Origin: Hydrogenophilales bacterium 16-64-40
GTDB taxonomy: Bacteria; Pseudomonadota; Gammaproteobacteria; Burkholderiales; Thiobacillaceae
NCBI GenBank assembly: GCA_002256995.1
Contig: NCGX01000006.1
Coordinates: 1-64,000, forward strand
Direction: 5' to 3'
DNA length: 64,000 nucleotides
Shown here: one piece after another, positions 1 through 64,000 of the stretch
How the letters are laid out: each line of letters begins with the position of its first letter
How positions within the stretch are numbered: position 1 is the first letter of the stretch
The notes under the pieces: generated by a model
Told to the model about the DNA's origin: nothing
Database searches by the model: none
The model's input: only the letters and a program-made list of their open reading frames with translations
Program-made: the position numbers and the translations under genes

Positions 1-1320
1 GACCGAGGTGACGATCTCGTCCATGGTCTTGCCGGCTTCGTCGACCAGCTTGCCGCCGGCGTCGACCTTGCCGACCGAATCCTCGATCAGGCCCTTGATT
101 TCCTTGGCCGCACCCGCCGAACGCTGCGCCAGGTTGCGCACTTCTGAGGCGACGACTGCGAAGCCGCGCCCCTGCTCGCCGGCGCGCGCGGCTTCCACCG
201 CGGCGTTCAGGGCCAGGATGTTGGTCTGGAACGCGATGCCGTCGATGACGCCGATAATGTCGGCAATCTTGCGCGAGCTGTCTTTGATGGAGGCCATGGT
301 GTCGACGACCTGGCCGACGACCTGGCCGCCCTTGACTGCAATGTCGGCGGTGGAGACAACCAGCTGGTTGGCCTGGCGCGCGTTGTCGGCGTTCTGCTTG
401 ACGGTGCTGGTCAGTTCTTCCATCGAGCTGGCGGTCTCTTCCAGGCTGGACGCCTGCTCTTCGGTACGGGAAGACAGGTCGAGGTTGCCGACGGCAATCT
501 GGCTCGACGCGGTGGCGATGGTCTCGGTCGCATTCCGGATATCGCCGATCGTCCCGGTCAGGTTCTGACGCATTGCGTTGATGGCATACAGCAGGCTTGA
601 TGTATCGCCTCTTTCGAGGTTGACCGACATGGAAAAGTCTCCCTCCGAAATCGCGCGGGCAACCTCCACCGCATAGGCAGGCTCACCGCCCAGCTGCTTC
701 ATGATATGACGCACCAGCCAGAAAACGATCACGCTTGCCACGACCAGCGCCACCACCACCAGCACCAGCGTGATCATCAGCATGCGCTCACTGAATGCGG
801 ACATCTCAGCCTTGGTCTGTTCGACTTCGGCACTTTTTTCCTTATTGAAATTCATCAGGCGCGTCCGGATATTGCGCCACACCGGGGTTTCTTCCTGGCT
901 GATGACCGCGATAGCCGCGGCCTGATCGGTGCTTGCCAGCGAAACGACTTTGGCCTGCAGCGGGATCTGTTGCTCACGGAAAGCCACCACCTCTTCCAGG
1001 ATTTTCAGGTCGGCGGGATCGGTTGCGGCCAGTGCCAGGGCGGTCTGGCTGCTTGACTCGAACTCGGCGGCCGAAGCCTCCAGGTTTTTGTAAGCCGCCT
1101 GATTGGTCGAGTCCATGACGATGTTGCGCAAGGCCTGGCCCATTTGCAGGCCGTGGGCATAAAGATTGTTGGTCGCCTGGGCCAGCGCCAAGTCCTGTTC
1201 GAGAAAAGTCTCGAACCGGTTCTTGTTGCTCTGCATTCCGGTCAGCGCCACGCCGATCGCAACGCTGAAAAGCATGAACACCATCCCCATGCTCAGAATA
1301 ATTTTTGATTTCAATTTCAT
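1..1320 (-). CDS. methyl-accepting chemotaxis protein (partial, runs off left edge)
   Basis: Transmembrane chemoreceptor that passes ligand occupancy to the CheA-CheW complex. The reading frame opens at an ATG at 1320 ([12 protein letters not shown]) and stays open to the window edge, giving about 440 residues. A first membrane helix lies at roughly residues 7-27, a periplasmic ligand domain follows, and a second helix (core [16 protein letters not shown]) sits near residues 180-203. A HAMP region and the methylation helices/signalling hairpin come next (motifs [20 protein letters not shown] and [17 protein letters not shown]). The C-terminal return helix lies outside the window. From about residue 290 onward it is almost base-for-base the same as the neighbouring receptor gene at 1461-3055; I counted 3 differences in 60 bases between 361-420 and 2096-2155. 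It is last in the leftward che operon. Family assignment is firm; the ligand is unknown. Confidence 0.9.
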
Positions 1321-1460
1321 GATTGCAAAACCGCCTTTAAGACCACATTAAAAAATACAGTTCTCGATCAAGATTTTCGTCTGGCCTATTCCGCCAAGCC
1401 TGCAGGAAAATGTACGGTATTCCGATTCAGGGCCGGCCGGACATCAGTGCTGTCGTCTGC

Positions 1461-3055
1461 TCAAAATTCTTCCCATTCCTCATGGCCGCCGCCGGCAACC
1501 GCAAGCTTCTTCGGTCGCGCAACCGGCGCCGCCATGGTTTTGGGATGGACCTTCGGCAATGCGATCACAGCGTGCGCAGGACGCGCAGGACGCGCGCTGG
1601 ATGCCGCGCCTTCCAGTTTGAACACGCTCACCGCCTCGGCAAGTTTGGCCGCCTGATCCTGCAAGCTCTCGGAGGCGGCTGCGGCCTCCTCCACCAGGGC
1701 GGCGTTCTGCTGGGTCACGTCGTCCATCTGGGTGATAGCCTGGTGACGATCTCGTCCATGGTCTTGCCGGCTTCGTCGACCAGCTTGCCTCCGGCATCGA
1801 CCTTGCCAACGGAGTCCTCGATCAGGCTCTTGATTTCCTTGGCGGCGCTCGCCGATCGTTGCGCCAGATTGCGGACTTCAGTCGCGACGACGGCAAAGCC
1901 GCGGCCCTGTTCACCGGCACGCGCGGCTTCCACCGCGGCGTTGAGCGCGAGAATATTGGTCTGGAACGCAATGCCGTCGATGACACCGATGATGTCGGAA
2001 ATCTTGCGCGAGCTGTCCTTGATGGAAGCCATGGTGTCGACGACCTGACCGACGACCTGGCCGCCCTTGACCGCAATGTCGGCGGTGGAGACGACCAGCT
2101 GGTTGGCCTGGCGCGCGTTCTCGGCGTTCTGCTTGACGGTGCTGGTCAACTCTTCCATTGAGCTGGCGGTTTCTTCCAGCGAGCTGGCTTGTTCTTCGGT
2201 GCGCGACGACAGATCGAGGTTGCCGGCAGCGATCTGGCCCGATGCGGTGGCAATCGTGTCGGTGCCGGTGCGCACCTGGCCGACGATGTTCACCAGACTC
2301 TCGTTCATGTCTTTCAGCGCCTGCAGCAGTTGACCGGTTTCATCCGTCGAGTGGACTTCGATGCGGCTGGTTAAATCACCGGCAGCGACGGTTTGGGCGA
2401 TTTTCACGGCCTGATTGATCGGGCGCGTGATGGAGCGGGTGATGAACCAAGCGACAATTGCACCGAGCAGCATCGCCAGTCCGGTCAGGGCAAGCATGAG
2501 AATATGTGCCGAACTGGCCGCTTGATCGGCCGCCGCCAGGTCTTTCTTGTTGATCTCTTTCTGAATTTCGATGGCCTCGTCCAGCGCCTCCTGCCATTTC
2601 GTCGTGGCAGGCCCGGCCACATTCAGCAGCATTTGGATAGCTTCGGCGTCCTGGTGGGCCTTGGCCAGTTCGATAATCTTGTCATTTAGTGGCCGCGCGG
2701 TGAGTCGAGCCTCTTTCATCCTGGCGCGGATGGCTTTACCCACCTCGCTCGCTTCTGTCTTTTCCAGCGCGGCGGCAGAGGTGTTGTATTTTTCGCGGGC
2801 ATCCTCGATCTTCTTGCTTTCACGCTCGAGTGCCGCATCGTCTTGGAGCAGCACGAGGGTGCGGATCACGCGCGAAACAATGTGCACGGATTCCGACATG
2901 TCCTGCACCAGACTCATTTTATAGACGTTGTTGTTGACGATATTGTCCAGGGTCTTTGCCTCTTGGCTCATGCTGCTCAGGCCCAACCCGGCCACGCCAG
3001 CCAACAGCGCCAGCACCAGGCCGAAACCCAAACCCAGACGCATGCCGATTTTCAT
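1461..3055 (-). pseudogene. methyl-accepting chemotaxis protein, disrupted by internal deletion and frameshift
   Basis: A second chemoreceptor gene. The likely start is the ATG at 3055 ([12 protein letters not shown], the usual receptor N-terminus); an ATG at 3076 is possible. Two membrane helices flank a periplasmic domain, followed by HAMP and the signalling hairpin. The frame follows the family to GKTMDEIVT, then reads RLSPRWTT and stops at 1715. In the other frame the family sequence resumes at [19 protein letters not shown] and ends at 1461 with EWEEF, matching the xWxxF tether that CheR and CheB dock on. Compared with standard receptors about 26-28 residues (roughly 80 nt) between EIVT and QAIT are missing. 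The junction could be explained by a 3-base ACC microhomology. The product as read (446 aa) keeps the hairpin tip but loses the return helix and tether, so it is probably non-functional, unless the junction is a sequencing or assembly error in a repeat. Confidence 0.85.
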
Positions 3056-3107
3056 ATTTGCAAATGACACTTCCATATCCTTTTCTGAGTTAAGCGATTT
3101 CGGGGCG

Positions 3108-3608
3108 CTATGCTGCGATTTTTTCAATCAGCCCCATTTCGGCACTGGACATCAGCTTGTCGATATCCACCAGAATCAGCATGCGATCGTTGAGCGTGCC
3201 CAGGCCGATGAGGTAATCGCTGTCGAAGGTGGTCCCCATTTCCGGCGCAGGCTTCACCTGCTCGGGCGACAGCGTGGTGACGTCGGAGACGCTGTCCACC
3301 ACCATGCCCACGACCCGTCCGGCGATGCTCAGGATGATGACCACGGTGAACTGGTCATAGGTAGGCGAGCCCAGGTTGAGCTTGATCCGCATATCGACGA
3401 CCGGCACGATGATGCCGCGCAGATTGACCACGCCCTTGATGAAATCGGGCGCATTGGCAATCCGGGTGACCGGCTCGTAGCCGCGAATCTCCTGCACCCG
3501 CAGGATGTCGATGCCGTACTCTTCCTTGCCCAGAGTGAAGGCCAGAAATTCTTTCCCGGCATCCTCTCCGGCTTCGGTTTGTGCTTGCGTCTGCGTGCTG
3601 TACGACAT
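3108..3608 (-). CDS. cheW: chemotaxis coupling protein CheW
   Basis: Adaptor of 166 aa that links chemoreceptors to the CheA kinase at the inner face of the membrane. The whole length is one CheW SH3-like domain: [20 protein letters not shown], then [13 protein letters not shown] and VDSVSDV, all hallmark CheW segments. A short acidic tail precedes the domain ([17 protein letters not shown]). It lies 21 bases downstream of cheA and directly upstream of the broken receptor gene on the same strand, so it is part of the che operon. Confidence 0.97.
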
Positions 3609-3629
3609 GGCTTAGGTCCTTATCTGGCC

Positions 3630-5675
3630 TCAGAAAAAAACGGGGTCGGCGTTGAGCTGGCGGCTGGAGCGCAACAGTGCGGAAACATCGAGAATCAGCG
3701 ACACGCCGCCGTCTCCCAGAATGGTGGCGCCGGAAATGCCGGCCACCTTGCGGAAGTTCGACTCGAGGTTCTTGACGACGACCTGCTGCTGCCCGACCAG
3801 GGCGTCGACCAGCAGGGCGGCCTTTTTGCCGTCTGCTTCGAGAATGACGACGATCCCTTGGGTGGGGTCGGTGAAATTCGGTTCGATGGCAAAAATCTGG
3901 TACAGCGGGATCAGCGGCAAATACTCTTCGCGAATCTTGACCACCTGGCCCTGACCGGCAATGTCCTTGACGTCTGCAGCCGCCGGCTGCAGCGATTCGA
4001 TAACGTAGCCCAGCGGCAGGATGTAGACCTCTTCGCCCACCCTGACCGACATGCCGTCGAGAATCGCCAGCGTAAGCGGCAGCGAAATGGCGATGGTGGT
4101 GCCGGCGCCCGGAACGGAACGGATGTCGACGGTGCCGCCCATCGCGGTGATGTTGCGCTTGACCACATCCATGCCGACGCCGCGTCCGGATACGTCGGTG
4201 ACGACTTCCGCGGTGGAAAAACCGGGCGCAAAGATGAGTTGCCAGACCTCGGCATCGGGCATCGTGTCCGATACCGGCAGGCCTTGCTGTTTGGCCTTGT
4301 CGAGAATTCTTTCGCGACTGAGGCCGCCACCATCGTCGCTCACCTCGATCACGATGTTGCCGCCCTGGTGCGCGGCCGACAGGGTCAGCTTGCCAGTGTC
4401 GTTCTTGTTGTTGGCGCGGCGCTTCTCGGGCATTTCGATGCCGTGGTCGACGCTGTTGCGAACCAGGTGGGTCAGCGGATCGACGATGCGTTCGATCAGG
4501 CCCTTGTCGAGTTCGGTGGCGGCGCCGCGCGTGACGAATTCGACTTTCTTGCCCAGCTTGCTGGCCAGGTCGCGCACCATGCGCGGGAAGCGCGAGAACA
4601 CATAGTCCATCGGCATCATGCGGATCGACATGACCGCTTCCTGCAGGTCGCGCGTGTTGCGGGTCAGTTGGCCGACGCTGTTGAGCAGCCGTTCGTACTG
4701 GATCGGGTCAAGCACGCTGATGCGCTGCTCGATCATGGCCTGGGTGATGACCAGCTCGCCGACCAGGTTGATCAATTGGTCGACTTTTTCAATGCCGACC
4801 CGGATCGACGAGGATTCCTGGCCGCTGCCTTCCTTGTCGGTGGCACGGCGGCCAGGGTTCCGGGCTTCGGCTGCGGGAGCCGCTGCAACGGCCGGCTGGG
4901 GGGCCGCTTCCGTGTGCGCCGGCTCGAAAATTCCGTAGCCGGGATCGTCGTCCGACGGCTTCGCCTCAGCGGCGCCGGCTTGCGCACCACCCTGGGTAAT
5001 CTTGAGGTCGTCGGGGTCGAGCACGAACGAGCAGATCGCGATGATGCTGTCCTGGCTCTCGGGGGTGGTCAAGGTGAACACCACGCGCTGGTCGGCCAAG
5101 GTCTCCTGGCTGATCGTTCCCAGCAGGCCCAGTTCTGCTGCCAGCGCATCCACATCGCGCTGGGGCACCGCGGGCAGTTCGATGCGGAAAAGGCAATTGC
5201 CGTCCGCATCCGCCACCGGTGCGGCGCTGGCGGATTCGGCCGCAGCGGCGGGCGCCGGGGTCGCCACCGCAAGCGGGGCGTCCGCGATGCCCTGCGACAG
5301 CGCCTTCAATCGCAGACAGACGCTGCCCACTGCATCCTGATCGACGCTCGAACCATGATGATGGCCATCCATTTGCATGGTCAGGACATCCTTGGACACC
5401 AGGAAGGCCTCCACATGATCGGGCGTCAGCGCCATCTCGCCCTTGCGGATGCGGTCGAGCAGCGACTCCAGCATGTGGGTGACTTCTGTGATGTCGTTGA
5501 ACGCGAAGGTGGCGGCACCGCCCTTGATCGAATGCGCCGCGCGAAAGATCGCATTCAGATCCTCGCTGTCCGGCGCGGATACGTCGAGAGCCAGCAGCAG
5601 CTTCTCCATTTCGGCGAGCAGTTCATCCGCTTCGTCGAAAAACACCTGGTAGAACTGGCTCATATCGATTGTCAT
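3630..5675 (-). CDS. cheA: chemotaxis histidine kinase CheA
   Basis: Cytoplasmic histidine kinase (681 aa) that phosphorylates CheY in response to receptor state. Domains in order: an HPt domain with the phospho-accepting histidine at about residue 48 (FRAAHSIKGGAATF); a CheY-binding/linker region to about 265, with an Ala/Pro-rich stretch; the P3 dimerisation helices (IRVGIEKVDQLINLVGELVI); an HATPase domain with N box RNSVDHGIE, G1 box DDGGGL and G2 box GRGVGMDVV; and a C-terminal CheW-like regulatory domain from about residue 530. All key motifs are intact. The gene follows cheY and precedes cheW on the same strand. Confidence 0.98.
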   Translation of the reverse strand: MTIDMSQFYQVFFDEADELLAEMEKLLLALDVSAPDSEDLNAIFRAAHSIKGGAATFAFNDITEVTHMLESLLDRIRKGEMALTPDHVEAFLVSKDVLTMQMDGHHHGSSVDQDAVGSVCLRLKALSQGIADAPLAVATPAPAAAAESASAAPVADADGNCLFRIELPAVPQRDVDALAAELGLLGTISQETLADQRVVFTLTTPESQDSIIAICSFVLDPDDLKITQGGAQAGAAEAKPSDDDPGYGIFEPAHTEAAPQPAVAAAPAAEARNPGRRATDKEGSGQESSSIRVGIEKVDQLINLVGELVITQAMIEQRISVLDPIQYERLLNSVGQLTRNTRDLQEAVMSIRMMPMDYVFSRFPRMVRDLASKLGKKVEFVTRGAATELDKGLIERIVDPLTHLVRNSVDHGIEMPEKRRANNKNDTGKLTLSAAHQGGNIVIEVSDDGGGLSRERILDKAKQQGLPVSDTMPDAEVWQLIFAPGFSTAEVVTDVSGRGVGMDVVKRNITAMGGTVDIRSVPGAGTTIAISLPLTLAILDGMSVRVGEEVYILPLGYVIESLQPAAADVKDIAGQGQVVKIREEYLPLIPLYQIFAIEPNFTDPTQGIVVILEADGKKAALLVDALVGQQQVVVKNLESNFRKVAGISGATILGDGGVSLILDVSALLRSSRQLNADPVFF

Positions 5676-5729
5676 GCTGGGACTCCGTGTTGATTTATTG
5701 TGCGGCGTGTTGCGTTGTCAGGCTGCGAC

Positions 5730-6095
5730 TCAGCCAATCAGCTTCTTCACTACTTCGGTCAGCCGCGCCGGGTCGAAGGGCTTGACCAGCCAGCCATTGG
5801 CGCCTGCTGCACGGCCCATGGCCTTCATGTCGTCACCAGACTCCGTGGTCAACATCAATATCGGCACATCCTTGTAATTCTTCAGTGCGCGCAGCGCCTT
5901 GATCAGCGCCAAACCGTCCATGCCCGGCATGTTCTGGTCGGTCAGCACCAGATCGACTGTTTGCAGCTTCGCCTTGTTCAGGCCGTCCTGCCCGTCCACC
6001 GCCTCGATCACGCCATAGCCTGCGGCCTTCAGGCTGAATGACAGCATCTGACGCAGCGAGCCCGAGTCATCCACTGCAAGTATTGTTTTCATCAT
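5730..6095 (-). CDS. cheY: chemotaxis response regulator CheY
   Basis: Single-domain receiver protein (121 aa) that, when phosphorylated by CheA, binds the flagellar switch. The acidic pocket (AVDDS), the phospho-acceptor aspartate in LVLTDQNMPGMDG, the conserved Thr in MLTTES and the Lys in LVKPFDP are all present. There is no output domain. Two adjacent ATGs (6095 and 6092) follow a GGGAG ribosome site and either could be used. It sits between the CheZ-like gene and cheA. Confidence 0.95.
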   Translation of the reverse strand: MMKTILAVDDSGSLRQMLSFSLKAAGYGVIEAVDGQDGLNKAKLQTVDLVLTDQNMPGMDGLALIKALRALKNYKDVPILMLTTESGDDMKAMGRAAGANGWLVKPFDPARLTEVVKKLIG

Positions 6096-6147
6096 TGTTG
6101 CTCCCGCTCTTTTCCATGTTCGGACTGATGCCCGGTATTTCGTGATG

Positions 6148-6720
6148 TCAAAACAGTTCGATGTCGCCGCTATCCATGTGGCGCTGATTCACCGTGCTGC
6201 GCACGCCGCCCGCCCGCACGATGCAGCACGCCCCCACCCGGTCGCTGATGTCACCTAGCGTTTCCAGCAGGGCTTCATTGTTGCTTTCCGGAAGCACCGA
6301 CCCATTGGTGTCGAGTGCGCCAAACACGTCGCGCAGACCCGCCAGGTGCTGCACCATGCGGCCGATCAGCTGGCTGGTCATGTCCTGAAACTGCAGGCCG
6401 GTCACCGCGGCGCCGACATGCTGCTGGATTTCGCCGCGCAGCGCCTCGAAACGCGCCATTGACTCGGTCGACGGCATGCCGTCGACCAGCAACGCGTCGA
6501 GTGCTTCCTGCTGTCGATCGACTGCGTGATGGATCGCCATGAAGCTCGCGCAGAGCTTTTTGATGGCCTCGTCCAGCAGCACGTCCATCTGCACCAGATC
6601 GCGCTCCACTTCGGCCAGATGCTGGTCGCCGTGCGCCGATACGCCGGACAGCAATCGCATCACCTGCGCGTTGAGCCGTTCGCTGGCCGGGGTGTCATGG
6701 GTCGCCATGGGGGCGTTCAC
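6148..6720 (-). CDS. CheZ-like putative CheY-P phosphatase
   Basis: A predicted helical protein of 190 aa. The segment GLQFQDMTSQLIGRMVQHL has the QDxTxQ spacing of the CheZ active site, in which an Asp and a Gln four residues later act on CheY-P. The protein ends in a short acidic tail (SGDIELF), where CheZ proteins carry their CheY-binding peptide. It is immediately upstream of cheY and overlaps the end of flgL by 4 bases, so it is co-transcribed with both. It is somewhat shorter than enterobacterial CheZ and otherwise divergent. A phosphatase role is inferred from motif plus context; it could instead be another helical chemotaxis accessory protein. Confidence 0.65.
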   Translation of the reverse strand: MNAPMATHDTPASERLNAQVMRLLSGVSAHGDQHLAEVERDLVQMDVLLDEAIKKLCASFMAIHHAVDRQQEALDALLVDGMPSTESMARFEALRGEIQQHVGAAVTGLQFQDMTSQLIGRMVQHLAGLRDVFGALDTNGSVLPESNNEALLETLGDISDRVGACCIVRAGGVRSTVNQRHMDSGDIELF

Positions 6721-7634
6721 AGGAATTTGAACAGCGACAGGCCCGAGACTGCCATGAAGGAGCGCTGCGCGGCTTCGAGGGTGAACTGCTGCTGCGAGAG
6801 CTGCGTCAGCGCCTCGGTGTAATCGAGATCCTGCAATTCGGACAGGATCTGGCTGTACTGGAGATGGCGATCCTCGCCCGCATTGTCGAGCGTATCGAGT
6901 TCCTGCAGACGCGAGCCGACCGAGGCACGGACCGTGAGCACGTTGTCGAGTGCCAGGTCCACCTTGCCATTGGCGATTGCCAGCCCATCCGTCAGTGCGG
7001 TGGCGGCTGCAGCATCGACGACGGGGACTTGCAGCAGGGTGATGAGATCATTCAGGGTTTCAAATACATCCTGGCCGCCACCCTGGAACACCGTCTGCCC
7101 CGGGCTGCTGGCCGCCATCTGGCGGGTGGAATCGACCTGCATCAGCCGCTGCCCCTGGTCGCCGTCGTACTGCACCACGCCGGCCGCGCTCTCGGAAAAC
7201 GGAGGCGTCGCGGTCTGGAATCCGGAGAACATGTAGTTGCCGGTTGCATCGCGGCTGTTGGCCAGGCCCAGCAGTTGTTCGAAGCGGCCGCGCAGTTCGG
7301 TGGCCAAAAAACCGCGTTCCGTATCGCTGTACGTGCCATTGCCGGCCGCGATGACGTTGGTCTTCACGTCCTGCAGCAGCGCCGTCACGCTCGACAGCGT
7401 GCCCTCCACCGCACCGAGCGCGCTTTTGGCATGCTGGCGGTTGACGCCGTACTGCGTGTTCAGCGACTGCGACTGGCTCACTTCAAGCGAACGTGCGGCG
7501 CCAACCGGATCATCCGACGGCGTCAGGATGCGGCGGCCGCTGGCGATCTGCTGATGCGTCTTGACCAGGCTGGACTGCAGGGTGCCGAGCTGGGCGGCGC
7601 CTGTTTCATACAGTGTTTGGGTGCTGATGCGCAT
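6717..7634 (-). CDS. flgL: flagellar hook-associated protein 3 FlgL
   Basis: Second hook-filament junction protein (305 aa), exported by the flagellar type III system and polymerised on FlgK. The N-terminus (MRISTQTLYETGAAQLGTLQ) and the C-terminal helical segment (TEALTQLSQQQFTLEAAQRS) form the coiled-coil D0/D1 pair typical of flagellin-like proteins; the middle contains NYMFSGFQT, a FlgL hallmark. It lies 14 bases after flgK and overlaps the next gene by 4 bases. It is probably transcribed from the sigma-28 promoter ahead of flgK. Confidence 0.96.
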   Translation of the reverse strand: MRISTQTLYETGAAQLGTLQSSLVKTHQQIASGRRILTPSDDPVGAARSLEVSQSQSLNTQYGVNRQHAKSALGAVEGTLSSVTALLQDVKTNVIAAGNGTYSDTERGFLATELRGRFEQLLGLANSRDATGNYMFSGFQTATPPFSESAAGVVQYDGDQGQRLMQVDSTRQMAASSPGQTVFQGGGQDVFETLNDLITLLQVPVVDAAAATALTDGLAIANGKVDLALDNVLTVRASVGSRLQELDTLDNAGEDRHLQYSQILSELQDLDYTEALTQLSQQQFTLEAAQRSFMAVSGLSLFKFL

Positions 7635-7648
7635 GATGTCGTATCTCC

Positions 7649-9298
7649 TTATCGGCCGAGCGAGAGCAGCACGTCGAACATCTGGCTGGCAATCTGCATC
7701 ACTTTGCCCGCTGCCTGATAAGCCTGCTGGTAGCGCAACAGATTGGTCGCTTCTTCGTCGAGGTTGACGCCCGATTCGTTCTGCAGCGAGGTCGTCGCTT
7801 CGGAAAGCAGCAGGCCCGCGGCGGTGCCGGTCACCTGGAGTTCGCGGCTCTTGTTGCCGATCTCGCTGACCAGTTGCGAATACGCACCCTGATAGCTGGT
7901 GCCGCCCATGGCGTTGGCGGTCTGCAGGCCGGTCAGCAGCAGGGCATTGCGGTTGTCGCCGACGCCGCCGGCGTTGGGGCCGACCGTAAAGGTGTCGGTG
8001 TCGGCAGGCGCACCGCTGATCGTGAAGCTCCAGCCGTTGTAGGTAATCGTTTCGCCTGGCGTGTACGGCAACCCGGTTGGGTTCCCCGTCCCGGTTCCCG
8101 TCACGTCGAATGTCGTTGCGGAAGTGAAGGTGATCGTGACGGGCTGCTGCAGGTTGGCATCGGGAGGCGGCGGCGTGTTTACGCTGCCCGCGCTGATGGC
8201 ACCCGATCCAATGTTGCCGGTGGTGACTGCAGTCCGGATCGGCGCGGCCGCAGCGATCTGCCTGGGGTCGCCGATTGCGACGGCAAAGCCGGCTGCCCCC
8301 GTTCCGGCCGTTACGGTGAAAAAATCACCGCCCAGGTTGCCGTCGAGATCCTGCCCCAGGCGATGCTGGGCATTGAAGGTGGCGGCAAGCCCGGTGGCGA
8401 GGTCATCGAGCGATTGCTGCGCGGGCTCCAGCGTCTTGCTGCGGAATTCGAGCAGGCCGCCGAGCTTGCCGCCGCCCAGGCTGCTTGCGCCGACGATTAC
8501 GTTGCCGCCGGCGGTCTGGTAGGCGACTTCAAGCTTCTGAGGATCGCTGGGTGCAATGGCGGTCGTCAGTCCGAAGGTCTTCACCCCCACCACCAGCGGC
8601 TGACCGCTGCCGATGAAAATGTTGTAGCCGCCGTCACCCTGCTTGACGACCGTCGCCTTGATTTCCTTGTTCAGGTCGAGCACCAGCTGGTCGCGCTGGT
8701 CGAGCAGGTCGTTGGGCGGTTTTCCGCTCGCGCCCTGGGCCAGGCTGATGGCATCGTTCAGTTTTGCGATCTGTTGCGCATAGCTGTTGATGACATTGAC
8801 GCTCGAGGTAACCTGGCTGTTGACCCCCTGCTCGATCTCCTGCAGGCGTCCGGCCATGCTCTGGAAACGCGAGGCCAACGTCTCGGCAGACGACAAGGCG
8901 GCCTGCCGCGAGGGAATCGACGACGGGTTGGACGCCATCTCCTGCATGCCGCTGAAGAAGCCCTGCAAGGCAGGCGACAAGCCCGAGGTTGGGTCGCCCA
9001 GCATGTTGTCGATCCGCTGGATCTGGGTGGAATAGCTGTCTAGCGCGCTTTTCGTGCTCTGGGCCGTATTCACCTGCGCACCCAGGAATTCGCTGTAAAT
9101 CCGCTTGACCGTGGAAATCTCGGTGCCCTGGCCCATGAAGCCGAAGCCGTAACTCTGTGCCTGGGCTGCCCCCTGCACCGCGACCTGGCGGTTGTAACCC
9201 GGGGTCGCAGCGTTGGCGATGTTGTGGCCGGTCGTGCTGAGTCCTACCTGCGCGGCTGCAAGTGCGCTCTGGCCGATGCTGAGTATGCTGGTTGCCAT
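7649..9298 (-). CDS. flgK: flagellar hook-associated protein 1 FlgK
   Basis: First hook-filament junction protein (549 aa). The N-terminus has the rod/hook signature (IGQSALAAAQVGLSTTGHNIANAATPGYNRQ, shown here only to mark residues 7-37) and the C-terminus the matching helix (ESGVNLDEEATNLLRYQQAY). The middle, about residues 350-470, is a Gly/Thr/Pro-rich variable domain (for example NTPPPPDANLQQP), normal for surface-exposed FlgK segments. A sigma-28-type promoter lies between flgJ and flgK, fitting the late-gene timing of flgKL. Confidence 0.97.
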   Translation of the reverse strand: MATSILSIGQSALAAAQVGLSTTGHNIANAATPGYNRQVAVQGAAQAQSYGFGFMGQGTEISTVKRIYSEFLGAQVNTAQSTKSALDSYSTQIQRIDNMLGDPTSGLSPALQGFFSGMQEMASNPSSIPSRQAALSSAETLASRFQSMAGRLQEIEQGVNSQVTSSVNVINSYAQQIAKLNDAISLAQGASGKPPNDLLDQRDQLVLDLNKEIKATVVKQGDGGYNIFIGSGQPLVVGVKTFGLTTAIAPSDPQKLEVAYQTAGGNVIVGASSLGGGKLGGLLEFRSKTLEPAQQSLDDLATGLAATFNAQHRLGQDLDGNLGGDFFTVTAGTGAAGFAVAIGDPRQIAAAAPIRTAVTTGNIGSGAISAGSVNTPPPPDANLQQPVTITFTSATTFDVTGTGTGNPTGLPYTPGETITYNGWSFTISGAPADTDTFTVGPNAGGVGDNRNALLLTGLQTANAMGGTSYQGAYSQLVSEIGNKSRELQVTGTAAGLLLSEATTSLQNESGVNLDEEATNLLRYQQAYQAAGKVMQIASQMFDVLLSLGR

Positions 9299-9350
9299 AA
9301 TATCGATGCGCGCCGGTCAGGATTGGAGGGAATGAATGCTACTGATGGAG

Positions 9351-9377
9351 GAATCGGCAGATCCCCGGGTTTCTTGA
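9351..9377 (-). promoter_or_regulatory. sigma-28 (FliA) promoter for flgKL
   Basis: On the minus strand the sequence reads TCAA, 15 bases, then GCCGATTC, against the FliA consensus TAAA-N15-GCCGATAA (9 of 12 positions by eye). The -35 begins just after the flgJ stop codon and the -10 is about 53 bases ahead of the flgK ATG. This is where late flagellar promoters for flgKL are expected. Confidence 0.75.
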
Positions 9378-9378
9378 A

Positions 9379-10383
9379 TCAGGTGGTTTCGAACAGGCGA
9401 ATCACGCTCATCAGTTTCTGAGCGTACTTCGGGTCGGTGGCATAGCCGGCCTGCTGCAGCCCCTGGGCAAAGCCGGCCGCATCATGCCCCTGCGCGAGCA
9501 CGTTCTGGTAGCGCGCGTTGTTGCGCAGCAGGTTGGCGTAGTCACGGAAGGAATCGGCGTAGGAGTCGTAGGCGCGGAACGTGTCCACCTGTTTCTGCGG
9601 CTTGCCGTTGACGTATTCGGTGGTGACGATGTCGACTGTTTTGCCTTTCCAGCTGGCGCCGGCCTTGATGCCGAACAGGTTATGGCTGTTCTGGCCGTCG
9701 GCGCCGCGGATTTCAGCCTTGCCCCAGCCCGACTCGAGCGCCGCCTGCCCCAGCATGAAGCGGGCGGGAATGCCGGTGCTGGCGCTCGCCGCCTGGGCGT
9801 GCGGCAGCAGGCGCTGCACAAAGGCCTCGACGTGCGCAGGGGCGGCGCCGCTGCGAGCGGGCGTGGCCGCCGCCGGCTGCGGCGCCACCAGGCCTGGGGC
9901 ATACGACTCCATCCCGCCATGCGGGACTTTAGCGCGTAGTGGATCGGCGTCCCCTTGTGGGGCATACGCCGCCACCCCGCCTTGCGGGACTTGGGCGCGG
10001 AGTGGATCGGCGCCCGCTTGCGGCGCGTTCAACGGAAAGCTCTGCGTGGCGCCCTCGCCCGGCGGCGGCACTTCCAGCGCGCTGGACAGCTGGCGCACCA
10101 TCACCTCGGCCAGGCCGATGCCACGGCTGGCCATGCGCTGCGTCAGCTGCTGGTCGAGCATCGAGGTGTACATGCGGGTCTGTTCGCTGTCGAGCATGCC
10201 GTCCTGCGGGGCGGCCTCGCGCATGCTTTTCATCAGCATGTTCATGAACACCGCCTCGAACTGCTGCGCCGCCTGCTTCAGCGACTCGGGCGTCGCGTTC
10301 TTGGCATCGAGCCTGAGCTGGTTGACGCCCTGGACGTCAAGCGCAAATTTCGATGAGAGGTCGGCGCCGCCGATGCCGTTCAT
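9379..10383 (-). CDS. flgJ: flagellar rod-capping muramidase FlgJ with repeat-expanded linker
   Basis: Periplasmic protein (334 aa) that caps the growing rod and cuts peptidoglycan. The N-terminal half is the rod-cap domain (QFEAVFMNMLMKSMREA and DQQLTQRMASRGIGLAEVMV). The C-terminal half is a glucosaminidase-type domain with AALESGWGKAE (probable catalytic Glu) and NLFGIKAGASWKGK. Between them lies an Ala/Pro-rich linker with two 21-residue repeats (ADPLRA.VP.GG...YAP). It follows flgI directly, with no gap between the flgI stop and the flgJ ATG. The repeat linker is unusual for the family; the two functional domains look intact. Confidence 0.95.
   Translation of the reverse strand: MNGIGGADLSSKFALDVQGVNQLRLDAKNATPESLKQAAQQFEAVFMNMLMKSMREAAPQDGMLDSEQTRMYTSMLDQQLTQRMASRGIGLAEVMVRQLSSALEVPPPGEGATQSFPLNAPQAGADPLRAQVPQGGVAAYAPQGDADPLRAKVPHGGMESYAPGLVAPQPAAATPARSGAAPAHVEAFVQRLLPHAQAASASTGIPARFMLGQAALESGWGKAEIRGADGQNSHNLFGIKAGASWKGKTVDIVTTEYVNGKPQKQVDTFRAYDSYADSFRDYANLLRNNARYQNVLAQGHDAAGFAQGLQQAGYATDPKYAQKLMSVIRLFETT
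9901..10026 (-). repeat. two 63-bp tandem repeats with hairpins inside flgJ
   Basis: Two adjacent 63-base units (9901-9963 and 9964-10026) share their order: ATACG, a small hairpin of the CCCGC..GCGGG type, GGATCGGCG, then a second short hairpin (CCCCTTGTGGGG in the first copy). The length is a multiple of three, so the flgJ frame is kept and 21 residues are encoded per unit. The copies have diverged at about a dozen positions, so the duplication is not very recent. Confidence 0.85.
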
Positions 10384-11481
10384 CTAGATGACCTCCAGCT
10401 CGGCACGCAGCGCGCCCGATGCTTTCAGCGCCTGCAGGATCGCCAGCAGGTCCTGCGGGGTGGCGCCGATGGAATTGAGCGCCTTCACCACGTCGGAGAG
10501 CGACGCGCTGCCCTTGAGCAGCATGACTTCGCCCGGCTGCTGGCGGATTTCGATCTGCGACTGTGCAGCGACCACCGTCTGGCCTTTGGAAAATGGCGCG
10601 GGCTGGCTGATGACCGGTTCGGTGCTGATGACCACCGACAGGTTGCCGTGCGACACCGCGCTGGGGTCGAGCATGACGGCCCGGTTCATCACCACCGATC
10701 CGGTGCGCGCGTTGATGATGACCAGGGCCCGCGCCTGCGCGGGGCTGACCTCGAGGCTTTCGATCGCGCCCAGAAAAGCCACCCGATTGCTATCGCCCAC
10801 CGGTGTTCTCACCTGGATCACGCGGCCGTTGAGCGCGCGCGCGGTGTCCTGGCCGAAGCGTGTATTCACCGCGTCGACCACCCGGCTGGCGGTGGTGAAA
10901 TCGCTTTGCCGCAATTCCAGATTGATGCTACCGGATTCGCCCAGTGCGGTGGCGATGCTGCGCTCGACCGTCGCGCCGGCGGGGATGCGGCCGACGCTCA
11001 GATGGTTGATCTGCACCTGGCTGCCGTTGGCCGACGCGCCGGCGCCGCCGACCACCAGGTTGCCCTGCGCCATCGCGTAGATCTGCCCGTCGGCGCCTTT
11101 CAGCGGGGCCATCACCAGGGTGCCGCCGCGCAGGCTCTTGGCATTGCCGATCGACGACACCGTGATGTCGATGGTCTGCCCGGCCTGGGAAAACGGCGGC
11201 AGTTCGGCCGTCACCATCACCGCGGCGACGTTCTTCAGCTGCATGTTGACGCCAGTCGGCAGGTTGACGCCCATTTGCGTCAGCATGTTGGTGACGCTCT
11301 GCACGGTAAACGGCGTTTGCGTGGTCTGGTCGCCGCTGCCATCCAGGCCCACCACCAGGCCGTAGCCCACCAGCTGGTTGATGCGCACGCCCTGAATGGC
11401 GGCGATGTCCTTGATGCGCTCGGCATGCGCCATGCCGGAGAGCAACAGCGCGGCCAGCAGGAACAGACGGGAAATGGTCAT
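10384..11481 (-). CDS. flgI: flagellar P-ring protein FlgI
   Basis: Periplasmic P-ring subunit (365 aa) that bushes the rod in the peptidoglycan. An N-terminal signal peptide (MTISRLFLLAALLLSGMAHA, cleavage after AHA) is followed by ERIKDIAAIQGVRINQLVGY and LVVGLDGSGDQT, both hallmark FlgI segments. The ATG at 11481 fits the signal peptide better than the GTG nine bases upstream; neither has a strong ribosome site. It lies in the flgH-flgI-flgJ series with a 12-base gap to flgH. Confidence 0.96.
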   Translation of the reverse strand: MTISRLFLLAALLLSGMAHAERIKDIAAIQGVRINQLVGYGLVVGLDGSGDQTTQTPFTVQSVTNMLTQMGVNLPTGVNMQLKNVAAVMVTAELPPFSQAGQTIDITVSSIGNAKSLRGGTLVMAPLKGADGQIYAMAQGNLVVGGAGASANGSQVQINHLSVGRIPAGATVERSIATALGESGSINLELRQSDFTTASRVVDAVNTRFGQDTARALNGRVIQVRTPVGDSNRVAFLGAIESLEVSPAQARALVIINARTGSVVMNRAVMLDPSAVSHGNLSVVISTEPVISQPAPFSKGQTVVAAQSQIEIRQQPGEVMLLKGSASLSDVVKALNSIGATPQDLLAILQALKASGALRAELEVI

Positions 11482-11493
11482 GGCGCGCACCGT

Positions 11494-12228
11494 TTATAAA
11501 GGGATGAAACTCAGGAAAAAGCGGCCCAGCCAGCCCATCACCTCGGCCGAGTCGAACTTGGCGCTGGTGCGGTATTCGATGCGCGCGTCCGCCACCTTGG
11601 CCGACGACACGGTGTTGCCCGCCTGGATGGTGTCGGGCTGCACCACGCCCGAGAGGCGGATGTATTCGGTGCCCTTGTCGAGCGCGATCTGCTTTTCGCC
11701 GGCGACGATCAGGTTGCCGTTGGGCAGCACCTCGATCACGGTGACGGTGACGTTGCCGCTGAAGGTATTGCTGGAATTGAGCGCCGACTTGTCGGCGTAC
11801 TGGCTCGACGACTCGGCGTTCACACCCAGCTTCTGCAGCGATTTGAGCGACAGGCCGGCGACGGCGCTGATCGACGAATCGACCTCGCTGTCCTTCGACG
11901 CGCTAGATGACGCCTGCTTGCCGGCCTGGGTCTTCTCGTTGATGACGATGGTCAGCACGTCGCCGACGTGGCGCGCGCGCCGGTCTTCGAACAACGGGCG
12001 ATAAGCGGCCGCCTGATAGATAGTGCCATTGCTGGCCACCTGCGCGGGCGGCGTTTGCGGGCGTGCGGTGGTCGGATGCTCCACGATGGACGTCGGCGTG
12101 GTGCCGCAGCCGGCCAGGCCCAGCAATCCGGCCAGCAGGATGAATGCGCGCGAAATTCGGGGCGAGGGCGCCCCGATTGCGGACGCTGGCATGGTGCCGA
12201 AACCACCCGATTCAAGCGGCGCATTCAT
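11494..12228 (-). CDS. flgH: flagellar L-ring lipoprotein FlgH
   Basis: Outer-membrane L-ring subunit (244 aa). The ATG at 12228 follows a GAGG site, while the frame extends only to a TTG four codons further up. A lipoprotein signal ends in the lipobox LGLAGC, giving a lipidated Cys near residue 41. Characteristic segments include GTIYQAAAYRPLFEDRRAR, DVLTIVINEKTQAGKQ and a C-terminal LGRFFLSFIPL. It follows flgG after 8 bases. Confidence 0.96.
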   Translation of the reverse strand: MNAPLESGGFGTMPASAIGAPSPRISRAFILLAGLLGLAGCGTTPTSIVEHPTTARPQTPPAQVASNGTIYQAAAYRPLFEDRRARHVGDVLTIVINEKTQAGKQASSSASKDSEVDSSISAVAGLSLKSLQKLGVNAESSSQYADKSALNSSNTFSGNVTVTVIEVLPNGNLIVAGEKQIALDKGTEYIRLSGVVQPDTIQAGNTVSSAKVADARIEYRTSAKFDSAEVMGWLGRFFLSFIPL

Positions 12229-12236
12229 GGCAAGCC

Positions 12237-13019
12237 TCAAAGCTGGGTCAGGCGCTGCAGCATCTGGTCGGATGTCGAGATCGCCTTGCTGTTGATCTCG
12301 TACGCGCGCTGGGTCTGGATCATGTTGACCAGCTCTTCCACCACGTTGACGTTGGAGGTCTCGACGTAGCCCTGGTTGAGCAGGCCGGCGCCGTTGCTGC
12401 CGGGCGCGTTGGAACTCGGGGTGCCGGACGCGGCGGTTTCGGCGTAGAGGTTCTCGCCCAGGCTCTGCAGACCGGCCGGGTTGATGAACATCGCCAGCTG
12501 CAGGGTGCCGATGGAAGTCGCGTTGGACGACCCCGGCTGCGTGATCGACACCGTGCCGTCACGCGCGATGGTCAGGCTTTGCGTGTCGGCCGGGATGGTG
12601 ATGGCAGGCTGCACGGCGTAGCCGCTGGAGGTGACGAGCTGGCCATTGGCGTCGGCCTGGAACGAGCCGTCGCGGCTGTAGGCCGTGGTGCCGTCGGGCA
12701 TCAGCACCTGAAAGAAGCCGTTGCCCTGGATCGCCACGTCCTTGGCGTTGCCGGTCTGCTGCAGGTTGCCCTGGGTGAAGATGCGCTCGGTGGCCACCGG
12801 CTTCACGCCGGTGCCGATCTGCAGGCCGGACGGCAGCTGCGTCTGCTCGGACGATTGCGCGCCGGGCTGGCGGATGGTCTGGTACAGCAGGTCCTCGAAC
12901 ACCGCACGCGAGCGCTTGAAGCCGCTGGTGCTGACGTTGGCAAGGTTGTTGGAAATCACGTCCATCTGCGTCTGCTGCGCATCCAGGCCGGTCTTGGCAA
13001 TCCATAGTGAGCGAATCAT
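12237..13019 (-). CDS. flgG: flagellar distal rod protein FlgG
   Basis: Distal rod subunit (260 aa). It has the rod-family N-terminus ([20 protein letters not shown], then [16 protein letters not shown]) and C-terminus ([19 protein letters not shown], then [18 protein letters not shown]), plus the FlgG-type [13 protein letters not shown] core. An AGGAG ribosome site precedes the ATG. It is 23 bases downstream of flgF. Confidence 0.97.
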
Positions 13020-13042
13020 GTCGGCTCCTTAATTTAAGGGGG

Positions 13043-13783
13043 TCAGCTCATGCTCAGCAGCTGCGCTGCCTTGCTGTCGTTGTTCTCGGCGTGCTGCAGC
13101 AGTTTCATCTGCATGTCGAACTGGCGCGCCAGCGAAATCATGCTGACCATGCCGTCGACGACGTTGACGTTGGACGACTCCAGCGCGCCGCTGATCACCG
13201 TCACGTCGAGATCGGCGCCCGCCGGCGTGCCGTCTTTCAGCCGAAACAAACCATCGTCGCCGCGCACCAGGTCGGCTTCCGGCGGATTCACCAGCTTCAT
13301 GCGCCCGATCGCGGTGAGCCCGGTGGCGGCAGAGCCGTCGGGCACCACCGAAATCGTGCCGTCCTTGGCCACCGCGATGTTGCGGCCGGGTGGAATCGAC
13401 AGTGGACCGCCGTCGCCCAGCACGGTGAGGCCGTCGCGCGTCAGCAGCTGGCCGTTTTCGTCCAGCTTCAGGCTGCCGTTGCGGGTATAGCCTTCGCTGC
13501 CGTCTGCGGCCTGCACCGCAATCCAGCCGTCGCCCTGCACCGCCACATCGAGCTCGCGCCCGGTGTGCTGGATCGCCCCCCCGCGGAAATCGCTGCCGGT
13601 GGTGGAATCGACCACGAAGGCGCGGGTCGGCAGGATCGCGCCCTGGATCGGCACCGCGCGGAACTGGTCGATCTGGCCGCGAAAGCCGGTGGTGGTCGCG
13701 TTGGCCAGGTTGTGCGAAACGGTCGCCTGCTGTTCCAGGATGTGCTTCGCGCCTGACATGGCGGTGTAGATGAGACGGTCCAT
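13043..13783 (-). CDS. flgF: flagellar proximal rod protein FlgF
   Basis: Proximal rod subunit (246 aa). The N-terminus MDRLIYTAMSGAKHILEQQ and NLANATTTGFRGQ, the GDGWIAVQAADGSEGYTRNG core and the C-terminal ESSNVNVVDGMVSMISLARQ are typical of FlgF. It lies between flgE and flgG on the same strand with short gaps and no promoter of its own. Confidence 0.96.
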   Translation of the reverse strand: MDRLIYTAMSGAKHILEQQATVSHNLANATTTGFRGQIDQFRAVPIQGAILPTRAFVVDSTTGSDFRGGAIQHTGRELDVAVQGDGWIAVQAADGSEGYTRNGSLKLDENGQLLTRDGLTVLGDGGPLSIPPGRNIAVAKDGTISVVPDGSAATGLTAIGRMKLVNPPEADLVRGDDGLFRLKDGTPAGADLDVTVISGALESSNVNVVDGMVSMISLARQFDMQMKLLQHAENNDSKAAQLLSMS

Positions 13784-13807
13784 GCGGCCTCCCTGTTAAG
13801 TCAGCGC

Positions 13808-15049
13808 TTAGCGCAGGTTGACCAGGGTCTGCATCACCGCATCCTGGGCCTTGATGGTCTGCGCGTTGGCCTGATACACCCGCTGGGCGGTGATCATGTT
13901 GACCAGCTCGGCGGTCAGGTCGACGTTGGAATCCTCCACCGCCGACGACTGCAGCACGCCCAGGCTGCCCGAGGCGGGAACGCCGATCAGCGGATTGCCC
14001 GAGGTCGAGGTCTCGGCCCACATGTTGTTGCCCAGCTGCTGCAGGCCGTTGGGGTTGGCGAAGTTGGCCAGCACCACCTGGCCCAGCACCGCCGACTGGC
14101 CGTTGGTATAGCGGCCCAGCACCACGCCGTCGGCGCCGATGCTGAAGCCGGCCAACCGCCCCGAGGTGTAGCCGTCCTGGTTCAGCGTGTTGACGCTGAA
14201 CGAAGAGCCGAACTGGGTGGTGCCGGTGAAGTCGAGCGTGACATCGAATGGGGTCGTGGCACCCGTTGCCGTCGCCGGCACGCTGACGGCGGGCGTCAGC
14301 GGCATCGGCGTCGTCGTCAACATCCCGTTGGTGTCGAAGTTAAGCGTGCCAACCTGGCCAGTCGCGCCACTACCCACTATTGGCACGCCGTCATTGGCGG
14401 CATAAACATCCCATTGTCCGGCGGTGGCTGTTTTGACATAGAAGGTTTGCAGCGTCTGGGCGTTGCCCAGGCTGTCGTAGACCGAAACCGCCGTCGAATG
14501 ATTGAAGGTATCCGGGTCATTCATGTCAAAGGGGGCTGTCAACGGAACCGCACTACCGGAATCCAGATTGAGCACGGCATTCACGCCGGTCGTCATCTGC
14601 GGCGTCAAGTCGGCGGTGTTGATGCTCAGGGGCGACGGCGCGCCGGTCATCAGCGCGCCGCTGGCGTTCGCCGTGTAGCCGGTCAGCTTGGCGCCGGTCG
14701 GATTGACGATGAAGCCCATGCGGTCGAGCTGGAACTGGCCGTTGCGCTGGTAGGTGGCCTCGCCGTTGTTGTCCATGCGGAAGAAGCCGCCGCCGTTGAT
14801 CGCCATATCGAGCGGGTTGTTGGTCGCCGTGATGTTGCCCTGGGTGAACTGCTGGGCCACCTGCGCCACCTTGACGCCGATGCCGACGTTGGCGCCGCCG
14901 GCGCCGGTGAGCGAGTTGGCATAGACGTCGGCAAACTGCGCCTGCGACTGCTTGAACCCGACGGTGCCGGAGTTGGCGACGTTGTTGCCGATGACATCCA
15001 GATTCTTTGCGGCGGCATTGAGGCCGCTCAAGCCTTGCTGAAAACTCAT
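13808..15049 (-). CDS. flgE: flagellar hook protein FlgE
   Basis: Hook subunit (413 aa), exported and assembled under the FlgD cap. The N-terminus MSFQQGLSGLNAAAKNLDVI and NVANSGTVGFKQSQA and the C-terminus SNVDLTAELVNMITAQRVYQ are the conserved D0 helices. The FlgE-specific middle is present (for example TPFDMNDPDTFNHSTAVSVY and DSLGNAQTLQTFYVK). It is 57 bases downstream of flgD. Confidence 0.97.
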   Translation of the reverse strand: MSFQQGLSGLNAAAKNLDVIGNNVANSGTVGFKQSQAQFADVYANSLTGAGGANVGIGVKVAQVAQQFTQGNITATNNPLDMAINGGGFFRMDNNGEATYQRNGQFQLDRMGFIVNPTGAKLTGYTANASGALMTGAPSPLSINTADLTPQMTTGVNAVLNLDSGSAVPLTAPFDMNDPDTFNHSTAVSVYDSLGNAQTLQTFYVKTATAGQWDVYAANDGVPIVGSGATGQVGTLNFDTNGMLTTTPMPLTPAVSVPATATGATTPFDVTLDFTGTTQFGSSFSVNTLNQDGYTSGRLAGFSIGADGVVLGRYTNGQSAVLGQVVLANFANPNGLQQLGNNMWAETSTSGNPLIGVPASGSLGVLQSSAVEDSNVDLTAELVNMITAQRVYQANAQTIKAQDAVMQTLVNLR

Positions 15050-15106
15050 GTTCTGCTCCTTGTGTTGATTGCGACGGGTTTAGCCTTCAGGTTCACGTTG
15101 CCGTGC

Positions 15107-15772
15107 TCAGAAAATCTGCCGGATATCGGAATAACTCACGCGGTCGTTGCCCGCCAGGTTCAGCTGCACGCCCTGGCTACCCTGCGAAACGCTGTTGACC
15201 AGCCCCAGATGCAAGGCGGTGCTGCTGACCGCCTGGCCGTCCTGGACCGCATTGATCTTGAAGCTGTACCGACCCGCCGGCGCGGCTGCGCCGTTGCCGG
15301 TCAGCCCGTCCCAGGCCAGCACGTTGACCCCGTCTTCGCGCGGCCCCAGGTTGAGACTGCGCACCACGCTGCCGGCAGCGTCGAAAATATCGACCGTCAC
15401 CTGGTCGGCCGGGCGTGACAGGTCGAAGCCCATCACATCCTCCATCTCGGCAGGGCTGATGCTGTCGCCTGGCACCAGCACGGCGCGCCCGATCAGGCTG
15501 GCCGCCTGCCCCATCTGGTTGGCGCCCATGCTGGCAGCGAGCGCCGCAAGCGTGCCGTTCATGTCCTCGATGCCCTGCACGGTGGAAAGCTGGGCCATCT
15601 GGCTGGTCACCTGCGCGTTGTCGAGCGGGTTCAGCGGATCCTGGTTCTTCATCTGCGCCACCAGCAGGCTCAGAAAGCGGTTCTGCGTTTCCTCAGTGCT
15701 GGTCTTGGATGGTGCAGTCGTGCCCGCGCCAAACAGGCTGCTGACACTGCTTGTGTCTTGTACGGTGCTCAT
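15107..15772 (-). CDS. flgD: flagellar hook-capping scaffold FlgD
   Basis: Hook-assembly scaffold (221 aa). The N-terminal conserved block FLSLLVAQMKNQDPLNPLDN and TSQMAQLSTVQGIEDMN is the FlgD export/cap region. The C-terminal part is a beta-sandwich domain (VLAWDGLTGNGAAAPAGRYS). It sits between flgC and flgE as usual. Confidence 0.96.
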   Translation of the reverse strand: MSTVQDTSSVSSLFGAGTTAPSKTSTEETQNRFLSLLVAQMKNQDPLNPLDNAQVTSQMAQLSTVQGIEDMNGTLAALAASMGANQMGQAASLIGRAVLVPGDSISPAEMEDVMGFDLSRPADQVTVDIFDAAGSVVRSLNLGPREDGVNVLAWDGLTGNGAAAPAGRYSFKINAVQDGQAVSSTALHLGLVNSVSQGSQGVQLNLAGNDRVSYSDIRQIF

Positions 15773-15801
15773 TGCATCTCCTTAATTGCCGTCAAGGCTG
15801 A

Positions 15802-16206
15802 TCACTGGCCCAGGTTCAGGGTCTTGAGCAGCAGGGTTTTGGTGGTGTTCATCATTTCCACGTTGGACTGGTACGAACGCGAGGCGGAAATCATGTTGAC
15901 CATCTCCTCGACGACATTGACGTTGGGCATGGTGACGTAGCCCTTGTCGTCGGCGAGCGGATTCTTCGGGTCGTACACCAGCTTCATCGGCGACGGATCG
16001 TCGATCACCGCCGCCACGTTGACGCCGGTCGCGCCGTTGGTGCCCACCGGGGTGGCGGCAAACACGACCTGCTTGGCCCGGTAGGCTTCGCCGTTGGCGC
16101 TGGTTGCGCTGTCGGCGTTGGCCAGGTTGCTGGCGACGGCATTCAACCGCTGCGACTGGGCATTCATGGCCGAGCCGGCCACGCCGAAAATATCGAATAA
16201 AGACAT
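15802..16206 (-). CDS. flgC: flagellar basal-body rod protein FlgC
   Basis: Proximal rod subunit (134 aa). It shows the rod-family motif [35 protein letters not shown], the FlgC segment [20 protein letters not shown] and a C-terminal helix. The length is that of the family. The gap to flgB is only 12 bases. Confidence 0.97.
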
Positions 16207-16218
16207 GCGCTAGACTCC

Positions 16219-16626
16219 TTATCCCTGAATGACGGCCAGCATGCCTTTGATCTGCTGGCTGATCCGGGTCAGGTTGAATTCATAATGGATTGCGTTGTCG
16301 GCAAACGCGGCGCGTTCGGCGTCCATGTCCACCGTGTTGCCGTCGACGCTGCCCTGCGCCGGAGTGCGGTACAGCAGCCCGGAATCGGCGCCCAGGCCGG
16401 GCTTGCCCGCCAGGTGCCCCGGCGTCGTGGTGGCCAGCGTCGTTCCGCCCGCCGCGGACGCGCCCTTGAGCGCGCCCTGCAGGGCGGACTTGAAGTCCAG
16501 GTCGCGCGCCTTGTAGTCGGGCGTGTCGGCGTTGGCGATGTTCGACGCCAGCACCTGCTGGCGCTGGTCGCGAACGCGCAGCGCCTGGGTGTGAAAGCTC
16601 AGCATGTCATCCAGCCGGTTCAGCAT
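16219..16626 (-). CDS. flgB: flagellar basal-body rod protein FlgB
   Basis: Proximal rod subunit (135 aa) and first gene of the leftward flg operon. Motifs: MLNRLDDMLSFHTQALRVRD, NIANADTPDYKARDLDFK and, near the C-terminus, FADNAIHYEFNLTRISQQI. The ATG at 16626 is chosen because a GAGGTG site lies 6 bases upstream and the family starts here; the open frame continues upstream without homology. It is divergent from flgA. Confidence 0.96.
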   Translation of the reverse strand: MLNRLDDMLSFHTQALRVRDQRQQVLASNIANADTPDYKARDLDFKSALQGALKGASAAGGTTLATTTPGHLAGKPGLGADSGLLYRTPAQGSVDGNTVDMDAERAAFADNAIHYEFNLTRISQQIKGMLAVIQG

Positions 16627-16723
16627 GGTCGTCACCTCGTGTCTTTGCTGCGTGTGCCGCAAAGCCTTTTTGCGATGACTGCATCCTAGACATGCCCCTG
16701 TCCATCCAATCGCACGATAAGCG

Positions 16724-16738
16724 GCAAAAATCCCGCCC
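16724..16738 (-). promoter_or_regulatory. possible sigma-54-type promoter for the flgB operon
   Basis: On the minus strand GGGCGGGATTTTTGC carries a -24 GG and a -12 TTGC separated by the 10 bases required for RpoN promoters, about 100 bases ahead of flgB. The -24 box is only a partial match to TGGCAC, so this is a candidate rather than a firm call. Confidence 0.3.
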
Positions 16739-16808
16739 ATTTCGGCGCTTAAGATGGCGCGCCGCTTCCTACAATGGCGCAGAGAGAAGCCGAGTCGAGG
16801 AGTCGCAG

Positions 16809-17522
16809 ATGGCAGCAGGTGCACCCCATGCAGGTAGACGCGCCCCAGGAATGTGGCTGGCCGCCGCGTGCCTGTGCGTGACAGCCGTCGCTCACGCGTC
16901 GGATCGGCAGGATCCGGCCGCACTGCAGGCGCACGCCGAGCGCTTCCTGAAAACGCAAACCGACGGCCTCCCCGGCAAGGTGTCGATTCAGGTCAAGCCG
17001 CCGCGCAGCGCGCTGCCGGCCTGCACGGCGCTCGACGCCTTTCAGCCGGCCGGCAGCCGCAGCACCGGCAGGATCAGCGTGGGGGTGCGCTGCCTGGCGC
17101 CGACCCCATGGACGGTTTACCTGTCCGCCCAGGTGCGCGTGATCGGAAATTACGTCGTGACCCGCCAGGCGCTGCCTGCCAACCACATGCTAAGCGCGGC
17201 TGACATCACCCTGCGCGAAGGCGACCTCGGCAGCCTGCCCGCCGACGTCGTCACCGATGTCGATGCGATGCTGGGGTATCGCGCGGTTTCCGGGCTGGCG
17301 GCCGGCGCGCCGCTGCGCAATGCGCTGCTGCGCCCGCCGCTGGTGGTGCAGCAGGGACAGACCACCCGCCTGGTGATGAACGGCCCGGGCTTTTCCGTCC
17401 AGAGCCAGGGCCAGGCGCTGGCCAATGCCAGCCGTGGCGACCGGGTGCGGGTGAAAACCCGTTCCGGTCAGGTGGTCAGCGGCGTGGCGCAGGACGGCCA
17501 GCAGGTGGTGGTCAGCTTTTGA
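16809..17522 (+). CDS. flgA: flagellar P-ring assembly chaperone FlgA
   Basis: Periplasmic chaperone (237 aa) for FlgI polymerisation. The ATG at 16809 is chosen because GAGGAG lies 6 bases upstream and a signal peptide follows directly (MWLAAACLCVTAVAHA). The C-terminal SAF/FlgA domain is clear: VVTRQALPANHMLSAADITL, REGDLGSLPADVVTDVD, AVSGLAAGAPLRNALLRPP and VRVKTRSGQVVSGVA. It is divergent from flgB and first of flgA-flgM-flgN. Confidence 0.95.
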   Translation: MAAGAPHAGRRAPGMWLAAACLCVTAVAHASDRQDPAALQAHAERFLKTQTDGLPGKVSIQVKPPRSALPACTALDAFQPAGSRSTGRISVGVRCLAPTPWTVYLSAQVRVIGNYVVTRQALPANHMLSAADITLREGDLGSLPADVVTDVDAMLGYRAVSGLAAGAPLRNALLRPPLVVQQGQTTRLVMNGPGFSVQSQGQALANASRGDRVRVKTRSGQVVSGVAQDGQQVVVSF

Positions 17523-17618
17523 GTCGACCGCCCGGCTTCAGTAAATTTGCAAATTGACGTTACTGACATAGCTTGAAAAAATCGCTCCCGTTCTGCTGAT
17601 CCCACCCAGGAACCCGCC

Positions 17619-17915
17619 ATGAAAATTGATCCCGGACACAAGCCGGTCACCTTGCCGGCCGCCGTCGAAAACCGACCTGCCCAGCCGCAGGCGAACCCGC
17701 GTGCCGACACCGAGCAGACCAATGTCACCCTGAGTCAGCGCGCGGCGCAGATGAAGCAGCTGGAAACCCAGCTTGCGGCGATTCCGGTGATCGACCGGGC
17801 GCGCGTGGACAGCATCAAGGAAGCCATCGCCAGCGGCCAGTACACCATCAACACCGAAAACATCGCCGATGGCCTGATCGACTCGGTGAAGGAGATGCTC
17901 CGTGTCGCCCAATAA
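17619..17915 (+). CDS. flgM: anti-sigma-28 factor FlgM
   Basis: Cytoplasmic inhibitor of FliA (98 aa) that is exported once the hook is complete, releasing late-gene transcription. The C-terminal sigma-28-binding half is conserved: IDRARVDSIKEAIASGQYTI followed by ENIADGLIDSVKEML. The N-terminal half is polar and disordered, as in the family. It is 96 bases after flgA and overlaps flgN by 14 bases. A weak sigma-28-like match lies upstream at about 17571-17597 (AAAA-N15-GCTGATCC); I do not rely on it. A second FlgM-like protein is encoded at 36804-37112. Confidence 0.95.
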   Translation: MKIDPGHKPVTLPAAVENRPAQPQANPRADTEQTNVTLSQRAAQMKQLETQLAAIPVIDRARVDSIKEAIASGQYTINTENIADGLIDSVKEMLRVAQ

Positions 17916-18384
17916 ACCGTCGCAGTCCCTGATTGCCAGGCTGGCCGTGGAAAACGCCGCGTGGCAGGCATTGCTGCAGATGCTGCAGGACGAGGAACAG
18001 GCACTGATCGAAGGCGCCGCCGACCGCCTGGCGGGGTTGAACACCGTCAAGTTGAACCAGCTACAGACCGTGAGCGACCATGCGCGAAGCCGTCTTGCCG
18101 ATCTGCAAGCTGCCGGCCACACGCCCGATCACGCCGGCATGGACGCCTGGCTGGCGCAGCTCGGCCAGCCCGAAGCACGCACCCGCTGGCAACAGCTGCG
18201 CGACATGGAACAGGACGCACAGGCGATGAACCAGCGCATCGGCGCGCTGATCGAGCTGCGCCTGACCTCCACCCGGCAAGCGCTCAACGTGCTGGTCCAA
18301 AGCGCAACCAGCCAGGGCGGCCTGTACGACCATGCCGGCCAGTCGGTCGCCGCCCACAAAGGCAAACCGCTCACCGCCGCCTGA
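17902..18384 (+). CDS. flgN: flagellar export chaperone FlgN
   Basis: Predicted all-helical chaperone (160 aa) for FlgK and FlgL. The GTG start at 17902 lies inside the end of flgM and follows AAGGAG at good spacing, which points to translational coupling. Family features are the N-terminal LLQMLQDEEQALIEGAADRL and the C-terminal NQRIGALIELRLTSTRQALN. Identification rests on motif pattern plus the invariant flgM-flgN pairing. Confidence 0.9.
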   Translation: MSPNKPSQSLIARLAVENAAWQALLQMLQDEEQALIEGAADRLAGLNTVKLNQLQTVSDHARSRLADLQAAGHTPDHAGMDAWLAQLGQPEARTRWQQLRDMEQDAQAMNQRIGALIELRLTSTRQALNVLVQSATSQGGLYDHAGQSVAAHKGKPLTAA

Positions 18385-18410
18385 TGACCGATCCGGCCTG
18401 AACCTTACCT

Positions 18411-18485
18411 GTAGGAGGGTCGCCCCGGCCCGATGCCGTGGAGATTGCAAAAGTGCGAAATTCGGGCCGGGGGCGCTCCTCCTAC
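18411..18485. repeat. REP-like long imperfect palindrome
   Basis: A 75-base inverted repeat between the convergent genes flgN and mnmC. The left arm begins GTAGGAGGGTCGCCCCGGCC and the right arm is nearly its reverse complement (18460-18485), with about 26 bases between the arms. GTAG at the foot of a GC-rich hairpin is the pattern of REP elements mobilised by RAYT transposases. It may also end transcription from both sides. Confidence 0.75.
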
Positions 18486-18496
18486 TGCCCTGAGCT

Positions 18497-20296
18497 TCAG
18501 GTTTTCTGGCTGTAGCGCGCCGGTGCGATCGCCTGCATCAGATCGGCCTCCAGCGGCACGGGGTGTTGCGTCATCAGATCGGCCAGCGCCTCGCCCAGCA
18601 AGCCCGCCCACACCACGCCGCGCGAGGCGTAGCCCGCCGCCACGAATAGCCCCGCCTGCCCGCCGACCGCCCCCACGATCGGCAGGCGATCTGGCAGCGT
18701 CGCGCGCAACGAGGCGCGGCCGCTGATGGCTCCGACCACAACAACTTCGCTCGCCCCCGGCAGGATCGCCTCCAGCCGCGCCAGATTGGCAAGATCGCTT
18801 GCCGTGCGCGGCGTGGTGTCGTCGTCATCGTGCTCGTAGGTGGCGCCAACCAGCAGCTGCCCCCCGCCCGGCGCCACGTAGCCTTCGCGCGCAATCACCC
18901 GCTGGATCTGCGGCAGGCAGCCGGGCGGCAGCTGCGTGATCTGCCCGCGCACGGTATGCAGCGGCCAGGCCGGATCGGGCGCCAGGCTCAGGACATCGCG
19001 CGCGTTCGCCAGCACCACGGCATCGGCATCGGCCAGCACTGCGCCGTCGCGGTCCAGCACCTGCCAGCCGCTAGCAACGGGCTGCACGCACGCGACGGCG
19101 CAGCCGGTCCTGAGCACGATCGCCGGATGGTCGAGCCAGGCGCGGCACAGGCTCCGCGGCACCACCCAGCCCGCAGTCGGGAAAAACACGCCGGGCGACG
19201 CGACCGGCCAGCTGGCCAGTTCGCGCGCCTCGGCCTGGTCCACCCAGCGCGCGAACTCGGCAGGCGGCATGGTAGCGGCCAGCGCCTGTTGCTGCTTCTT
19301 CGTTGCGGCATCGGCGTCCCTCGCCAGATGCAGCACGCCGCAGCGCGACCATTCGATCCCGTCCAACGCCGCCCAGGCGCGCAGGTCATGCAGGAACGCC
19401 GCGCGGGTGAGGCGACTGGCGCGGTTGTCGTCGCGCGAGATCACCGGTCGGAACACCGCCACCGGATTGCCCGAGGCGGCCTGCGCCGGCGAATCGGCGC
19501 GTTCCAGCACGGTGACCGCCACGCCGCGCTGCGCCAGCGCGTGCGCAACGGCCGCCCCCGCCACCCCGGCGCCGACGACGACGACGTGCCTCGGCGCGGC
19601 GCGTTCGACCCAACGGGATGTGTCCGCGAAGCGGGCGCTCAGGCACGGCGACTGACGGTCATGGCCCGCGCGCGTCTCGCAGACGAAGCCTGCTTGCGTC
19701 AGGCCTTGCCGCAGCGGCCGCGCCGCGGTGCAGGCCGCGGCCGTCGCACCGGGCTTGGCCAGCCGCGCCAGCTCATTAAATAGCCGGGGTTGCCACCAAC
19801 CGGGATTGTCGGCGGGCGCTGGGCCGTCCAGATAGAAGGCGTCGACGCCGGCCTGCACGTTCGGCAGACTGTCGAGCATGTCGCCCAGCATCAGGGTGAG
19901 CTGCACCCGGCCACCATCGAGCGCGATGCGATGGAAGCCCGGCGTCAGCGTCGGCCAGTTTGCCCGCAGCTCACTGGCCAGTGCGGCGCATTCCGGCCAC
20001 CGCGCATGCAGCCGTGTCAGATCGTCGGCACGGAACGGATGTTTCTCGGCCGACAGAAAATGCAGCCGCGCGGGGCGCGCCGGGTCCGCCCGCCACGCCG
20101 CCCAGGTCGCCAGAAAATTCAGCCCGCTGCCGAATCCGGTTTCCAGCACGACGAAAGCTTCGCGTCCCGCCCATTTCTCCGGCAGGTCGCAGCCTTGCAG
20201 AAACACGTGGCGCGCCTGCCCGATGTCGCCGCAGGCGGCGGAATACGGGACGCCGTCCGTGAATTCGAGCGTGGCGGGGATGATGGTTTTCAGCAT
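18497..20296 (-). CDS. mnmC: bifunctional tRNA mnm5s2U biosynthesis protein MnmC
   Basis: Two-domain enzyme (599 aa) completing the wobble uridine modification of tRNAs for Lys, Glu and Gln. The N-terminal methyltransferase (MnmC2 activity, about residues 1-230) has the SAM motif VLETGFGSGLNFLATWAA and DAFYLDGPAPADNPGWW. The C-terminal FAD oxidase (MnmC1 activity) starts with the dinucleotide fold HVVVVGAGVAGAAVAHALAQ and includes ASGNPVAVFRPVISRDDN. It is convergent with flgN and divergent from the exporter operon. Confidence 0.95.
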   Translation of the reverse strand: MLKTIIPATLEFTDGVPYSAACGDIGQARHVFLQGCDLPEKWAGREAFVVLETGFGSGLNFLATWAAWRADPARPARLHFLSAEKHPFRADDLTRLHARWPECAALASELRANWPTLTPGFHRIALDGGRVQLTLMLGDMLDSLPNVQAGVDAFYLDGPAPADNPGWWQPRLFNELARLAKPGATAAACTAARPLRQGLTQAGFVCETRAGHDRQSPCLSARFADTSRWVERAAPRHVVVVGAGVAGAAVAHALAQRGVAVTVLERADSPAQAASGNPVAVFRPVISRDDNRASRLTRAAFLHDLRAWAALDGIEWSRCGVLHLARDADAATKKQQQALAATMPPAEFARWVDQAEARELASWPVASPGVFFPTAGWVVPRSLCRAWLDHPAIVLRTGCAVACVQPVASGWQVLDRDGAVLADADAVVLANARDVLSLAPDPAWPLHTVRGQITQLPPGCLPQIQRVIAREGYVAPGGGQLLVGATYEHDDDDTTPRTASDLANLARLEAILPGASEVVVVGAISGRASLRATLPDRLPIVGAVGGQAGLFVAAGYASRGVVWAGLLGEALADLMTQHPVPLEADLMQAIAPARYSQKT

Positions 20297-20341
20297 CCCT
20301 GAATGTTACATTGGGCCGGTTCACTGCCGCTTCGCCCAATC

Positions 20342-21496
20342 ATGCCCAAACAAAAAAACTGGCTTCGTCTTGCGCTCGTCGTGTTGGCTGTATCTGCGCT
20401 GGCCTATGCCGGCTGGCATGTCACCCGGCCGTTGCCCCCCGAGGTCGAACTCGCGACGATTGGGCGCGGCACGGTGGAGGCCACCGTGGTCAACACCCGC
20501 GCCGGCACGGTGAAGGCCTGTCAGCGCGCCAGGCTGGCCCCGGCCGCAGGCGGCCAGATCGTCAAGCTGTGGGTGAAGGAAGGCGACCGCGTGAAGGCGG
20601 GCCAGCCGCTGCTGGAGCTGTGGAACCGCGACCTCGCCGCGCAGCGCGAATTGGCCACCCGCCAACTGGCCACCAGCGAGGCGCGCCGCCGCGAAGCCTG
20701 CATCCTGGCCGATAACGCGCGGCGCGATGCCGACCGCACGCAACAGCTCGCCGCGCGCGGCTTTGTCAGCCCGCAGCAGGGCGAGAATGCGCGGGCTGAA
20801 GCGCGCGCCCGCCAGGCCAGCTGCGACGCGCTCGCCGCCGACGTCAAGCGCGCGCAGGCGCAGATCAACGTGACCTTGGCGGGGCTGGAGCGCACCACGC
20901 TGACCGCGCCGTTTGCCGGCATCGTGGCGCGCGTCACCGGCGAGATCGGCGAATACACCACGCCTTCGCCGCCCGGTATCCCCACCCCGCCGGCGGTGGA
21001 TCTGATCGACGACAGCTGCCTTTATGTCAGCGCGCCGATGGACGAGGTCGACGCGCCCAAGCTGGCGCCCGGCCAGCCCGCGCGGATCAGTCTCGACGCC
21101 CTGCCCGGCCAGACCTTCCCCGGCACCGTGCGGCGCATCGCGCCTTACGTCACCGAAGTCGAGAAGCAGGCGCGCACGGTCGACGTCGAGGTCGATTTCG
21201 TCGACGCCGAACGCCGCCCGCTGCTGGTCGGCTACAGCGCCGATGCCGAGGTCATCATCGCCAGCCGCGCCGACGTGCTGCGAGTGCCGACGCAGGCGAT
21301 CCGCCAGGACGGCAGTGTGCTGGTGCTGGGCGAGCATGAGGTGCTGGAGGCGCGCGCACTGAAAACCGGGCTGGCCAACTGGGCGTTCACCGAAGTGCTG
21401 GCGGGTCTTGCCGCAGGCGACCGCGTGGTGGTGTCGTTCGACGACGAAGGCATCGCGGCCGGCGTGCGCGTCACCCCTAAAGCCGCACAGCCGTGA
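20342..21496 (+). CDS. HlyD/MacA-family periplasmic adaptor subunit
   Basis: Membrane-fusion protein (384 aa) of an ABC export system. One N-terminal anchor (LALVVLAVSALAYAGW), then two half-lipoyl segments (GGQIVKLWVKEGDRVKAGQP and LTAPFAGIVARVTGEIGEY) flanking a coiled-coil hairpin of about 90 residues rich in Arg/Ala. A C-terminal beta-barrel and membrane-proximal domain follow. The start is set at the ATG at 20342; a further ATG at 20303 adds 13 residues without membrane character. The gene is coupled to the ATPase gene by a GTGA overlap. The substrate cannot be told from sequence. Confidence 0.9.
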   Translation: MPKQKNWLRLALVVLAVSALAYAGWHVTRPLPPEVELATIGRGTVEATVVNTRAGTVKACQRARLAPAAGGQIVKLWVKEGDRVKAGQPLLELWNRDLAAQRELATRQLATSEARRREACILADNARRDADRTQQLAARGFVSPQQGENARAEARARQASCDALAADVKRAQAQINVTLAGLERTTLTAPFAGIVARVTGEIGEYTTPSPPGIPTPPAVDLIDDSCLYVSAPMDEVDAPKLAPGQPARISLDALPGQTFPGTVRRIAPYVTEVEKQARTVDVEVDFVDAERRPLLVGYSADAEVIIASRADVLRVPTQAIRQDGSVLVLGEHEVLEARALKTGLANWAFTEVLAGLAAGDRVVVSFDDEGIAAGVRVTPKAAQP

Positions 21497-22179
21497 CCGC
21501 CGCCGCCATGATCCGGCTCGATGCGATCACCCGCGTGTTCCGCATGGGCGACCAGGAAGTGCGCGCGCTCGACCGCATCAGCCTCGACATCGCGGCGGGC
21601 GAATACGTGTCGATCATGGGGCCGTCGGGTTCCGGCAAGTCCACCCTGCTCAACGTCATCGGGCTGCTCGACCGTCCCGACGGCGGCCATTACACGCTCG
21701 ACGGCATCGACGTCACCACGCTGTCCGAACCCGAACAGGCGCAGGTGCGGCGCACCCGGATCGGCTTCGTGTTCCAGTCCTTCCACCTGGTGCCGCGCCT
21801 GACCGCCGCCGGCAACATCGAGCTGCCGCTGATGCTCGAAGGCATGGCCGCCGCCGAGCGGCGCGAACGCGTCGAGGCCACGCTCAAGGCATTCGACCTC
21901 ACCGACCGCGCGCATCACCGCCCGGCCGAGCTCTCGGGCGGGCAGCGCCAGCGGGTGGCGATTGCGCGCGCCACCATCCTGCATCCGGCCGTCATTCTGG
22001 CGGACGAACCCACCGGCAACCTCGACCACCGCATCGGCGGCGAGGTCGTCGCGTTGCTGGAAAACCTGCACCAGCGCGGCACCACGCTGATCGTCGTCAC
22101 CCATGACCGCGAGCTCGGTGCCCGCGCCAGGCGCCATATCGGCATGCGCGACGGCGCCATCGTCGCGGACGAGACATGA
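21493..22179 (+). CDS. ABC transporter ATP-binding protein (MacB/LolD type)
   Basis: ATPase (228 aa from the GTG at 21493, which overlaps the preceding stop; an ATG at 21508 is the alternative). Walker A GPSGSGKSTLLN, Q-loop FVFQSFHLVPRLTA, signature LSGGQRQRVAIARA and Walker B VILADEPTGNLD are intact, with the His switch in VVTHDRELG. It belongs to the family that pairs with FtsX-fold permeases. It sits between the adaptor and the two permease genes with overlapping stops and starts. Confidence 0.95.
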   Translation: MTAAAMIRLDAITRVFRMGDQEVRALDRISLDIAAGEYVSIMGPSGSGKSTLLNVIGLLDRPDGGHYTLDGIDVTTLSEPEQAQVRRTRIGFVFQSFHLVPRLTAAGNIELPLMLEGMAAAERRERVEATLKAFDLTDRAHHRPAELSGGQRQRVAIARATILHPAVILADEPTGNLDHRIGGEVVALLENLHQRGTTLIVVTHDRELGARARRHIGMRDGAIVADET

Positions 22180-23366
22180 AGCTCGCCGACACGCTTTCCC
22201 TGTCGCTGCACAGCCTCGCCAGCGCACGCACCCGCTCGCTGCTGATCGTGCTGGCGATGGCGCTGGGCGTGGGCGCGGTGGTGGTGCTGACTGCGCTGGG
22301 CGAAGGCGCGCGGCGCTACGTGGTCGGCCAGTTCGCCTCGCTCGGCACCAACCTCGTCATCGTGTTGCCGGGGCGCGCCGAAACCGCGGGCGGCTTCCCC
22401 GGCGCGGCGCTCGGGCAAACCCCGCGCGACCTCACGCTGGGCGACGCGCAGGCGGTCGGCCAGTTGCCCGGCGTGCGGCGTTACGCGCCGCTCAATGTCG
22501 GCACCGCCGAGCTGTCCTCGGGCGGGCGCCTGCGCGAAGTCACCGTGCTCGGCAGCAACGCCGAGTTGCTGCCGATCCGCCACATGGCCCTGGCGCAAGG
22601 CCGGTTTGTCGGCAGCGCGGCGCAGATCGTCCTCGGCGACGCCATTGCGCAGGATTTCTTCCCCGACGGCCGCGCCATCGGCCAGCGCGTGCGGCTGGGC
22701 GACCGGCGCTTCCGCGTGGCCGGCGTGCTGACGACGCAGGGCGAGTCGATGGGCTTCAACACCGACGAAATCGTGATCATCCCGGTGGACGACGCGCAGG
22801 CGCTGTTCAACACCGAAACGCTGTTCCGCATCCTGGTCGAGGCGCGCAGCCGCAGCGTCATCGAACCGGTCAAGGCCGCCATCACCGAGCTGCTGAAGCA
22901 GCGCCACGACGGCGAGGAAGACGTCACCGTCATCACCCAGGACGCGGTACTCGAAACCTTCGACCGCATCCTGCGCGCGCTGACGCTGGGGGTGGCCGGC
23001 ATCGCCGCGATCAGCCTGGCAGTGGCGGGCATCCTGGTGATGAACGTGATGCTGGTGGCGGTGGCGCAGCGCACCGCCGAAATCGGCCTGCTGAAGGCGA
23101 TCGGCGCGCCGGCCGCCACCATCCGCCAGCTGTTCCTGGCCGAGGCGCTGTGGCTGTCGCTGGCAGGCGCGGCGCTGGGCTTCCTGCTGGGGCATGCCGG
23201 CAGTTGGATGATCCGGCTGGCCTATCCGGTCCTGCCTGCGTGGCCGCCGGCGTGGGCGAGCGTCGCCGGCGTCGCCACCGCGCTCTTGACCGGCATTGTC
23301 GCCAGCCTGCTGCCGGCCGCGCGCGCCGCGCGGCTCGATCCGGTGCGGGCGCTGTCAGGCAAATGA
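22176..23366 (+). CDS. MacB-like FtsX-fold ABC permease (first)
   Basis: Inner-membrane permease (396 aa) with the MacB layout. One N-terminal helix (LLIVLAMALGVGAVVVLTAL), a periplasmic domain of about 220 residues (MacB_PCD type), then three C-terminal helices including AAISLAVAGILVMNVMLVAV and a final helix before AARAARLDPVRAL, the family's C-terminal signature. The ATG overlaps the ATPase stop (ATGA). It has no fused ATPase domain, unlike enterobacterial MacB. Confidence 0.92.
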   Translation: MKLADTLSLSLHSLASARTRSLLIVLAMALGVGAVVVLTALGEGARRYVVGQFASLGTNLVIVLPGRAETAGGFPGAALGQTPRDLTLGDAQAVGQLPGVRRYAPLNVGTAELSSGGRLREVTVLGSNAELLPIRHMALAQGRFVGSAAQIVLGDAIAQDFFPDGRAIGQRVRLGDRRFRVAGVLTTQGESMGFNTDEIVIIPVDDAQALFNTETLFRILVEARSRSVIEPVKAAITELLKQRHDGEEDVTVITQDAVLETFDRILRALTLGVAGIAAISLAVAGILVMNVMLVAVAQRTAEIGLLKAIGAPAATIRQLFLAEALWLSLAGAALGFLLGHAGSWMIRLAYPVLPAWPPAWASVAGVATALLTGIVASLLPAARAARLDPVRALSGK

Positions 23367-24562
23367 GCTTGATCGATGCCCTGCGCTTCGCGCGCACCGC
23401 GCTCACCGCCCACCGGCTGCGCACGTTTCTGTCGGCATCGGGCATCGCGGTGGGGATCGCGGCAGTGATCCTGCTCACCTCGATCGGCGAAGGCATTCAC
23501 CGCTTCGTGCTGTCCGAATTCACCCAGTTCGGCACCCACATCCTCAGCGTCGCTCCCGGCAAGACCAGCACCCACGGCACCTCGGTCGGCGCCATCGGCA
23601 GCGCGCGCCTGCTCACCCTCGACGATGCGCTGGCGCTCAAGGCCTCGCGCTACGTCAACCACAGCAACGCCAGCGTGGTGGGCAACGCCGAGGTGCGCGC
23701 GCAGGGCCGCAGCCGCCGGGTGACGGTTTACGGCCAGGGGCCGGACTTCGTACGCGTCTTCAACATGCAGGTGGCGGCCGGCCAGTTCCTGCCCGACGAC
23801 GACCCGCGCAATCCGCGCGCCTACGCCGTGCTGGGCGCCAAGGTGCGCAACGAACTGTTCGGCAACGCAAGCCCGCTTGGCGCCACCCTGCAGGTGGGCA
23901 GCCACCGCTTTCGCGTGATCGGCGTGATGGCGCCCCGGGGCCAGGTGCTCGGCCTGGATCTGGACGACACCGTCTACCTGCCGACGGCGCGCGCACTCGA
24001 AGTGTTCAACCGCGAAGGGGTGATGGAAATCCACCTCGCCTACCGGCCCGATGCATCCATCGACGCCGTGACCGAGGATGCGCGGCGCATCCTGGTCGCG
24101 CGCCACGGCCGCGAGGATTTCACCTTGACGCCGCAGCAGCAGATGCTCGACACCCTGGGCACCGTACTCGACGTGCTCACCTTCGCCGTCGCCGCGCTCG
24201 GCGGCATTTCGCTGCTGGTGGGCGCAGTCGGCATGGTCACGCTGATGCACATCGCGGTGGCCGAGCGCGTTGCCGAAATCGGCCTGCTCACCGCGCTGGG
24301 CGCCACCCGCGCGCGCATCCGCACCCTCTTCCTGATGGAATCCACCCTGCTGTCCACGCTCGGCGGATTGAGCGGGCTCGGGCTCGGTGCCGGACTGGCC
24401 TTGCTCCTGAAAACCACGGTCAGCGGCCTGCCGGTGAGCATTTCCTGGGCTTACGCCATCGGCGCACTGGTGGCCTCGGTGCTGATCGGCCTGGCCGCCG
24501 GCGTCGTGCCGGCCATGCGCGCCGCGCAGCTGAATCCGGTGGATGCGTTGCGCGCTGAGTAA
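23363..24562 (+). CDS. MacB-like FtsX-fold ABC permease (second)
   Basis: A second permease of the same fold (399 aa), starting at the ATG at 23363 that overlaps the preceding stop (ATGA). The N-terminal helix follows HRLRTFLSASGIAVGIAAV, a periplasmic domain spans about residues 45-270, and three C-terminal helices end in MRAAQLNPVDALRAE. Its sequence is only distantly like that of the first permease, so the pair most likely forms a heterodimer with the ATPase dimer. An open frame extends upstream through the first permease gene but is a shadow there. Confidence 0.92.
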   Translation: MSLIDALRFARTALTAHRLRTFLSASGIAVGIAAVILLTSIGEGIHRFVLSEFTQFGTHILSVAPGKTSTHGTSVGAIGSARLLTLDDALALKASRYVNHSNASVVGNAEVRAQGRSRRVTVYGQGPDFVRVFNMQVAAGQFLPDDDPRNPRAYAVLGAKVRNELFGNASPLGATLQVGSHRFRVIGVMAPRGQVLGLDLDDTVYLPTARALEVFNREGVMEIHLAYRPDASIDAVTEDARRILVARHGREDFTLTPQQQMLDTLGTVLDVLTFAVAALGGISLLVGAVGMVTLMHIAVAERVAEIGLLTALGATRARIRTLFLMESTLLSTLGGLSGLGLGAGLALLLKTTVSGLPVSISWAYAIGALVASVLIGLAAGVVPAMRAAQLNPVDALRAE

Positions 24563-24795
24563 CGCCCGATGTCCGCTCGCCCTGCACGCAACAATCACAC
24601 GCCCCTGCACAGGCCTTAACGTGTGACGAACCTTTGTCCTACAAAATCAGGGGATTTCACCTATACAGAGGGGGTGACGCTGAAATTATATTTTCATCTA
24701 CGCGGCTGGCCGCCATCAGCGTCCCTGTCCGGTGCGCGCCCAGCAAGCGAAACAGCAAATGAATTCAACTTCTTTTCATCCTTCAGGAGAGCCCC

Positions 24796-25197
24796 ATGAA
24801 AAACGTATCCAGCATTGCAGCGATCGCCCTTGCCTCAAGCCTCGCCCTGGTCGCCACCGGTTGCGACCGCAAGCCCGCAGAGCAGACCGCCGGTGAAAAA
24901 ATGGACGAAGCCGCAGCGGACAGCCGAAGCGCGGTCAGTGGCATGGGCGACACGATGGAACGCAAGGCCGACCAGGCAGGTCAGGCCATCGATGACGCCT
25001 CGATCACCGCGGCGATCAAAGCAAAATACCTGGTGGATGACACGCTCAAGGGCCTGGATATCTCGGTCGACACCGTGCAGGGCGTCGTGACGCTGACCGG
25101 GCCGGTGCAGAGCGACACGGCCAAGGAACTCGCCACTCAGATTGCGCAGGGCGTCGAAGGCGTGGTGCGCGTGGACAATCAGCTCACGGTCCAGTAA
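24796..25197 (+). CDS. BON-domain lipoprotein (OsmY-like)
   Basis: Small predicted lipoprotein (133 aa) with a signal peptide ending in the lipobox LVATGC at about residues 18-23. A polar spacer is followed by one BON domain: DASITAAIKAKYLVDDTLKG, then VQGVVTLTGPVQSDTAKELA and VVRVDNQLTV. BON domains bind phospholipids or link envelope layers, often under osmotic or envelope stress. An AGGAGAG ribosome site precedes the ATG. The 233-base region upstream holds no other gene I can see; it probably contains the promoter, but no clear -35/-10 pair stood out. Confidence 0.85.
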   Translation: MKNVSSIAAIALASSLALVATGCDRKPAEQTAGEKMDEAAADSRSAVSGMGDTMERKADQAGQAIDDASITAAIKAKYLVDDTLKGLDISVDTVQGVVTLTGPVQSDTAKELATQIAQGVEGVVRVDNQLTVQ

Positions 25198-25273
25198 TCA
25201 GTCCTACACGACGCACGGAAGGGGGGACTGCGAGGCTCGGACTCCGCCGTCCCGCGGAGGCATTGCCCTAAGC

Positions 25274-25582
25274 TCAGGCCTCATACCCTTCACGGTGCGT
25301 CGCATTGATCGTGCGCAGCAGTTCGCGGAACGGAATGCTGCGCTCGTGTTGCTTGAACAGGGGCATGAAGGCCAGATCCGCCCCCTGGCCCACCCCGCTG
25401 TATTTTCCCGACGCCATCGACTCGTGCAATTCGCGCAGCATCGAATCCAGCGAGTCGAGATACGGCGTATAGGTGGCGGCCTCGTCGTCGTCGTGTTCCA
25501 GGCAGGCACGCAGTTCGTCGACTTCGTACACTGCCTCGTGCACCAGGTCGATCAGTTCGTTCAGGTCTTTGGCTTTTTTCAT
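25274..25582 (-). CDS. small acidic protein of unknown function
   Basis: An open frame of 102 aa starting MKKAKDLNELIDLVHEAVYE. It is rich in Glu, Asp and Leu, has an acidic cluster (LEHDDDEAATYTPYLDSLDS), no signal peptide and no membrane segment, and is probably mostly helical. I do not recognise the family. The third-position GC bias is that of neighbouring real genes, which supports coding. It is convergent with the BON lipoprotein gene; a small hairpin (CTCCGC..GCGGAG, 25242-25259) lies between their ends. Confidence 0.65.
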   Translation of the reverse strand: MKKAKDLNELIDLVHEAVYEVDELRACLEHDDDEAATYTPYLDSLDSMLRELHESMASGKYSGVGQGADLAFMPLFKQHERSIPFRELLRTINATHREGYEA

Positions 25583-25701
25583 GTTCGTGTGCAGTCGGGT
25601 TGAAACAGGTTGTTAGGATACCGCCGCTTGGCGGGGTATGCGAGGGCCGGACCGCATTCATGCCGGCCCGCGGCCAACCGATTCAGGCGCATCTTGCCGA
25701 C

Positions 25702-25730
25702 AAAAAAACAGGGGCGAGAGCCCCTGTTTT
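25702..25730 (-). terminator. rho-independent terminator of the qmo-hdr operon
   Basis: On the minus strand AACAGGGGC, a TCTC loop and GCCCCTGTT are followed by a run of T. It lies about 20 bases past the hdrB stop codon. Confidence 0.9.
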
Positions 25731-25748
25731 CATTCGCGCTTGAAGCGC

Positions 25749-26660
25749 TTAGCGCTTAACCGGTTTGGCGGCGATTTCTTCCAGCCTGCGGGCCTTGATG
25801 ACCTGGCCGTTCAGCGCGGCATCCTTGGCGCTGCCGCCGTAGGCCACTACCATCAGCTGGCTGTAGTACATCACCGGGATGTCGAACTTGGTGCCGTAAC
25901 GCTTGTTGATCTGGCCCTGGTAGATCTCGACGTTGGCCTGGCACAGCGGGCATGGCGTCACGATCATATCGGCGCCATGATCGTAGGCCGACTCGACGAT
26001 GTCCTTGATCTGCGCCTGCGCCTTCTCGGGCTCGGAAAACGCCAGCGCGCCGCCACAGCAGGTCACCTTCTGCTCGTATTCCGGGATCGATTCGGCGCCA
26101 ACCATTTCGACCATCTTGTCGAGGTAGACCGGGTTCTCGAACGATTCGCCGGCGACGCCGAAGGGGCGGTTGGTCTGGCAGCCGACATAGCCGGCAATCT
26201 TGACGCCTTCGAGCGGACGCACGACGTGCTTCGCCATTTCCTCGAAGCCGAGGTCCTCAATCAGCACTTCGACCATGTGACGGACGTTGGGCATTTCGTT
26301 GATGGTGAGGCCCGCTTCCTTCAGCGCTTCGCGCGTGTCGGCCATCAGCGTGTCGGAGTGCGTCAGCCGCTCGCGCGTTTCGCGCGCGCCCAGCCAGCAG
26401 GCGGCGCAGGTGGCGACGATTTCCTGCCCTGGCAGGTGCTGTTCGGACAAAGCGAAGTTGCGCGCATTCAGCACGTGGCGCGGCAGTTCGCCGGCCTCGG
26501 CGTAGCCGATCGACGCGCCGCAGCAGTTCCAGTCGGGAATCTCGGTCAGCTTGACGTCGAGCGTCTTGCACATCGACTCGACCGAGGTGAGGTAGTTGGA
26601 GGCGGAAGCACCCTTCTGCGACGAGCAGCCGGGGTAGAACGCATATTCATGTTTGGCCAT
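25749..26660 (-). CDS. hdrB: HdrB-like CCG-domain subunit of a Qmo/Hdr complex
   Basis: Subunit (303 aa) related to heterodisulfide reductase HdrB. Two cysteine-rich CCG domains are complete: FYPGCSSQ, DWNCCGAS and TCAACW in the first, and YVGCQTN, VTCCGGAL and TPCPLCQ in the second. In HdrB these cysteines hold non-cubane 4Fe-4S clusters. There is no membrane segment. It is last in qmoA-qmoB-hdrC-hdrB, 10 bases after hdrC and before a terminator. In this arrangement HdrC and HdrB stand in for the membrane subunit QmoC. Linkage to APS reductase is inferred, as aprBA is not in the window. Confidence 0.9.
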   Translation of the reverse strand: MAKHEYAFYPGCSSQKGASASNYLTSVESMCKTLDVKLTEIPDWNCCGASIGYAEAGELPRHVLNARNFALSEQHLPGQEIVATCAACWLGARETRERLTHSDTLMADTREALKEAGLTINEMPNVRHMVEVLIEDLGFEEMAKHVVRPLEGVKIAGYVGCQTNRPFGVAGESFENPVYLDKMVEMVGAESIPEYEQKVTCCGGALAFSEPEKAQAQIKDIVESAYDHGADMIVTPCPLCQANVEIYQGQINKRYGTKFDIPVMYYSQLMVVAYGGSAKDAALNGQVIKARRLEEIAAKPVKR

Positions 26661-26670
26661 ATTGGTCTCC

Positions 26671-27303
26671 TCAACCCGCCATCTTGGCAGTCTTGCGGCT
26701 GCGTTCGATTTCGTAGGCTTTTTTCAGCATGGCGTGGACGCCTTTTTGATCCTTGCACTTGTGGCCGCCGAACAGCTCCATCACATTCAGCCGCTTGGCC
26801 TTGACCAGCCCCAGCGCAACCGACTGCATCGCCATCCCGTTCTTGATGCCCTGGACAAAGCCGTCCTTGAAGTACAGGCCCATCGACAGCTTCAGCTCGT
26901 TGACGCGTCCGGTGTGAGTACAGTTTTTCCAGAACAGGCCGGAAAAAAAGCGCGTCGGCTGCATCTTCGGCGCCATGCCGAGCCGGTGCGCATATTCGGC
27001 GATGCCGTGCATGATGTGGGTGATCGGCAGCTTGCGCGGGCAGCGCACGATGCAGTTGTAGCAGGACGTGCAGTTCCACATCGAGCTGCTGGTCAGCACC
27101 TCCTCGCGCTTGCCGGCGCGGATCATCATGAAGAGTTCCTGCGGCGGATGTTCCCACGCGCTCTGGAAGTTGGTCGGGCAGGAACCGGAGCAGACGCCGC
27201 ATTGCATGCACATCTTGACCCAGTCGCCCATCTCGACCTGCTCTTCGATTTCCTTCAGGAAATTGTTGCGGTATTTCTCCGCCACTGCGGTGTTTGCGCT
27301 CAT
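26671..27303 (-). CDS. hdrC: HdrC-like 4Fe-4S subunit of a Qmo/Hdr complex
   Basis: Electron-transfer subunit (210 aa) with two ferredoxin-type cluster sites, CMQCGVCSGSCP and CTSCYNCIVRCP, in the first 90 residues, then a largely helical C-terminal half. The ATG at 27303 is chosen because AGGAG lies 7 bases upstream and the family starts here; the open frame runs further into the qmoB end. There is no cytochrome b domain, so it is HdrC rather than full QmoC, and it probably passes electrons between QmoB and HdrB. Confidence 0.9.
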   Translation of the reverse strand: MSANTAVAEKYRNNFLKEIEEQVEMGDWVKMCMQCGVCSGSCPTNFQSAWEHPPQELFMMIRAGKREEVLTSSSMWNCTSCYNCIVRCPRKLPITHIMHGIAEYAHRLGMAPKMQPTRFFSGLFWKNCTHTGRVNELKLSMGLYFKDGFVQGIKNGMAMQSVALGLVKAKRLNVMELFGGHKCKDQKGVHAMLKKAYEIERSRKTAKMAG

Positions 27304-27313
27304 GGTGGGTCTC

Positions 27314-29548
27314 CTAGAAGCCTTTGAACGGGCTGGGGCCAACGGCGACCAGCTCGGCGGCATACTTGTTGATCATCTCGGGCAGGCGCTCGATGTCGGT
27401 GATGGCGACTTCGAGATCGCGCACGCGCTCCGATTCCAGGTTCAGCGTCTTCAGCGTGTCGTCGATCTTGGACAGGCGGGTGCGACCCAGTTCCGAACCT
27501 TTCACGAAGTGGCACTGGTATTCGTCGCCCGATTTGCAGCCCATCAGCATCACGCCGTCGTAGCCAGCATTCAACGCGTCGGTGATCCAGATGGTGTTGA
27601 CCGAACCCAGACAACGAACCGGGATGGTCCGCACGTAGGCCGAATACTCGATGCGGTTCATCCCCGCCATGTCGAGCGCCGGATAGGCGTCGTTCTCGCA
27701 CGCCAGGATCAGGATGCGCGGCTTCTCGGAAAACTCGTCGGGAATGTCGACCGCCTTGATCTGCGCGCCGACGGTGTTGACCGAGTAGTTCTCAAACGAG
27801 ATCACGCGCACCGGGCAGGCGCCCATGCAGGTGCCGCAGCGACGGCAGCGCGATTCGTTGAACACCGGGAAGCGCTTCTCGTCCTCATCGATGGCGCCGA
27901 AGGGGCACTCCACCGTGCAGCGCTTGCACTGGGTGCAGCCTTCCAGGCGCACTTTCGGGAACGACAGGTCGCCCGAGCGCGGATGCGCGGCGCGGCCGAG
28001 TTCGGCGTTTTCCAGCGCCTGGATCGCCTTCAGGGCGGCGCCGGTGGCGTCCTCGCGCGCCTGCGCGATGTCCATCGGGCGGCGCACCGGGCCGGCGGTG
28101 TAGATGCCGGTGCGGCGGGTTTCGTAAGGGAAGCAGATGAAGTGCGAGTCGGTGAAGCCCTGCTTCAACTGCGGCACGTCCTTGCCCTGACGGTAGGTCA
28201 GGTTGAGGATGGAAATCGGCTTCACTTCAACCGCGCCTTCTTCTTCCGCAGTTGCGGCCAAGGCGTCGATGTTGATGCCGGAGTTCGCCACCTGGCCGGT
28301 GGCCAGCACGACGAGGTCGACATCCACCATGGCGGCGTCAGTGTCGCCCAGAATCAGGTCGTTGAACTTCACCGTGCTGGTGTTGCCCGTGGGCAGCACT
28401 TCGGCAACCTTACCCTTGGTGAAGATGACGCCTTTTTCCTGCGCGCTGCGGTAGAAATCCTCGCCGTTGCCGGGCGTGCGCAGGTCGGTGTAAATGATGG
28501 TGGTGTCAACCGCAGGATTGGTGTCCTTGAAGTACATCGCCTGCTTGATGCTGGCGTTGCAGCAGAAGCCCGAGCAGTAGGACAGGTGCTGGCCGGTGGT
28601 GTCACGCTGGCCGGCGCACTGCACGAACACCACGGATTTGACCGGCTGGCCATCGCTGGGCCGGCGAATCACGCCGTCGCCCTCTGCAGCCGCCGCCGCC
28701 AGTGCTTCGAGCCCAGCCTGATCGACCACGTTGGGCGACTTGCCGCCGCCGAGTTCCGGCAGCTTGTTCATGTCGTAGAGCGTAAAGCCGGTCGCCTGCA
28801 CGATGGCGCCGATGTCCTCGGTGTGCGTCGCGCCCGATTCGGTGGCAACGTCGACCACGAAGCGGCCCGGCGCGCCGTCTGTCTTGGCGATGGTCGCGTT
28901 GAGATACACCTTGATGTTGCTGTCGGCCTGCACCTGCGAAACCAGGTCGGCCACGCCGGTGTCGGCGGGCGACTTGTAGGGCTCGTGCACCGGGGTGCGC
29001 TTGTAGAGTTTGCCGGCCCAACCTCCCAGTGCGCCGGACTTCTCGACCAGCACCACCGGGTAGCCGGTCTTCGACGCCTCGATCGCGGTGGTCATGCCGG
29101 TGACGCCGCCGCCGACCACCAGCAGGGTCTTGCTGCCGCCGGTGTTGAGGTTGCCGGCGGGCGCGGTCATCGCCTTCACTTCGGCGCAGCCCATGCGGAT
29201 GTAGTCTTCCGCCATTTCCTGGGTGGTCTCGCGCGCCTCCTCGGTGTCGGGGCGAATCCAGACCACGCCTTCGCGCAGATTGGCGCGAGCCACCGCATGT
29301 TCCGGGAAGTGGAACGCCTCGGTCTTGGCGCGGCGCGAGCAGGCGCCGATCATGATGTGGGTGACGCCCTCGTTGGCGATGTCATTCTTGATCATCGCCA
29401 CGCCGTCGGCGTTGCACAGAAATTCGTGCGATTTCGCCAGCGGCACCTTGCCGTCCTTCTGTGCGGTCTTGACCAGCGCGTCGGTGTCGAGACGCTCGCC
29501 CAGTCCGCAGCCCTTGCAGATATACGCTGCGACTTTGATGTCAGCCAT
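27314..29548 (-). CDS. qmoB: QmoB-like flavin/iron-sulfur subunit (HdrA family)
   Basis: Large HdrA-related protein (744 aa). An N-terminal segment carries CKGCGLGERLD. An FAD domain starts near residue 150 (LLVVGGGVTGMTTAIEASKT), with the HdrA cysteine region CSGFCCNAS. Two ferredoxin clusters follow (CTQCKRCTVECP and CRRCGTCMGACP), then a C-terminal MvhD-like domain (ILACENDAYPALDMAG, LGSVNTIWITDALNAGYDGV, LMGCKSGDEYQCHF). This architecture matches QmoB of sulfate reducers and sulfur oxidisers. It starts 2 bases after the qmoA stop, so the two are translated together. A quinone/APS-reductase electron-bridging role is inferred from family and order. Confidence 0.9.
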   Translation of the reverse strand: MADIKVAAYICKGCGLGERLDTDALVKTAQKDGKVPLAKSHEFLCNADGVAMIKNDIANEGVTHIMIGACSRRAKTEAFHFPEHAVARANLREGVVWIRPDTEEARETTQEMAEDYIRMGCAEVKAMTAPAGNLNTGGSKTLLVVGGGVTGMTTAIEASKTGYPVVLVEKSGALGGWAGKLYKRTPVHEPYKSPADTGVADLVSQVQADSNIKVYLNATIAKTDGAPGRFVVDVATESGATHTEDIGAIVQATGFTLYDMNKLPELGGGKSPNVVDQAGLEALAAAAAEGDGVIRRPSDGQPVKSVVFVQCAGQRDTTGQHLSYCSGFCCNASIKQAMYFKDTNPAVDTTIIYTDLRTPGNGEDFYRSAQEKGVIFTKGKVAEVLPTGNTSTVKFNDLILGDTDAAMVDVDLVVLATGQVANSGINIDALAATAEEEGAVEVKPISILNLTYRQGKDVPQLKQGFTDSHFICFPYETRRTGIYTAGPVRRPMDIAQAREDATGAALKAIQALENAELGRAAHPRSGDLSFPKVRLEGCTQCKRCTVECPFGAIDEDEKRFPVFNESRCRRCGTCMGACPVRVISFENYSVNTVGAQIKAVDIPDEFSEKPRILILACENDAYPALDMAGMNRIEYSAYVRTIPVRCLGSVNTIWITDALNAGYDGVMLMGCKSGDEYQCHFVKGSELGRTRLSKIDDTLKTLNLESERVRDLEVAITDIERLPEMINKYAAELVAVGPSPFKGF

Positions 29549-29550
29549 GT

Positions 29551-30834
29551 TTAAGCCTCCGCCTTTGCTACTTTATTGACCACCTGGATGGCGCGCAGTG
29601 CCGCCGCGGTGGCCGATTGCACGGCACGGTTCACGTCCAGCGCGTTCGACGCGCAGCCGGCGCCGAACACCGCGCCGTTGGCCGGGTCGGCCTCGATGAA
29701 GCCGCTCGAATCGGCAACGATGTGGCCAGGGATGTTGATGCCCTTGACCGAGGGCTCCATGCCGACCGCCAGCACCACTAGGTCGTGCGGGGTGGTGTAG
29801 CGCTTGTAGCCTTCGGTGTCGACGCCATGGCACACCGGGTTGCCCTGCGCGTCCTCGGTGATCTTCGCGACCTTGGACTTGATGAAGCTGACCGAGGGGT
29901 CGGCCTGCACCTTCTGGTAGAAGTCCTCGAAGCGGTCGATGGCGCGAATGTCGATGTAGTAGATGGTCGACTTGCCGTCTTCCGGATATTTCTCGCGCAC
30001 GTAATGCGTCTGCTTCAGCGAGGCCATGCAGCAGATTCGTGAGCAGTGGCGCAGATGGTTTTCGTCACGCGAACCGGCGCACTGGATGAAGGCGATGTTT
30101 TTCGCTTCGCGGCCGTCACTGGGGCGCAGGATTTTGCCGCCGGTGGGGCCCTGAAGATCGGCCAGGCGCTCGAACTCGACGCTGGTGATGACGTTCTTGA
30201 AGCGGCCGTAGCCATAGGGCTGAATCTTCGCCGCGTCGTAGGGCTGCCAGCCGGTCGCCCACACCACCGCGCCGGCCTTCACCTGGATCGTCTCCTCCTG
30301 CATGTCGAGGTCGATCGCGCCGTATTTGCACGCGGCTTTCGCGCGGTCGGCGTCGGCCGTGCCGATGATCGCCGGGTCCAGCACATAGCGCTGCGGATAG
30401 GCCATCGCATTCGGCAGATAGGCTGCCTTGTGCTGGCTGAGGTTGTAGTTGAAGGGATCGTCCACCTTCATCTCCACCGCGCGCTCGCATTCGCCGCAGG
30501 CGGTGCAGTTCTCGTTCACATAGCGCGGACGGACCTTGATGGTGGCGGTGTAGTTGCCGGTGCTGCCCTCAATGCCGGTCACTTCCGCCAGCGTCAGCAA
30601 GCGCACGCGGGGATTGCCCTTGAGGCGGCGCAGGTTGATTTCCAGACCGCAGGTGGGGTGGCACAGCTTGGGAAAGTAGCGATACAGCTGGGAGGTGCGT
30701 CCGCCCAGCGCGGGATTCTTCTCAACCAGAACGACGTTCTTGCCGGTTTCGGCCGCTTCGAGCGCGGCGGTCATGCCAGAAATCCCGCCGCCCACCACGA
30801 GAATCGTCTCGTTGGTCGCAACATGCTCCGTCAT
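29551..30834 (-). CDS. qmoA: QmoA-like flavoprotein (HdrA family)
   Basis: Short HdrA-type flavoprotein (427 aa), the first gene of the operon. The FAD-binding fold is at the N-terminus (ILVVGGGISGMTAALEAAET). A cysteine set (CTACGECE at about residue 120) and HdrA-type residues (CSRICCMASL, FIQCAGSRDENHLRHC) follow, then the C-terminal flavin segment GAGCASNALDVNRAVQSATA. The ATG at 30834 is preceded by GGAGG at 7 bases; the longer frame upstream lies in the leader. In sulfur oxidisers this protein is thought to move electrons between APS reductase and the quinone pool. Confidence 0.9.
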   Translation of the reverse strand: MTEHVATNETILVVGGGISGMTAALEAAETGKNVVLVEKNPALGGRTSQLYRYFPKLCHPTCGLEINLRRLKGNPRVRLLTLAEVTGIEGSTGNYTATIKVRPRYVNENCTACGECERAVEMKVDDPFNYNLSQHKAAYLPNAMAYPQRYVLDPAIIGTADADRAKAACKYGAIDLDMQEETIQVKAGAVVWATGWQPYDAAKIQPYGYGRFKNVITSVEFERLADLQGPTGGKILRPSDGREAKNIAFIQCAGSRDENHLRHCSRICCMASLKQTHYVREKYPEDGKSTIYYIDIRAIDRFEDFYQKVQADPSVSFIKSKVAKITEDAQGNPVCHGVDTEGYKRYTTPHDLVVLAVGMEPSVKGINIPGHIVADSSGFIEADPANGAVFGAGCASNALDVNRAVQSATAAALRAIQVVNKVAKAEA

Positions 30835-30862
30835 TGTGTTTCCTCCATCCGATGGATGCAAA

Positions 30863-30935
30863 ACCATTTGAAATTACCTGGGATTCCCACCCGGATAACC
30901 GGGTTATTCACCCGGAATTGAATCTTTCAAATGGT
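30863..30935 (-). promoter_or_regulatory. inverted repeat in the qmoA leader (possible operator or attenuator)
   Basis: A perfect 11-base inverted repeat, ACCATTTGAAA at 30863-30873 and TTTCAAATGGT at 30925-30935, encloses 51 bases containing further short repeats (CCCGG, CCGGG, ACCCGG). It begins about 30 bases upstream of the qmoA ATG, so it would lie in the promoter or 5' untranslated region. Function is unknown; a transcription-factor site pair or an RNA hairpin are both possible. Confidence 0.5.
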
Positions 30936-31026
30936 ACTCCGAAGGCCCCACCTGCCGCCACGGGCAAGCGCGCTATCTCAATCGAAGTTTTCTATGTGGG
31001 AATAAGAGGAAGTGCGGACGCAGCCC

Positions 31027-31578
31027 TTACACGTGGGGCGTGACAGGCGGCAGGATGGAAGCCGGCTCGGCCTCGATGGTGACGATCTCGAACTGCATGC
31101 TGGCGAGGTCGGCCATGATGTACGTGGGCGGCGCCCCGACACCGCCGACGGTGCCGGGGTTGATCAGCCAGGTCTGCCCGCCCTTGACGGTGGCGACCTG
31201 CGTGATGCTCGACTTGTGGTCATGGCCGCAGCACACCAGATCGTAGTCGCCGGTGCAGGCGAGCGCGTTCGCGTAGTGGGGATAGTGCACCAGGAACAGG
31301 TCGCGGTCGGCCAGGGTGAAGGCGGCGTCCTGACCGTGGTAGCGGATCACGCTGTTGGGCTCGGCGGCGAGCCGGCTCATGTTGTAGAGGTCGCCGGTGT
31401 TGTTGCCGTGGATAACATGCACCGGCAATTCGTATTTCTGCAGCACGCGCAGGGTGGTCGGCGCGACCACGTCGCCGCAGTGCAGCACCGCTTCCGCGCC
31501 GTGCGCCTTGGCATGTTCGACAGCCGCGCCCAGCAGGCGCCGGTTGTCGTGGGAGTCGGAAACGATGCAGACCTTCAT
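31027..31578 (-). CDS. YfcE/MJ0936-type metallophosphoesterase
   Basis: Predicted calcineurin-fold phosphoesterase (183 aa). Metal-binding motifs are in order: DSHDNRR (D-x-H), VLHCGDVV (GD), IHGNNTG (GNN/D), then HYPHY and CCGHDHKS (GHxH). Members of this small family hydrolyse simple phosphodiesters; the natural substrate is uncertain. The ATG overlaps the ppa stop codon by one base (TAATG), so translation is coupled to pyrophosphatase. It ends about 90 bases from the leader repeat of the qmo operon. Confidence 0.85.
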   Translation of the reverse strand: MKVCIVSDSHDNRRLLGAAVEHAKAHGAEAVLHCGDVVAPTTLRVLQKYELPVHVIHGNNTGDLYNMSRLAAEPNSVIRYHGQDAAFTLADRDLFLVHYPHYANALACTGDYDLVCCGHDHKSSITQVATVKGGQTWLINPGTVGGVGAPPTYIMADLASMQFEIVTIEAEPASILPPVTPHV

Positions 31579-32126
31579 TAAAAGGCAGGTTTGTCCGCTG
31601 CGTTGCGGTAGCGCTCCACGCCAGCCAGGATTTCCGCGCGGGCGTCGTCGACGCCGACCCAGCCATCGACCTTGACCCACTTGCCTTCTTCGAGATCCTT
31701 GTAGTGCTCGAAGAAGTGGGAAATCTGCGCCAGCAACAGGGCCTGCAGATCTTCCGGCTTGTGCACGCCCTTGTAGAGGCCGCACAGCTTGTCGACCGGC
31801 ACCGCCAACAGCTTGCCGTCCACCCCGGCTTCGTCGGTCATCCTCAGCATCCCGATGGGGCGGCAGCGTACCACCACGCCGGTGATCAGCGGGATCGGGG
31901 TGATCACCAGCACGTCGACGGGGTCGCCGTCTTCCGACAGGGTGTGCGGGATGTAGCCGTAGTTGCAGGGGTAGTGCATGGCGGTCGACATGAAGCGGTC
32001 GACAAACATGGCGCCGGATTCCTTGTCGACTTCGTACTTGATCGGCTCGCCGTGGGCGGGGATTTCGATGACGACGTTGAAATCGTCGGGCAGATTGCGG
32101 CCGGAACTGACTTTGTTAAGGCTCAT
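31578..32126 (-). CDS. ppa: inorganic pyrophosphatase
   Basis: Cytoplasmic family I pyrophosphatase (182 aa) that drives biosynthetic reactions by removing PPi. The signature [12 protein letters not shown] holds the metal-binding aspartates; other conserved segments are [30 protein letters not shown] and [20 protein letters not shown]. In sulfur oxidisers PPi is also the substrate of ATP sulfurylase, so levels matter for APS metabolism, but no link is shown here. It diverges from mfd. Confidence 0.97.
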
Positions 32127-32156
32127 GGGGTGTCACAAAAACGATGAAAGGCGCGC

Positions 32157-32162
32157 ATTATA
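32157..32162 (-). promoter_or_regulatory. -10 box for ppa
   Basis: A perfect TATAAT on the minus strand 31 bases ahead of the ppa ATG. No good -35 match stands upstream, so only the -10 element is annotated. Confidence 0.5.
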
Positions 32163-32199
32163 CCCGCCGTCCAGCCCTTCGCTCGCCAGCGATTAATCC

Positions 32200-32205
32200 T
32201 ATAAT
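32200..32205 (+). promoter_or_regulatory. -10 box for mfd
   Basis: A perfect TATAAT ending 12 bases ahead of the mfd ATG. If used, transcription would begin about 6 bases before the start codon, giving an almost leaderless mRNA without a ribosome site. The -35 region is weak. Confidence 0.5.
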
Positions 32206-32217
32206 CCCGCTATTTGC

Positions 32218-35200
32218 ATGGCGTTCCTCTTTCCCCCTTCCCGATCCTCCGGCCCGTTGCGCGGCCAGTCCGGCCTCGCCGGCGCGGCCGACGCGCTCTA
32301 TCTGGCCGAGATGGCGCGTCACGCCACGCCGCTGGCGGTGGTGTGTGCCAGCGCCTGGGACGCCAACCGCCTGACCGAGGAGCTGCGCTGGTTCGACCCC
32401 GCCCTGCGGGTATGCGTGTTTCCCGACTGGGAAACCCTGCCGTATGACAGCTTCTCGCCCCACCCGGACCTGATTTCGGAGCGGCTGGCGACGCTGTACC
32501 AGATTTCACGCGGCGAGTTCGACATCGCCGTGGTGGCGCTTTCCACCGCGCTGTACCGGCTGGCGCCGCCCGCCTTCCTCGCCGCCCACACGTTTTTCCT
32601 CAAGCAGAAGGACACGCTGGACGAAGCCGCCTTCCGCGCGCAAATGGCGCTGGGCGGCTACAGCCACGTCAACCAGGTGTTCTCCCCGGGCGAGTTTTCG
32701 GTGCGCGGCGGGCTGATCGACCTCTTCCCCATGGGCAGCGCCCTGCCCTACCGCATCGACCTGTTCGACAACGAGATCGAGACGCTGCGCGCGTTCGACG
32801 TCGACACCCAGCGCAGCATCTATCCGGTGAACGAGGTGCGGCTGTTGCCGGCGCGCGAATTCCCGCTCGACGAGACCGGCATCACGCGCTTCCGACAGAA
32901 CTTCCGCGAGCGCTTCGAGGGCGACCCGTCGAAGTCCAAGCTGTACAAGGACGTCAGCAACGGCCTCGCGCCGGCCGGCATCGAGTACTACCTGCCGCTG
33001 TTCTTCGAGGAAACGGCGACGCTGTTCGACTACCTGCCCGCGCAGACGAAATTCGTCAGCCACGGCGCGCTCGACCCCGCCGGGCAGGCGTTCTGGGCCG
33101 ACGCACAAGGCCGCTACCGCCTGCTGTCGGGCGACAAGGACCGCCCGCTGTTGCCGCCCGCCGAGCTGTTCCTTGCGACCGACGCCTTCTTCAGCCTGGC
33201 CAAGGACTACACCCGGCTCGACGTGGAACAGGCCGGCGACGGACTCGCCCGTCCCGTTCCGCCGATTTCCGTGGACCGCCGCGAGGCGCATCCCGTCGCC
33301 CGGCTGCGGGGATTCATCGAAGGATTCAAGGGCACGGTGCTGATCGTCGCGCCGTCGCCCGGACGCCGCGAAACCCTGCACGAATATCTCGCCGAGCATG
33401 GCCTCGACGCCACCCTGTGCGACGCCTGGGCCGACTGCACGTCCCGCCCCGAGCGCGTCCTGCTGACCCACGGCCCGCTGGCCGAAGGCTTCGTTGCGGC
33501 TGACAGCGCGCTCGCTGTCATCACCGAAACCGAGCTCTACGCGATTCCGCCGAAAACCCGTCGCGCGCGCGAAGCCCGCGCGACGCAGATCGACAACCTG
33601 CTGCGCGACCTGTCGGAACTGAAGCCCGGCGACCCGGTGGTGCACGCGCAGTACGGCGTCGGCCACTACCTCGGCCTCATCAACATGGACCTCGGCGACG
33701 GCGACACCGAGTTCCTGCAGCTCGAATACGCCCGTGGCGACAAGCTCTACGTGCCGGTCGCCAACCTACACCTGATCTCGCGCTATTCCGGCGCCGGCGA
33801 AGGCGCCGCGCCGCTACACAAGCTCGGCACCGATCAGTGGGAGAAGGCGCGCCGCCGCGCCATGCAGGCGGCGCGCGACACCGCGGCCGAACTGCTGAAC
33901 CTGTATGCGCTGCGCGCCGCGCGCGAAGGCCACGCGTTCCAGTTCTCGCCGCACGACTACGAAGCCTTCGCCGAAGGCTTCGGCTACGAGGAAACCCCCG
34001 ACCAGGCCGCCGCGATCGCGGCCGTCATGGCCGACATGCAGTCGGGCAAGCCGATGGACCGCCTGGTGTGCGGCGACGTCGGCTTCGGCAAAACCGAGGT
34101 CGCGCTGCGCGCCGCCTTCATGGCGGTGATGGGCGGCTACCAGGTGGCGGTGCTGGTGCCGACCACGCTTCTGGCCGAGCAGCACTTCAACAACTTCTCC
34201 GACCGCTTCTCGGCCTGGCCGATCAAGCTGGCCGAACTGTCGCGCTTCCGCAGCCCCAAGGAGCAGGCCGAGGCGCTCAAGGCCCTGGCGGACGGCAAGC
34301 TCGACATCGTCATCGGCACCCACCGGCTGATCCAGAAGGACGTCAAGTTCGCCCGCCTGGGGCTGGTGATCATGGACGAGGAGCACCGCTTCGGGGTGCG
34401 CCAGAAGGAGCAGCTGAAGGCACTGCGCGCCGAAGTCGATGTTCTTACTTTGACCGCCACGCCGATCCCGCGCACGCTGGCGATGTCGCTCGAAGGCATC
34501 CGCGACTTCTCGGTCATTGCAACGGCGCCGCAGAAGCGGCTGGCGATCAAGACCTTCGTCCAGCCGTTTTCCACCGGACTGATCCGCGAGGCCGTGCTGC
34601 GCGAGCTGAAGCGCGGCGGCCAGGTGTATTTCCTGCACAACGAAGTCAGCACCATCCAGAACATGCACGAACGGCTGGAAAAGCTGCTGCCGGAAGCGCG
34701 CATCCGCGTCGGCCACGGCCAGATGGGCGAGCGCGAACTCGAACAGGTGATCCGCGATTTCTACCAGCAGCGCTACGACATCCTCCTGTGCACCACCATC
34801 ATCGAGACCGGCATCGACATCCCGACCGCCAACACCATCCTGATCAACCGCGCCGACAAGTTCGGCCTCGCCCAATTGCACCAGTTGCGGGGCCGTGTCG
34901 GGCGCTCGCACCATCAGGCCTTCGCCTACCTGCTGGTGGACGAGGACCGCACGCTGACGCCGCAGGCGAAGAAACGCCTGGAAGCGATCCAGTTGATGGA
35001 GGAACTGGGCGCCGGCTTCCATCTCGCCATGCAGGATCTGGAAATCCGCGGCGCCGGCGAGGTGCTGGGCGAGAAGCAGAGCGGGGAAATCCTCGAAGTC
35101 GGCTTCTCGCTCTACAACGACATGCTGGCCGGCGCGGTGGCGAGCCTCAAGGCCGGCAAGGAGCCGGACATGAACCAGCCGCTGGGCGTGGTGTCCGAGA

Positions 35201-35616
35201 TCAACCTGCACATGCCCGCACTCCTGCCAGTGGACTACTGCCCCGACGTACACGAGCGGCTGGTGCTGTACAAGCGGCTGGCGAGCGCCCACGACATGGA
35301 AGAACTCACCCAGTTGCAGGAAGAGCTGGTGGACCGCTTCGGCCGCTTGCCCGACCCGGCCCGCGCGCTGCTCGACACCCATCGCCTGCGCCTGGCCGCC
35401 AAGCCGTTCGGCATCATGAAAATCGACGCCAACGCGGACAGCATCCTGCTGCAGTTCGTGGCGCAGCCGCCCATCGATCCGGGCCGCATCATCCAGCTCA
35501 TCCAGACCCGGCGCGACATCAAGCTGGCAGGCGAAAACCGCCTGCGCTGGCAGGCCAGTTCGCCGCCCGAGGCGCGCGCCGCCAATGTCATCACCCTGCT
35601 CAACCTGCTGAAATAA
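32218..35616 (+). CDS. mfd: transcription-repair coupling factor Mfd
   Basis: ATP-dependent translocase (1132 aa) that removes RNA polymerase stalled at lesions and recruits UvrA. The N-terminal UvrB-like module is at about residues 10-350 (WETLPYDSFSPHPDLISERL). The RNA-polymerase interaction domain follows (GDPVVHAQYGVGHYLGL), then the RecG-like motor with Walker A GDVGFGKTEVA, Walker B MDEEHRFGV, LTATPIPRTL and QLRGRVGR. A C-terminal TRCF domain ends the protein. The length is normal. No ribosome site is visible, matching the very close -10 box. Confidence 0.98.
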   Translation: MAFLFPPSRSSGPLRGQSGLAGAADALYLAEMARHATPLAVVCASAWDANRLTEELRWFDPALRVCVFPDWETLPYDSFSPHPDLISERLATLYQISRGEFDIAVVALSTALYRLAPPAFLAAHTFFLKQKDTLDEAAFRAQMALGGYSHVNQVFSPGEFSVRGGLIDLFPMGSALPYRIDLFDNEIETLRAFDVDTQRSIYPVNEVRLLPAREFPLDETGITRFRQNFRERFEGDPSKSKLYKDVSNGLAPAGIEYYLPLFFEETATLFDYLPAQTKFVSHGALDPAGQAFWADAQGRYRLLSGDKDRPLLPPAELFLATDAFFSLAKDYTRLDVEQAGDGLARPVPPISVDRREAHPVARLRGFIEGFKGTVLIVAPSPGRRETLHEYLAEHGLDATLCDAWADCTSRPERVLLTHGPLAEGFVAADSALAVITETELYAIPPKTRRAREARATQIDNLLRDLSELKPGDPVVHAQYGVGHYLGLINMDLGDGDTEFLQLEYARGDKLYVPVANLHLISRYSGAGEGAAPLHKLGTDQWEKARRRAMQAARDTAAELLNLYALRAAREGHAFQFSPHDYEAFAEGFGYEETPDQAAAIAAVMADMQSGKPMDRLVCGDVGFGKTEVALRAAFMAVMGGYQVAVLVPTTLLAEQHFNNFSDRFSAWPIKLAELSRFRSPKEQAEALKALADGKLDIVIGTHRLIQKDVKFARLGLVIMDEEHRFGVRQKEQLKALRAEVDVLTLTATPIPRTLAMSLEGIRDFSVIATAPQKRLAIKTFVQPFSTGLIREAVLRELKRGGQVYFLHNEVSTIQNMHERLEKLLPEARIRVGHGQMGERELEQVIRDFYQQRYDILLCTTIIETGIDIPTANTILINRADKFGLAQLHQLRGRVGRSHHQAFAYLLVDEDRTLTPQAKKRLEAIQLMEELGAGFHLAMQDLEIRGAGEVLGEKQSGEILEVGFSLYNDMLAGAVASLKAGKEPDMNQPLGVVSEINLHMPALLPVDYCPDVHERLVLYKRLASAHDMEELTQLQEELVDRFGRLPDPARALLDTHRLRLAAKPFGIMKIDANADSILLQFVAQPPIDPGRIIQLIQTRRDIKLAGENRLRWQASSPPEARAANVITLLNLLK

Positions 35617-35632
35617 TCGCTATCAACCCATG

Positions 35633-35867
35633 ATCCTAAAAACCGCAGTTGACCGCTCATAACTCTGAGGAATGCAGCATGAATATTAGTTTTTCTGCCT
35701 TCGACGCTTACCTACAAGGTGAGTCCGCTACGCACCCGCTGGCACGCCTGGTCGTGCGCCTGCCTTTGTCGCTCGTCGTTGCAGGCCCCGGCCTGCCGCC
35801 TCCTCGCTTCGCGGCAGACACCCGCCCAGGCGCACCATCGAGCGCGTCCAACTGCGGTTTCTAGGAT
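35633..35867. mobile_element. ~235-bp element with terminal inverted repeats (MITE-like)
   Basis: Between mfd and serB, a 19-base terminal inverted repeat with one mismatch (ATCCTAAAAACCGCAGTTG at 35633-35651; its reverse complement, with G in place of the second internal A, at 35849-35867) bounds about 200 bases. Inside are a small frame of 61 codons and several short hairpins. No clear target-site duplication is seen. The right repeat includes the serB start codon. It could be a non-autonomous transposon or another dispersed repeat. Confidence 0.55.
35679..35864 (+). CDS. small ORF inside the MITE-like element
   Basis: Sixty-one codons starting MNISFSAFDAYLQGE, with GAGG 9 bases ahead of the ATG, and ending NCGF within the right terminal repeat. 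The middle is Leu/Arg/Pro-rich (LARLVVRLPLSLVVAGPGLP) and resembles no family I know. It may be a chance frame in GC-rich repeat DNA; the visible ribosome site is the only support. Confidence 0.25.
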   Translation: MNISFSAFDAYLQGESATHPLARLVVRLPLSLVVAGPGLPPPRFAADTRPGAPSSASNCGF

Positions 35868-36708
35868 GAATCTGATCGTTCAGGGACCAGACGTCCCCAC
35901 CCCCGGCCTCAAGCAACTGGCCAAGCTCACCGGCGCTGCGGCCATCGAAGCGGTCTCGCGCACCGCATTCCGGCTGCTGGACGCCGACGACCGCGCGCGC
36001 GCCGAGGTCGCTGCCTACTGCGAGGCGCATCAGCTCGATTGCGGCTGGGTGCCGGCCGAGCGGCGCATCGGCGACTTCGGCCTTTTGGTGATGGACATGG
36101 ATTCGACCCTCATCAGCATCGAGTGTATCGACGAGATCGCCGACATGCAGGGCCTGAAACCGCAGGTGTCGGCGATTACCGAAGCCGCCATGCGCGGCGA
36201 GATCGACTTTGCCGAGAGCCTGCGCCAGCGCGTATCCCTGCTGGCCGGACTGGACCAGTCCGCCCTGCAGCGGGTCTACGACGAGCGCGTGCAGCTGTCA
36301 CCGGGCGCCGAGACCCTGCTGGCGGCGGCCCGTGCGGCAGGCATCCGGACGCTGCTGGTGTCGGGCGGCTTCACCTTCTTCACCGAGCGGCTGCGGCCGC
36401 GCCTCGCGCTCGACTACACCGCGGCCAACACGCTGGAGCTGGCCGACGGCAAGCTGACCGGGCGCATGCTCGGCGATGTCGTCGACGCCCAGGGCAAGGC
36501 CGACTGGCTCAACCGGGTGCGCGCCGAGCTGGGGCTGGCGCGCGCCCAGGTCGTCGCCATGGGCGACGGCGCCAACGACCTGAAAATGATGGCCGAAGCC
36601 GGCATCAGCATCGCCTACCGCGCCAAGCCGGTGGTGCGCGAAAAGGCCAGCTACGCGCTGAACCAGGTGGGGCTGGAGGGGGTGGTTCCGCTGTTGGGAG
36701 CGGGTTAA
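35866..36708 (+). CDS. serB: phosphoserine phosphatase SerB
   Basis: Haloacid-dehalogenase enzyme (280 aa) for the last step of serine synthesis. The N-terminal ~75 residues form an ACT-like segment. The catalytic loop is MDMDSTLISIECIDEIAD (nucleophile and acid/base Asp), motif II is TLLVSGGFTFFTERL and motif III GDGANDLKMMAEAG. The ATG at 35866 lies in the right terminal repeat of the element upstream, with almost no spacing to an AGG; a GTG further upstream (35719) stays in frame but encodes only element sequence. Confidence 0.95.
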   Translation: MNLIVQGPDVPTPGLKQLAKLTGAAAIEAVSRTAFRLLDADDRARAEVAAYCEAHQLDCGWVPAERRIGDFGLLVMDMDSTLISIECIDEIADMQGLKPQVSAITEAAMRGEIDFAESLRQRVSLLAGLDQSALQRVYDERVQLSPGAETLLAAARAAGIRTLLVSGGFTFFTERLRPRLALDYTAANTLELADGKLTGRMLGDVVDAQGKADWLNRVRAELGLARAQVVAMGDGANDLKMMAEAGISIAYRAKPVVREKASYALNQVGLEGVVPLLGAG

Positions 36709-36717
36709 AACGAGGGC

Positions 36718-36744
36718 TAAAGAAAATACGCTGGCTGCCGATAA
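36718..36744 (+). promoter_or_regulatory. sigma-28 (FliA) promoter, perfect consensus
   Basis: TAAA, 15 bases, GCCGATAA: all 12 consensus positions match. It begins 10 bases past the serB stop and lies about 60 bases ahead of the orphan flgM-like gene. Confidence 0.9.
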
Positions 36745-36803
36745 ACTATTGAGCACCCAATCTGTCATAAGATCGTACAACAGCGACCAGGTCCCTTCGT
36801 CCC

Positions 36804-37112
36804 GTGAAAATCGACAAGCGCATCACCCCGCCCGCCGCCGCCAAAACCTCTGCCACCAAGGGCAAGGGTGGAGGCAAGACCGCTGCCCCCACCGCGGGCG
36901 GCAGCGATTCCTTGACGCTGACCGAATCGAGTGCCCGAGTCCGCACGCTGGAAGCTCAGCTGGCATCGGTTGACGTCACCGACATCGGCAAAGTCGAGGC
37001 AGTCAAGGCGGCGCTTGCCGACGGCAGCTTCACCGTCGACGCCGAAGTGGTGGCCGACCGTCTGATCGACCACACCAAGGAAGCCTTGCGCAAACGTCCT
37101 CGCAAGAAGTAA
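36804..37112 (+). CDS. orphan second FlgM-like anti-sigma-28 protein
   Basis: A small basic protein (102 aa, GTG start) with the layout of FlgM. A disordered N-terminal half is rich in Ala, Lys and Gly (KGKGGGKTAAPTAGG). A C-terminal half follows that aligns with the sigma-28-binding part of the flgM product at 17619 (VEAVKAALADGSFTV..EVVADRLIDHTKEAL against VDSIKEAIASGQYTI..ENIADGLIDSVKEML). Both proteins start MKID. The gene stands alone, 20 kb from the flagellar cluster, with a perfect FliA promoter and its own strong terminator. The Lys/Arg-rich tail (RKRPRKK) is unlike the first FlgM. An anti-FliA role is likely but untested; export or a different sigma partner are alternatives. Confidence 0.8.
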   Translation: MKIDKRITPPAAAKTSATKGKGGGKTAAPTAGGSDSLTLTESSARVRTLEAQLASVDVTDIGKVEAVKAALADGSFTVDAEVVADRLIDHTKEALRKRPRKK

Positions 37113-37126
37113 TCTCCACCAGACCG

Positions 37127-37161
37127 ACAAAGGCCCGCGGCTACAAACCGCGGGCCTTTGT
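37127..37161 (+). terminator. strong terminator after the flgM-like gene
   Basis: A perfect 14-base-pair stem (ACAAAGGCCCGCGG, loop CTACAAA, CCGCGGGCCTTTGT) 15 bases after the stop codon. The flanks (TTTGTCTTT) suit plus-strand termination. Confidence 0.9.
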
Positions 37162-37211
37162 CTTTCAACTGGCATAAAATTCAGGCGTTACAGCGTCTTC
37201 CGGGGTTCAGC

Positions 37212-37478
37212 ATGAACGAAATTATTTTGTCCGTTACCGGCATGACCTGCGGCGGCTGCGTCAACAGCGTGCAGAAGGTGTTGGCAGCCTTGCCGGGGGT
37301 GCAAAACGTCGAAGTCACGCTGCACCCGCAGGGGGTAGGCCGTGGTTGTACAGCCGATAAATCGGCAACAACCACGCTCACGCCCGGCCAGGCGCGCGTG
37401 CGAGTCGACCCCGCCCGGGTTGACCGCGCGGCGCTGGTGCAGGCCGTCACCGATGCGGGGTTCGGCGTCGGCGACTGA
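37212..37478 (+). CDS. HMA-domain metal-binding protein (CopZ-like) with in-frame insertion
   Basis: Small cytosolic metal-chaperone-like protein (88 aa). The metal site is intact (VTGMTCGGCVNSVQKVLAAL, the GMTCxxC motif), and the fold continues with PGVQNVEVTL and, after an insertion, PGQARVRVDPARVDRAALVQ and TDAGFGV. Copper chaperones of this type are usually 65-70 aa; here about 19 extra residues (HPQGVGRGCTADKSATTTL) sit between strands two and three and are encoded by a palindrome. The ATG at 37212 matches the family start. There is no copper ATPase or regulator next to it. Function as a copper chaperone is inferred. Confidence 0.85.
   Translation: MNEIILSVTGMTCGGCVNSVQKVLAALPGVQNVEVTLHPQGVGRGCTADKSATTTLTPGQARVRVDPARVDRAALVQAVTDAGFGVGD
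37341..37376. repeat. REP-like palindrome inserted inside the CopZ-like gene
   Basis: Nested arms CGTGGTTGT / ACAACCACG and GCCGAT / ATCGGC around a two-base AA centre form a near-perfect 36-base hairpin. It is preceded by GTAGG, like the foot of REP elements. It encodes most of the extra loop in the host protein and keeps the frame. Confidence 0.8.
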
Positions 37479-37499
37479 CCGACTGCCGTTCTTCCGCGC

Positions 37500-39596
37500 T
37501 CACGCCGTACCGCACAGCGTATCCAGCGGTTCGGGGCAATGCACCCCGTTGCCCTGCACATAATCCACCCCGATCTCGCGCAGCACGGCCAGCGTTTGTG
37601 CCGACTCGACATATTCGGCCACGGTTTTCAGGCCCATCTGATGGCCGATGCGGTGAATCGCCTCGACCATGGAACGGTCGATCGGATTGGTGGCGATGTC
37701 ACGCACAAACGCGCCGTCGATCTTGAGGTAATCCACCTTCAGGTTCTTCAGATAGGTAAAGGACGACAGGCCGCTGCCAAAATCGTCGAGCGCGAAGCTG
37801 CAGCCAAATTCGCGCATGGCTTCGATGAATTCGTTGACGACGGCAAGGTTGCCGATGGCGGCCGTTTCGGTGATTTCAAAGCACAGATGCGGACCCTGAG
37901 CGGGGTTGTTCTGCAAGCGCTCGAGCAACATGCGGCGAAATGTCGGGTCTTTCAGCGACGCGCCCGACAGATTGACCGCAAACATGCAATGCTTCTCGCG
38001 CCTGGCCTCCAGATACCGCTGGCACACGCGTAGCGTTTCCTCGATCACCCAGCTGTCGAGGGCGGGCATGATGGAATAGCGCTCGGCCGCCGGGATGAAG
38101 GCCATCGGCAGGATTTCGCTGCCGTCGTCGTCCACCATCCGCAACAACAACTCGACGTGACAAGGCGGCTCCCCCACGCTATCGGTGCGGCGGATTTCCT
38201 GCCACGACAAGCGCAGGCGGTCTTCCTCCAGCGCCCGCTGGATGCGCGTCACCCACTGCATCTCGCCGCGGTGGCGCACCAGGTCGTGGTTGCTGCTTTC
38301 ATAGACATGAATCTGGTTGCGGCCGCGGTCCTTGGCCACATAACACGCGGCATCCGCGGCCGACAGCAGGCTGGCTGCGGTGCCGCTGTCGCGGTTGATC
38401 GCCACCATGCCCGCGCTCATGCCGACGTTGAAAATGCGGTCACCCCACTTGAAGCGGAAGCGCTGCACTTCGGCGCGGAACGTATCCGCTACCGCCAGCG
38501 CATCGGGGATGCTGCAGTTCTCCAGCAGCAGGGCGAACTCGTCGCCGCCCAGGCGCGCCAGCGTGTCGCGTTCGCGCAGATTGCCTTTCAGCAGCAGCGC
38601 CAGCTGGCGCAGCAGTTCGTCGCCCGCCGCATGGCCGCACGAATCGTTGATCACCTTGAACTGGTCGAGGTCCATGTAGCACAGCGCATGCTCCCGGTCC
38701 TGCTGCAGGGCCGACAGCAACGTGCGCTCCAGCCGCTGCTCGAACTCGCGGCGGTTGATCAGCCCCGTCAGGGCATCGTGGCTCGCCTGGTAAACCAAGC
38801 GGGCAGTGGCCTGGTCGATCTTTTCCTGCATCTGATCTTGCATCGACTGCAAGTGGGCCGCCATGTGATTGACGCCGCGCTGCAGACTGCCCAGCTCGGC
38901 CTGCCCGGTCTGCGCGACCCGTTCGTCGAGGTGCCCCTCGCCGATTCGGCTCACCGTGTGGGTCAAGGCCAGTATCGGCCGGGTGATCTGGCGCCCGATG
39001 CGCCAGGCCAGATACAGACTGACGCCCAAGCCGGCCAGCAGAATCGCCAGGCTGCGCAGGATGGCATCGCGCTGGCTCTTGATGGTGGCGTTGCGCGACA
39101 CGTCGAGGCCGACCCAGCCTAGCAGCCGGGTCTGGCTGCCCGGCTGCGCAGCGCGTTCGTCCACCAGGCTGAAATCGTCCACCGCCACCTCGGTACGGGT
39201 GATCGGCGCGTAATACACCAGTCGGTCCTGGTATTCGATCTGATGCAGGCGATCGGTGGGCAATCCGCCCTGCGCCGGTTCATCCCAGGCACCGAGGCCG
39301 AATTGCGACAGCACCTGGCCGTTATCGGCAAACACCGCCACCCCGCGGACGTCAGCTTCGATCGCCACTTTTTCGAGCAGGGTCTGCAGCACCTCGATAT
39401 TGCCCGAGGCGACGCCGTATTCGGCCGCCGGCGCGAGCTGACGGGCGATGGCCGCGGCACGGGTGCGCAGCGACTGATCGAGATCGTCGATTTTCCCGAC
39501 GATGAGCTGGACCAGCAACAGCACGCCAATGATGGCCATCGGCACCACGGCGAGGCCGATGACGCGTCCGCGTATTCCGTACGAAGTTGTTCTCAA
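37500..39596 (-). CDS. membrane GGDEF-EAL c-di-GMP signalling protein
   Basis: Inner-membrane protein (698 aa from a TTG start at 39596). The TTG overlaps the stop of the upstream gene (TTGA) and has GGAGGAGG ahead. Two helices (IGLAVVPMAIIGVLLLVQLI and LAILLAGLGVSLYLAWRIG) flank a periplasmic sensor of about 160 residues; HAMP follows. The GGDEF domain has an intact active motif (LARLGGDEFALL) and an I-site (RERD five residues before GGDEF). The EAL domain keeps most metal and catalytic residues (CFEITETAAIG, FALDDFGSG, LKIDGAFV, VAEYVES) although EAL itself reads ELL. Both synthesis and hydrolysis look possible. Confidence 0.9.
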   Translation of the reverse strand: MRTTSYGIRGRVIGLAVVPMAIIGVLLLVQLIVGKIDDLDQSLRTRAAAIARQLAPAAEYGVASGNIEVLQTLLEKVAIEADVRGVAVFADNGQVLSQFGLGAWDEPAQGGLPTDRLHQIEYQDRLVYYAPITRTEVAVDDFSLVDERAAQPGSQTRLLGWVGLDVSRNATIKSQRDAILRSLAILLAGLGVSLYLAWRIGRQITRPILALTHTVSRIGEGHLDERVAQTGQAELGSLQRGVNHMAAHLQSMQDQMQEKIDQATARLVYQASHDALTGLINRREFEQRLERTLLSALQQDREHALCYMDLDQFKVINDSCGHAAGDELLRQLALLLKGNLRERDTLARLGGDEFALLLENCSIPDALAVADTFRAEVQRFRFKWGDRIFNVGMSAGMVAINRDSGTAASLLSAADAACYVAKDRGRNQIHVYESSNHDLVRHRGEMQWVTRIQRALEEDRLRLSWQEIRRTDSVGEPPCHVELLLRMVDDDGSEILPMAFIPAAERYSIMPALDSWVIEETLRVCQRYLEARREKHCMFAVNLSGASLKDPTFRRMLLERLQNNPAQGPHLCFEITETAAIGNLAVVNEFIEAMREFGCSFALDDFGSGLSSFTYLKNLKVDYLKIDGAFVRDIATNPIDRSMVEAIHRIGHQMGLKTVAEYVESAQTLAVLREIGVDYVQGNGVHCPEPLDTLCGTA

Positions 39597-40516
39597 CGTC
39601 CTCCTCCCAAACGCTTTTCCAGCTCGGCTTCCGGCGGCAGCGTGAAACCGAGCGAGCGCGCCACCTGTTCGTTGATTGAGACGCTGAAATAAGCGGGGTA
39701 CGCAGGCGGCGGCAGATTCACCGGCACGCCCTCGATGGCACCCTTCACCCATTCGGCAGTCTGCCGGCCGATCTGCGCCGGGCTGGAGTGCAGCGACAGC
39801 AGCGCGCCTGCCCGCGTCAACGAACGTGAATAGCCCAGCACCGGGACACGGTAGCGGTAGGACGTCAGGAAGAGGCTTTGCGCGGTATTGCGGTTGAACA
39901 CCCGCGGATCGGGCACCGCCAGCAGCAACTCGGCGCCCGACAACACATTTTCAAGCGGCGTGATCAGCCGCTCATCCGCCGCCAGGATTTGATGCACCAG
40001 ACCGAGCCGCTGCGTGCGCAAGGCCTCGTCCAGTTCGCCCACCAAGCCGCCCTGTTCGGCACCCAGCAGCACCCCCACGCGCCTCGCCTCGGGGAAGGCC
40101 TGGCGTATCAACTGCGCCTGGCGCTCGAAGGGTTGATCGAGATAGATGGCCGATACATTGCGGCGGTCGCCGTCGCTCAGGCGAACACGCCCGATCCTGG
40201 TATACCACGCCCGCGGCACCAGGACCGCCAGCACCGGCGGCCGGGCTGGCAGCGCGGCCAGCGACTCGGCCGCCTGCACGCCCACCGCAACGGCCAGGCG
40301 CGCCCCGTTCACCGAAGTCGCGGTCAATTCCCCGGCATACGTCCGGACGGCCTCATGGGCCGAGTCGTCCAGATAGGCGCGGATGACCTGGTAGACCTCC
40401 TGATACGGCGCCGAGTCGTCGCTCAAGACCACCATCACCCGTGCCGCGACAGCCTGCGCCGACACCAGGGCCAGACAGGCGCAAGCCAGCCCCAGCCGCA
40501 GAATGCGCTGGAGCAT
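39593..40516 (-). CDS. periplasmic ABC-type substrate-binding protein
   Basis: Predicted exported protein (307 aa) with a signal peptide (LACACLALVSAQAVAA). It resembles the TrpX/YcjN-like ABC substrate-binding family (periplasmic binding fold; segments EARRVGVLLGAEQGGLVGEL, LLAVPDPRVFNRNTAQSLFL and YRVPVLGYSRSLTRAGALLS). No permease or ATPase gene is nearby. Its stop codon overlaps the start of the GGDEF-EAL gene, which suggests it senses a ligand for that protein rather than for transport. The start is the ATG at 40516. Confidence 0.8.
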   Translation of the reverse strand: MLQRILRLGLACACLALVSAQAVAARVMVVLSDDSAPYQEVYQVIRAYLDDSAHEAVRTYAGELTATSVNGARLAVAVGVQAAESLAALPARPPVLAVLVPRAWYTRIGRVRLSDGDRRNVSAIYLDQPFERQAQLIRQAFPEARRVGVLLGAEQGGLVGELDEALRTQRLGLVHQILAADERLITPLENVLSGAELLLAVPDPRVFNRNTAQSLFLTSYRYRVPVLGYSRSLTRAGALLSLHSSPAQIGRQTAEWVKGAIEGVPVNLPPPAYPAYFSVSINEQVARSLGFTLPPEAELEKRLGGGR

Positions 40517-40542
40517 GGTCCGTCTGCGCGGCAGCCAAGCCG

Positions 40543-41247
40543 TCAAACCGCCTCCTGCCCCCCGCCCCACAGGCACGCGCCCTTGCTTTCCCGGGCGATG
40601 GCCTCGAGCAGACTTGCGTGCGCGATCAGTTCCTCACCAGACGCCGGCAACAGCACGGGCTTGGGGCGCGCACGCGCGGCTGCCTGGTCGGCCTGCACGC
40701 TGCGCGTCTCCAGCCCGATCGACAGGCTTTCCTGCCCGCGTGTCAGCGCCAGATACACCGCCGCCAGCAGCTCACAGTCGACCAATGCGCCGTGCAGCGT
40801 GCGCGCGGCGTTGTCGACGCCATAGTGCTTGCACAGCGCATCGAGGTTGTTGCGCTGCCCGGGGCGCAGCGCCTTGGCCATCGCCAGGGTGTCGGTCACG
40901 GCGTCGCACCAGCTGGGCAGCGGCGCCATGTCGAGCAGACGCAGCTCCATGTTGAGGAAGCCGACGTCGAATGGCGCATTGTGAATAATGAGTTCGGCAC
41001 CCTGAATGAAGTCGACGAACTCGTGCGCGATGTCGGCAAAGCGCGGCTTGTCCTGCAGGAATTCGGGCGTGATACCGTGCACCTGCATCGCCCCGGCGTC
41101 GATGTCACGATCCGGGTTCACGTAACGGTGCAGGTGGTTGCCGGTGAGCCGCCGGTTGACCATCTCCACCGCCGCCACTTCGATGATGCGATGCCCCTGT
41201 TTGGGGTCGAGGCCGGTGGTTTCGGTGTCGAGAATGATTTGTCGCAT
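40543..41247 (-). CDS. dnaQ: DNA polymerase III epsilon subunit (proofreading exonuclease)
   Basis: 3'-5' exonuclease (234 aa) that proofreads for the replicative polymerase. ExoI motif LDTETTGLDPKQGHRIIEVA, ExoII LIIHNAPFDVGFLNMEL and ExoIII HGALVDCELLAAVYLAL have all metal-binding residues, as in DnaQ-H exonucleases. The C-terminal ~45 residues would bind the alpha subunit. The ATG at 41247 is 7 bases past the rnhA stop. Order dnaQ-rnhA-methyltransferase-gloB-mltD matches the enterobacterial neighbourhood. Confidence 0.95.
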   Translation of the reverse strand: MRQIILDTETTGLDPKQGHRIIEVAAVEMVNRRLTGNHLHRYVNPDRDIDAGAMQVHGITPEFLQDKPRFADIAHEFVDFIQGAELIIHNAPFDVGFLNMELRLLDMAPLPSWCDAVTDTLAMAKALRPGQRNNLDALCKHYGVDNAARTLHGALVDCELLAAVYLALTRGQESLSIGLETRSVQADQAAARARPKPVLLPASGEELIAHASLLEAIARESKGACLWGGGQEAV

Positions 41248-41254
41248 GTCGGTA

Positions 41255-41695
41255 TTATTGCGCCTGCAAGACGCCCTGGTTGGCCAGTTCGTCGGCACGC
41301 TCGTTCTCGGGATGGCCGTTGTGGCCGCGCACCCATTTCCATTCGATGCGATGCAGCTGGCTCAAGGCATCCAGCTGCAGCCACAGATCCTGGTTCTTCA
41401 CCGGCTGGCCAGCGGCGGTGCGCCAGTTGCGCCGCTTCCAGCCGGCCATCCATTCGCTGACGCCTTTTTGCACGTATTGCGAATCGGTGTGGACCTCGAC
41501 GGTGGACGGGCGCTTCAGCGATTCCAGCGCGCGAATCACCGCGGTCATCTCCATGCGGTTGTTGGTGGTGTTGGCTTCGCCGCCGCAGATTTCCTTGCGA
41601 TGCCCGTCCGCCACCAGCAAGGCGCCCCAGCCGCCGGCGCCGGGGTTGCCCTTGCAGGCGCCGTCGCTGTAAATGTAAATGGTGTCAGCGTTCAC
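41255..41695 (-). CDS. rnhA: ribonuclease HI
   Basis: Cleaves the RNA of RNA-DNA hybrids (146 aa). Catalytic carboxylates are in [46 protein letters not shown] and [12 protein letters not shown]. The length is that of E. coli RNase HI. It overlaps the methyltransferase gene by 11 bases and leads directly into dnaQ. Confidence 0.97.
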
Positions 41696-42422
41696 GATGT
41701 ATCCGATAATGTTTGAGGTTGATCACTTTCGCCGCAGGCGACAGCAGCCGTCGTGCCACCGGCGTTTTCCACTGCGGCAAAATGATATTCATGCCCTGCA
41801 CGCGTTTCACCGCCTGCAGGAAATACACGCCGCCGCCCATGGCCCACCAGCGGTCGCCGGCAGGCTCCATGAAGCGCAGACGCCGCAGCCAGGATTCGCG
41901 GTTGAGCGGCGGGCGGTAGCAACACATGCTGCCAGCCGCCACCTCGAGCCCGAGCAAGGCAATCCAGTCCTTCACCCGCGAAATATTCAGGAAGTTTCCG
42001 TTCCACGGATAGCCGCGTTCGCCCCCCTGCAGCACCCGCGCCAGCCCCCATAGGCTGCGCGGGTTGAAGCCGGCCAGCACCAGGCGGCCTTCCGGGCGCA
42101 AGACGCGCTCGGCCTCGCGCAGCACCTGGTGCGGGTTGGCGCTGAATTCGAGCACATGCGGCAGCAGCAGCAAATCGAGCGACTGGCTCTCGAACGGCAT
42201 GAACATGGGGTTGGCCCGCACCGCGGCAGACGCTTCCACCGCGCAGGTCACGCGCAGCGGAATCCGGCTGTTGCGCAGAAAATCGATCTCCGGCAGGCCG
42301 ACCTGTACCGCGTTGAAGCCGAACACATCCGACACCGCATTGTCGAAATAGCGTTGCTCGCGGAACAGCAGATGCCGCCCTAGCGGGGTTTCAAACCATC
42401 CGGCATCCAGCTTGGATAACAT
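41685..42422 (-). CDS. SAM-dependent methyltransferase (YafS-like)
   Basis: Class I methyltransferase (245 aa) of the type found between rnhA and gloB. The N-terminus ([20 protein letters not shown]) is typical of this group; the post-motif I and motif II region reads [20 protein letters not shown] and [20 protein letters not shown]. The glycine-rich SAM motif is weak, being replaced by [14 protein letters not shown], as in other members of this group. The substrate is unknown. It is divergent from gloB. Confidence 0.85.
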
Positions 42423-42451
42423 AGCGACTCCTCCTGTCCGGCAGACTTATT

Positions 42452-43222
42452 ATGTTGACACTCATTTCCCTGCCTGCGTTCGAAGACAACTACATCTGGG
42501 TGTGGCACGACGAGCGCCACGCGGTCGCGGTCGATCCCGGCGATCCAGCGCCGCTGATCGCTTTTCTCGACGCCCATCAACTCGTCCTGACCGCAGTGCT
42601 GATCACCCACCACCACCGCGACCATACTGGCGGCAACACCCTGCTGCGTCAACGCTACAACTGCGCCATCTACGCGCCGGAGAACCTGCGCATTCCTGCC
42701 GTCAGCCATGTCCTGCACAATGGCGACACAGTGGACATTGCCGAACCGGGGTTGCACTTCAAGGTGCTGGCGACGCCCGGCCACACGCTCGACCATATCA
42801 GCTATATCGGACACGGCTGCCTGTTCTGCGGCGATACCGTTTTCGGCTGCGGCTGCGGGAAGTTGTTCGAAGGCAGCCCCGCGATGATGGCCGCCAGCCT
42901 CGACGCCATTTTAACGCTGCCCGATACTACCCGGGTCTGCTGCGCGCACGAATACACCCTGAGCAATATTGACTTTGCCAAAACCATCGATGGCGACAAT
43001 CCTGCGCTGCTGGCACGCGAACGCGCCGACCGTGCCCTGCGCGCACAAAACCGCCCCACCCTGCCCTCGACCCTGGCGCTGGAAAAAGCCACCAATCCGT
43101 TTCTGCGCTTCCACGACCCCGCCATGACGGCTTTTGCCGCCCGCTATCTGAAACGCCCGCATCCCGCCCCCGCCGAGGTGTTCGGCGCGATCCGCGCCGC
43201 CAAGGATGCTTGGGACGGTTGA
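42452..43222 (+). CDS. gloB: hydroxyacylglutathione hydrolase (glyoxalase II)
   Basis: Binuclear zinc hydrolase (256 aa) of methylglyoxal detoxification, releasing lactate from S-lactoylglutathione. The metallo-beta-lactamase motif THHHRDHTGGN, TPGHTLDH, FCGDTVFGCGCGKLFEG and the C-terminal glutathione-site region are all present. The ATG lies 29 bases from the divergent methyltransferase start. Confidence 0.96.
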   Translation: MLTLISLPAFEDNYIWVWHDERHAVAVDPGDPAPLIAFLDAHQLVLTAVLITHHHRDHTGGNTLLRQRYNCAIYAPENLRIPAVSHVLHNGDTVDIAEPGLHFKVLATPGHTLDHISYIGHGCLFCGDTVFGCGCGKLFEGSPAMMAASLDAILTLPDTTRVCCAHEYTLSNIDFAKTIDGDNPALLARERADRALRAQNRPTLPSTLALEKATNPFLRFHDPAMTAFAARYLKRPHPAPAEVFGAIRAAKDAWDG

Positions 43223-43277
43223 CCGATCCCCCTCCGGGCACTTAGGATGAATGCCTTGTTGAGTACGGGAGACCGCC

Positions 43278-44669
43278 TTGCCCGGAATCAAATCAGCCGG
43301 TATCACCGGCGTCGGATCAAACCTGTTCAGCTTGGCTGTGCTGGCGCTGCTATTCAGTTTTCCAGCGCATGCCGAAGAATCCGGTGCCAGCCCGCAGACG
43401 CAGGATGCACACGAAGAAGCCCCGATCATTCCGGTTCCGGTGTGGAACGACGACACCGCCAGCAACACCGAGAATAACGAAACCACCGCCGAAGCCGACC
43501 ACAACGACGTCTGGCAGCGCATCCGCATCGGTTTCGGGGTCGACGAAGCGGCCTCCCTGAACCCGCTGGTTGCCGTTCACGAATCCTGGTTCGCCGCCCG
43601 GCCGGAAAACGTACGCCGCCTGGCCGAGCGTTCACGGCCCTTCCTGTACCACATCGTCGAGGAGCTCGACCGGCGTGCCATGCCGATGGAAATCGCATTG
43701 CTGCCGATGATCGAAAGCGCGTTCAATCCCGCCGCGCTGTCATCCTCCGCCGCCTCCGGCATCTGGCAATTCATCCCCTCCACGGGGCGCCACTTTGGGC
43801 TCAGGCAGGACACCTGGTACGACGGCCGGCGCGACTTCACCGCGGCCACGAGCGCCGCGCTCGACTACCTGGGCAAGCTTTATCTCGACTTTGGCGACTG
43901 GCAGCTGGCGCTGGCGGCATACAACTGTGGCGAGGGCTGCGTCGCCCGCGCCATCCAGAAAAACGTACGGGATGGGCTGCCCACCGACTACGCCAGTCTC
44001 TCGCTGCCAAACGAGACCCGGCACTACGTTCCCAAACTGCTGGCACTGAAAAGCCTGATACGCGAGCCTGAACCGTACGGCATTGCCATCGAGCAACTGC
44101 CGGACCAGCCCTACTTCAATCAGGTCACCGTCCATGCCAACATGGACATTCATTCCGCCGCGCGCCTGGCCGACATGAGCAGCGACGAATTCGTTGCGCT
44201 GAACGCCGCCTTCCTGCGCAAACTCATCCGTTCCGACACCCCGGTCAACCTGCTGCTGCCGGTCGGCAAGGCCGACACCTTCCAGCGCAATCTTGAAATG
44301 GGCAGCTGGGACACCTGGCGGCCTTACGCCGCGCAAAAGGGCGAGCGTCCCGCAACCATTGCGAAGCGCTTCGACGTCAGCCTCGGCCGCCTCGAAGAAC
44401 ACAACCAGTTGCACACGAAAAACGGCAAGTTGGTGCGCGCGCAGACCATTCTGGTCCCGGTCAAAGGCCGCGGCGCGGTCACGGCGCAAGGCGACCTGCG
44501 TGCCGCTGCGGCAGCACCAGTCCGGCATGTCGTACGGCGTGGCGACACCCTGCACGCCATTGCGCAGCGCTTCGCGATCAGCCTGGCGGATATCGAGGCA
44601 TGGAATCCGGTCTTCGGGAAGAGCAGCACAATCCGCGTGGGGCAGACGGTCGTCGTCGGGCAGCCCTGA
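43278..44669 (+). CDS. mltD: membrane-bound lytic murein transglycosylase D
   Basis: Periplasmic peptidoglycan-cleaving enzyme (463 aa). It starts at a TTG (43278) with GGGAG 7 bases ahead. A signal peptide (LFSLAVLALLFSFPAHA) precedes an acidic low-complexity stretch. The SLT domain has the catalytic Glu in MIESAFNPAALSSSAASGIW and FGLRQDTWYDGRRDFTAAT. At least one C-terminal LysM domain is clear (HVVRRGDTLHAIAQRF to VGQTVVVGQP), with a second, weaker one before it. The gloB-mltD order is conserved. Confidence 0.93.
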   Translation: MPGIKSAGITGVGSNLFSLAVLALLFSFPAHAEESGASPQTQDAHEEAPIIPVPVWNDDTASNTENNETTAEADHNDVWQRIRIGFGVDEAASLNPLVAVHESWFAARPENVRRLAERSRPFLYHIVEELDRRAMPMEIALLPMIESAFNPAALSSSAASGIWQFIPSTGRHFGLRQDTWYDGRRDFTAATSAALDYLGKLYLDFGDWQLALAAYNCGEGCVARAIQKNVRDGLPTDYASLSLPNETRHYVPKLLALKSLIREPEPYGIAIEQLPDQPYFNQVTVHANMDIHSAARLADMSSDEFVALNAAFLRKLIRSDTPVNLLLPVGKADTFQRNLEMGSWDTWRPYAAQKGERPATIAKRFDVSLGRLEEHNQLHTKNGKLVRAQTILVPVKGRGAVTAQGDLRAAAAAPVRHVVRRGDTLHAIAQRFAISLADIEAWNPVFGKSSTIRVGQTVVVGQP

Positions 44670-44701
44670 TCGGCGCAAGGCAAGCGGGGAGGAAACCCGA
44701 T

Positions 44702-44899
44702 TCAGTCGGGCGCAGGCGGTTCTTCGCGCTTGTCGGACATCACCAGCGCCATGCCCACGGCCGCCAGCACCATCCACAGCACCGCCGCCCAGATGCCCAG
44801 CGCGTCCGACAGCGGGCCCATGAAAAACAGCGTCAGCATGGCCACGGTCAGAACACCGTTGCCGATCCAGAAATTGTGACTGTGTTTGCCGGTTTTCAA
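44702..44899 (-). CDS. small two-helix membrane protein of unknown function
   Basis: Sixty-five residues from a TTG at 44899, chosen because GGAG lies 6 bases upstream and it follows the yejF stop after 23 bases. Two hydrophobic segments (NGVLTVAMLTLFFMGPLSDAL and AAVLWMVLAAVGMALVM, the first given in part) are joined by a short loop and followed by a charged tail (SDKREEPPAPD). I do not recognise a family. Its place at the end of the transporter operon may be coincidental. Confidence 0.6.
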   Translation of the reverse strand: MKTGKHSHNFWIGNGVLTVAMLTLFFMGPLSDALGIWAAVLWMVLAAVGMALVMSDKREEPPAPD

Positions 44900-44922
44900 T
44901 TGAATCTCCGTACCAAAAATTG

Positions 44923-46883
<1,961 letters not shown>

Positions 46884-46887
<4 letters not shown>

Positions 46888-48305
46888 CGCCGGCCTCCCA
46901 GGCGCGGATCGAAGGCATCGCGCACGCCGTCGGCAAACAGGTTGGCGGCCAGCACCAGGGTGAACATGAAGGCAAACGCGGCGCCGAGCTGCCACCAGAC
47001 GACCGGCTCGCGCGCCAGTTCGAGGCGCGCGCCGTTGATCATGTTGCCCCAGCTGTACATGGAGGGATCGACGCCGACGCCGACGTAGGACAGCACCGCC
47101 TCGGCCAGCACCAGTCCGGAGAAATCCAGAACCATCGCGATCAGCACCAAGTGGAATACGTTCGGAAAGATGTGGCGGCTGATGATGCGCGCGTGCGACA
47201 CGCCGAAGGCGCGCGCCGCCTCGACGTAGTCAAGCGTGCGCAGCTTCAGCGATTCGCCGCGCAAGAGGCGGGCGAGGCCGGTCCAGCTGGTCACGCCCAT
47301 GATGAGACAGAGCGCCAGCAAGCGAATGTCGGCGCGCGCGGCGGCGGTGTCGAAGATGTCGGGGTTGGATTCGATATAGACCTGCACGATGAGCACCGCC
47401 GCCGCAATCAGCAGCACCCCGGGAATCGAATTCAGCACGGTGTAGATATACTGGATCACGTCGTCCACCCAGCCGCGAAAATACCCGGCGGCGATGCCGA
47501 AACCGATCGCCAAAGGCAGCGTGACCAGCGTGGTCAGGGTGCCGATCACCAGCCCGGTGCGAATGCTCTTGAGGCTGATGTAGAGCACGTCCTGCCCGAC
47601 CTTGTCGGTGCCGAAGACGTGATAGCCGGCCGCCAGTTGCATCAGGGCCCCGCCCAGCATGAGCATCGCCGCCAGCATCAGGACGACCGTCCGCGCCGGC
47701 CAGCCGAGGCGTCCGCCGCGCCAGGCCGCCAGCCATGCTCCCACTGAAACCTGTGGCCGCCGCGCCTGCCACCCGGCCAGCCCGGCAAAGATCAGCAGGC
47801 CCGCCAGCGCGCCCTGCGCGGCGCCTGCAAGCGCGCGCCCGGCGATGTCGGGCAGGCGCTCGTCCGCATGTGCGAGATGCGCGCCGCCGTGTTGCAGGCG
47901 CGGGTAGTCGCGCACCGTCACGCCGTCACGCTGCACGAACTCCTTGGCGTACAGCTGCATCGCCAGCGGCGCCGAGTAGGTTTTTTCCTGCCGCACGCGC
48001 AGCCCGTCCGCCAGCGCGTCGAATACGGACAGCACCTCGACCGAATACTGCGGCGCATCGGCCGGGCTGTCGGGAAGTTGCGCACGGTAATGCAGCGAAT
48101 CGAGCAGGCCGATGACGACGAACACGCCCAGCACCAGCGCCGCCCCCATCGCCATCGGTCGCTGCGCCACCACCCGCCACGGCGCGCGCAGGTGTTCCTG
48201 GCGACGAATCAGCCACACCAGCACCAGCACCGCCGCCAGCAGCGTAAAGACCAGCGCATCGGTCCACAGGATCACGGGCATGAAGTTGAATGCACCGATG
48301 CTCAT
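46884..48305 (-). CDS. yejE: YejE-type permease with enlarged N-terminal region
   Basis: Inner-membrane permease (473 aa), longer than typical YejE. The first ~210 residues add at least three hydrophobic segments (VILWTDALVFTLLAAVLVLV, AMGAALVLGVFVVIGLL, LAGAAQGALAGLLIFAGLAG) and a periplasmic stretch. The canonical permease core follows (HVFGTDKVGQDVLYISLKSI, then EAARAFGVSHARIISRHIFP, the EAA loop that contacts the ATPase). It starts at the ATG at 48305, overlapping the yejB stop. Confidence 0.92.
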
Positions 48306-49279
48306 TGCAGGCGCACCCGCGGGTCGACCCAGGAATAGGAAATGTCGGTGAGGATGAGGCCGACGATGTAGAGGAAGGAACCAAGGAACACCATCGCGCG
48401 CACCACGGCGAAATCCTGCGCCTGGATCGCATCGATGGTGTAGCTGCCCAGCCCCGGGATGCCGAAGAAGGATTCGGTGATGAGGCTGCCCATGAACAGG
48501 AGCGGCAGCACCACCACCGCGCCGGTCAGGATCGGGATCATGCCGTTCTTCAGCACATGGCGGAACAGCACGCGCACCTCGCCGAGTCCCTTGGCGCGCG
48601 CGGTGCGTACATAGTCCTTGCCGATTTCCTCGAGGAAGATGGTGCGGTACCAGCGTGCGCCGCTGCCGATGCCTGCCACCACGCCGACCAGCACCGGCAG
48701 CAGGATGAAGCGGATGCCGTCGATGCCGCCGGCGAAGCCCGAGATCGGCAGCAGGTTCCACAGCTTGGCGATGAAATACTGGCCGGCAATGATGTAGAAC
48801 AGTCCCGAGATCGACATCAGCACCACGCACAGCACCACCCCCCACAGGTCGAGATAGGTGGCGCGGAAGAACACCATCAGCAGGGCAAAGGTGATGTTGA
48901 CCATGAGGCCGATGACGAACACCGGCAGCGCGATCGCCAGGCTCGGTCCCATGCGGGTGCGGATTTCGTTGCCGATGTTGCGGCCGTCGTCGCCCTTGCC
49001 GAATTCGAACACGAACATGGCGGCCGAGTGCTTGAAGAAAATTGTGTCGGTGAATTGCGCCGTGCCTTCCGCCTTGGCGTTCAGCATCAAGGGCTTGTTG
49101 TAGCCGTGCTCGACCTTCCAGCGCTCGATCGCATCCGGCGTCACGTGCTTGGCGCCGAGTTGCAGCCGCGCCATGTCGTCCGGCGTGTTGACGACGAAGA
49201 ACAGCGCGAAGGTCAAGAGGTTCACTCCGATCAGGATCGGGATCGCATACAGCAGGCGGCGCAGGATGTAGGCCAGCAT
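48302..49279 (-). CDS. yejB: YejB-type permease
   Basis: Inner-membrane permease (325 aa) of the DppB/OppB family. The N-terminus MLAYILRRLLYAIPILIGVN and segment FFVVNTPDDMARLQLGAKHV are typical; the EAA loop is YVRTARAKGLGEVRVLFRHV and the C-terminus FFGIPGLGSYTIDAIQAQDF to DPRVRLQ. Start and stop overlap the flanking genes, so the whole importer is one translational unit. Confidence 0.94.
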   Translation of the reverse strand: MLAYILRRLLYAIPILIGVNLLTFALFFVVNTPDDMARLQLGAKHVTPDAIERWKVEHGYNKPLMLNAKAEGTAQFTDTIFFKHSAAMFVFEFGKGDDGRNIGNEIRTRMGPSLAIALPVFVIGLMVNITFALLMVFFRATYLDLWGVVLCVVLMSISGLFYIIAGQYFIAKLWNLLPISGFAGGIDGIRFILLPVLVGVVAGIGSGARWYRTIFLEEIGKDYVRTARAKGLGEVRVLFRHVLKNGMIPILTGAVVVLPLLFMGSLITESFFGIPGLGSYTIDAIQAQDFAVVRAMVFLGSFLYIVGLILTDISYSWVDPRVRLQ

Positions 49280-51441
49280 CAGGCGGTTTTCCGCTCATGC
49301 CGCCGCCACGCGATCACTGCTGGCGCGATGACGGCAATGATCGCGACCACCAGCAACACGATCGGCCACAGCGCTGGGCGGTTCCATTCGGCTCGCCGGG
49401 CCTCGCGCAGGTCCGGATCGACGCGACGGTATTTGAGCGTGTTGTTGGCCATCAGGTTGGGCTTGACGTTCATCACCCAGCCGTGGCGCAGTCCGAAGGA
49501 CTTGGGGTAATAGGCGAAGATCCACGGCGCATCGCGGCGCACGATCTCGAGCATGGCGTCGATCACCTGCTGGCGCTCGGGGCCGTTGTCCATGTCCTTC
49601 ATGCGCTCGAACAATAAATTGAATTCAGCGCTGTCGTAGTTGGCCGCGTTCTCGCCGCCGCTGCCGACTTTCTTGTGCGGGCCGTACAGCAGGAACAGGA
49701 AGTTTTCCGGGTCAGGATAGTCGGCGTTCCAGCCCCACTCGAACAGCTGCGCATTGCCCTTGCGGATCTTGTCCTGGAAGCGATTGTAGTCGGTGCCGCG
49801 CACCACCAGCTGCACGTTGAGCTTGTCGAGCTGCTTCTTCATCCAGTCGAGCCGCGACTTGGCGTCGGGCCCGCTCGCCATGGTGTCGAAATACAACACC
49901 AGCGGGGCGCCGGTTCGGGCGTCACGGCCGTTCGGATAGCCTGCCTCGGCCAGCAGCCTCCTCGCCGCGTCGATGGATCGGCGCTGGACCTGGCCGTCGC
50001 GCGCCTCGTACACGTACGGATTGAGCCCGGCCACGCCTTCGACATGGCCGAACAGCCCGGGCGGGATCGGCCCCTGTGCGGGAATGCCGCGACCGTTGAG
50101 AAATATCGAAATAAACTCGTCGTAGTCGAAGGCGAGGGAGAGCGCCTGCCGCAGCTTCCGGCGATCTTCGCCCAGCCCGCCCACCACCGGGTCGAGCATG
50201 TTGAAGCCGACATACCAGATCGAGGCCGCCACTGCGGTGATGAGGTGGATGTCCTGCTCGCGCATGCTGTCGGTGAGCTGCGGATCGCCGCCGGAGGTGA
50301 ACTGCACGGCCTGGTCGAAGCTGTCGGAACTGATGCCCGAGCTGTCGTAGTAGCCCTGCAGGAACTTGCTCCAGTAGGGAATGGTTTCCTTCTCCAGGCT
50401 GTAGACGGCTTCGTCGACCAACGGCAGCGGCTTGCCGGCGTCTGCCAGCAGCCCCGCCTGCCGGTCATCCTCGCTGCCGTCGGTCGGATAGATTTCGCCA
50501 TGGAAGTGGGGGTTTTTCTTCAGCACCATGCGGCGATTGGGGTCGTTCTCGGCCAGATAGAATGGGCCGGTGCCGACCGGCTGCCAGTCGAGCGAGAGAT
50601 TTTTGTCCGCCATGCCGGGTTGCGCGTAGAAAGCCTCGGCCTCCCACGGAATCGGCGCGAAGAACGGCATCGCCAGCCAGTAGATGAACTGGGGGTATTT
50701 GCCCTGGATGCGGATACGGTAGGTATGGCGATCGACGACCTCGGCACCCGCGAGCGGGAAGTCGTCAAGGTTCAGCGCGATATCGGGGCGGTCTTGGGCA
50801 GCCTTTTCCAGCGCAGCGCCCAGCGCCTTCAGACCGACGATGTGCTCGCTCATCAGGCCGAAAATCGGCGAGCTGAGCCGGGGATTCGCCAAGCGCTTGA
50901 TCTGGTACACGTAATCCGCTGCCACCAGTTCGCGCGTGCCGCTGTGCTCGAAATCGCCGATCCGGCGAATGCCCGCCACCGCGGCAGCATCCAGCGCATG
51001 ATAGCGGGGGCGCCCCGCCGCATCGCGCGCGAGCGCCGGATGCGGCTGATAGCGGATGCCGGGGCGGATGCTGATTTCGTAAACGCTTTCGGCAATGCTC
51101 GCTGCCGGCGCGTCGTCGGGCAGCGCCTGGCCCGCCGCGTCGAAATACCGGGGCGTGGGAACCGCCTCGGCGGTCAGCGGAATCAGCGTGTAGGGGCGCT
51201 TGAGAAAGTGGTATTGCAGCGGCGGCTCGTAGATCTGGCCGGTGAACTCGACCTCGTTTGAACTGTAGGAACGCGCCGGATCGAGGTGTTTGGGACGTTC
51301 GGAGAATGCGCTGTAAAGCACGTTGGCGTGGGCCTCGCTGCCCGGGTAGGGGTTGTTCCAGCTGTCGGAACAGCCGGCCATCAGGCTCAGCCCCAGCCCC
51401 AGCAGTCCTGTCCTTAATAAAATCACCCCGATGCGCACCAT
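49279..51441 (-). CDS. yejA: family-5 substrate-binding lipoprotein with C-terminal membrane anchor
   Basis: Extracytoplasmic solute-binding protein of the peptide/nickel family (720 aa). A lipoprotein signal ends in SLMAGC (Cys near residue 24) with Ser at +2. The body has SBP5 segments (HLDPARSYSSNEVEFTGQIY, LVAADYVYQIKRLANPRLSS, WQPVGTGPFYLAENDPNR, FEWGWNADYPDPENFLFLLY). Unlike most YejA proteins it ends in a hydrophobic helix (PIVLLVVAIIAVIAPAVIAW) plus a basic tail, so it may be anchored at both ends. It is first in the importer operon. Substrate class (peptide-like) is inferred. Confidence 0.9.
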   Translation of the reverse strand: MVRIGVILLRTGLLGLGLSLMAGCSDSWNNPYPGSEAHANVLYSAFSERPKHLDPARSYSSNEVEFTGQIYEPPLQYHFLKRPYTLIPLTAEAVPTPRYFDAAGQALPDDAPAASIAESVYEISIRPGIRYQPHPALARDAAGRPRYHALDAAAVAGIRRIGDFEHSGTRELVAADYVYQIKRLANPRLSSPIFGLMSEHIVGLKALGAALEKAAQDRPDIALNLDDFPLAGAEVVDRHTYRIRIQGKYPQFIYWLAMPFFAPIPWEAEAFYAQPGMADKNLSLDWQPVGTGPFYLAENDPNRRMVLKKNPHFHGEIYPTDGSEDDRQAGLLADAGKPLPLVDEAVYSLEKETIPYWSKFLQGYYDSSGISSDSFDQAVQFTSGGDPQLTDSMREQDIHLITAVAASIWYVGFNMLDPVVGGLGEDRRKLRQALSLAFDYDEFISIFLNGRGIPAQGPIPPGLFGHVEGVAGLNPYVYEARDGQVQRRSIDAARRLLAEAGYPNGRDARTGAPLVLYFDTMASGPDAKSRLDWMKKQLDKLNVQLVVRGTDYNRFQDKIRKGNAQLFEWGWNADYPDPENFLFLLYGPHKKVGSGGENAANYDSAEFNLLFERMKDMDNGPERQQVIDAMLEIVRRDAPWIFAYYPKSFGLRHGWVMNVKPNLMANNTLKYRRVDPDLREARRAEWNRPALWPIVLLVVAIIAVIAPAVIAWRRHERKTA

Positions 51442-51480
51442 GCCGCGAGTGTACCCAAGCGCGCCGCCAACGTCAGCCGT

Positions 51481-51486
51481 TATAAT
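51481..51486 (+). promoter_or_regulatory. -10 box for fabI
   Basis: A perfect TATAAT 30 bases ahead of the fabI ATG, giving a predicted leader of about 23 bases. The -35 position (around 51458-51463) is poor. Confidence 0.5.
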
Positions 51487-51515
51487 CCGGGCTACACAAC
51501 TTCTTCGAGACCATC

Positions 51516-52298
51516 ATGGGATTTCTTGCAGGAAAGCGCTTGCTGATCACCGGCGTCATCTCCAACCGTTCGATCGCATACGGCATCGCCGCCGCATGCA
51601 GGCGTGAAGGCGCCGAACTGGCCTTCACCTACCAGGGCGAGCGTATCAAGGATCGCGTCAGCGAATTCGCCAAGGAATTCGACTCCAGCCTGGTCTTCCC
51701 GTGCGATGTCGGCAGCGACGAGCAGATCGACGCCCTGTTTGCCGAACTCGGCAAACACTGGGACGGCCTCGATGGCCTGGTGCACTCGATCGCGTTTGCG
51801 CCCAAGGAAGCCCTGGCCGGCGATTTTCTCTCCGCGGTGACCCGCGAAAACTTCCGCATTGCGCACGACATCAGCTCCTACAGCTTCGCCGCGCTGGCCA
51901 AGGCCGCGCTGCCGATGATGGAAGGCCGCCAGGCCGCGCTGCTGACGCTGAGCTACCTCGGCGCGATCCGCTCCGTGCCCAACTACAACGTCATGGGCCT
52001 GGCCAAGGCCAGCCTGGAATCCAGCGTGTACTACATGGCGCAAAGCCTCGGCCCCAAGGGCATCCGCGTCAATGCGCTGTCGGCCGGACCGATCAAGACG
52101 CTGGCCGCCAGCGGCATCGCCAACTTCGGCGAAAAGCTCGACATGGTCGCCAAGAATGCACCGCTGCGCCGCAACGTCACGATTGACGAAGTCGGCAACG
52201 TGGCGGCCTTCATGCTTTCCGACCTGGCCTCCGGCATCACCGGCGAAATCACCTACGTCGACGCCGGCTTCAACTCCACCGCCGGCGCCGAGAGCTGA
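51516..52298 (+). CDS. fabI: enoyl-[acyl-carrier-protein] reductase (NADH) FabI
   Basis: Last reductase of the fatty-acid elongation cycle (260 aa), the triclosan target. The N-terminus [20 protein letters not shown] is diagnostic, and the catalytic Tyr-x6-Lys is in [13 protein letters not shown]. The substrate loop region ([20 protein letters not shown]) and C-terminal [11 protein letters not shown] are present. It stands alone between the divergent yej operon and convergent ppiD, and ends in a strong terminator. Confidence 0.98.
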
Positions 52299-52305
52299 CT
52301 CGCTT

Positions 52306-52356
52306 TTGCCCGCATAAAAAAACGCGCCTTCAAGGCGCGTTTTTTTATGCGGGCAA
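52306..52356. terminator. bidirectional terminator between fabI and ppiD
   Basis: A perfect 51-base palindrome with 25-base arms around a single C. A GC-rich core (ACGCGCCTT / AAGGCGCGT) is flanked by seven A and seven T and by TTGCCCGCAT / ATGCGGGCAA outer arms. It can terminate both convergent genes. Confidence 0.95.
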
Positions 52357-52362
52357 TTCGGC

Positions 52363-54258
52363 TTATCGGTCTTCGATCGCGCCCGGCTTGATTTTCACCT
52401 TCTGCCCGGCGGTGATCAGCGCCACCATCGCCTCCATGTCGGCACGCTGCTGCGCCTGCATGACGCCGGACTCGATCGACGCCAGCAGCATGGGGTCCAG
52501 CTCAGGCGCCGCCAGCACACGGCTCACCCGAACGATGCGATACGAACCGTCTGTGCGCGCAAAGCCGGTATAGGCCGGCAGCTTGTCCGTTTTCACCCGG
52601 AACACCGCCTTGACGCCCGCGGCGTCGAGTTCGGCCGAAGGCTGACGGCTCACCACCTGAAAGCCTGACCAGTTCAACCCCGCTTCGTTGCCCTTGGCCA
52701 ATGCCTCAATGGTGGCTTCGCCCTTTTTCGCCAGCAGCTGCTCGCTCAGCGCAGCGCGCAGCCTGGCCTCGATCGCCGCCGACACCTCGGCCAGCGGACG
52801 CAGCCGTGCCGGGCGATGCTCTGCCACCCGTGCCGCCACTAGGCGACCACGCTGCACCTCGATGGCTTCGGTGTTCTGCCTCGACTTGATCGACTCGGGG
52901 CTGAACAGCGCGGCCGACAGTCCGGCATGGTTGAACGGCGGCGGCGCATTTTTGGCGGTCATCCAGTCGCTTTGCTGAACGGTCAGCTTGGCCGCTGTCG
53001 CCGCGAGCTGCAAGGATGTCGCATTTTCATACACCAGGTTGCTGAAGTTGTCGGCCAGATCTGCAAACACTTTCTGCGCCTGCTGCTTGCGCAACTCGTC
53101 GACCACCCCTGCGCGAACCTCCTGCAAAGGCGCGCTCTGCGCAGCCTGGATCTCATCCAGGCGGATGATGTGATAGCCGAAATCGCTTTCCACCGGTCCG
53201 CGGATTTCATTCGGCTTCATGCTGAACACGGCATCCTCGAAAGGCTTGACCATCATGCCGCGACCGAAGCTGCCGAGGCTGCCATCCTGTGCAGCCGAGC
53301 CGGGATCCGCCGACTCGGCACGCGCCAGTTCGGCGAAGCGTCCCGGCGCCTGCTGCAAAATTTGAACCAGTTCAGACGCCTTTGCCTCGGCCTGGGCACG
53401 CGTGGCCGCATCCGCATTCTTATCCACGGCAATCAGGATGTGGCTCGCGCTACGCATTTCGGGCTGCCCGAACCGCGTGGTGTTGGCCGCGTAATAATCC
53501 GCCACGGCTTGGTCGCTTACTGAGATTCCCGCTGCCACGCTGTCGCTGTCCAGCACCAGGTATTCGGCGCGGATCTGTTCGGGCTCGGTGAATTCACCTT
53601 GGTTGGCTGCGTAATACTGCTCCACGTCGGCGGGCGTCACCTGGATCTGCGAGGCGACTGCGGACGCCGATAGATCCGTCCAGGCGATTTCGCGTTGCTG
53701 CCCCACCAGGCGGGCAATCTGCGTCGTCGAAGTGTTCGATGGGAAGGCCGCGAGCGAAACCGGGCTGGTAATGGCCTCGAGCATGAAGGACTGGCGCAGT
53801 TCATTTTCAAACTGGGCGGGTGTGCGACCATTCTGGCGTAGCACCGCCTCATAACGCGGCTGCGAAAACGCGCCGTCTTGCTGGAATGCAGGAATCTGTC
53901 CCAGCAACGATGCAATGTACGCATCCGGTGCCAGGAACTTGAGTTTTTGTGCTTCCAGCAGCAGCGCACGGCGCTCGACCAAGCTGTCGAGCACCTGTCT
54001 GCGAAATTCGGCTGTTTCGGTGACGGCAGGATCAAACGCGGGACCGAGCGTTTCGCGCATGCGATCACGCTGCGCCTGGATTTCCTGCGTCAGTTCTTCA
54101 CGCGAAATCCCGACATCGCCGACCTCGGCGACCACGCCGCCGCTTTTGTCGCCCGACATGTAGGAATCCACACCAAACAAGGCGAAGGTAACGATGATCA
54201 AGGCCAGTATGACTTTGGCCAGCCAGCCTTTTGCATGCCTGCGGATTGCTTCGAGCAC
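52363..54258 (-). CDS. ppiD: periplasmic folding chaperone / peptidyl-prolyl isomerase PpiD
   Basis: Membrane-anchored periplasmic chaperone (631 aa). It starts at GTG 54258 with GGAG 9 bases ahead. A cytosolic RRHAKGW is followed by one helix ([20 protein letters not shown]). SurA-like helical domains flank one parvulin domain ([20 protein letters not shown] to [12 protein letters not shown]). It lies downstream of hupB as in E. coli, with two tRNA genes between. Confidence 0.95.
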
Positions 54259-54353
54259 GGTCTTCTACTCCGAAAAAATAGCCAGCGCGAATTTTCGCGC
54301 ACTTTGCGTCCTGCGTCTCTCCTTGTTGTATTGAAAAGACGCTGGGTGAAATG

Positions 54354-54382
54354 AAAAAAGGCGAACTCGCGTTCGCCTTTTT
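54354..54382 (-). terminator. terminator after tRNA-Asp
   Basis: Minus-strand stem AAAAAGGCGAAC, loop GCGA, GTTCGCCTTTTT, beginning 5 bases past the tRNA 3' end. Confidence 0.85.
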
Positions 54383-54387
54383 AGTGT

Positions 54388-54464
54388 TGGCGGAGTGGAC
54401 GGGACTCGAACCCGCGACCCCCGGCGTGACAGGCCGGTATTCTAACCAACTGAACTACCACTCC
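54388..54464 (-). tRNA. tRNA-Asp (GUC)
   Basis: A 77-base cloverleaf starting GGAGTGGTAGTTCAGTTGG and ending in encoded CCA. Anticodon loop CTGTCAC gives GUC. Acceptor GGAGTGG pairs with CCACTCC. It closely resembles E. coli tRNA-Asp. It is cotranscribed with tRNA-Val, 70 bases upstream. Confidence 0.97.
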
Positions 54465-54534
54465 CTGGTACTGCAAAAAATCGTCAGCGTAAACGCTGTG
54501 TCGCCTGAAAATCCGGCGGCTTGTTATTCCCAGC

Positions 54535-54610
54535 TGGTGGGTGCTGAGGGGCTCGAACCCCCGACATTCGCCGTGTAAGGGCGACGCTCTACCAGCTGAG
54601 CTAAGCACCC
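54535..54610 (-). tRNA. tRNA-Val (UAC)
   Basis: A 76-base cloverleaf starting GGGTGCTTAGCTCAGCTGG with encoded CCA. Anticodon loop CTTACAC gives UAC. Acceptor GGGTGCT/AGCACCC pairs throughout. Confidence 0.97.
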
Positions 54611-54623
54611 GACGAAGCCAAAG

Positions 54624-54652
54624 ATTCTACAACAGATTTCCGGGCTTGCCAA
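54624..54652 (-). promoter_or_regulatory. sigma-70 promoter for tRNA-Val/tRNA-Asp
   Basis: Minus-strand TTGGCA, 17 bases, TAGAAT: 5 of 6 matches in each box with ideal spacing. The -10 lies 14 bases before the tRNA-Val 5' end. Confidence 0.8.
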
Positions 54653-54671
54653 ATGCATTCTGCGTTTTTTA

Positions 54672-54944
54672 TTAATTGACGGCGTCCTTTAAGCCCTTGC
54701 CGGCACGGAACTTCGGCACTTTGGCTGCCTTGATCTTGATGGCGTCACCGGTGCGGGGATTGCGACCCGTGCGGGCGGCACGCTTGCCGACATAGAAGCT
54801 GCCAAAACCCACCAGCGTCACCATGTCGCCCTTCTTCAGGGCTTTCTTGACCGCTTCAACCGTTGCATCCAGCGCACGACCGGCTGCAGCTTTGGAAATG
54901 TCAGCCGAGTCGGCGATGGCATCAATCAATTCGGATTTGTTCAC
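54672..54944 (-). CDS. hupB: DNA-binding protein HU
   Basis: Histone-like nucleoid protein (90 aa). The signature [40 protein letters not shown] and C-terminal [15 protein letters not shown] are standard. The length is exact for the family. It is downstream of lon on the same strand but separated from it by a terminator. Confidence 0.97.
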
Positions 54945-55041
54945 GTGTTGTCCCCTTCACTCAAGTGGTACAGGAAAACCCTGTGAGCGCTTTTATAGCA
55001 ACCCGCAAAACCTTGTGTCAAGCGGTTTCCCGGGCAGCCAC

Positions 55042-55069
55042 AAAAAAATCCCGCGACTGGCGCGGGATT
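55042..55069 (-). terminator. terminator after lon
   Basis: Minus-strand stem AATCCCGCG, loop CCAGT, CGCGGGATT, followed by a run of T. It lies about 23 bases past the lon stop. Confidence 0.9.
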
Positions 55070-55091
55070 CCGGAGCGTGCCTGAAAAACAC

Positions 55092-57506
<2,415 letters not shown>

Positions 57507-57565
57507 CATGATTTCCTGGTAAGGGTTGAGGAAAGGATGCGCGGCATTCAACCACGCTCATCCAT

Positions 57566-57593
57566 ATTTGGGGAGCATAGGTTGGAATTCAAG
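57566..57593 (-). promoter_or_regulatory. sigma-32 (heat-shock) promoter for lon
   Basis: Minus-strand CTTGAA, 14 bases, CCCCAAATA, close to the RpoH consensus CTTGAA-N13-15-CCCCATNT. The predicted start of transcription is about 50 bases ahead of the lon ATG. Confidence 0.75.
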
Positions 57594-57627
57594 ATGGCTG
57601 ACAGGTTCCCCGCCAGCCATTCCGTGT

Positions 57628-58902
57628 TCAGGCGCCGGCAGCCAGCGGCCGTTCGCCGCCCTGGTCCGAATAAATCAGCAAGGGCTTGCCGTCACCGCTG
57701 ATCAGCCCATTGTCCACCACCACTTTGCTGACCCCCTTGAGGGAGGGCAGGTCGTACATGGTGTCGAGCAGTGCGTGCTCGATGATCGAACGCAGGCCAC
57801 GGGCGCCGGTGCGGCGCGCCAGCGCACGCTTGGCGATGGCATTCAGCGCATCCTCGCGGAATTCAAGATCGACGCCTTCCATCTTGAATAGTTTAATGAA
57901 CTGCTTGGTCAGCGCGTTCTTCGGCTCGGTCAGAATCTGCACCAGCGCGGCTTCGTCCAGTTCATCCAAGGTTGCAACAACCGGCAAACGTCCGACAAAT
58001 TCAGGGATCAGCCCGTATTTGATGAGATCTTCGGGCTCGACCTGATGCAGCAGTTCGACATCGCGCTTGGTCTCGTCGACATTCTTGACCTGAGCGCCGA
58101 AGCCGATGCCGCCTTTTTCAGTGCGGCCGCGAATCACTTTCTCCAACCCGCTGAACGCACCGCCGCAAATGAACAGGATGTTGCTGGTGTCGACCTGGAC
58201 GAATTCTTGGTTCGGATGCTTGCGCCCGCCCTGCGGCGGCACCGAGGCGGTGGTGCCCTCGATCAGCTTCAGCAGTGCCTGCTGCACGCCCTCGCCCGAC
58301 ACGTCGCGGGTAATCGATGGGTTATCAGCCTTGCGTGATATCTTGTCGATTTCATCAATGTAAACAATACCCTGCTTGGCCTTGTCGACATCGTAATCGC
58401 ACTTTTGCAGCAGCTTCTGGATGATGTTCTCGACATCCTCGCCGACATAGCCCGCTTCGGTCAGGGTGGTGGCGTCAGCAATAACGAACGGCACGTTCAG
58501 CGTGCGGGCGAGGGTTTGCGCCAACAGGGTCTTGCCCGAACCGGTCGGACCGATCAGCAGGATGTTGCTCTTGGCCAGCTCGACTTCGCCCGTACCGGCA
58601 TTGCTGCGCAGACGCTTGTAGTGGTTGTAGACCGCAACCGCCAGCGCTTTTTTCGCCTGCCCCTGGCCGATCACGTACTGATCGAGCATGCCGCTGATTT
58701 CGTGCGGCGTCGGCAAGTCGGAACCACCGCTCTTTTGGGTGTCGGCCTGCTGGATTTCCTCGCGGATGATGTCATTGCAAAGCTCGACGCATTCATCACA
58801 GATGAATACCGATGGCCCAGCAATCAGCTTGCGCACCTCGTGCTGGCTTTTGCCGCAGAAGGAGCAGTAAAGAAGTTTGTCGCTCGAGCCTTTGTCTGCC
58901 AT
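57628..58902 (-). CDS. clpX: ClpX ATPase specificity subunit
   Basis: AAA+ unfoldase (424 aa) that feeds ClpP. The N-terminal zinc domain has the Cys pairs [10 protein letters not shown] and [12 protein letters not shown]. Walker A is [12 protein letters not shown], Walker [10 protein letters not shown], and the ClpP-binding loop lies in [12 protein letters not shown], with the IGF tripeptide. The ATG at 58902 is preferred because AAGGA lies 6 bases ahead; one at 58908 has no spacing. It is 13 bases after clpP. Confidence 0.98.
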
Positions 58903-58915
58903 AGCCATTCCTTGC

Positions 58916-59572
58916 TTAATTGCCTGATGCTTCGATGCGGCTGGTCAGCACCTTGTCGATCAGCCCATAACTCACCGATTCGTCCGCGCTCATGAAGTTG
59001 TCGCGGTCGGTGTCGCGCTCGATCACGTCCATGCTCTGCCCGGTGTGTTTGGCGAGCATGTTGTTGAGGCGGGATTTCAAATACAGAATTTCCTTGGCGT
59101 GGATGGCGATGTCTGACGCCTGTCCCTGAAAACCGCCCAAGGGCTGATGAATCATCACCCGCGAGTTTGGCAGGCAGAAACGCTTGCCCTTGGCGCCCGC
59201 GGTCAGCAGGAACGCGCCCATGCTGGCCGCCTGGCCGATGCACAGGGTGGACACGTCCGGCTTGATGAACTGCATGGTGTCGTAGATCGCCAGACCGGCC
59301 GAAACCGATCCGCCGGGCGAGTTGATGTAAAAGTAGATGTCCTTGTCGGGGTTTTCCGACTCCAGAAACAGCATCTGCGCGACCACCAGATTGGCCGTCG
59401 AATCGTTCACCGGGCCCACCAGGAAAATGACCCGTTCCTTGAGCAGGCGCGAGTAGATGTCGTAAGCACGCTCACCCCGGCCGCTTTGCTCGACGACCAT
59501 GGGCACCAGCCCCAAACCCTGCGGCTCGAAGGACTGCGAATTAGAAATACCGCGTTCAAAATCAATGTGCAT
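58916..59572 (-). CDS. clpP: ClpP protease subunit
   Basis: Serine peptidase (218 aa) of the ClpXP complex. The catalytic Ser is in [11 protein letters not shown], the His in [16 protein letters not shown] and the Asp in [11 protein letters not shown]. It overlaps the tig stop by one base and leads into clpX. Confidence 0.98.
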
Positions 59573-60870
59573 CAGGTACGTCCCATCAGTTCTTCAAAGG
59601 AGGTTGTCACGTCTTCCACTTGGGCCTGACCTGCAACCCATGCTACCACATTCTCTTCCAGCGCCAGGGACTCGATCTCGTGCATCCGTTCCGGGCTTTG
59701 GTAGTACCACTGCACCACCTGATCCGGGTCTTCGTAGCTTTGCGCCTGCTCGGCAATCAGGGCACGAATCTGCTCGGGCTGAGCCACCAATTTGTGCACC
59801 TGCACGATCTCGGCCAGGATCAGCCCGAGGCGCACGCGGCGTTCAGCCTGCCCGGTAAACATATCGGCAGAAAGCTTCACAGTCTGAACCCCGCGCGACT
59901 GCATATCGGCTTCGGTCATTTTCATCAGACGCTCGGTTTCAACCGCCACCAGGCTTTGCGGCAGGTCCAGCGTGCTCTTCTGCAACAACAGTTCCATCGC
60001 CTGCTCTTTCAGTTTCGCCTGCACGCGACGTTTGACTTCGCGTTCCAGGTTGGACTTTACCTCGGCCTTGAGTTTCTCGACGTCGCCGCCCTCGACCCCC
60101 AGCGCCTTGGCAAATTCCGCGTCCACCGGCGGCAGCACAGGGGCCTGCACGTCTTTGACCTGCACTTCGAAATGCGCGACCTTGCCGGCGAGATCCTTGG
60201 CGGGGTACTCAGCCGGGAAGGTCAGGTCGAAGCCCTTGCTGTCGCCAGCCTTGGTGCCGATCAGGTTCTGCTCGAACTCTTGCAGCAGACGGCCTTCGCC
60301 GATGACTGCGGCGAAGTCTTCGCCCTGGCCGCCCTCGAACGCTGCGCCATCGACCGTACCCTGGTAGTCGAACTTGACCAGGTCGTCCGTTGCCGCTGCG
60401 CGGTCGGTGGATTCAAAGGTACGGCGCTGCTTTTGCAGCACTTCCAGCGTCTTCGCCACCTCGGCTTCACCCAGGTCCACGACCGGACGGCTGATCTTGG
60501 CCGTACTCAGGTCGTCGATCTTCACTTCAGGATAGACCTCGAAGCTGGCGCTGAACCTCATTTCCGTCGTGTCAGTCTGCCCCGCTTTCGGCTCGAATCG
60601 CGGGTAGCCCGCAATTTTCAACTGGTGCGCCTGCACCGCCTCGCCAAAGCGGGCCTGCAGGGTTTCGCCCAGCACTTCCTGGCGCACACCCGGACCGTGC
60701 TGACGCGCCACGGCGGCGAGCGGCGCCTTGCCGGGACGGAAACCATGCATCTTGACGTTGCGTGCCAGTCGCTTGAGGCGGCTTTGCACTTCGGTTTCCA
60801 GGGGGTCCATGGGCACGCTGATGTCCAGGCGACGGACCAGTCCTTCGAGAACTTCAAGATTTGCTTGCAT
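59572..60870 (-). CDS. tig: trigger factor
   Basis: Ribosome-associated chaperone and prolyl isomerase (432 aa). The ribosome-docking motif region is [18 protein letters not shown], the FKBP-type domain has [20 protein letters not shown], and the C-terminal helical chaperone domain is full length. The ATG at 60870 has AGGA ahead; the open frame upstream runs into tRNA-Leu. Order tig-clpP-clpX-lon-hupB-ppiD is as in E. coli. Confidence 0.97.
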
Positions 60871-60919
60871 CAAAATACTTCCTGGCTGAATTGAGGATGG
60901 GTGTAGTGCAAAAAACCGA

Positions 60920-61004
60920 TGGTGCGGGAGGGGGGACTCGAACCCCCACGCCTTGCGGCGCTGGAACCTAAATCCAGTGCGTCTACCAATTCCGCCACTC
61001 TCGC
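60920..61004 (-). tRNA. tRNA-Leu (UAG)
   Basis: An 85-base class II tRNA starting GCGAGAGTGGCGGAATTGG, with a long variable arm (CGCCGCAAGGCG) and encoded CCA. Anticodon loop TTTAGGT gives UAG. The acceptor 5' strand GCGAGAG faces CTCCCGC, leaving an A-C mismatch at position 4:69; the rest pairs normally. It lies just upstream of tig. Confidence 0.95.
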
Positions 61005-61039
61005 GGCTTGGCCGCAAAACTATCAGCTAATAAGTGTAA

Positions 61040-61045
61040 TATAAT
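61040..61045 (+). promoter_or_regulatory. candidate -10 box for hpnC
   Basis: A perfect TATAAT in an AT-rich stretch between tRNA-Leu and hpnC, about 75 bases ahead of hpnC. No convincing -35 is seen. Confidence 0.4.
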
Positions 61046-61119
61046 CAATACGATGCTGTCACCCAAGCCGACACGGCATCCCACCTAAGTCATTATTCCC
61101 ATTCCTTTTTTTGTTGCCG

Positions 61120-61926
61120 GTGCCGGTCGAACACTACGAAAATTTCCCAGTTGCGTCCTGGTTGCTGCCGAAACGGCTGCGCCGACCGGTCGAGGCCATC
61201 TACCGGTTCGCCCGCAGCGCGGACGATATTGCCGATGAAGGCGATGCCCCCGCAGCCACGCGTCTGGAACAGCTGGCGGCCTACCACGCCGAACTCGACC
61301 GCATCGAACGCGGTGAGCCCTCCCACCACCCGGTTTTCGTTCCGCTGGCGGCAGCCATCCGCGATCACGCCATCCCGATTTCACCGTTTCGCGACCTGTT
61401 GTCCGCCTTCGCGCAGGACGTGGAAAAAACCCGTTACGCCAGTTTCGGCGAGGTCATGGACTACTGCCGCCGCTCGGCCAACCCGGTGGGACGCTTGATG
61501 CTGCATCTGTACGGCGACCACGACCCGCGCCACCTGGCCTATTCCGACGCCATTTGCAGCAGCCTGCAACTGATCAACTTTCTGCAGGATATCGCGGTCG
61601 ATTACCGAAAAGACCGCATCTATCTGCCGCAGGACGAATTGGACGCGCACCATGTCGGCGAAACGCAGATCGCCCGGGGCGACACGCACGGCCTGTGGCA
61701 CATGATGATGCACAAGCAGATCGAGCGCGCGCGCAAATTATTGCAGGCCGGCGCGCCCCTCGGCCGGCACCTGAAGGGGCGCGTCGGCCTTGAGCTGCGC
61801 GTGACCATCCTCGGCGGCGAAACCATCCTGCGCAAGCTCCACGCCGACCCCGGCTGCGTGTTCCACAACCGGCCGGTGCTCTCCAAAAAAGACTGGATCG
61901 TCATGCTCGGACGCGCAATCTTCTGA
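61120..61926 (+). CDS. hpnC: hydroxysqualene synthase HpnC
   Basis: Prenyl-synthase-fold enzyme (268 aa) in the three-step HpnCDE route from farnesyl diphosphate to squalene; HpnC turns presqualene diphosphate into hydroxysqualene. Motifs: FARSADDIADEGD (first Asp-rich site), YCRRSANPVGRLML and LINFLQDIAVDYRKDRIYLP (second). The start is uncertain: a GTG at 61120 gives the family-like MPVEHYENFPVAS; two TTGs at 61111 and 61114 are also in frame. No ribosome site is clear. Confidence 0.9.
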   Translation: MPVEHYENFPVASWLLPKRLRRPVEAIYRFARSADDIADEGDAPAATRLEQLAAYHAELDRIERGEPSHHPVFVPLAAAIRDHAIPISPFRDLLSAFAQDVEKTRYASFGEVMDYCRRSANPVGRLMLHLYGDHDPRHLAYSDAICSSLQLINFLQDIAVDYRKDRIYLPQDELDAHHVGETQIARGDTHGLWHMMMHKQIERARKLLQAGAPLGRHLKGRVGLELRVTILGGETILRKLHADPGCVFHNRPVLSKKDWIVMLGRAIF

Positions 61927-61928
61927 AC

Positions 61929-62774
61929 ATGGACGCCCATCAGTATTGCCAGGAACGCGCCGCGGCCAGCGGCTCCAGCTTCTACTACAGCTTCGTCTTT
62001 CTGCCACCTGACACGCGGCGTGCGATCACCGCGTTTTACGCGCTGTGCCGCGAGCTCGACGACGTGGTGGACGAATGCCATGAGCGCCAGTTGGCCGAGA
62101 CCAAGCTCGACTGGTGGCGCGCTGAAATCGGCCGTTTTGCGGCAGGCGTGCCGGAGCATCCGGCGACCCGCGCGCTGCTCGACACCCCGCAGGGCCGCAA
62201 CGCCCCTGCCGCCCTGCTGCTGGAAATCGTCGACGGCATGGCGATGGATCTCGACTATCTGCGCTATCCCGATTTCAAGTCGCTCAACCTCTACTGCTAC
62301 CGCGTGGCGGGCGTGGTGGGCGAAGTTGCGGCCGCGATTTTCGGTGGCCCACGTAGCGAAGACGACCGCGACATCCGCCGCTACGCCCACGAACTGGGGC
62401 TCGCGTTTCAGCTCACCAACATCATCCGCGACGTCGGCGAAGACGCGCGGCGCGGGCGCATTTACCTGCCTCAGGATGAGTTGGTACGCTACGGCGTCGC
62501 CGAGGCCGACATCCTGAATGGCCGCAGCACGCCCGAATTCCAGGCGCTGATGCAGTTCCAGTTCGAGCGCGCCAGCGCGCATTACGACAGCGCGCTCGCC
62601 GCCCTGCCCGCCAGCGCGCGCAGGGCGCAGCGCCCCGGGCTGGTGATGGCGGCGATTTACCGCACCTTGCTGGACGAAATCCGCCGCGACCATTTCCCCG
62701 TGCTGCGCGCACGCGTCTCGCTCACGCCGATGCGCAAGCTGTGGCTGGCCGGCAAAACCTGGCTGTTTCCATGA
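61929..62774 (+). CDS. hpnD: presqualene diphosphate synthase HpnD
   Basis: Condenses two farnesyl diphosphates to presqualene diphosphate (281 aa). Asp-rich motifs are ALCRELDDVVDECHE and LTNIIRDVGEDARRGRIYLP; also SSFYYSFVFLPPDTRRAI and YCYRVAGVVGEVAAAIFG. It starts 2 bases after the hpnC stop and overlaps hpnE by 4 bases (ATGA), so the three are one operon. Confidence 0.95.
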   Translation: MDAHQYCQERAAASGSSFYYSFVFLPPDTRRAITAFYALCRELDDVVDECHERQLAETKLDWWRAEIGRFAAGVPEHPATRALLDTPQGRNAPAALLLEIVDGMAMDLDYLRYPDFKSLNLYCYRVAGVVGEVAAAIFGGPRSEDDRDIRRYAHELGLAFQLTNIIRDVGEDARRGRIYLPQDELVRYGVAEADILNGRSTPEFQALMQFQFERASAHYDSALAALPASARRAQRPGLVMAAIYRTLLDEIRRDHFPVLRARVSLTPMRKLWLAGKTWLFP

Positions 62775-64000
62775 AGTCTGGCGTGGCCGTTGTCGGCGGC
62801 GGCTGGGCAGGCTGTGCTGCCGCGCTGACGCTGGCCGAAGCGGGCGTGGCCGTCACACTGTTTGAGGCCGGGCGCACCCTGGGCGGGCGCGCCCGCGCAG
62901 TCGAACTCGAGGGCCAGCGGCTTGACAACGGTCAGCACATTTTGCTCGGTGCGTATGAACAGACGCTGCAGCTGATCGCCCGCCTGCAGCCGACCGCGGA
63001 GGGCTTGTGGCGCCTGCCGCTCACCCTCGACCAGCCGCCCGAATTCAGCCTGGCCTGCCCGCGCCTGCCCGCCCCGCTGCATTTGCTGGCGGGCCTGCTC
63101 GGCGCCCAGGGCTTAAGCTGGCGCGACAAGCTGGGCGCCGCCCGCTGGGCACATGGCTTGCTGAACAACCCGGACGCGGCGGACCATCTGAGCGTCAGCC
63201 AGCTCACCCGCAGCCAGCCCGAAAAACTCAATCGTCTGCTGTGGCATCCGCTGTGCGTGTCCGCCCTCAACACGCCGCCGGAGACGGCCAGCGCCCGGGT
63301 CTTCCGCGACGTGATCCGCGCCGCCTTCGGCGGCCGCAACCATCACAGCGACCTGCTGCTGCCGCGCCGCGATCTGACGGCGCTGTTTCCCGCGCCGGCT
63401 GCCGCGCGGGTGGTCGAACTCGGCGGCGAAGTGCGCTTGTCCTGCCGGGTAACCACGCTCGACGCCGCGGCGGATGCCGTCACTGTCGGAACGCGCGATG
63501 GCTCGGCTGCTTACAGCCACGTCATCCTCGCGGTCGCGCCGCAGCATCTGGCAGGGCTGGCTGCCGCAATCCCGCAGCTCGAACCCGTGCTGCATGGGGT
63601 GGCGGCCTACGCCTACCAGCCGATTGCCACCGCTTACGTGCAATATGACCCGTCTTTTCGACTGCACAAGCCGCTGTTCGCCCTGGCGAACGGCCCCGCG
63701 CAATTCGTATTCGACCGCGGCCAGAGCCATGGCCAGCCAGGCTTGCTGGCGTTGGTTGCCAGCGCTGCGATGAACCTGTCTGCGGATTGGGTGGATCAGG
63801 CCGCCGCCCAGTTGCAGCAGATTGCCCGCCCTGGTCCGCCGCGCTGGCGCCGCCACATCGTCGAAAAGCAGGCGACCTATGCCTGCGTGCCCAACATGGC
63901 GCGCCCCGACGTCCGCACTGCGCACCCGCGCATTTTTCTGGCAGGCGATTACATCGCCGGTCCTTATCCCGCCACGCTCGAAAGCGCAACACTGAGCGGA
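62771..64000 (+). CDS. hpnE: hydroxysqualene reductase HpnE (partial, runs off right edge)
   Basis: FAD-dependent amine-oxidase-fold enzyme that reduces hydroxysqualene to squalene. About 410 residues are visible. The FAD motif is VAVVGGGWAGCAAALTLAEA with GRTLGGRARAVELEGQRLDN, followed by GQHILLGAYEQTL. Near the edge comes the flavin-closing motif IFLAGDYIAGPYPATLESA, so only a short C-terminus lies outside. Squalene would feed hopanoid synthesis; the cyclase gene is not in view. Confidence 0.93.
   Translation, partial: MKSGVAVVGGGWAGCAAALTLAEAGVAVTLFEAGRTLGGRARAVELEGQRLDNGQHILLGAYEQTLQLIARLQPTAEGLWRLPLTLDQPPEFSLACPRLPAPLHLLAGLLGAQGLSWRDKLGAARWAHGLLNNPDAADHLSVSQLTRSQPEKLNRLLWHPLCVSALNTPPETASARVFRDVIRAAFGGRNHHSDLLLPRRDLTALFPAPAAARVVELGGEVRLSCRVTTLDAAADAVTVGTRDGSAAYSHVILAVAPQHLAGLAAAIPQLEPVLHGVAAYAYQPIATAYVQYDPSFRLHKPLFALANGPAQFVFDRGQSHGQPGLLALVASAAMNLSADWVDQAAAQLQQIARPGPPRWRRHIVEKQATYACVPNMARPDVRTAHPRIFLAGDYIAGPYPATLESATLSG

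Follow-up and report, generated by a model that had tools for sequence, protein, structure and literature searches.

The stretch of DNA analysed here (the window, 64,000 nucleotides) opens contig C8 in the 3.10-Mb genome of a sulfur-oxidising Thiobacillus (G000). A gene at 36804-37112 on the forward strand, with a GTG start, encodes a protein of 102 aa, and we refer to it as flgM2 on the evidence of FlgM profiles, tree and gene order. The original prediction had taken its product for a second FlgM-like protein, and the curated profiles agree. It matches FlgM of Pfam (PF04316) at 44.3 bits against a cut-off of 25 (E 2.1e-11, residues 35-89), and the FlgM equivalog of NCBIfam (TIGR03824) at 69.8 bits against a cut-off of 40.75 (residues 1-91). 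A profile built from nine FlgM2 rows together with FlgM1 and E. coli FlgM retrieved the FlgM structure 9wsf_B (E 1.4e-13) and, weakly, 1rp3_B (E 0.017). The basic C-terminal tail that had been predicted is present, as RKRPRKK or RNRPRKK, in 9/9 aligned FlgM2 rows. As judged from its sequence, FlgM2 is thus a putative anti-sigma28 factor that probably restrains a FliA.

Upstream of flgM2 on the same strand is a sigma28-type promoter box, TAAAGAAA-N11-GCCGATAA, at 36718-36744, with the -35 element at 36718-36725 and the -10 element at 36737-36744. Taking TAAA and GCCGATAA together, 12/12 bases fit the sigma28 consensus, although the -35 element runs on as GAAA where the E. coli consensus continues with GTTT. 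The pattern TAAA-N14-16-GCCGATAA has just two perfect matches in the 3.1-Mb genome, one of which is the flgM2 box, and the backward control has none. Among the upstream regions of 47 fetched loci, all 12 box bases are present in 18, 11 in seven, 10 in two, and fewer in 20, such that 25/47 have at least 11, as against a maximum of 10 in shuffled upstreams (n=2250); for two of these loci the upstream sequence was shorter than 200 bases (142 and 66), and L078 is an ordinary flgA-flgM-flgN cluster and not flgM2. A TAAGGTTTT..GCCGTA-like stretch replaces the box in 15 of the 47. By box sequence, spacing and conservation in relatives, this looks like a sigma28 promoter, as had been claimed, although it is not universal. 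A FlgM family protein under a sigma28-like promoter would be expected to feed back negatively on the sigma factor that transcribes it, in agreement with the original prediction.

An imperfect palindrome, ATTGAGCACCCAAT, directly follows the -10 element on the forward strand (36748-36761; ATTGAGTACTCAAT in some relatives). Its partly palindromic ATTGAG..CAAT is kept in several relatives, and it is a possible operator or 5' leader element. Behind the gene is an intrinsic-terminator-like hairpin (37126-37162, forward strand) in which 37126-37140 pair with 37148-37162 across a 7-nt loop; the fold has a z of -7.7, and the T run behind it is short. The terminator stem that had been proposed is therefore present, but it is a perfect stem of 15 bp, not 14. 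Further downstream, a small metal-binding-like ORF (named from its sequence) contains a 34-base palindromic stretch, GTGGTTGT...ACAACCAC, at 37342-37375; in two relatives (L032 and L051) this ORF is 19 residues shorter at the palindrome, and a near copy of the palindrome's first half, with 1 mismatch in 17 bases, is found on the minus strand of another locus (L137).

On the left, flgM2 is preceded by a SerB-like gene (35866-36708, forward strand; name read from sequence), which occupies the place of the flg cluster of flagellated relatives. On the right is a syntenic block (37500-43222) of genes that read as GGDEF-EAL, ABC-type substrate-binding-like, DnaQ, RnhA, methyltransferase and GloB. 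In the four annotated loci of the subgroup with the TAAGGTTTT..GCCGTA-like stretch (L032, L051, L055 and L074), flgM2 lies behind a DUF1015-like gene and not serB; at L077 the DUF1015-like gene is also present, yet the box begins as the TAAAGAAA type.

The window also contains part of a complete flagellar system, which we refer to as system 1. A rod/hook cluster (flgL,K,J,I,H,G,F,E,D,C; 6717-16206, minus strand) includes five Flg_bbr_C matches, and is followed on the forward strand by flgA (16692-17522, by BLAST to E. coli FlgA), flgM1 (17619-17915) and a flgN-like gene (17902-18384; weak BLAST match to E. coli FlgN, E 6.6e-6). The flgM1 product, encoded between flgA and the flgN-like gene, passes the NCBIfam FlgM equivalog cut-off. 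It lies about 19 kb from flgM2, close to the 20 kb first given. The FliA gene of this system (fliA1, contig C44) adjoins flhDC, motAB and the flhBA genes of system 1. On the same contig, flhA1 (L083 14760-16741) is split into two overlapping reading frames in the G000 assembly, reflecting either a sequencing error or a real break; it is in one frame in several other genomes of the genus.

G000 carries a second set of flagellar genes, system 2, in two operons on other contigs. In flhB2(short)-flhA2-flhF2-flhG2-fliA2 (contig C40) the gene for a second FliA is the last; this operon was read in six genomes (G000, G011, G015, G024, G029 and G202). The other, fliF2-G2-H2-I2-J2-X-O2-P2-Q2-R2 (contig C1), was read in five. 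Pfam confirms the system 2 FlhB, FlhA, FliA sigma regions, FliF, FliG, FliH, FliI ATPase, FliO, FliR and FliJ, as well as an SRP54-type GTPase that is FlhF by its place; FliP was identified by family search and FliQ by BLAST. System 2 thus has homologs of the flagellar type III export set (FlhA, FlhB, FliP/Q/R, FliF/G/H/I/J/O). Gene X, between fliJ2 and fliO2, has no match in Pfam (one protein searched) or NCBIfam (three proteins), and by eye reads like a FliM/SctQ remnant. The FliA2 of G000 (L082 7344-8045) ends in RLRA, a few residues short of five other aligned FliA2 proteins.

Several parts are missing from these proteins. The NCBIfam cut-off is passed by the system 2 FliF but failed by FlhB2 (141 versus 349 bits), with the match ending at position 254 of the 348-position profile. 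The short FlhB proteins are 251-273 aa in length, and the NPTH motif of the autocleavage domain is absent from all five checked (four Thiobacillus and G266). By pattern test both FlhG2 proteins examined lack the P-loop, and both keep DQAAGLR. Since FlhB2 is without the autocleavage domain and FlhG2 without a P-loop, export may not work in the usual way. All five Flg_bbr_C (PF06429) matches of G000 fall within the system 1 cluster, and a rod/hook set belonging to system 2 was thus not found. Likewise, in three genomes without FlgM1 (G003, G015 and G029) there are no matches to PF06429 or to Flagellin_N (PF00669), the two families used for the axial searches, with FliE, FliK, FliM and FliN judged from the operons only. 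We therefore rejected the idea that system 2 is a second complete flagellum, as the axial matches are missing.

How FlgM2 relates to these two systems is informed by its distribution. FlgM was found in 54/60 genomes, G000 included. With typing by score and profile range, the FlgM2 type is present in 36/36 genomes of the genus, two of them partial (G009 and G013), and FlgM1 in 25/36; all 11 genus genomes with a single FlgM have the FlgM2 type. Two FliA proteins over the cut-off are present in 26/36, and two or more FlhA matches, some in pieces, in 30/36. In an order-wide sample of 399 genomes, 243 have a FlgM match at E 0.001 and only three have two, all of them Thiobacillus (four Thiobacillus were sampled, G000 included), although distant second copies elsewhere could be missed because FlgM2 was the BLAST query.

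The original prediction was that flgM2 is an orphan, and that the two FlgM proteins share one flagellar FliA as their target, one perhaps being exported with the hook and the other staying inside to limit late gene expression. We consider this improbable. It is in keeping with both proteins passing the FlgM equivalog cut-off, and FlgM and FliA of related pairs could plausibly cross-bind. Differences between the N-termini make a weak argument because FlgM1 and FlgM2 both start with MKID, although in the alignment their N-terminal regions and tails do differ. Two incomplete genomes (G021, 79% complete, and G022, 75%) have FlgM2 together with a FliA1-type FliA, and FliA2 was not found in them, so that the FlgM2-FliA2 pair is not seen there. 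However, a second FliA exists, in a genome with two FliA and two FlhA, and FlgM2 is present with no match to FlgM1, FliA1, rod/hook proteins or flagellin in G003, G015 and G029. G015 and G029 (97% complete) each have a single FlgM, FlhA and FliP and a single FliA over the cut-off; FlgM2, FliA2 and the export set are kept, and FlhB is without the cleavage domain. G003 keeps FliA2, FliP2 and FlgM2; FlhA was not found in it, and its contig ends in flhF2. Genome-wide searches of G202 (99% complete) for FlgM and FlhA gave a single match each, and these belong to system 2. Five of the 11 single-FlgM genomes (G004, G014, G022, G031 and G035) have Flagellin_N matches, and G022 also has three rod/hook matches, so FlgM1 may be merely missing from these assemblies. 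In G009 (75% complete), with its partial FlgM2, there was no FliA over the cut-off, no FlhA and no FliP.

The promoters also speak against a shared FliA. Flagellin genes are preceded by a different box, TTAACTTT-N11-GACGATTC, in 20/20 upstreams (one from each of 20 selected genomes), located 93-125 bases before the Flagellin_N match. Scanning 269 kb of G000 for this flagellin box gave two sites, one upstream of a MotA gene and one upstream of a CheY-like gene, with three mismatches in each. We read the working flagellum as a distinct system of the FlhDC type, served by FliA1, FlgM1 and a promoter type of its own.

With up to two mismatches, 12 genomes contain 104 matches to the flgM2-type box versus 58 for the reversed pattern, but in the FlgM1-less G003, G015, G029 and G202 there are 22 versus 24, with no overall excess, and box counts alone therefore prove nothing in these genomes. 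In 620 kb of loci the real pattern has six matches, three of them near a start, compared with an average of 0.25 for permuted patterns; two of the six are flgM2 boxes, and half of the permuted matches are also intergenic. Two genes stand out by position and conservation. A box precedes fimV in 12/12 genomes, 54-56 bases before the start, and a FlaF-like gene in 10/12 at a constant distance (no box was found for the latter in G012 and G015). In the three genomes in which FliA1 was not found, the fimV box is present in 3/3 and the flaF box in 2/3, and G202 has both. Both boxes are better kept than the sequence upstream of them (five and four genomes aligned, respectively). The FlaF-like protein matches PF07309 at 31.5 bits against a cut-off of 23.6 but fails the NCBIfam equivalog (28.6 versus 91). 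Behind the FlaF-like gene in 4/4 genomes is a small Lys/Arg-rich ORF (L222 792-1043) with a conserved C-terminal part, ..RGRYVDEYA..

Among further box sites in G000, the context was read at 11, including those of fimV and flaF; 10 of these are intergenic and eight lie within 15-150 bases of a start. The genes at these eight are fimV, flaF, GGDEF, GGDEF-EAL, dynamin-like, DUF4124, CheY-like and one that is unnamed; a DUF1631 gene is 208 bases from its box. Conservation is weaker at the sites beyond fimV and flaF. No credible sigma28-like box was seen before fliF2 or flhB2, the best in each of eight upstreams having 7/11 bases.

Both tree and gene order bear on the origin of flgM2. In the FlgM tree, FlgM2 and the FlgM of G266 join FlgM of the sister-genus genomes G123 and G164 and of L078 with support of 99/96, with FlgM1 apart, although G266 sits on a long branch and the bootstrap had yet to settle completely. 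In the flagellated G078, G296, G355, G326 and L078, flgA-flgM has the rod/hook cluster, with its flgB side, on one flank and DnaQ-RnhA-methyltransferase on the other; in G326 GGDEF-EAL and substrate-binding-like genes also intervene between flgA-flgM and DnaQ. The same DnaQ-RnhA-methyltransferase neighbours are on one side of flgM2 in the window, G015, G202, G003, G009 and G266, and on the other flank Mfd, with a SerB or DUF1015 gene, replaces the flg cluster. No DnaQ match was found within about 10 kb of flgA-flgM in the sister-genus G123, G164 and G236. From the tree and the shared DnaQ-RnhA gene order, FlgM2 is probably the native flgM of the Thiobacillaceae and not an orphan duplicate, and a gene native to its locus is a further point against the two FlgM proteins sharing one FliA.

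For the export genes of system 2 the gene order in some genomes suggests that they are perhaps native too. The isc genes adjoin flhB in G015, G202 and G024, and also in G085 of another family; they are about 12 kb from flhB2 in G011, and are absent beside flhB2 from the stretches examined in G000, G029, G266 and the sister genera. In the FlhA and FliA trees, system 2 forms a separate branch with G266, and a clade of system 2 with the genera of the family was not recovered but also not rejected (p-AU 0.285 and 0.298). A single FlhA clade of systems 1 and 2 was rejected (p-AU 0.020), this grouping having been named after the tree was seen. A recent duplication of flgM inside the genus was likewise rejected, as FlgM1 and FlgM2 are apart in the tree and the joint FlhA clade has a p-AU of 0.020. 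System 1 is a separate lineage, perhaps an acquired one.

The reading that we favour, and hold to be rather probable, is that a native FlgM2, itself autoregulated, restrains FliA2 as a sigma28 retained for genes outside the flagellum, and does so beside a stripped export machine. FlgM identity, the two FliA/FlhA sets, purifying selection, synteny and conserved boxes are read directly from the sequences, as is the lack of axial matches in the three genomes without FlgM1; from there we infer the pairing of FlgM2 with FliA2, sigma dependence, export and a physiological role. In such a scheme, flgM2 would stand at the former flgA-flgM place, with the surrounding rod/hook cluster gone, and its partner would most likely be FliA2, which FlgM2 would bind and hold in check. 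The two system 2 operons, with no rod, hook or filament genes found, would form a flagellar-type export machine. Free FliA2 would probably transcribe fimV, the FlaF-like gene and flgM2 itself, the last of which would close a negative loop. FlgM2 could be relieved either by export through the stripped machine or by sequestration near it. Release by this machine would preserve the classical checkpoint in the absence of an organelle, but may not operate, as FlhB2 is without the switch domain.

The main alternative, less likely but worth some consideration, is that the FlgM2-FliA2 pair is real and that release occurs elsewhere, via the complete system 1 exporter or by anti-anti-sigma titration. 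The export competence of the stripped machine is doubtful because NPTH is absent from all of the short FlhB proteins examined, and partner switching on FlgM has been described in Pseudomonas, where HsbA titrates FlgM (PMC5085249). On the other hand, the sole FlhA and FliP of G015 and G029 belong to system 2, and no system 1 exporter was found in these genomes through which FlgM2 might be released.

One might also suppose that flgM2 and the rest of system 2 no longer have a function and are decaying remnants, which we think very improbable. Key parts are lost from FlhB2 and FlhG2, and leftover flagellar genes are known in non-flagellated bacteria (PMC9927559). FlhG2 also has the highest dN/dS, 0.40, from one pair. 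However, dN/dS of 0.035-0.32 for the system 2 genes tested indicates purifying selection, with FlhA2, FliA2, FliI2, FliP2 and FlgM2 at 0.035-0.23; FlgM2 is present throughout the genus and boxes are conserved at three genes.

Our favoured reading, that FlgM2 restrains a non-flagellar FliA2, has a broader form that we offer tentatively, as possible but doubtful. The flagellar checkpoint of export machine, FlgM and sigma28 may have outlived the organelle across the genus as a stand-alone signalling circuit. A gate without rod, hook, filament or specificity switch would then decide the level of FlgM2, and the sigma28 regulon switched would comprise fimV and the FlaF-like gene, perhaps along with further genes for the cell surface or cyclic-di-GMP. 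The distinct promoter type would insulate this circuit from the cell's real flagellum.

FlgM-FliA is the checkpoint of the bacterial flagellum in E. coli and Salmonella. The Thiobacillus arrangement resembles it in having a FlgM family protein, a sigma28-type promoter and likely autoregulation, and in that its genome also encodes FliA (here a second one) and an export set of the flagellar type. It differs in that no axial genes were found for the set that includes FliA2, the specificity-switch domain is missing from FlhB2, and fimV and the FlaF-like gene, which after flgM2 have the best conserved boxes, are not flagellins. In the lateral flagella of Vibrio and Aeromonas there are dual flagellar systems, each with its own sigma28 and FlgM, and Thiobacillus is similar, with two sigma factors of the FliA type and two FlgM proteins per cell. 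However, the second set of Vibrio and Aeromonas builds a flagellum, whereas rod, hook and filament genes were not found for that of Thiobacillus.

By analogy, the nearest functional precedent is Lysobacter enzymogenes, which is non-flagellated and in which type IV pilus twitching requires flhA, flhB, fliI and fliR (PMC7277350, PMC9927559); neither main text mentions FliA or FlgM. As in Lysobacter, there are flagellar export genes without a flagellum and a link to type IV pili, here the box before fimV in all 12 genomes, although, unlike Lysobacter, many Thiobacillus genomes hold the export set plus a complete flagellum. Cryo-tomography of species with a flagellar export system has shown a hat-like structure in the inner membrane that is related to the export core of the flagellum (PMC9380563, which mentions neither FliA nor FlgM). 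It likewise suggests that an export core may exist apart from a flagellum. A literature search, outside which most subscription papers fell, listed no paper on FlgM, FliA or an axial-less export set in Thiobacillus.

If the favoured reading is right, Thiobacillus would provide a natural experiment on the flagellar export core and the sigma28 circuit without a flagellum, in a genus in which a complete flagellum is encoded as well in many genomes, while a few appear to be without one. It would then be testable whether an axial-less export gate still senses or secretes FlgM, by what means a cell keeps two sigma28 circuits separate, and whether the link between export genes and type IV pili that was described in Lysobacter is more general. 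It also serves as a warning that 'extra' flagellar regulators may be the original ones.
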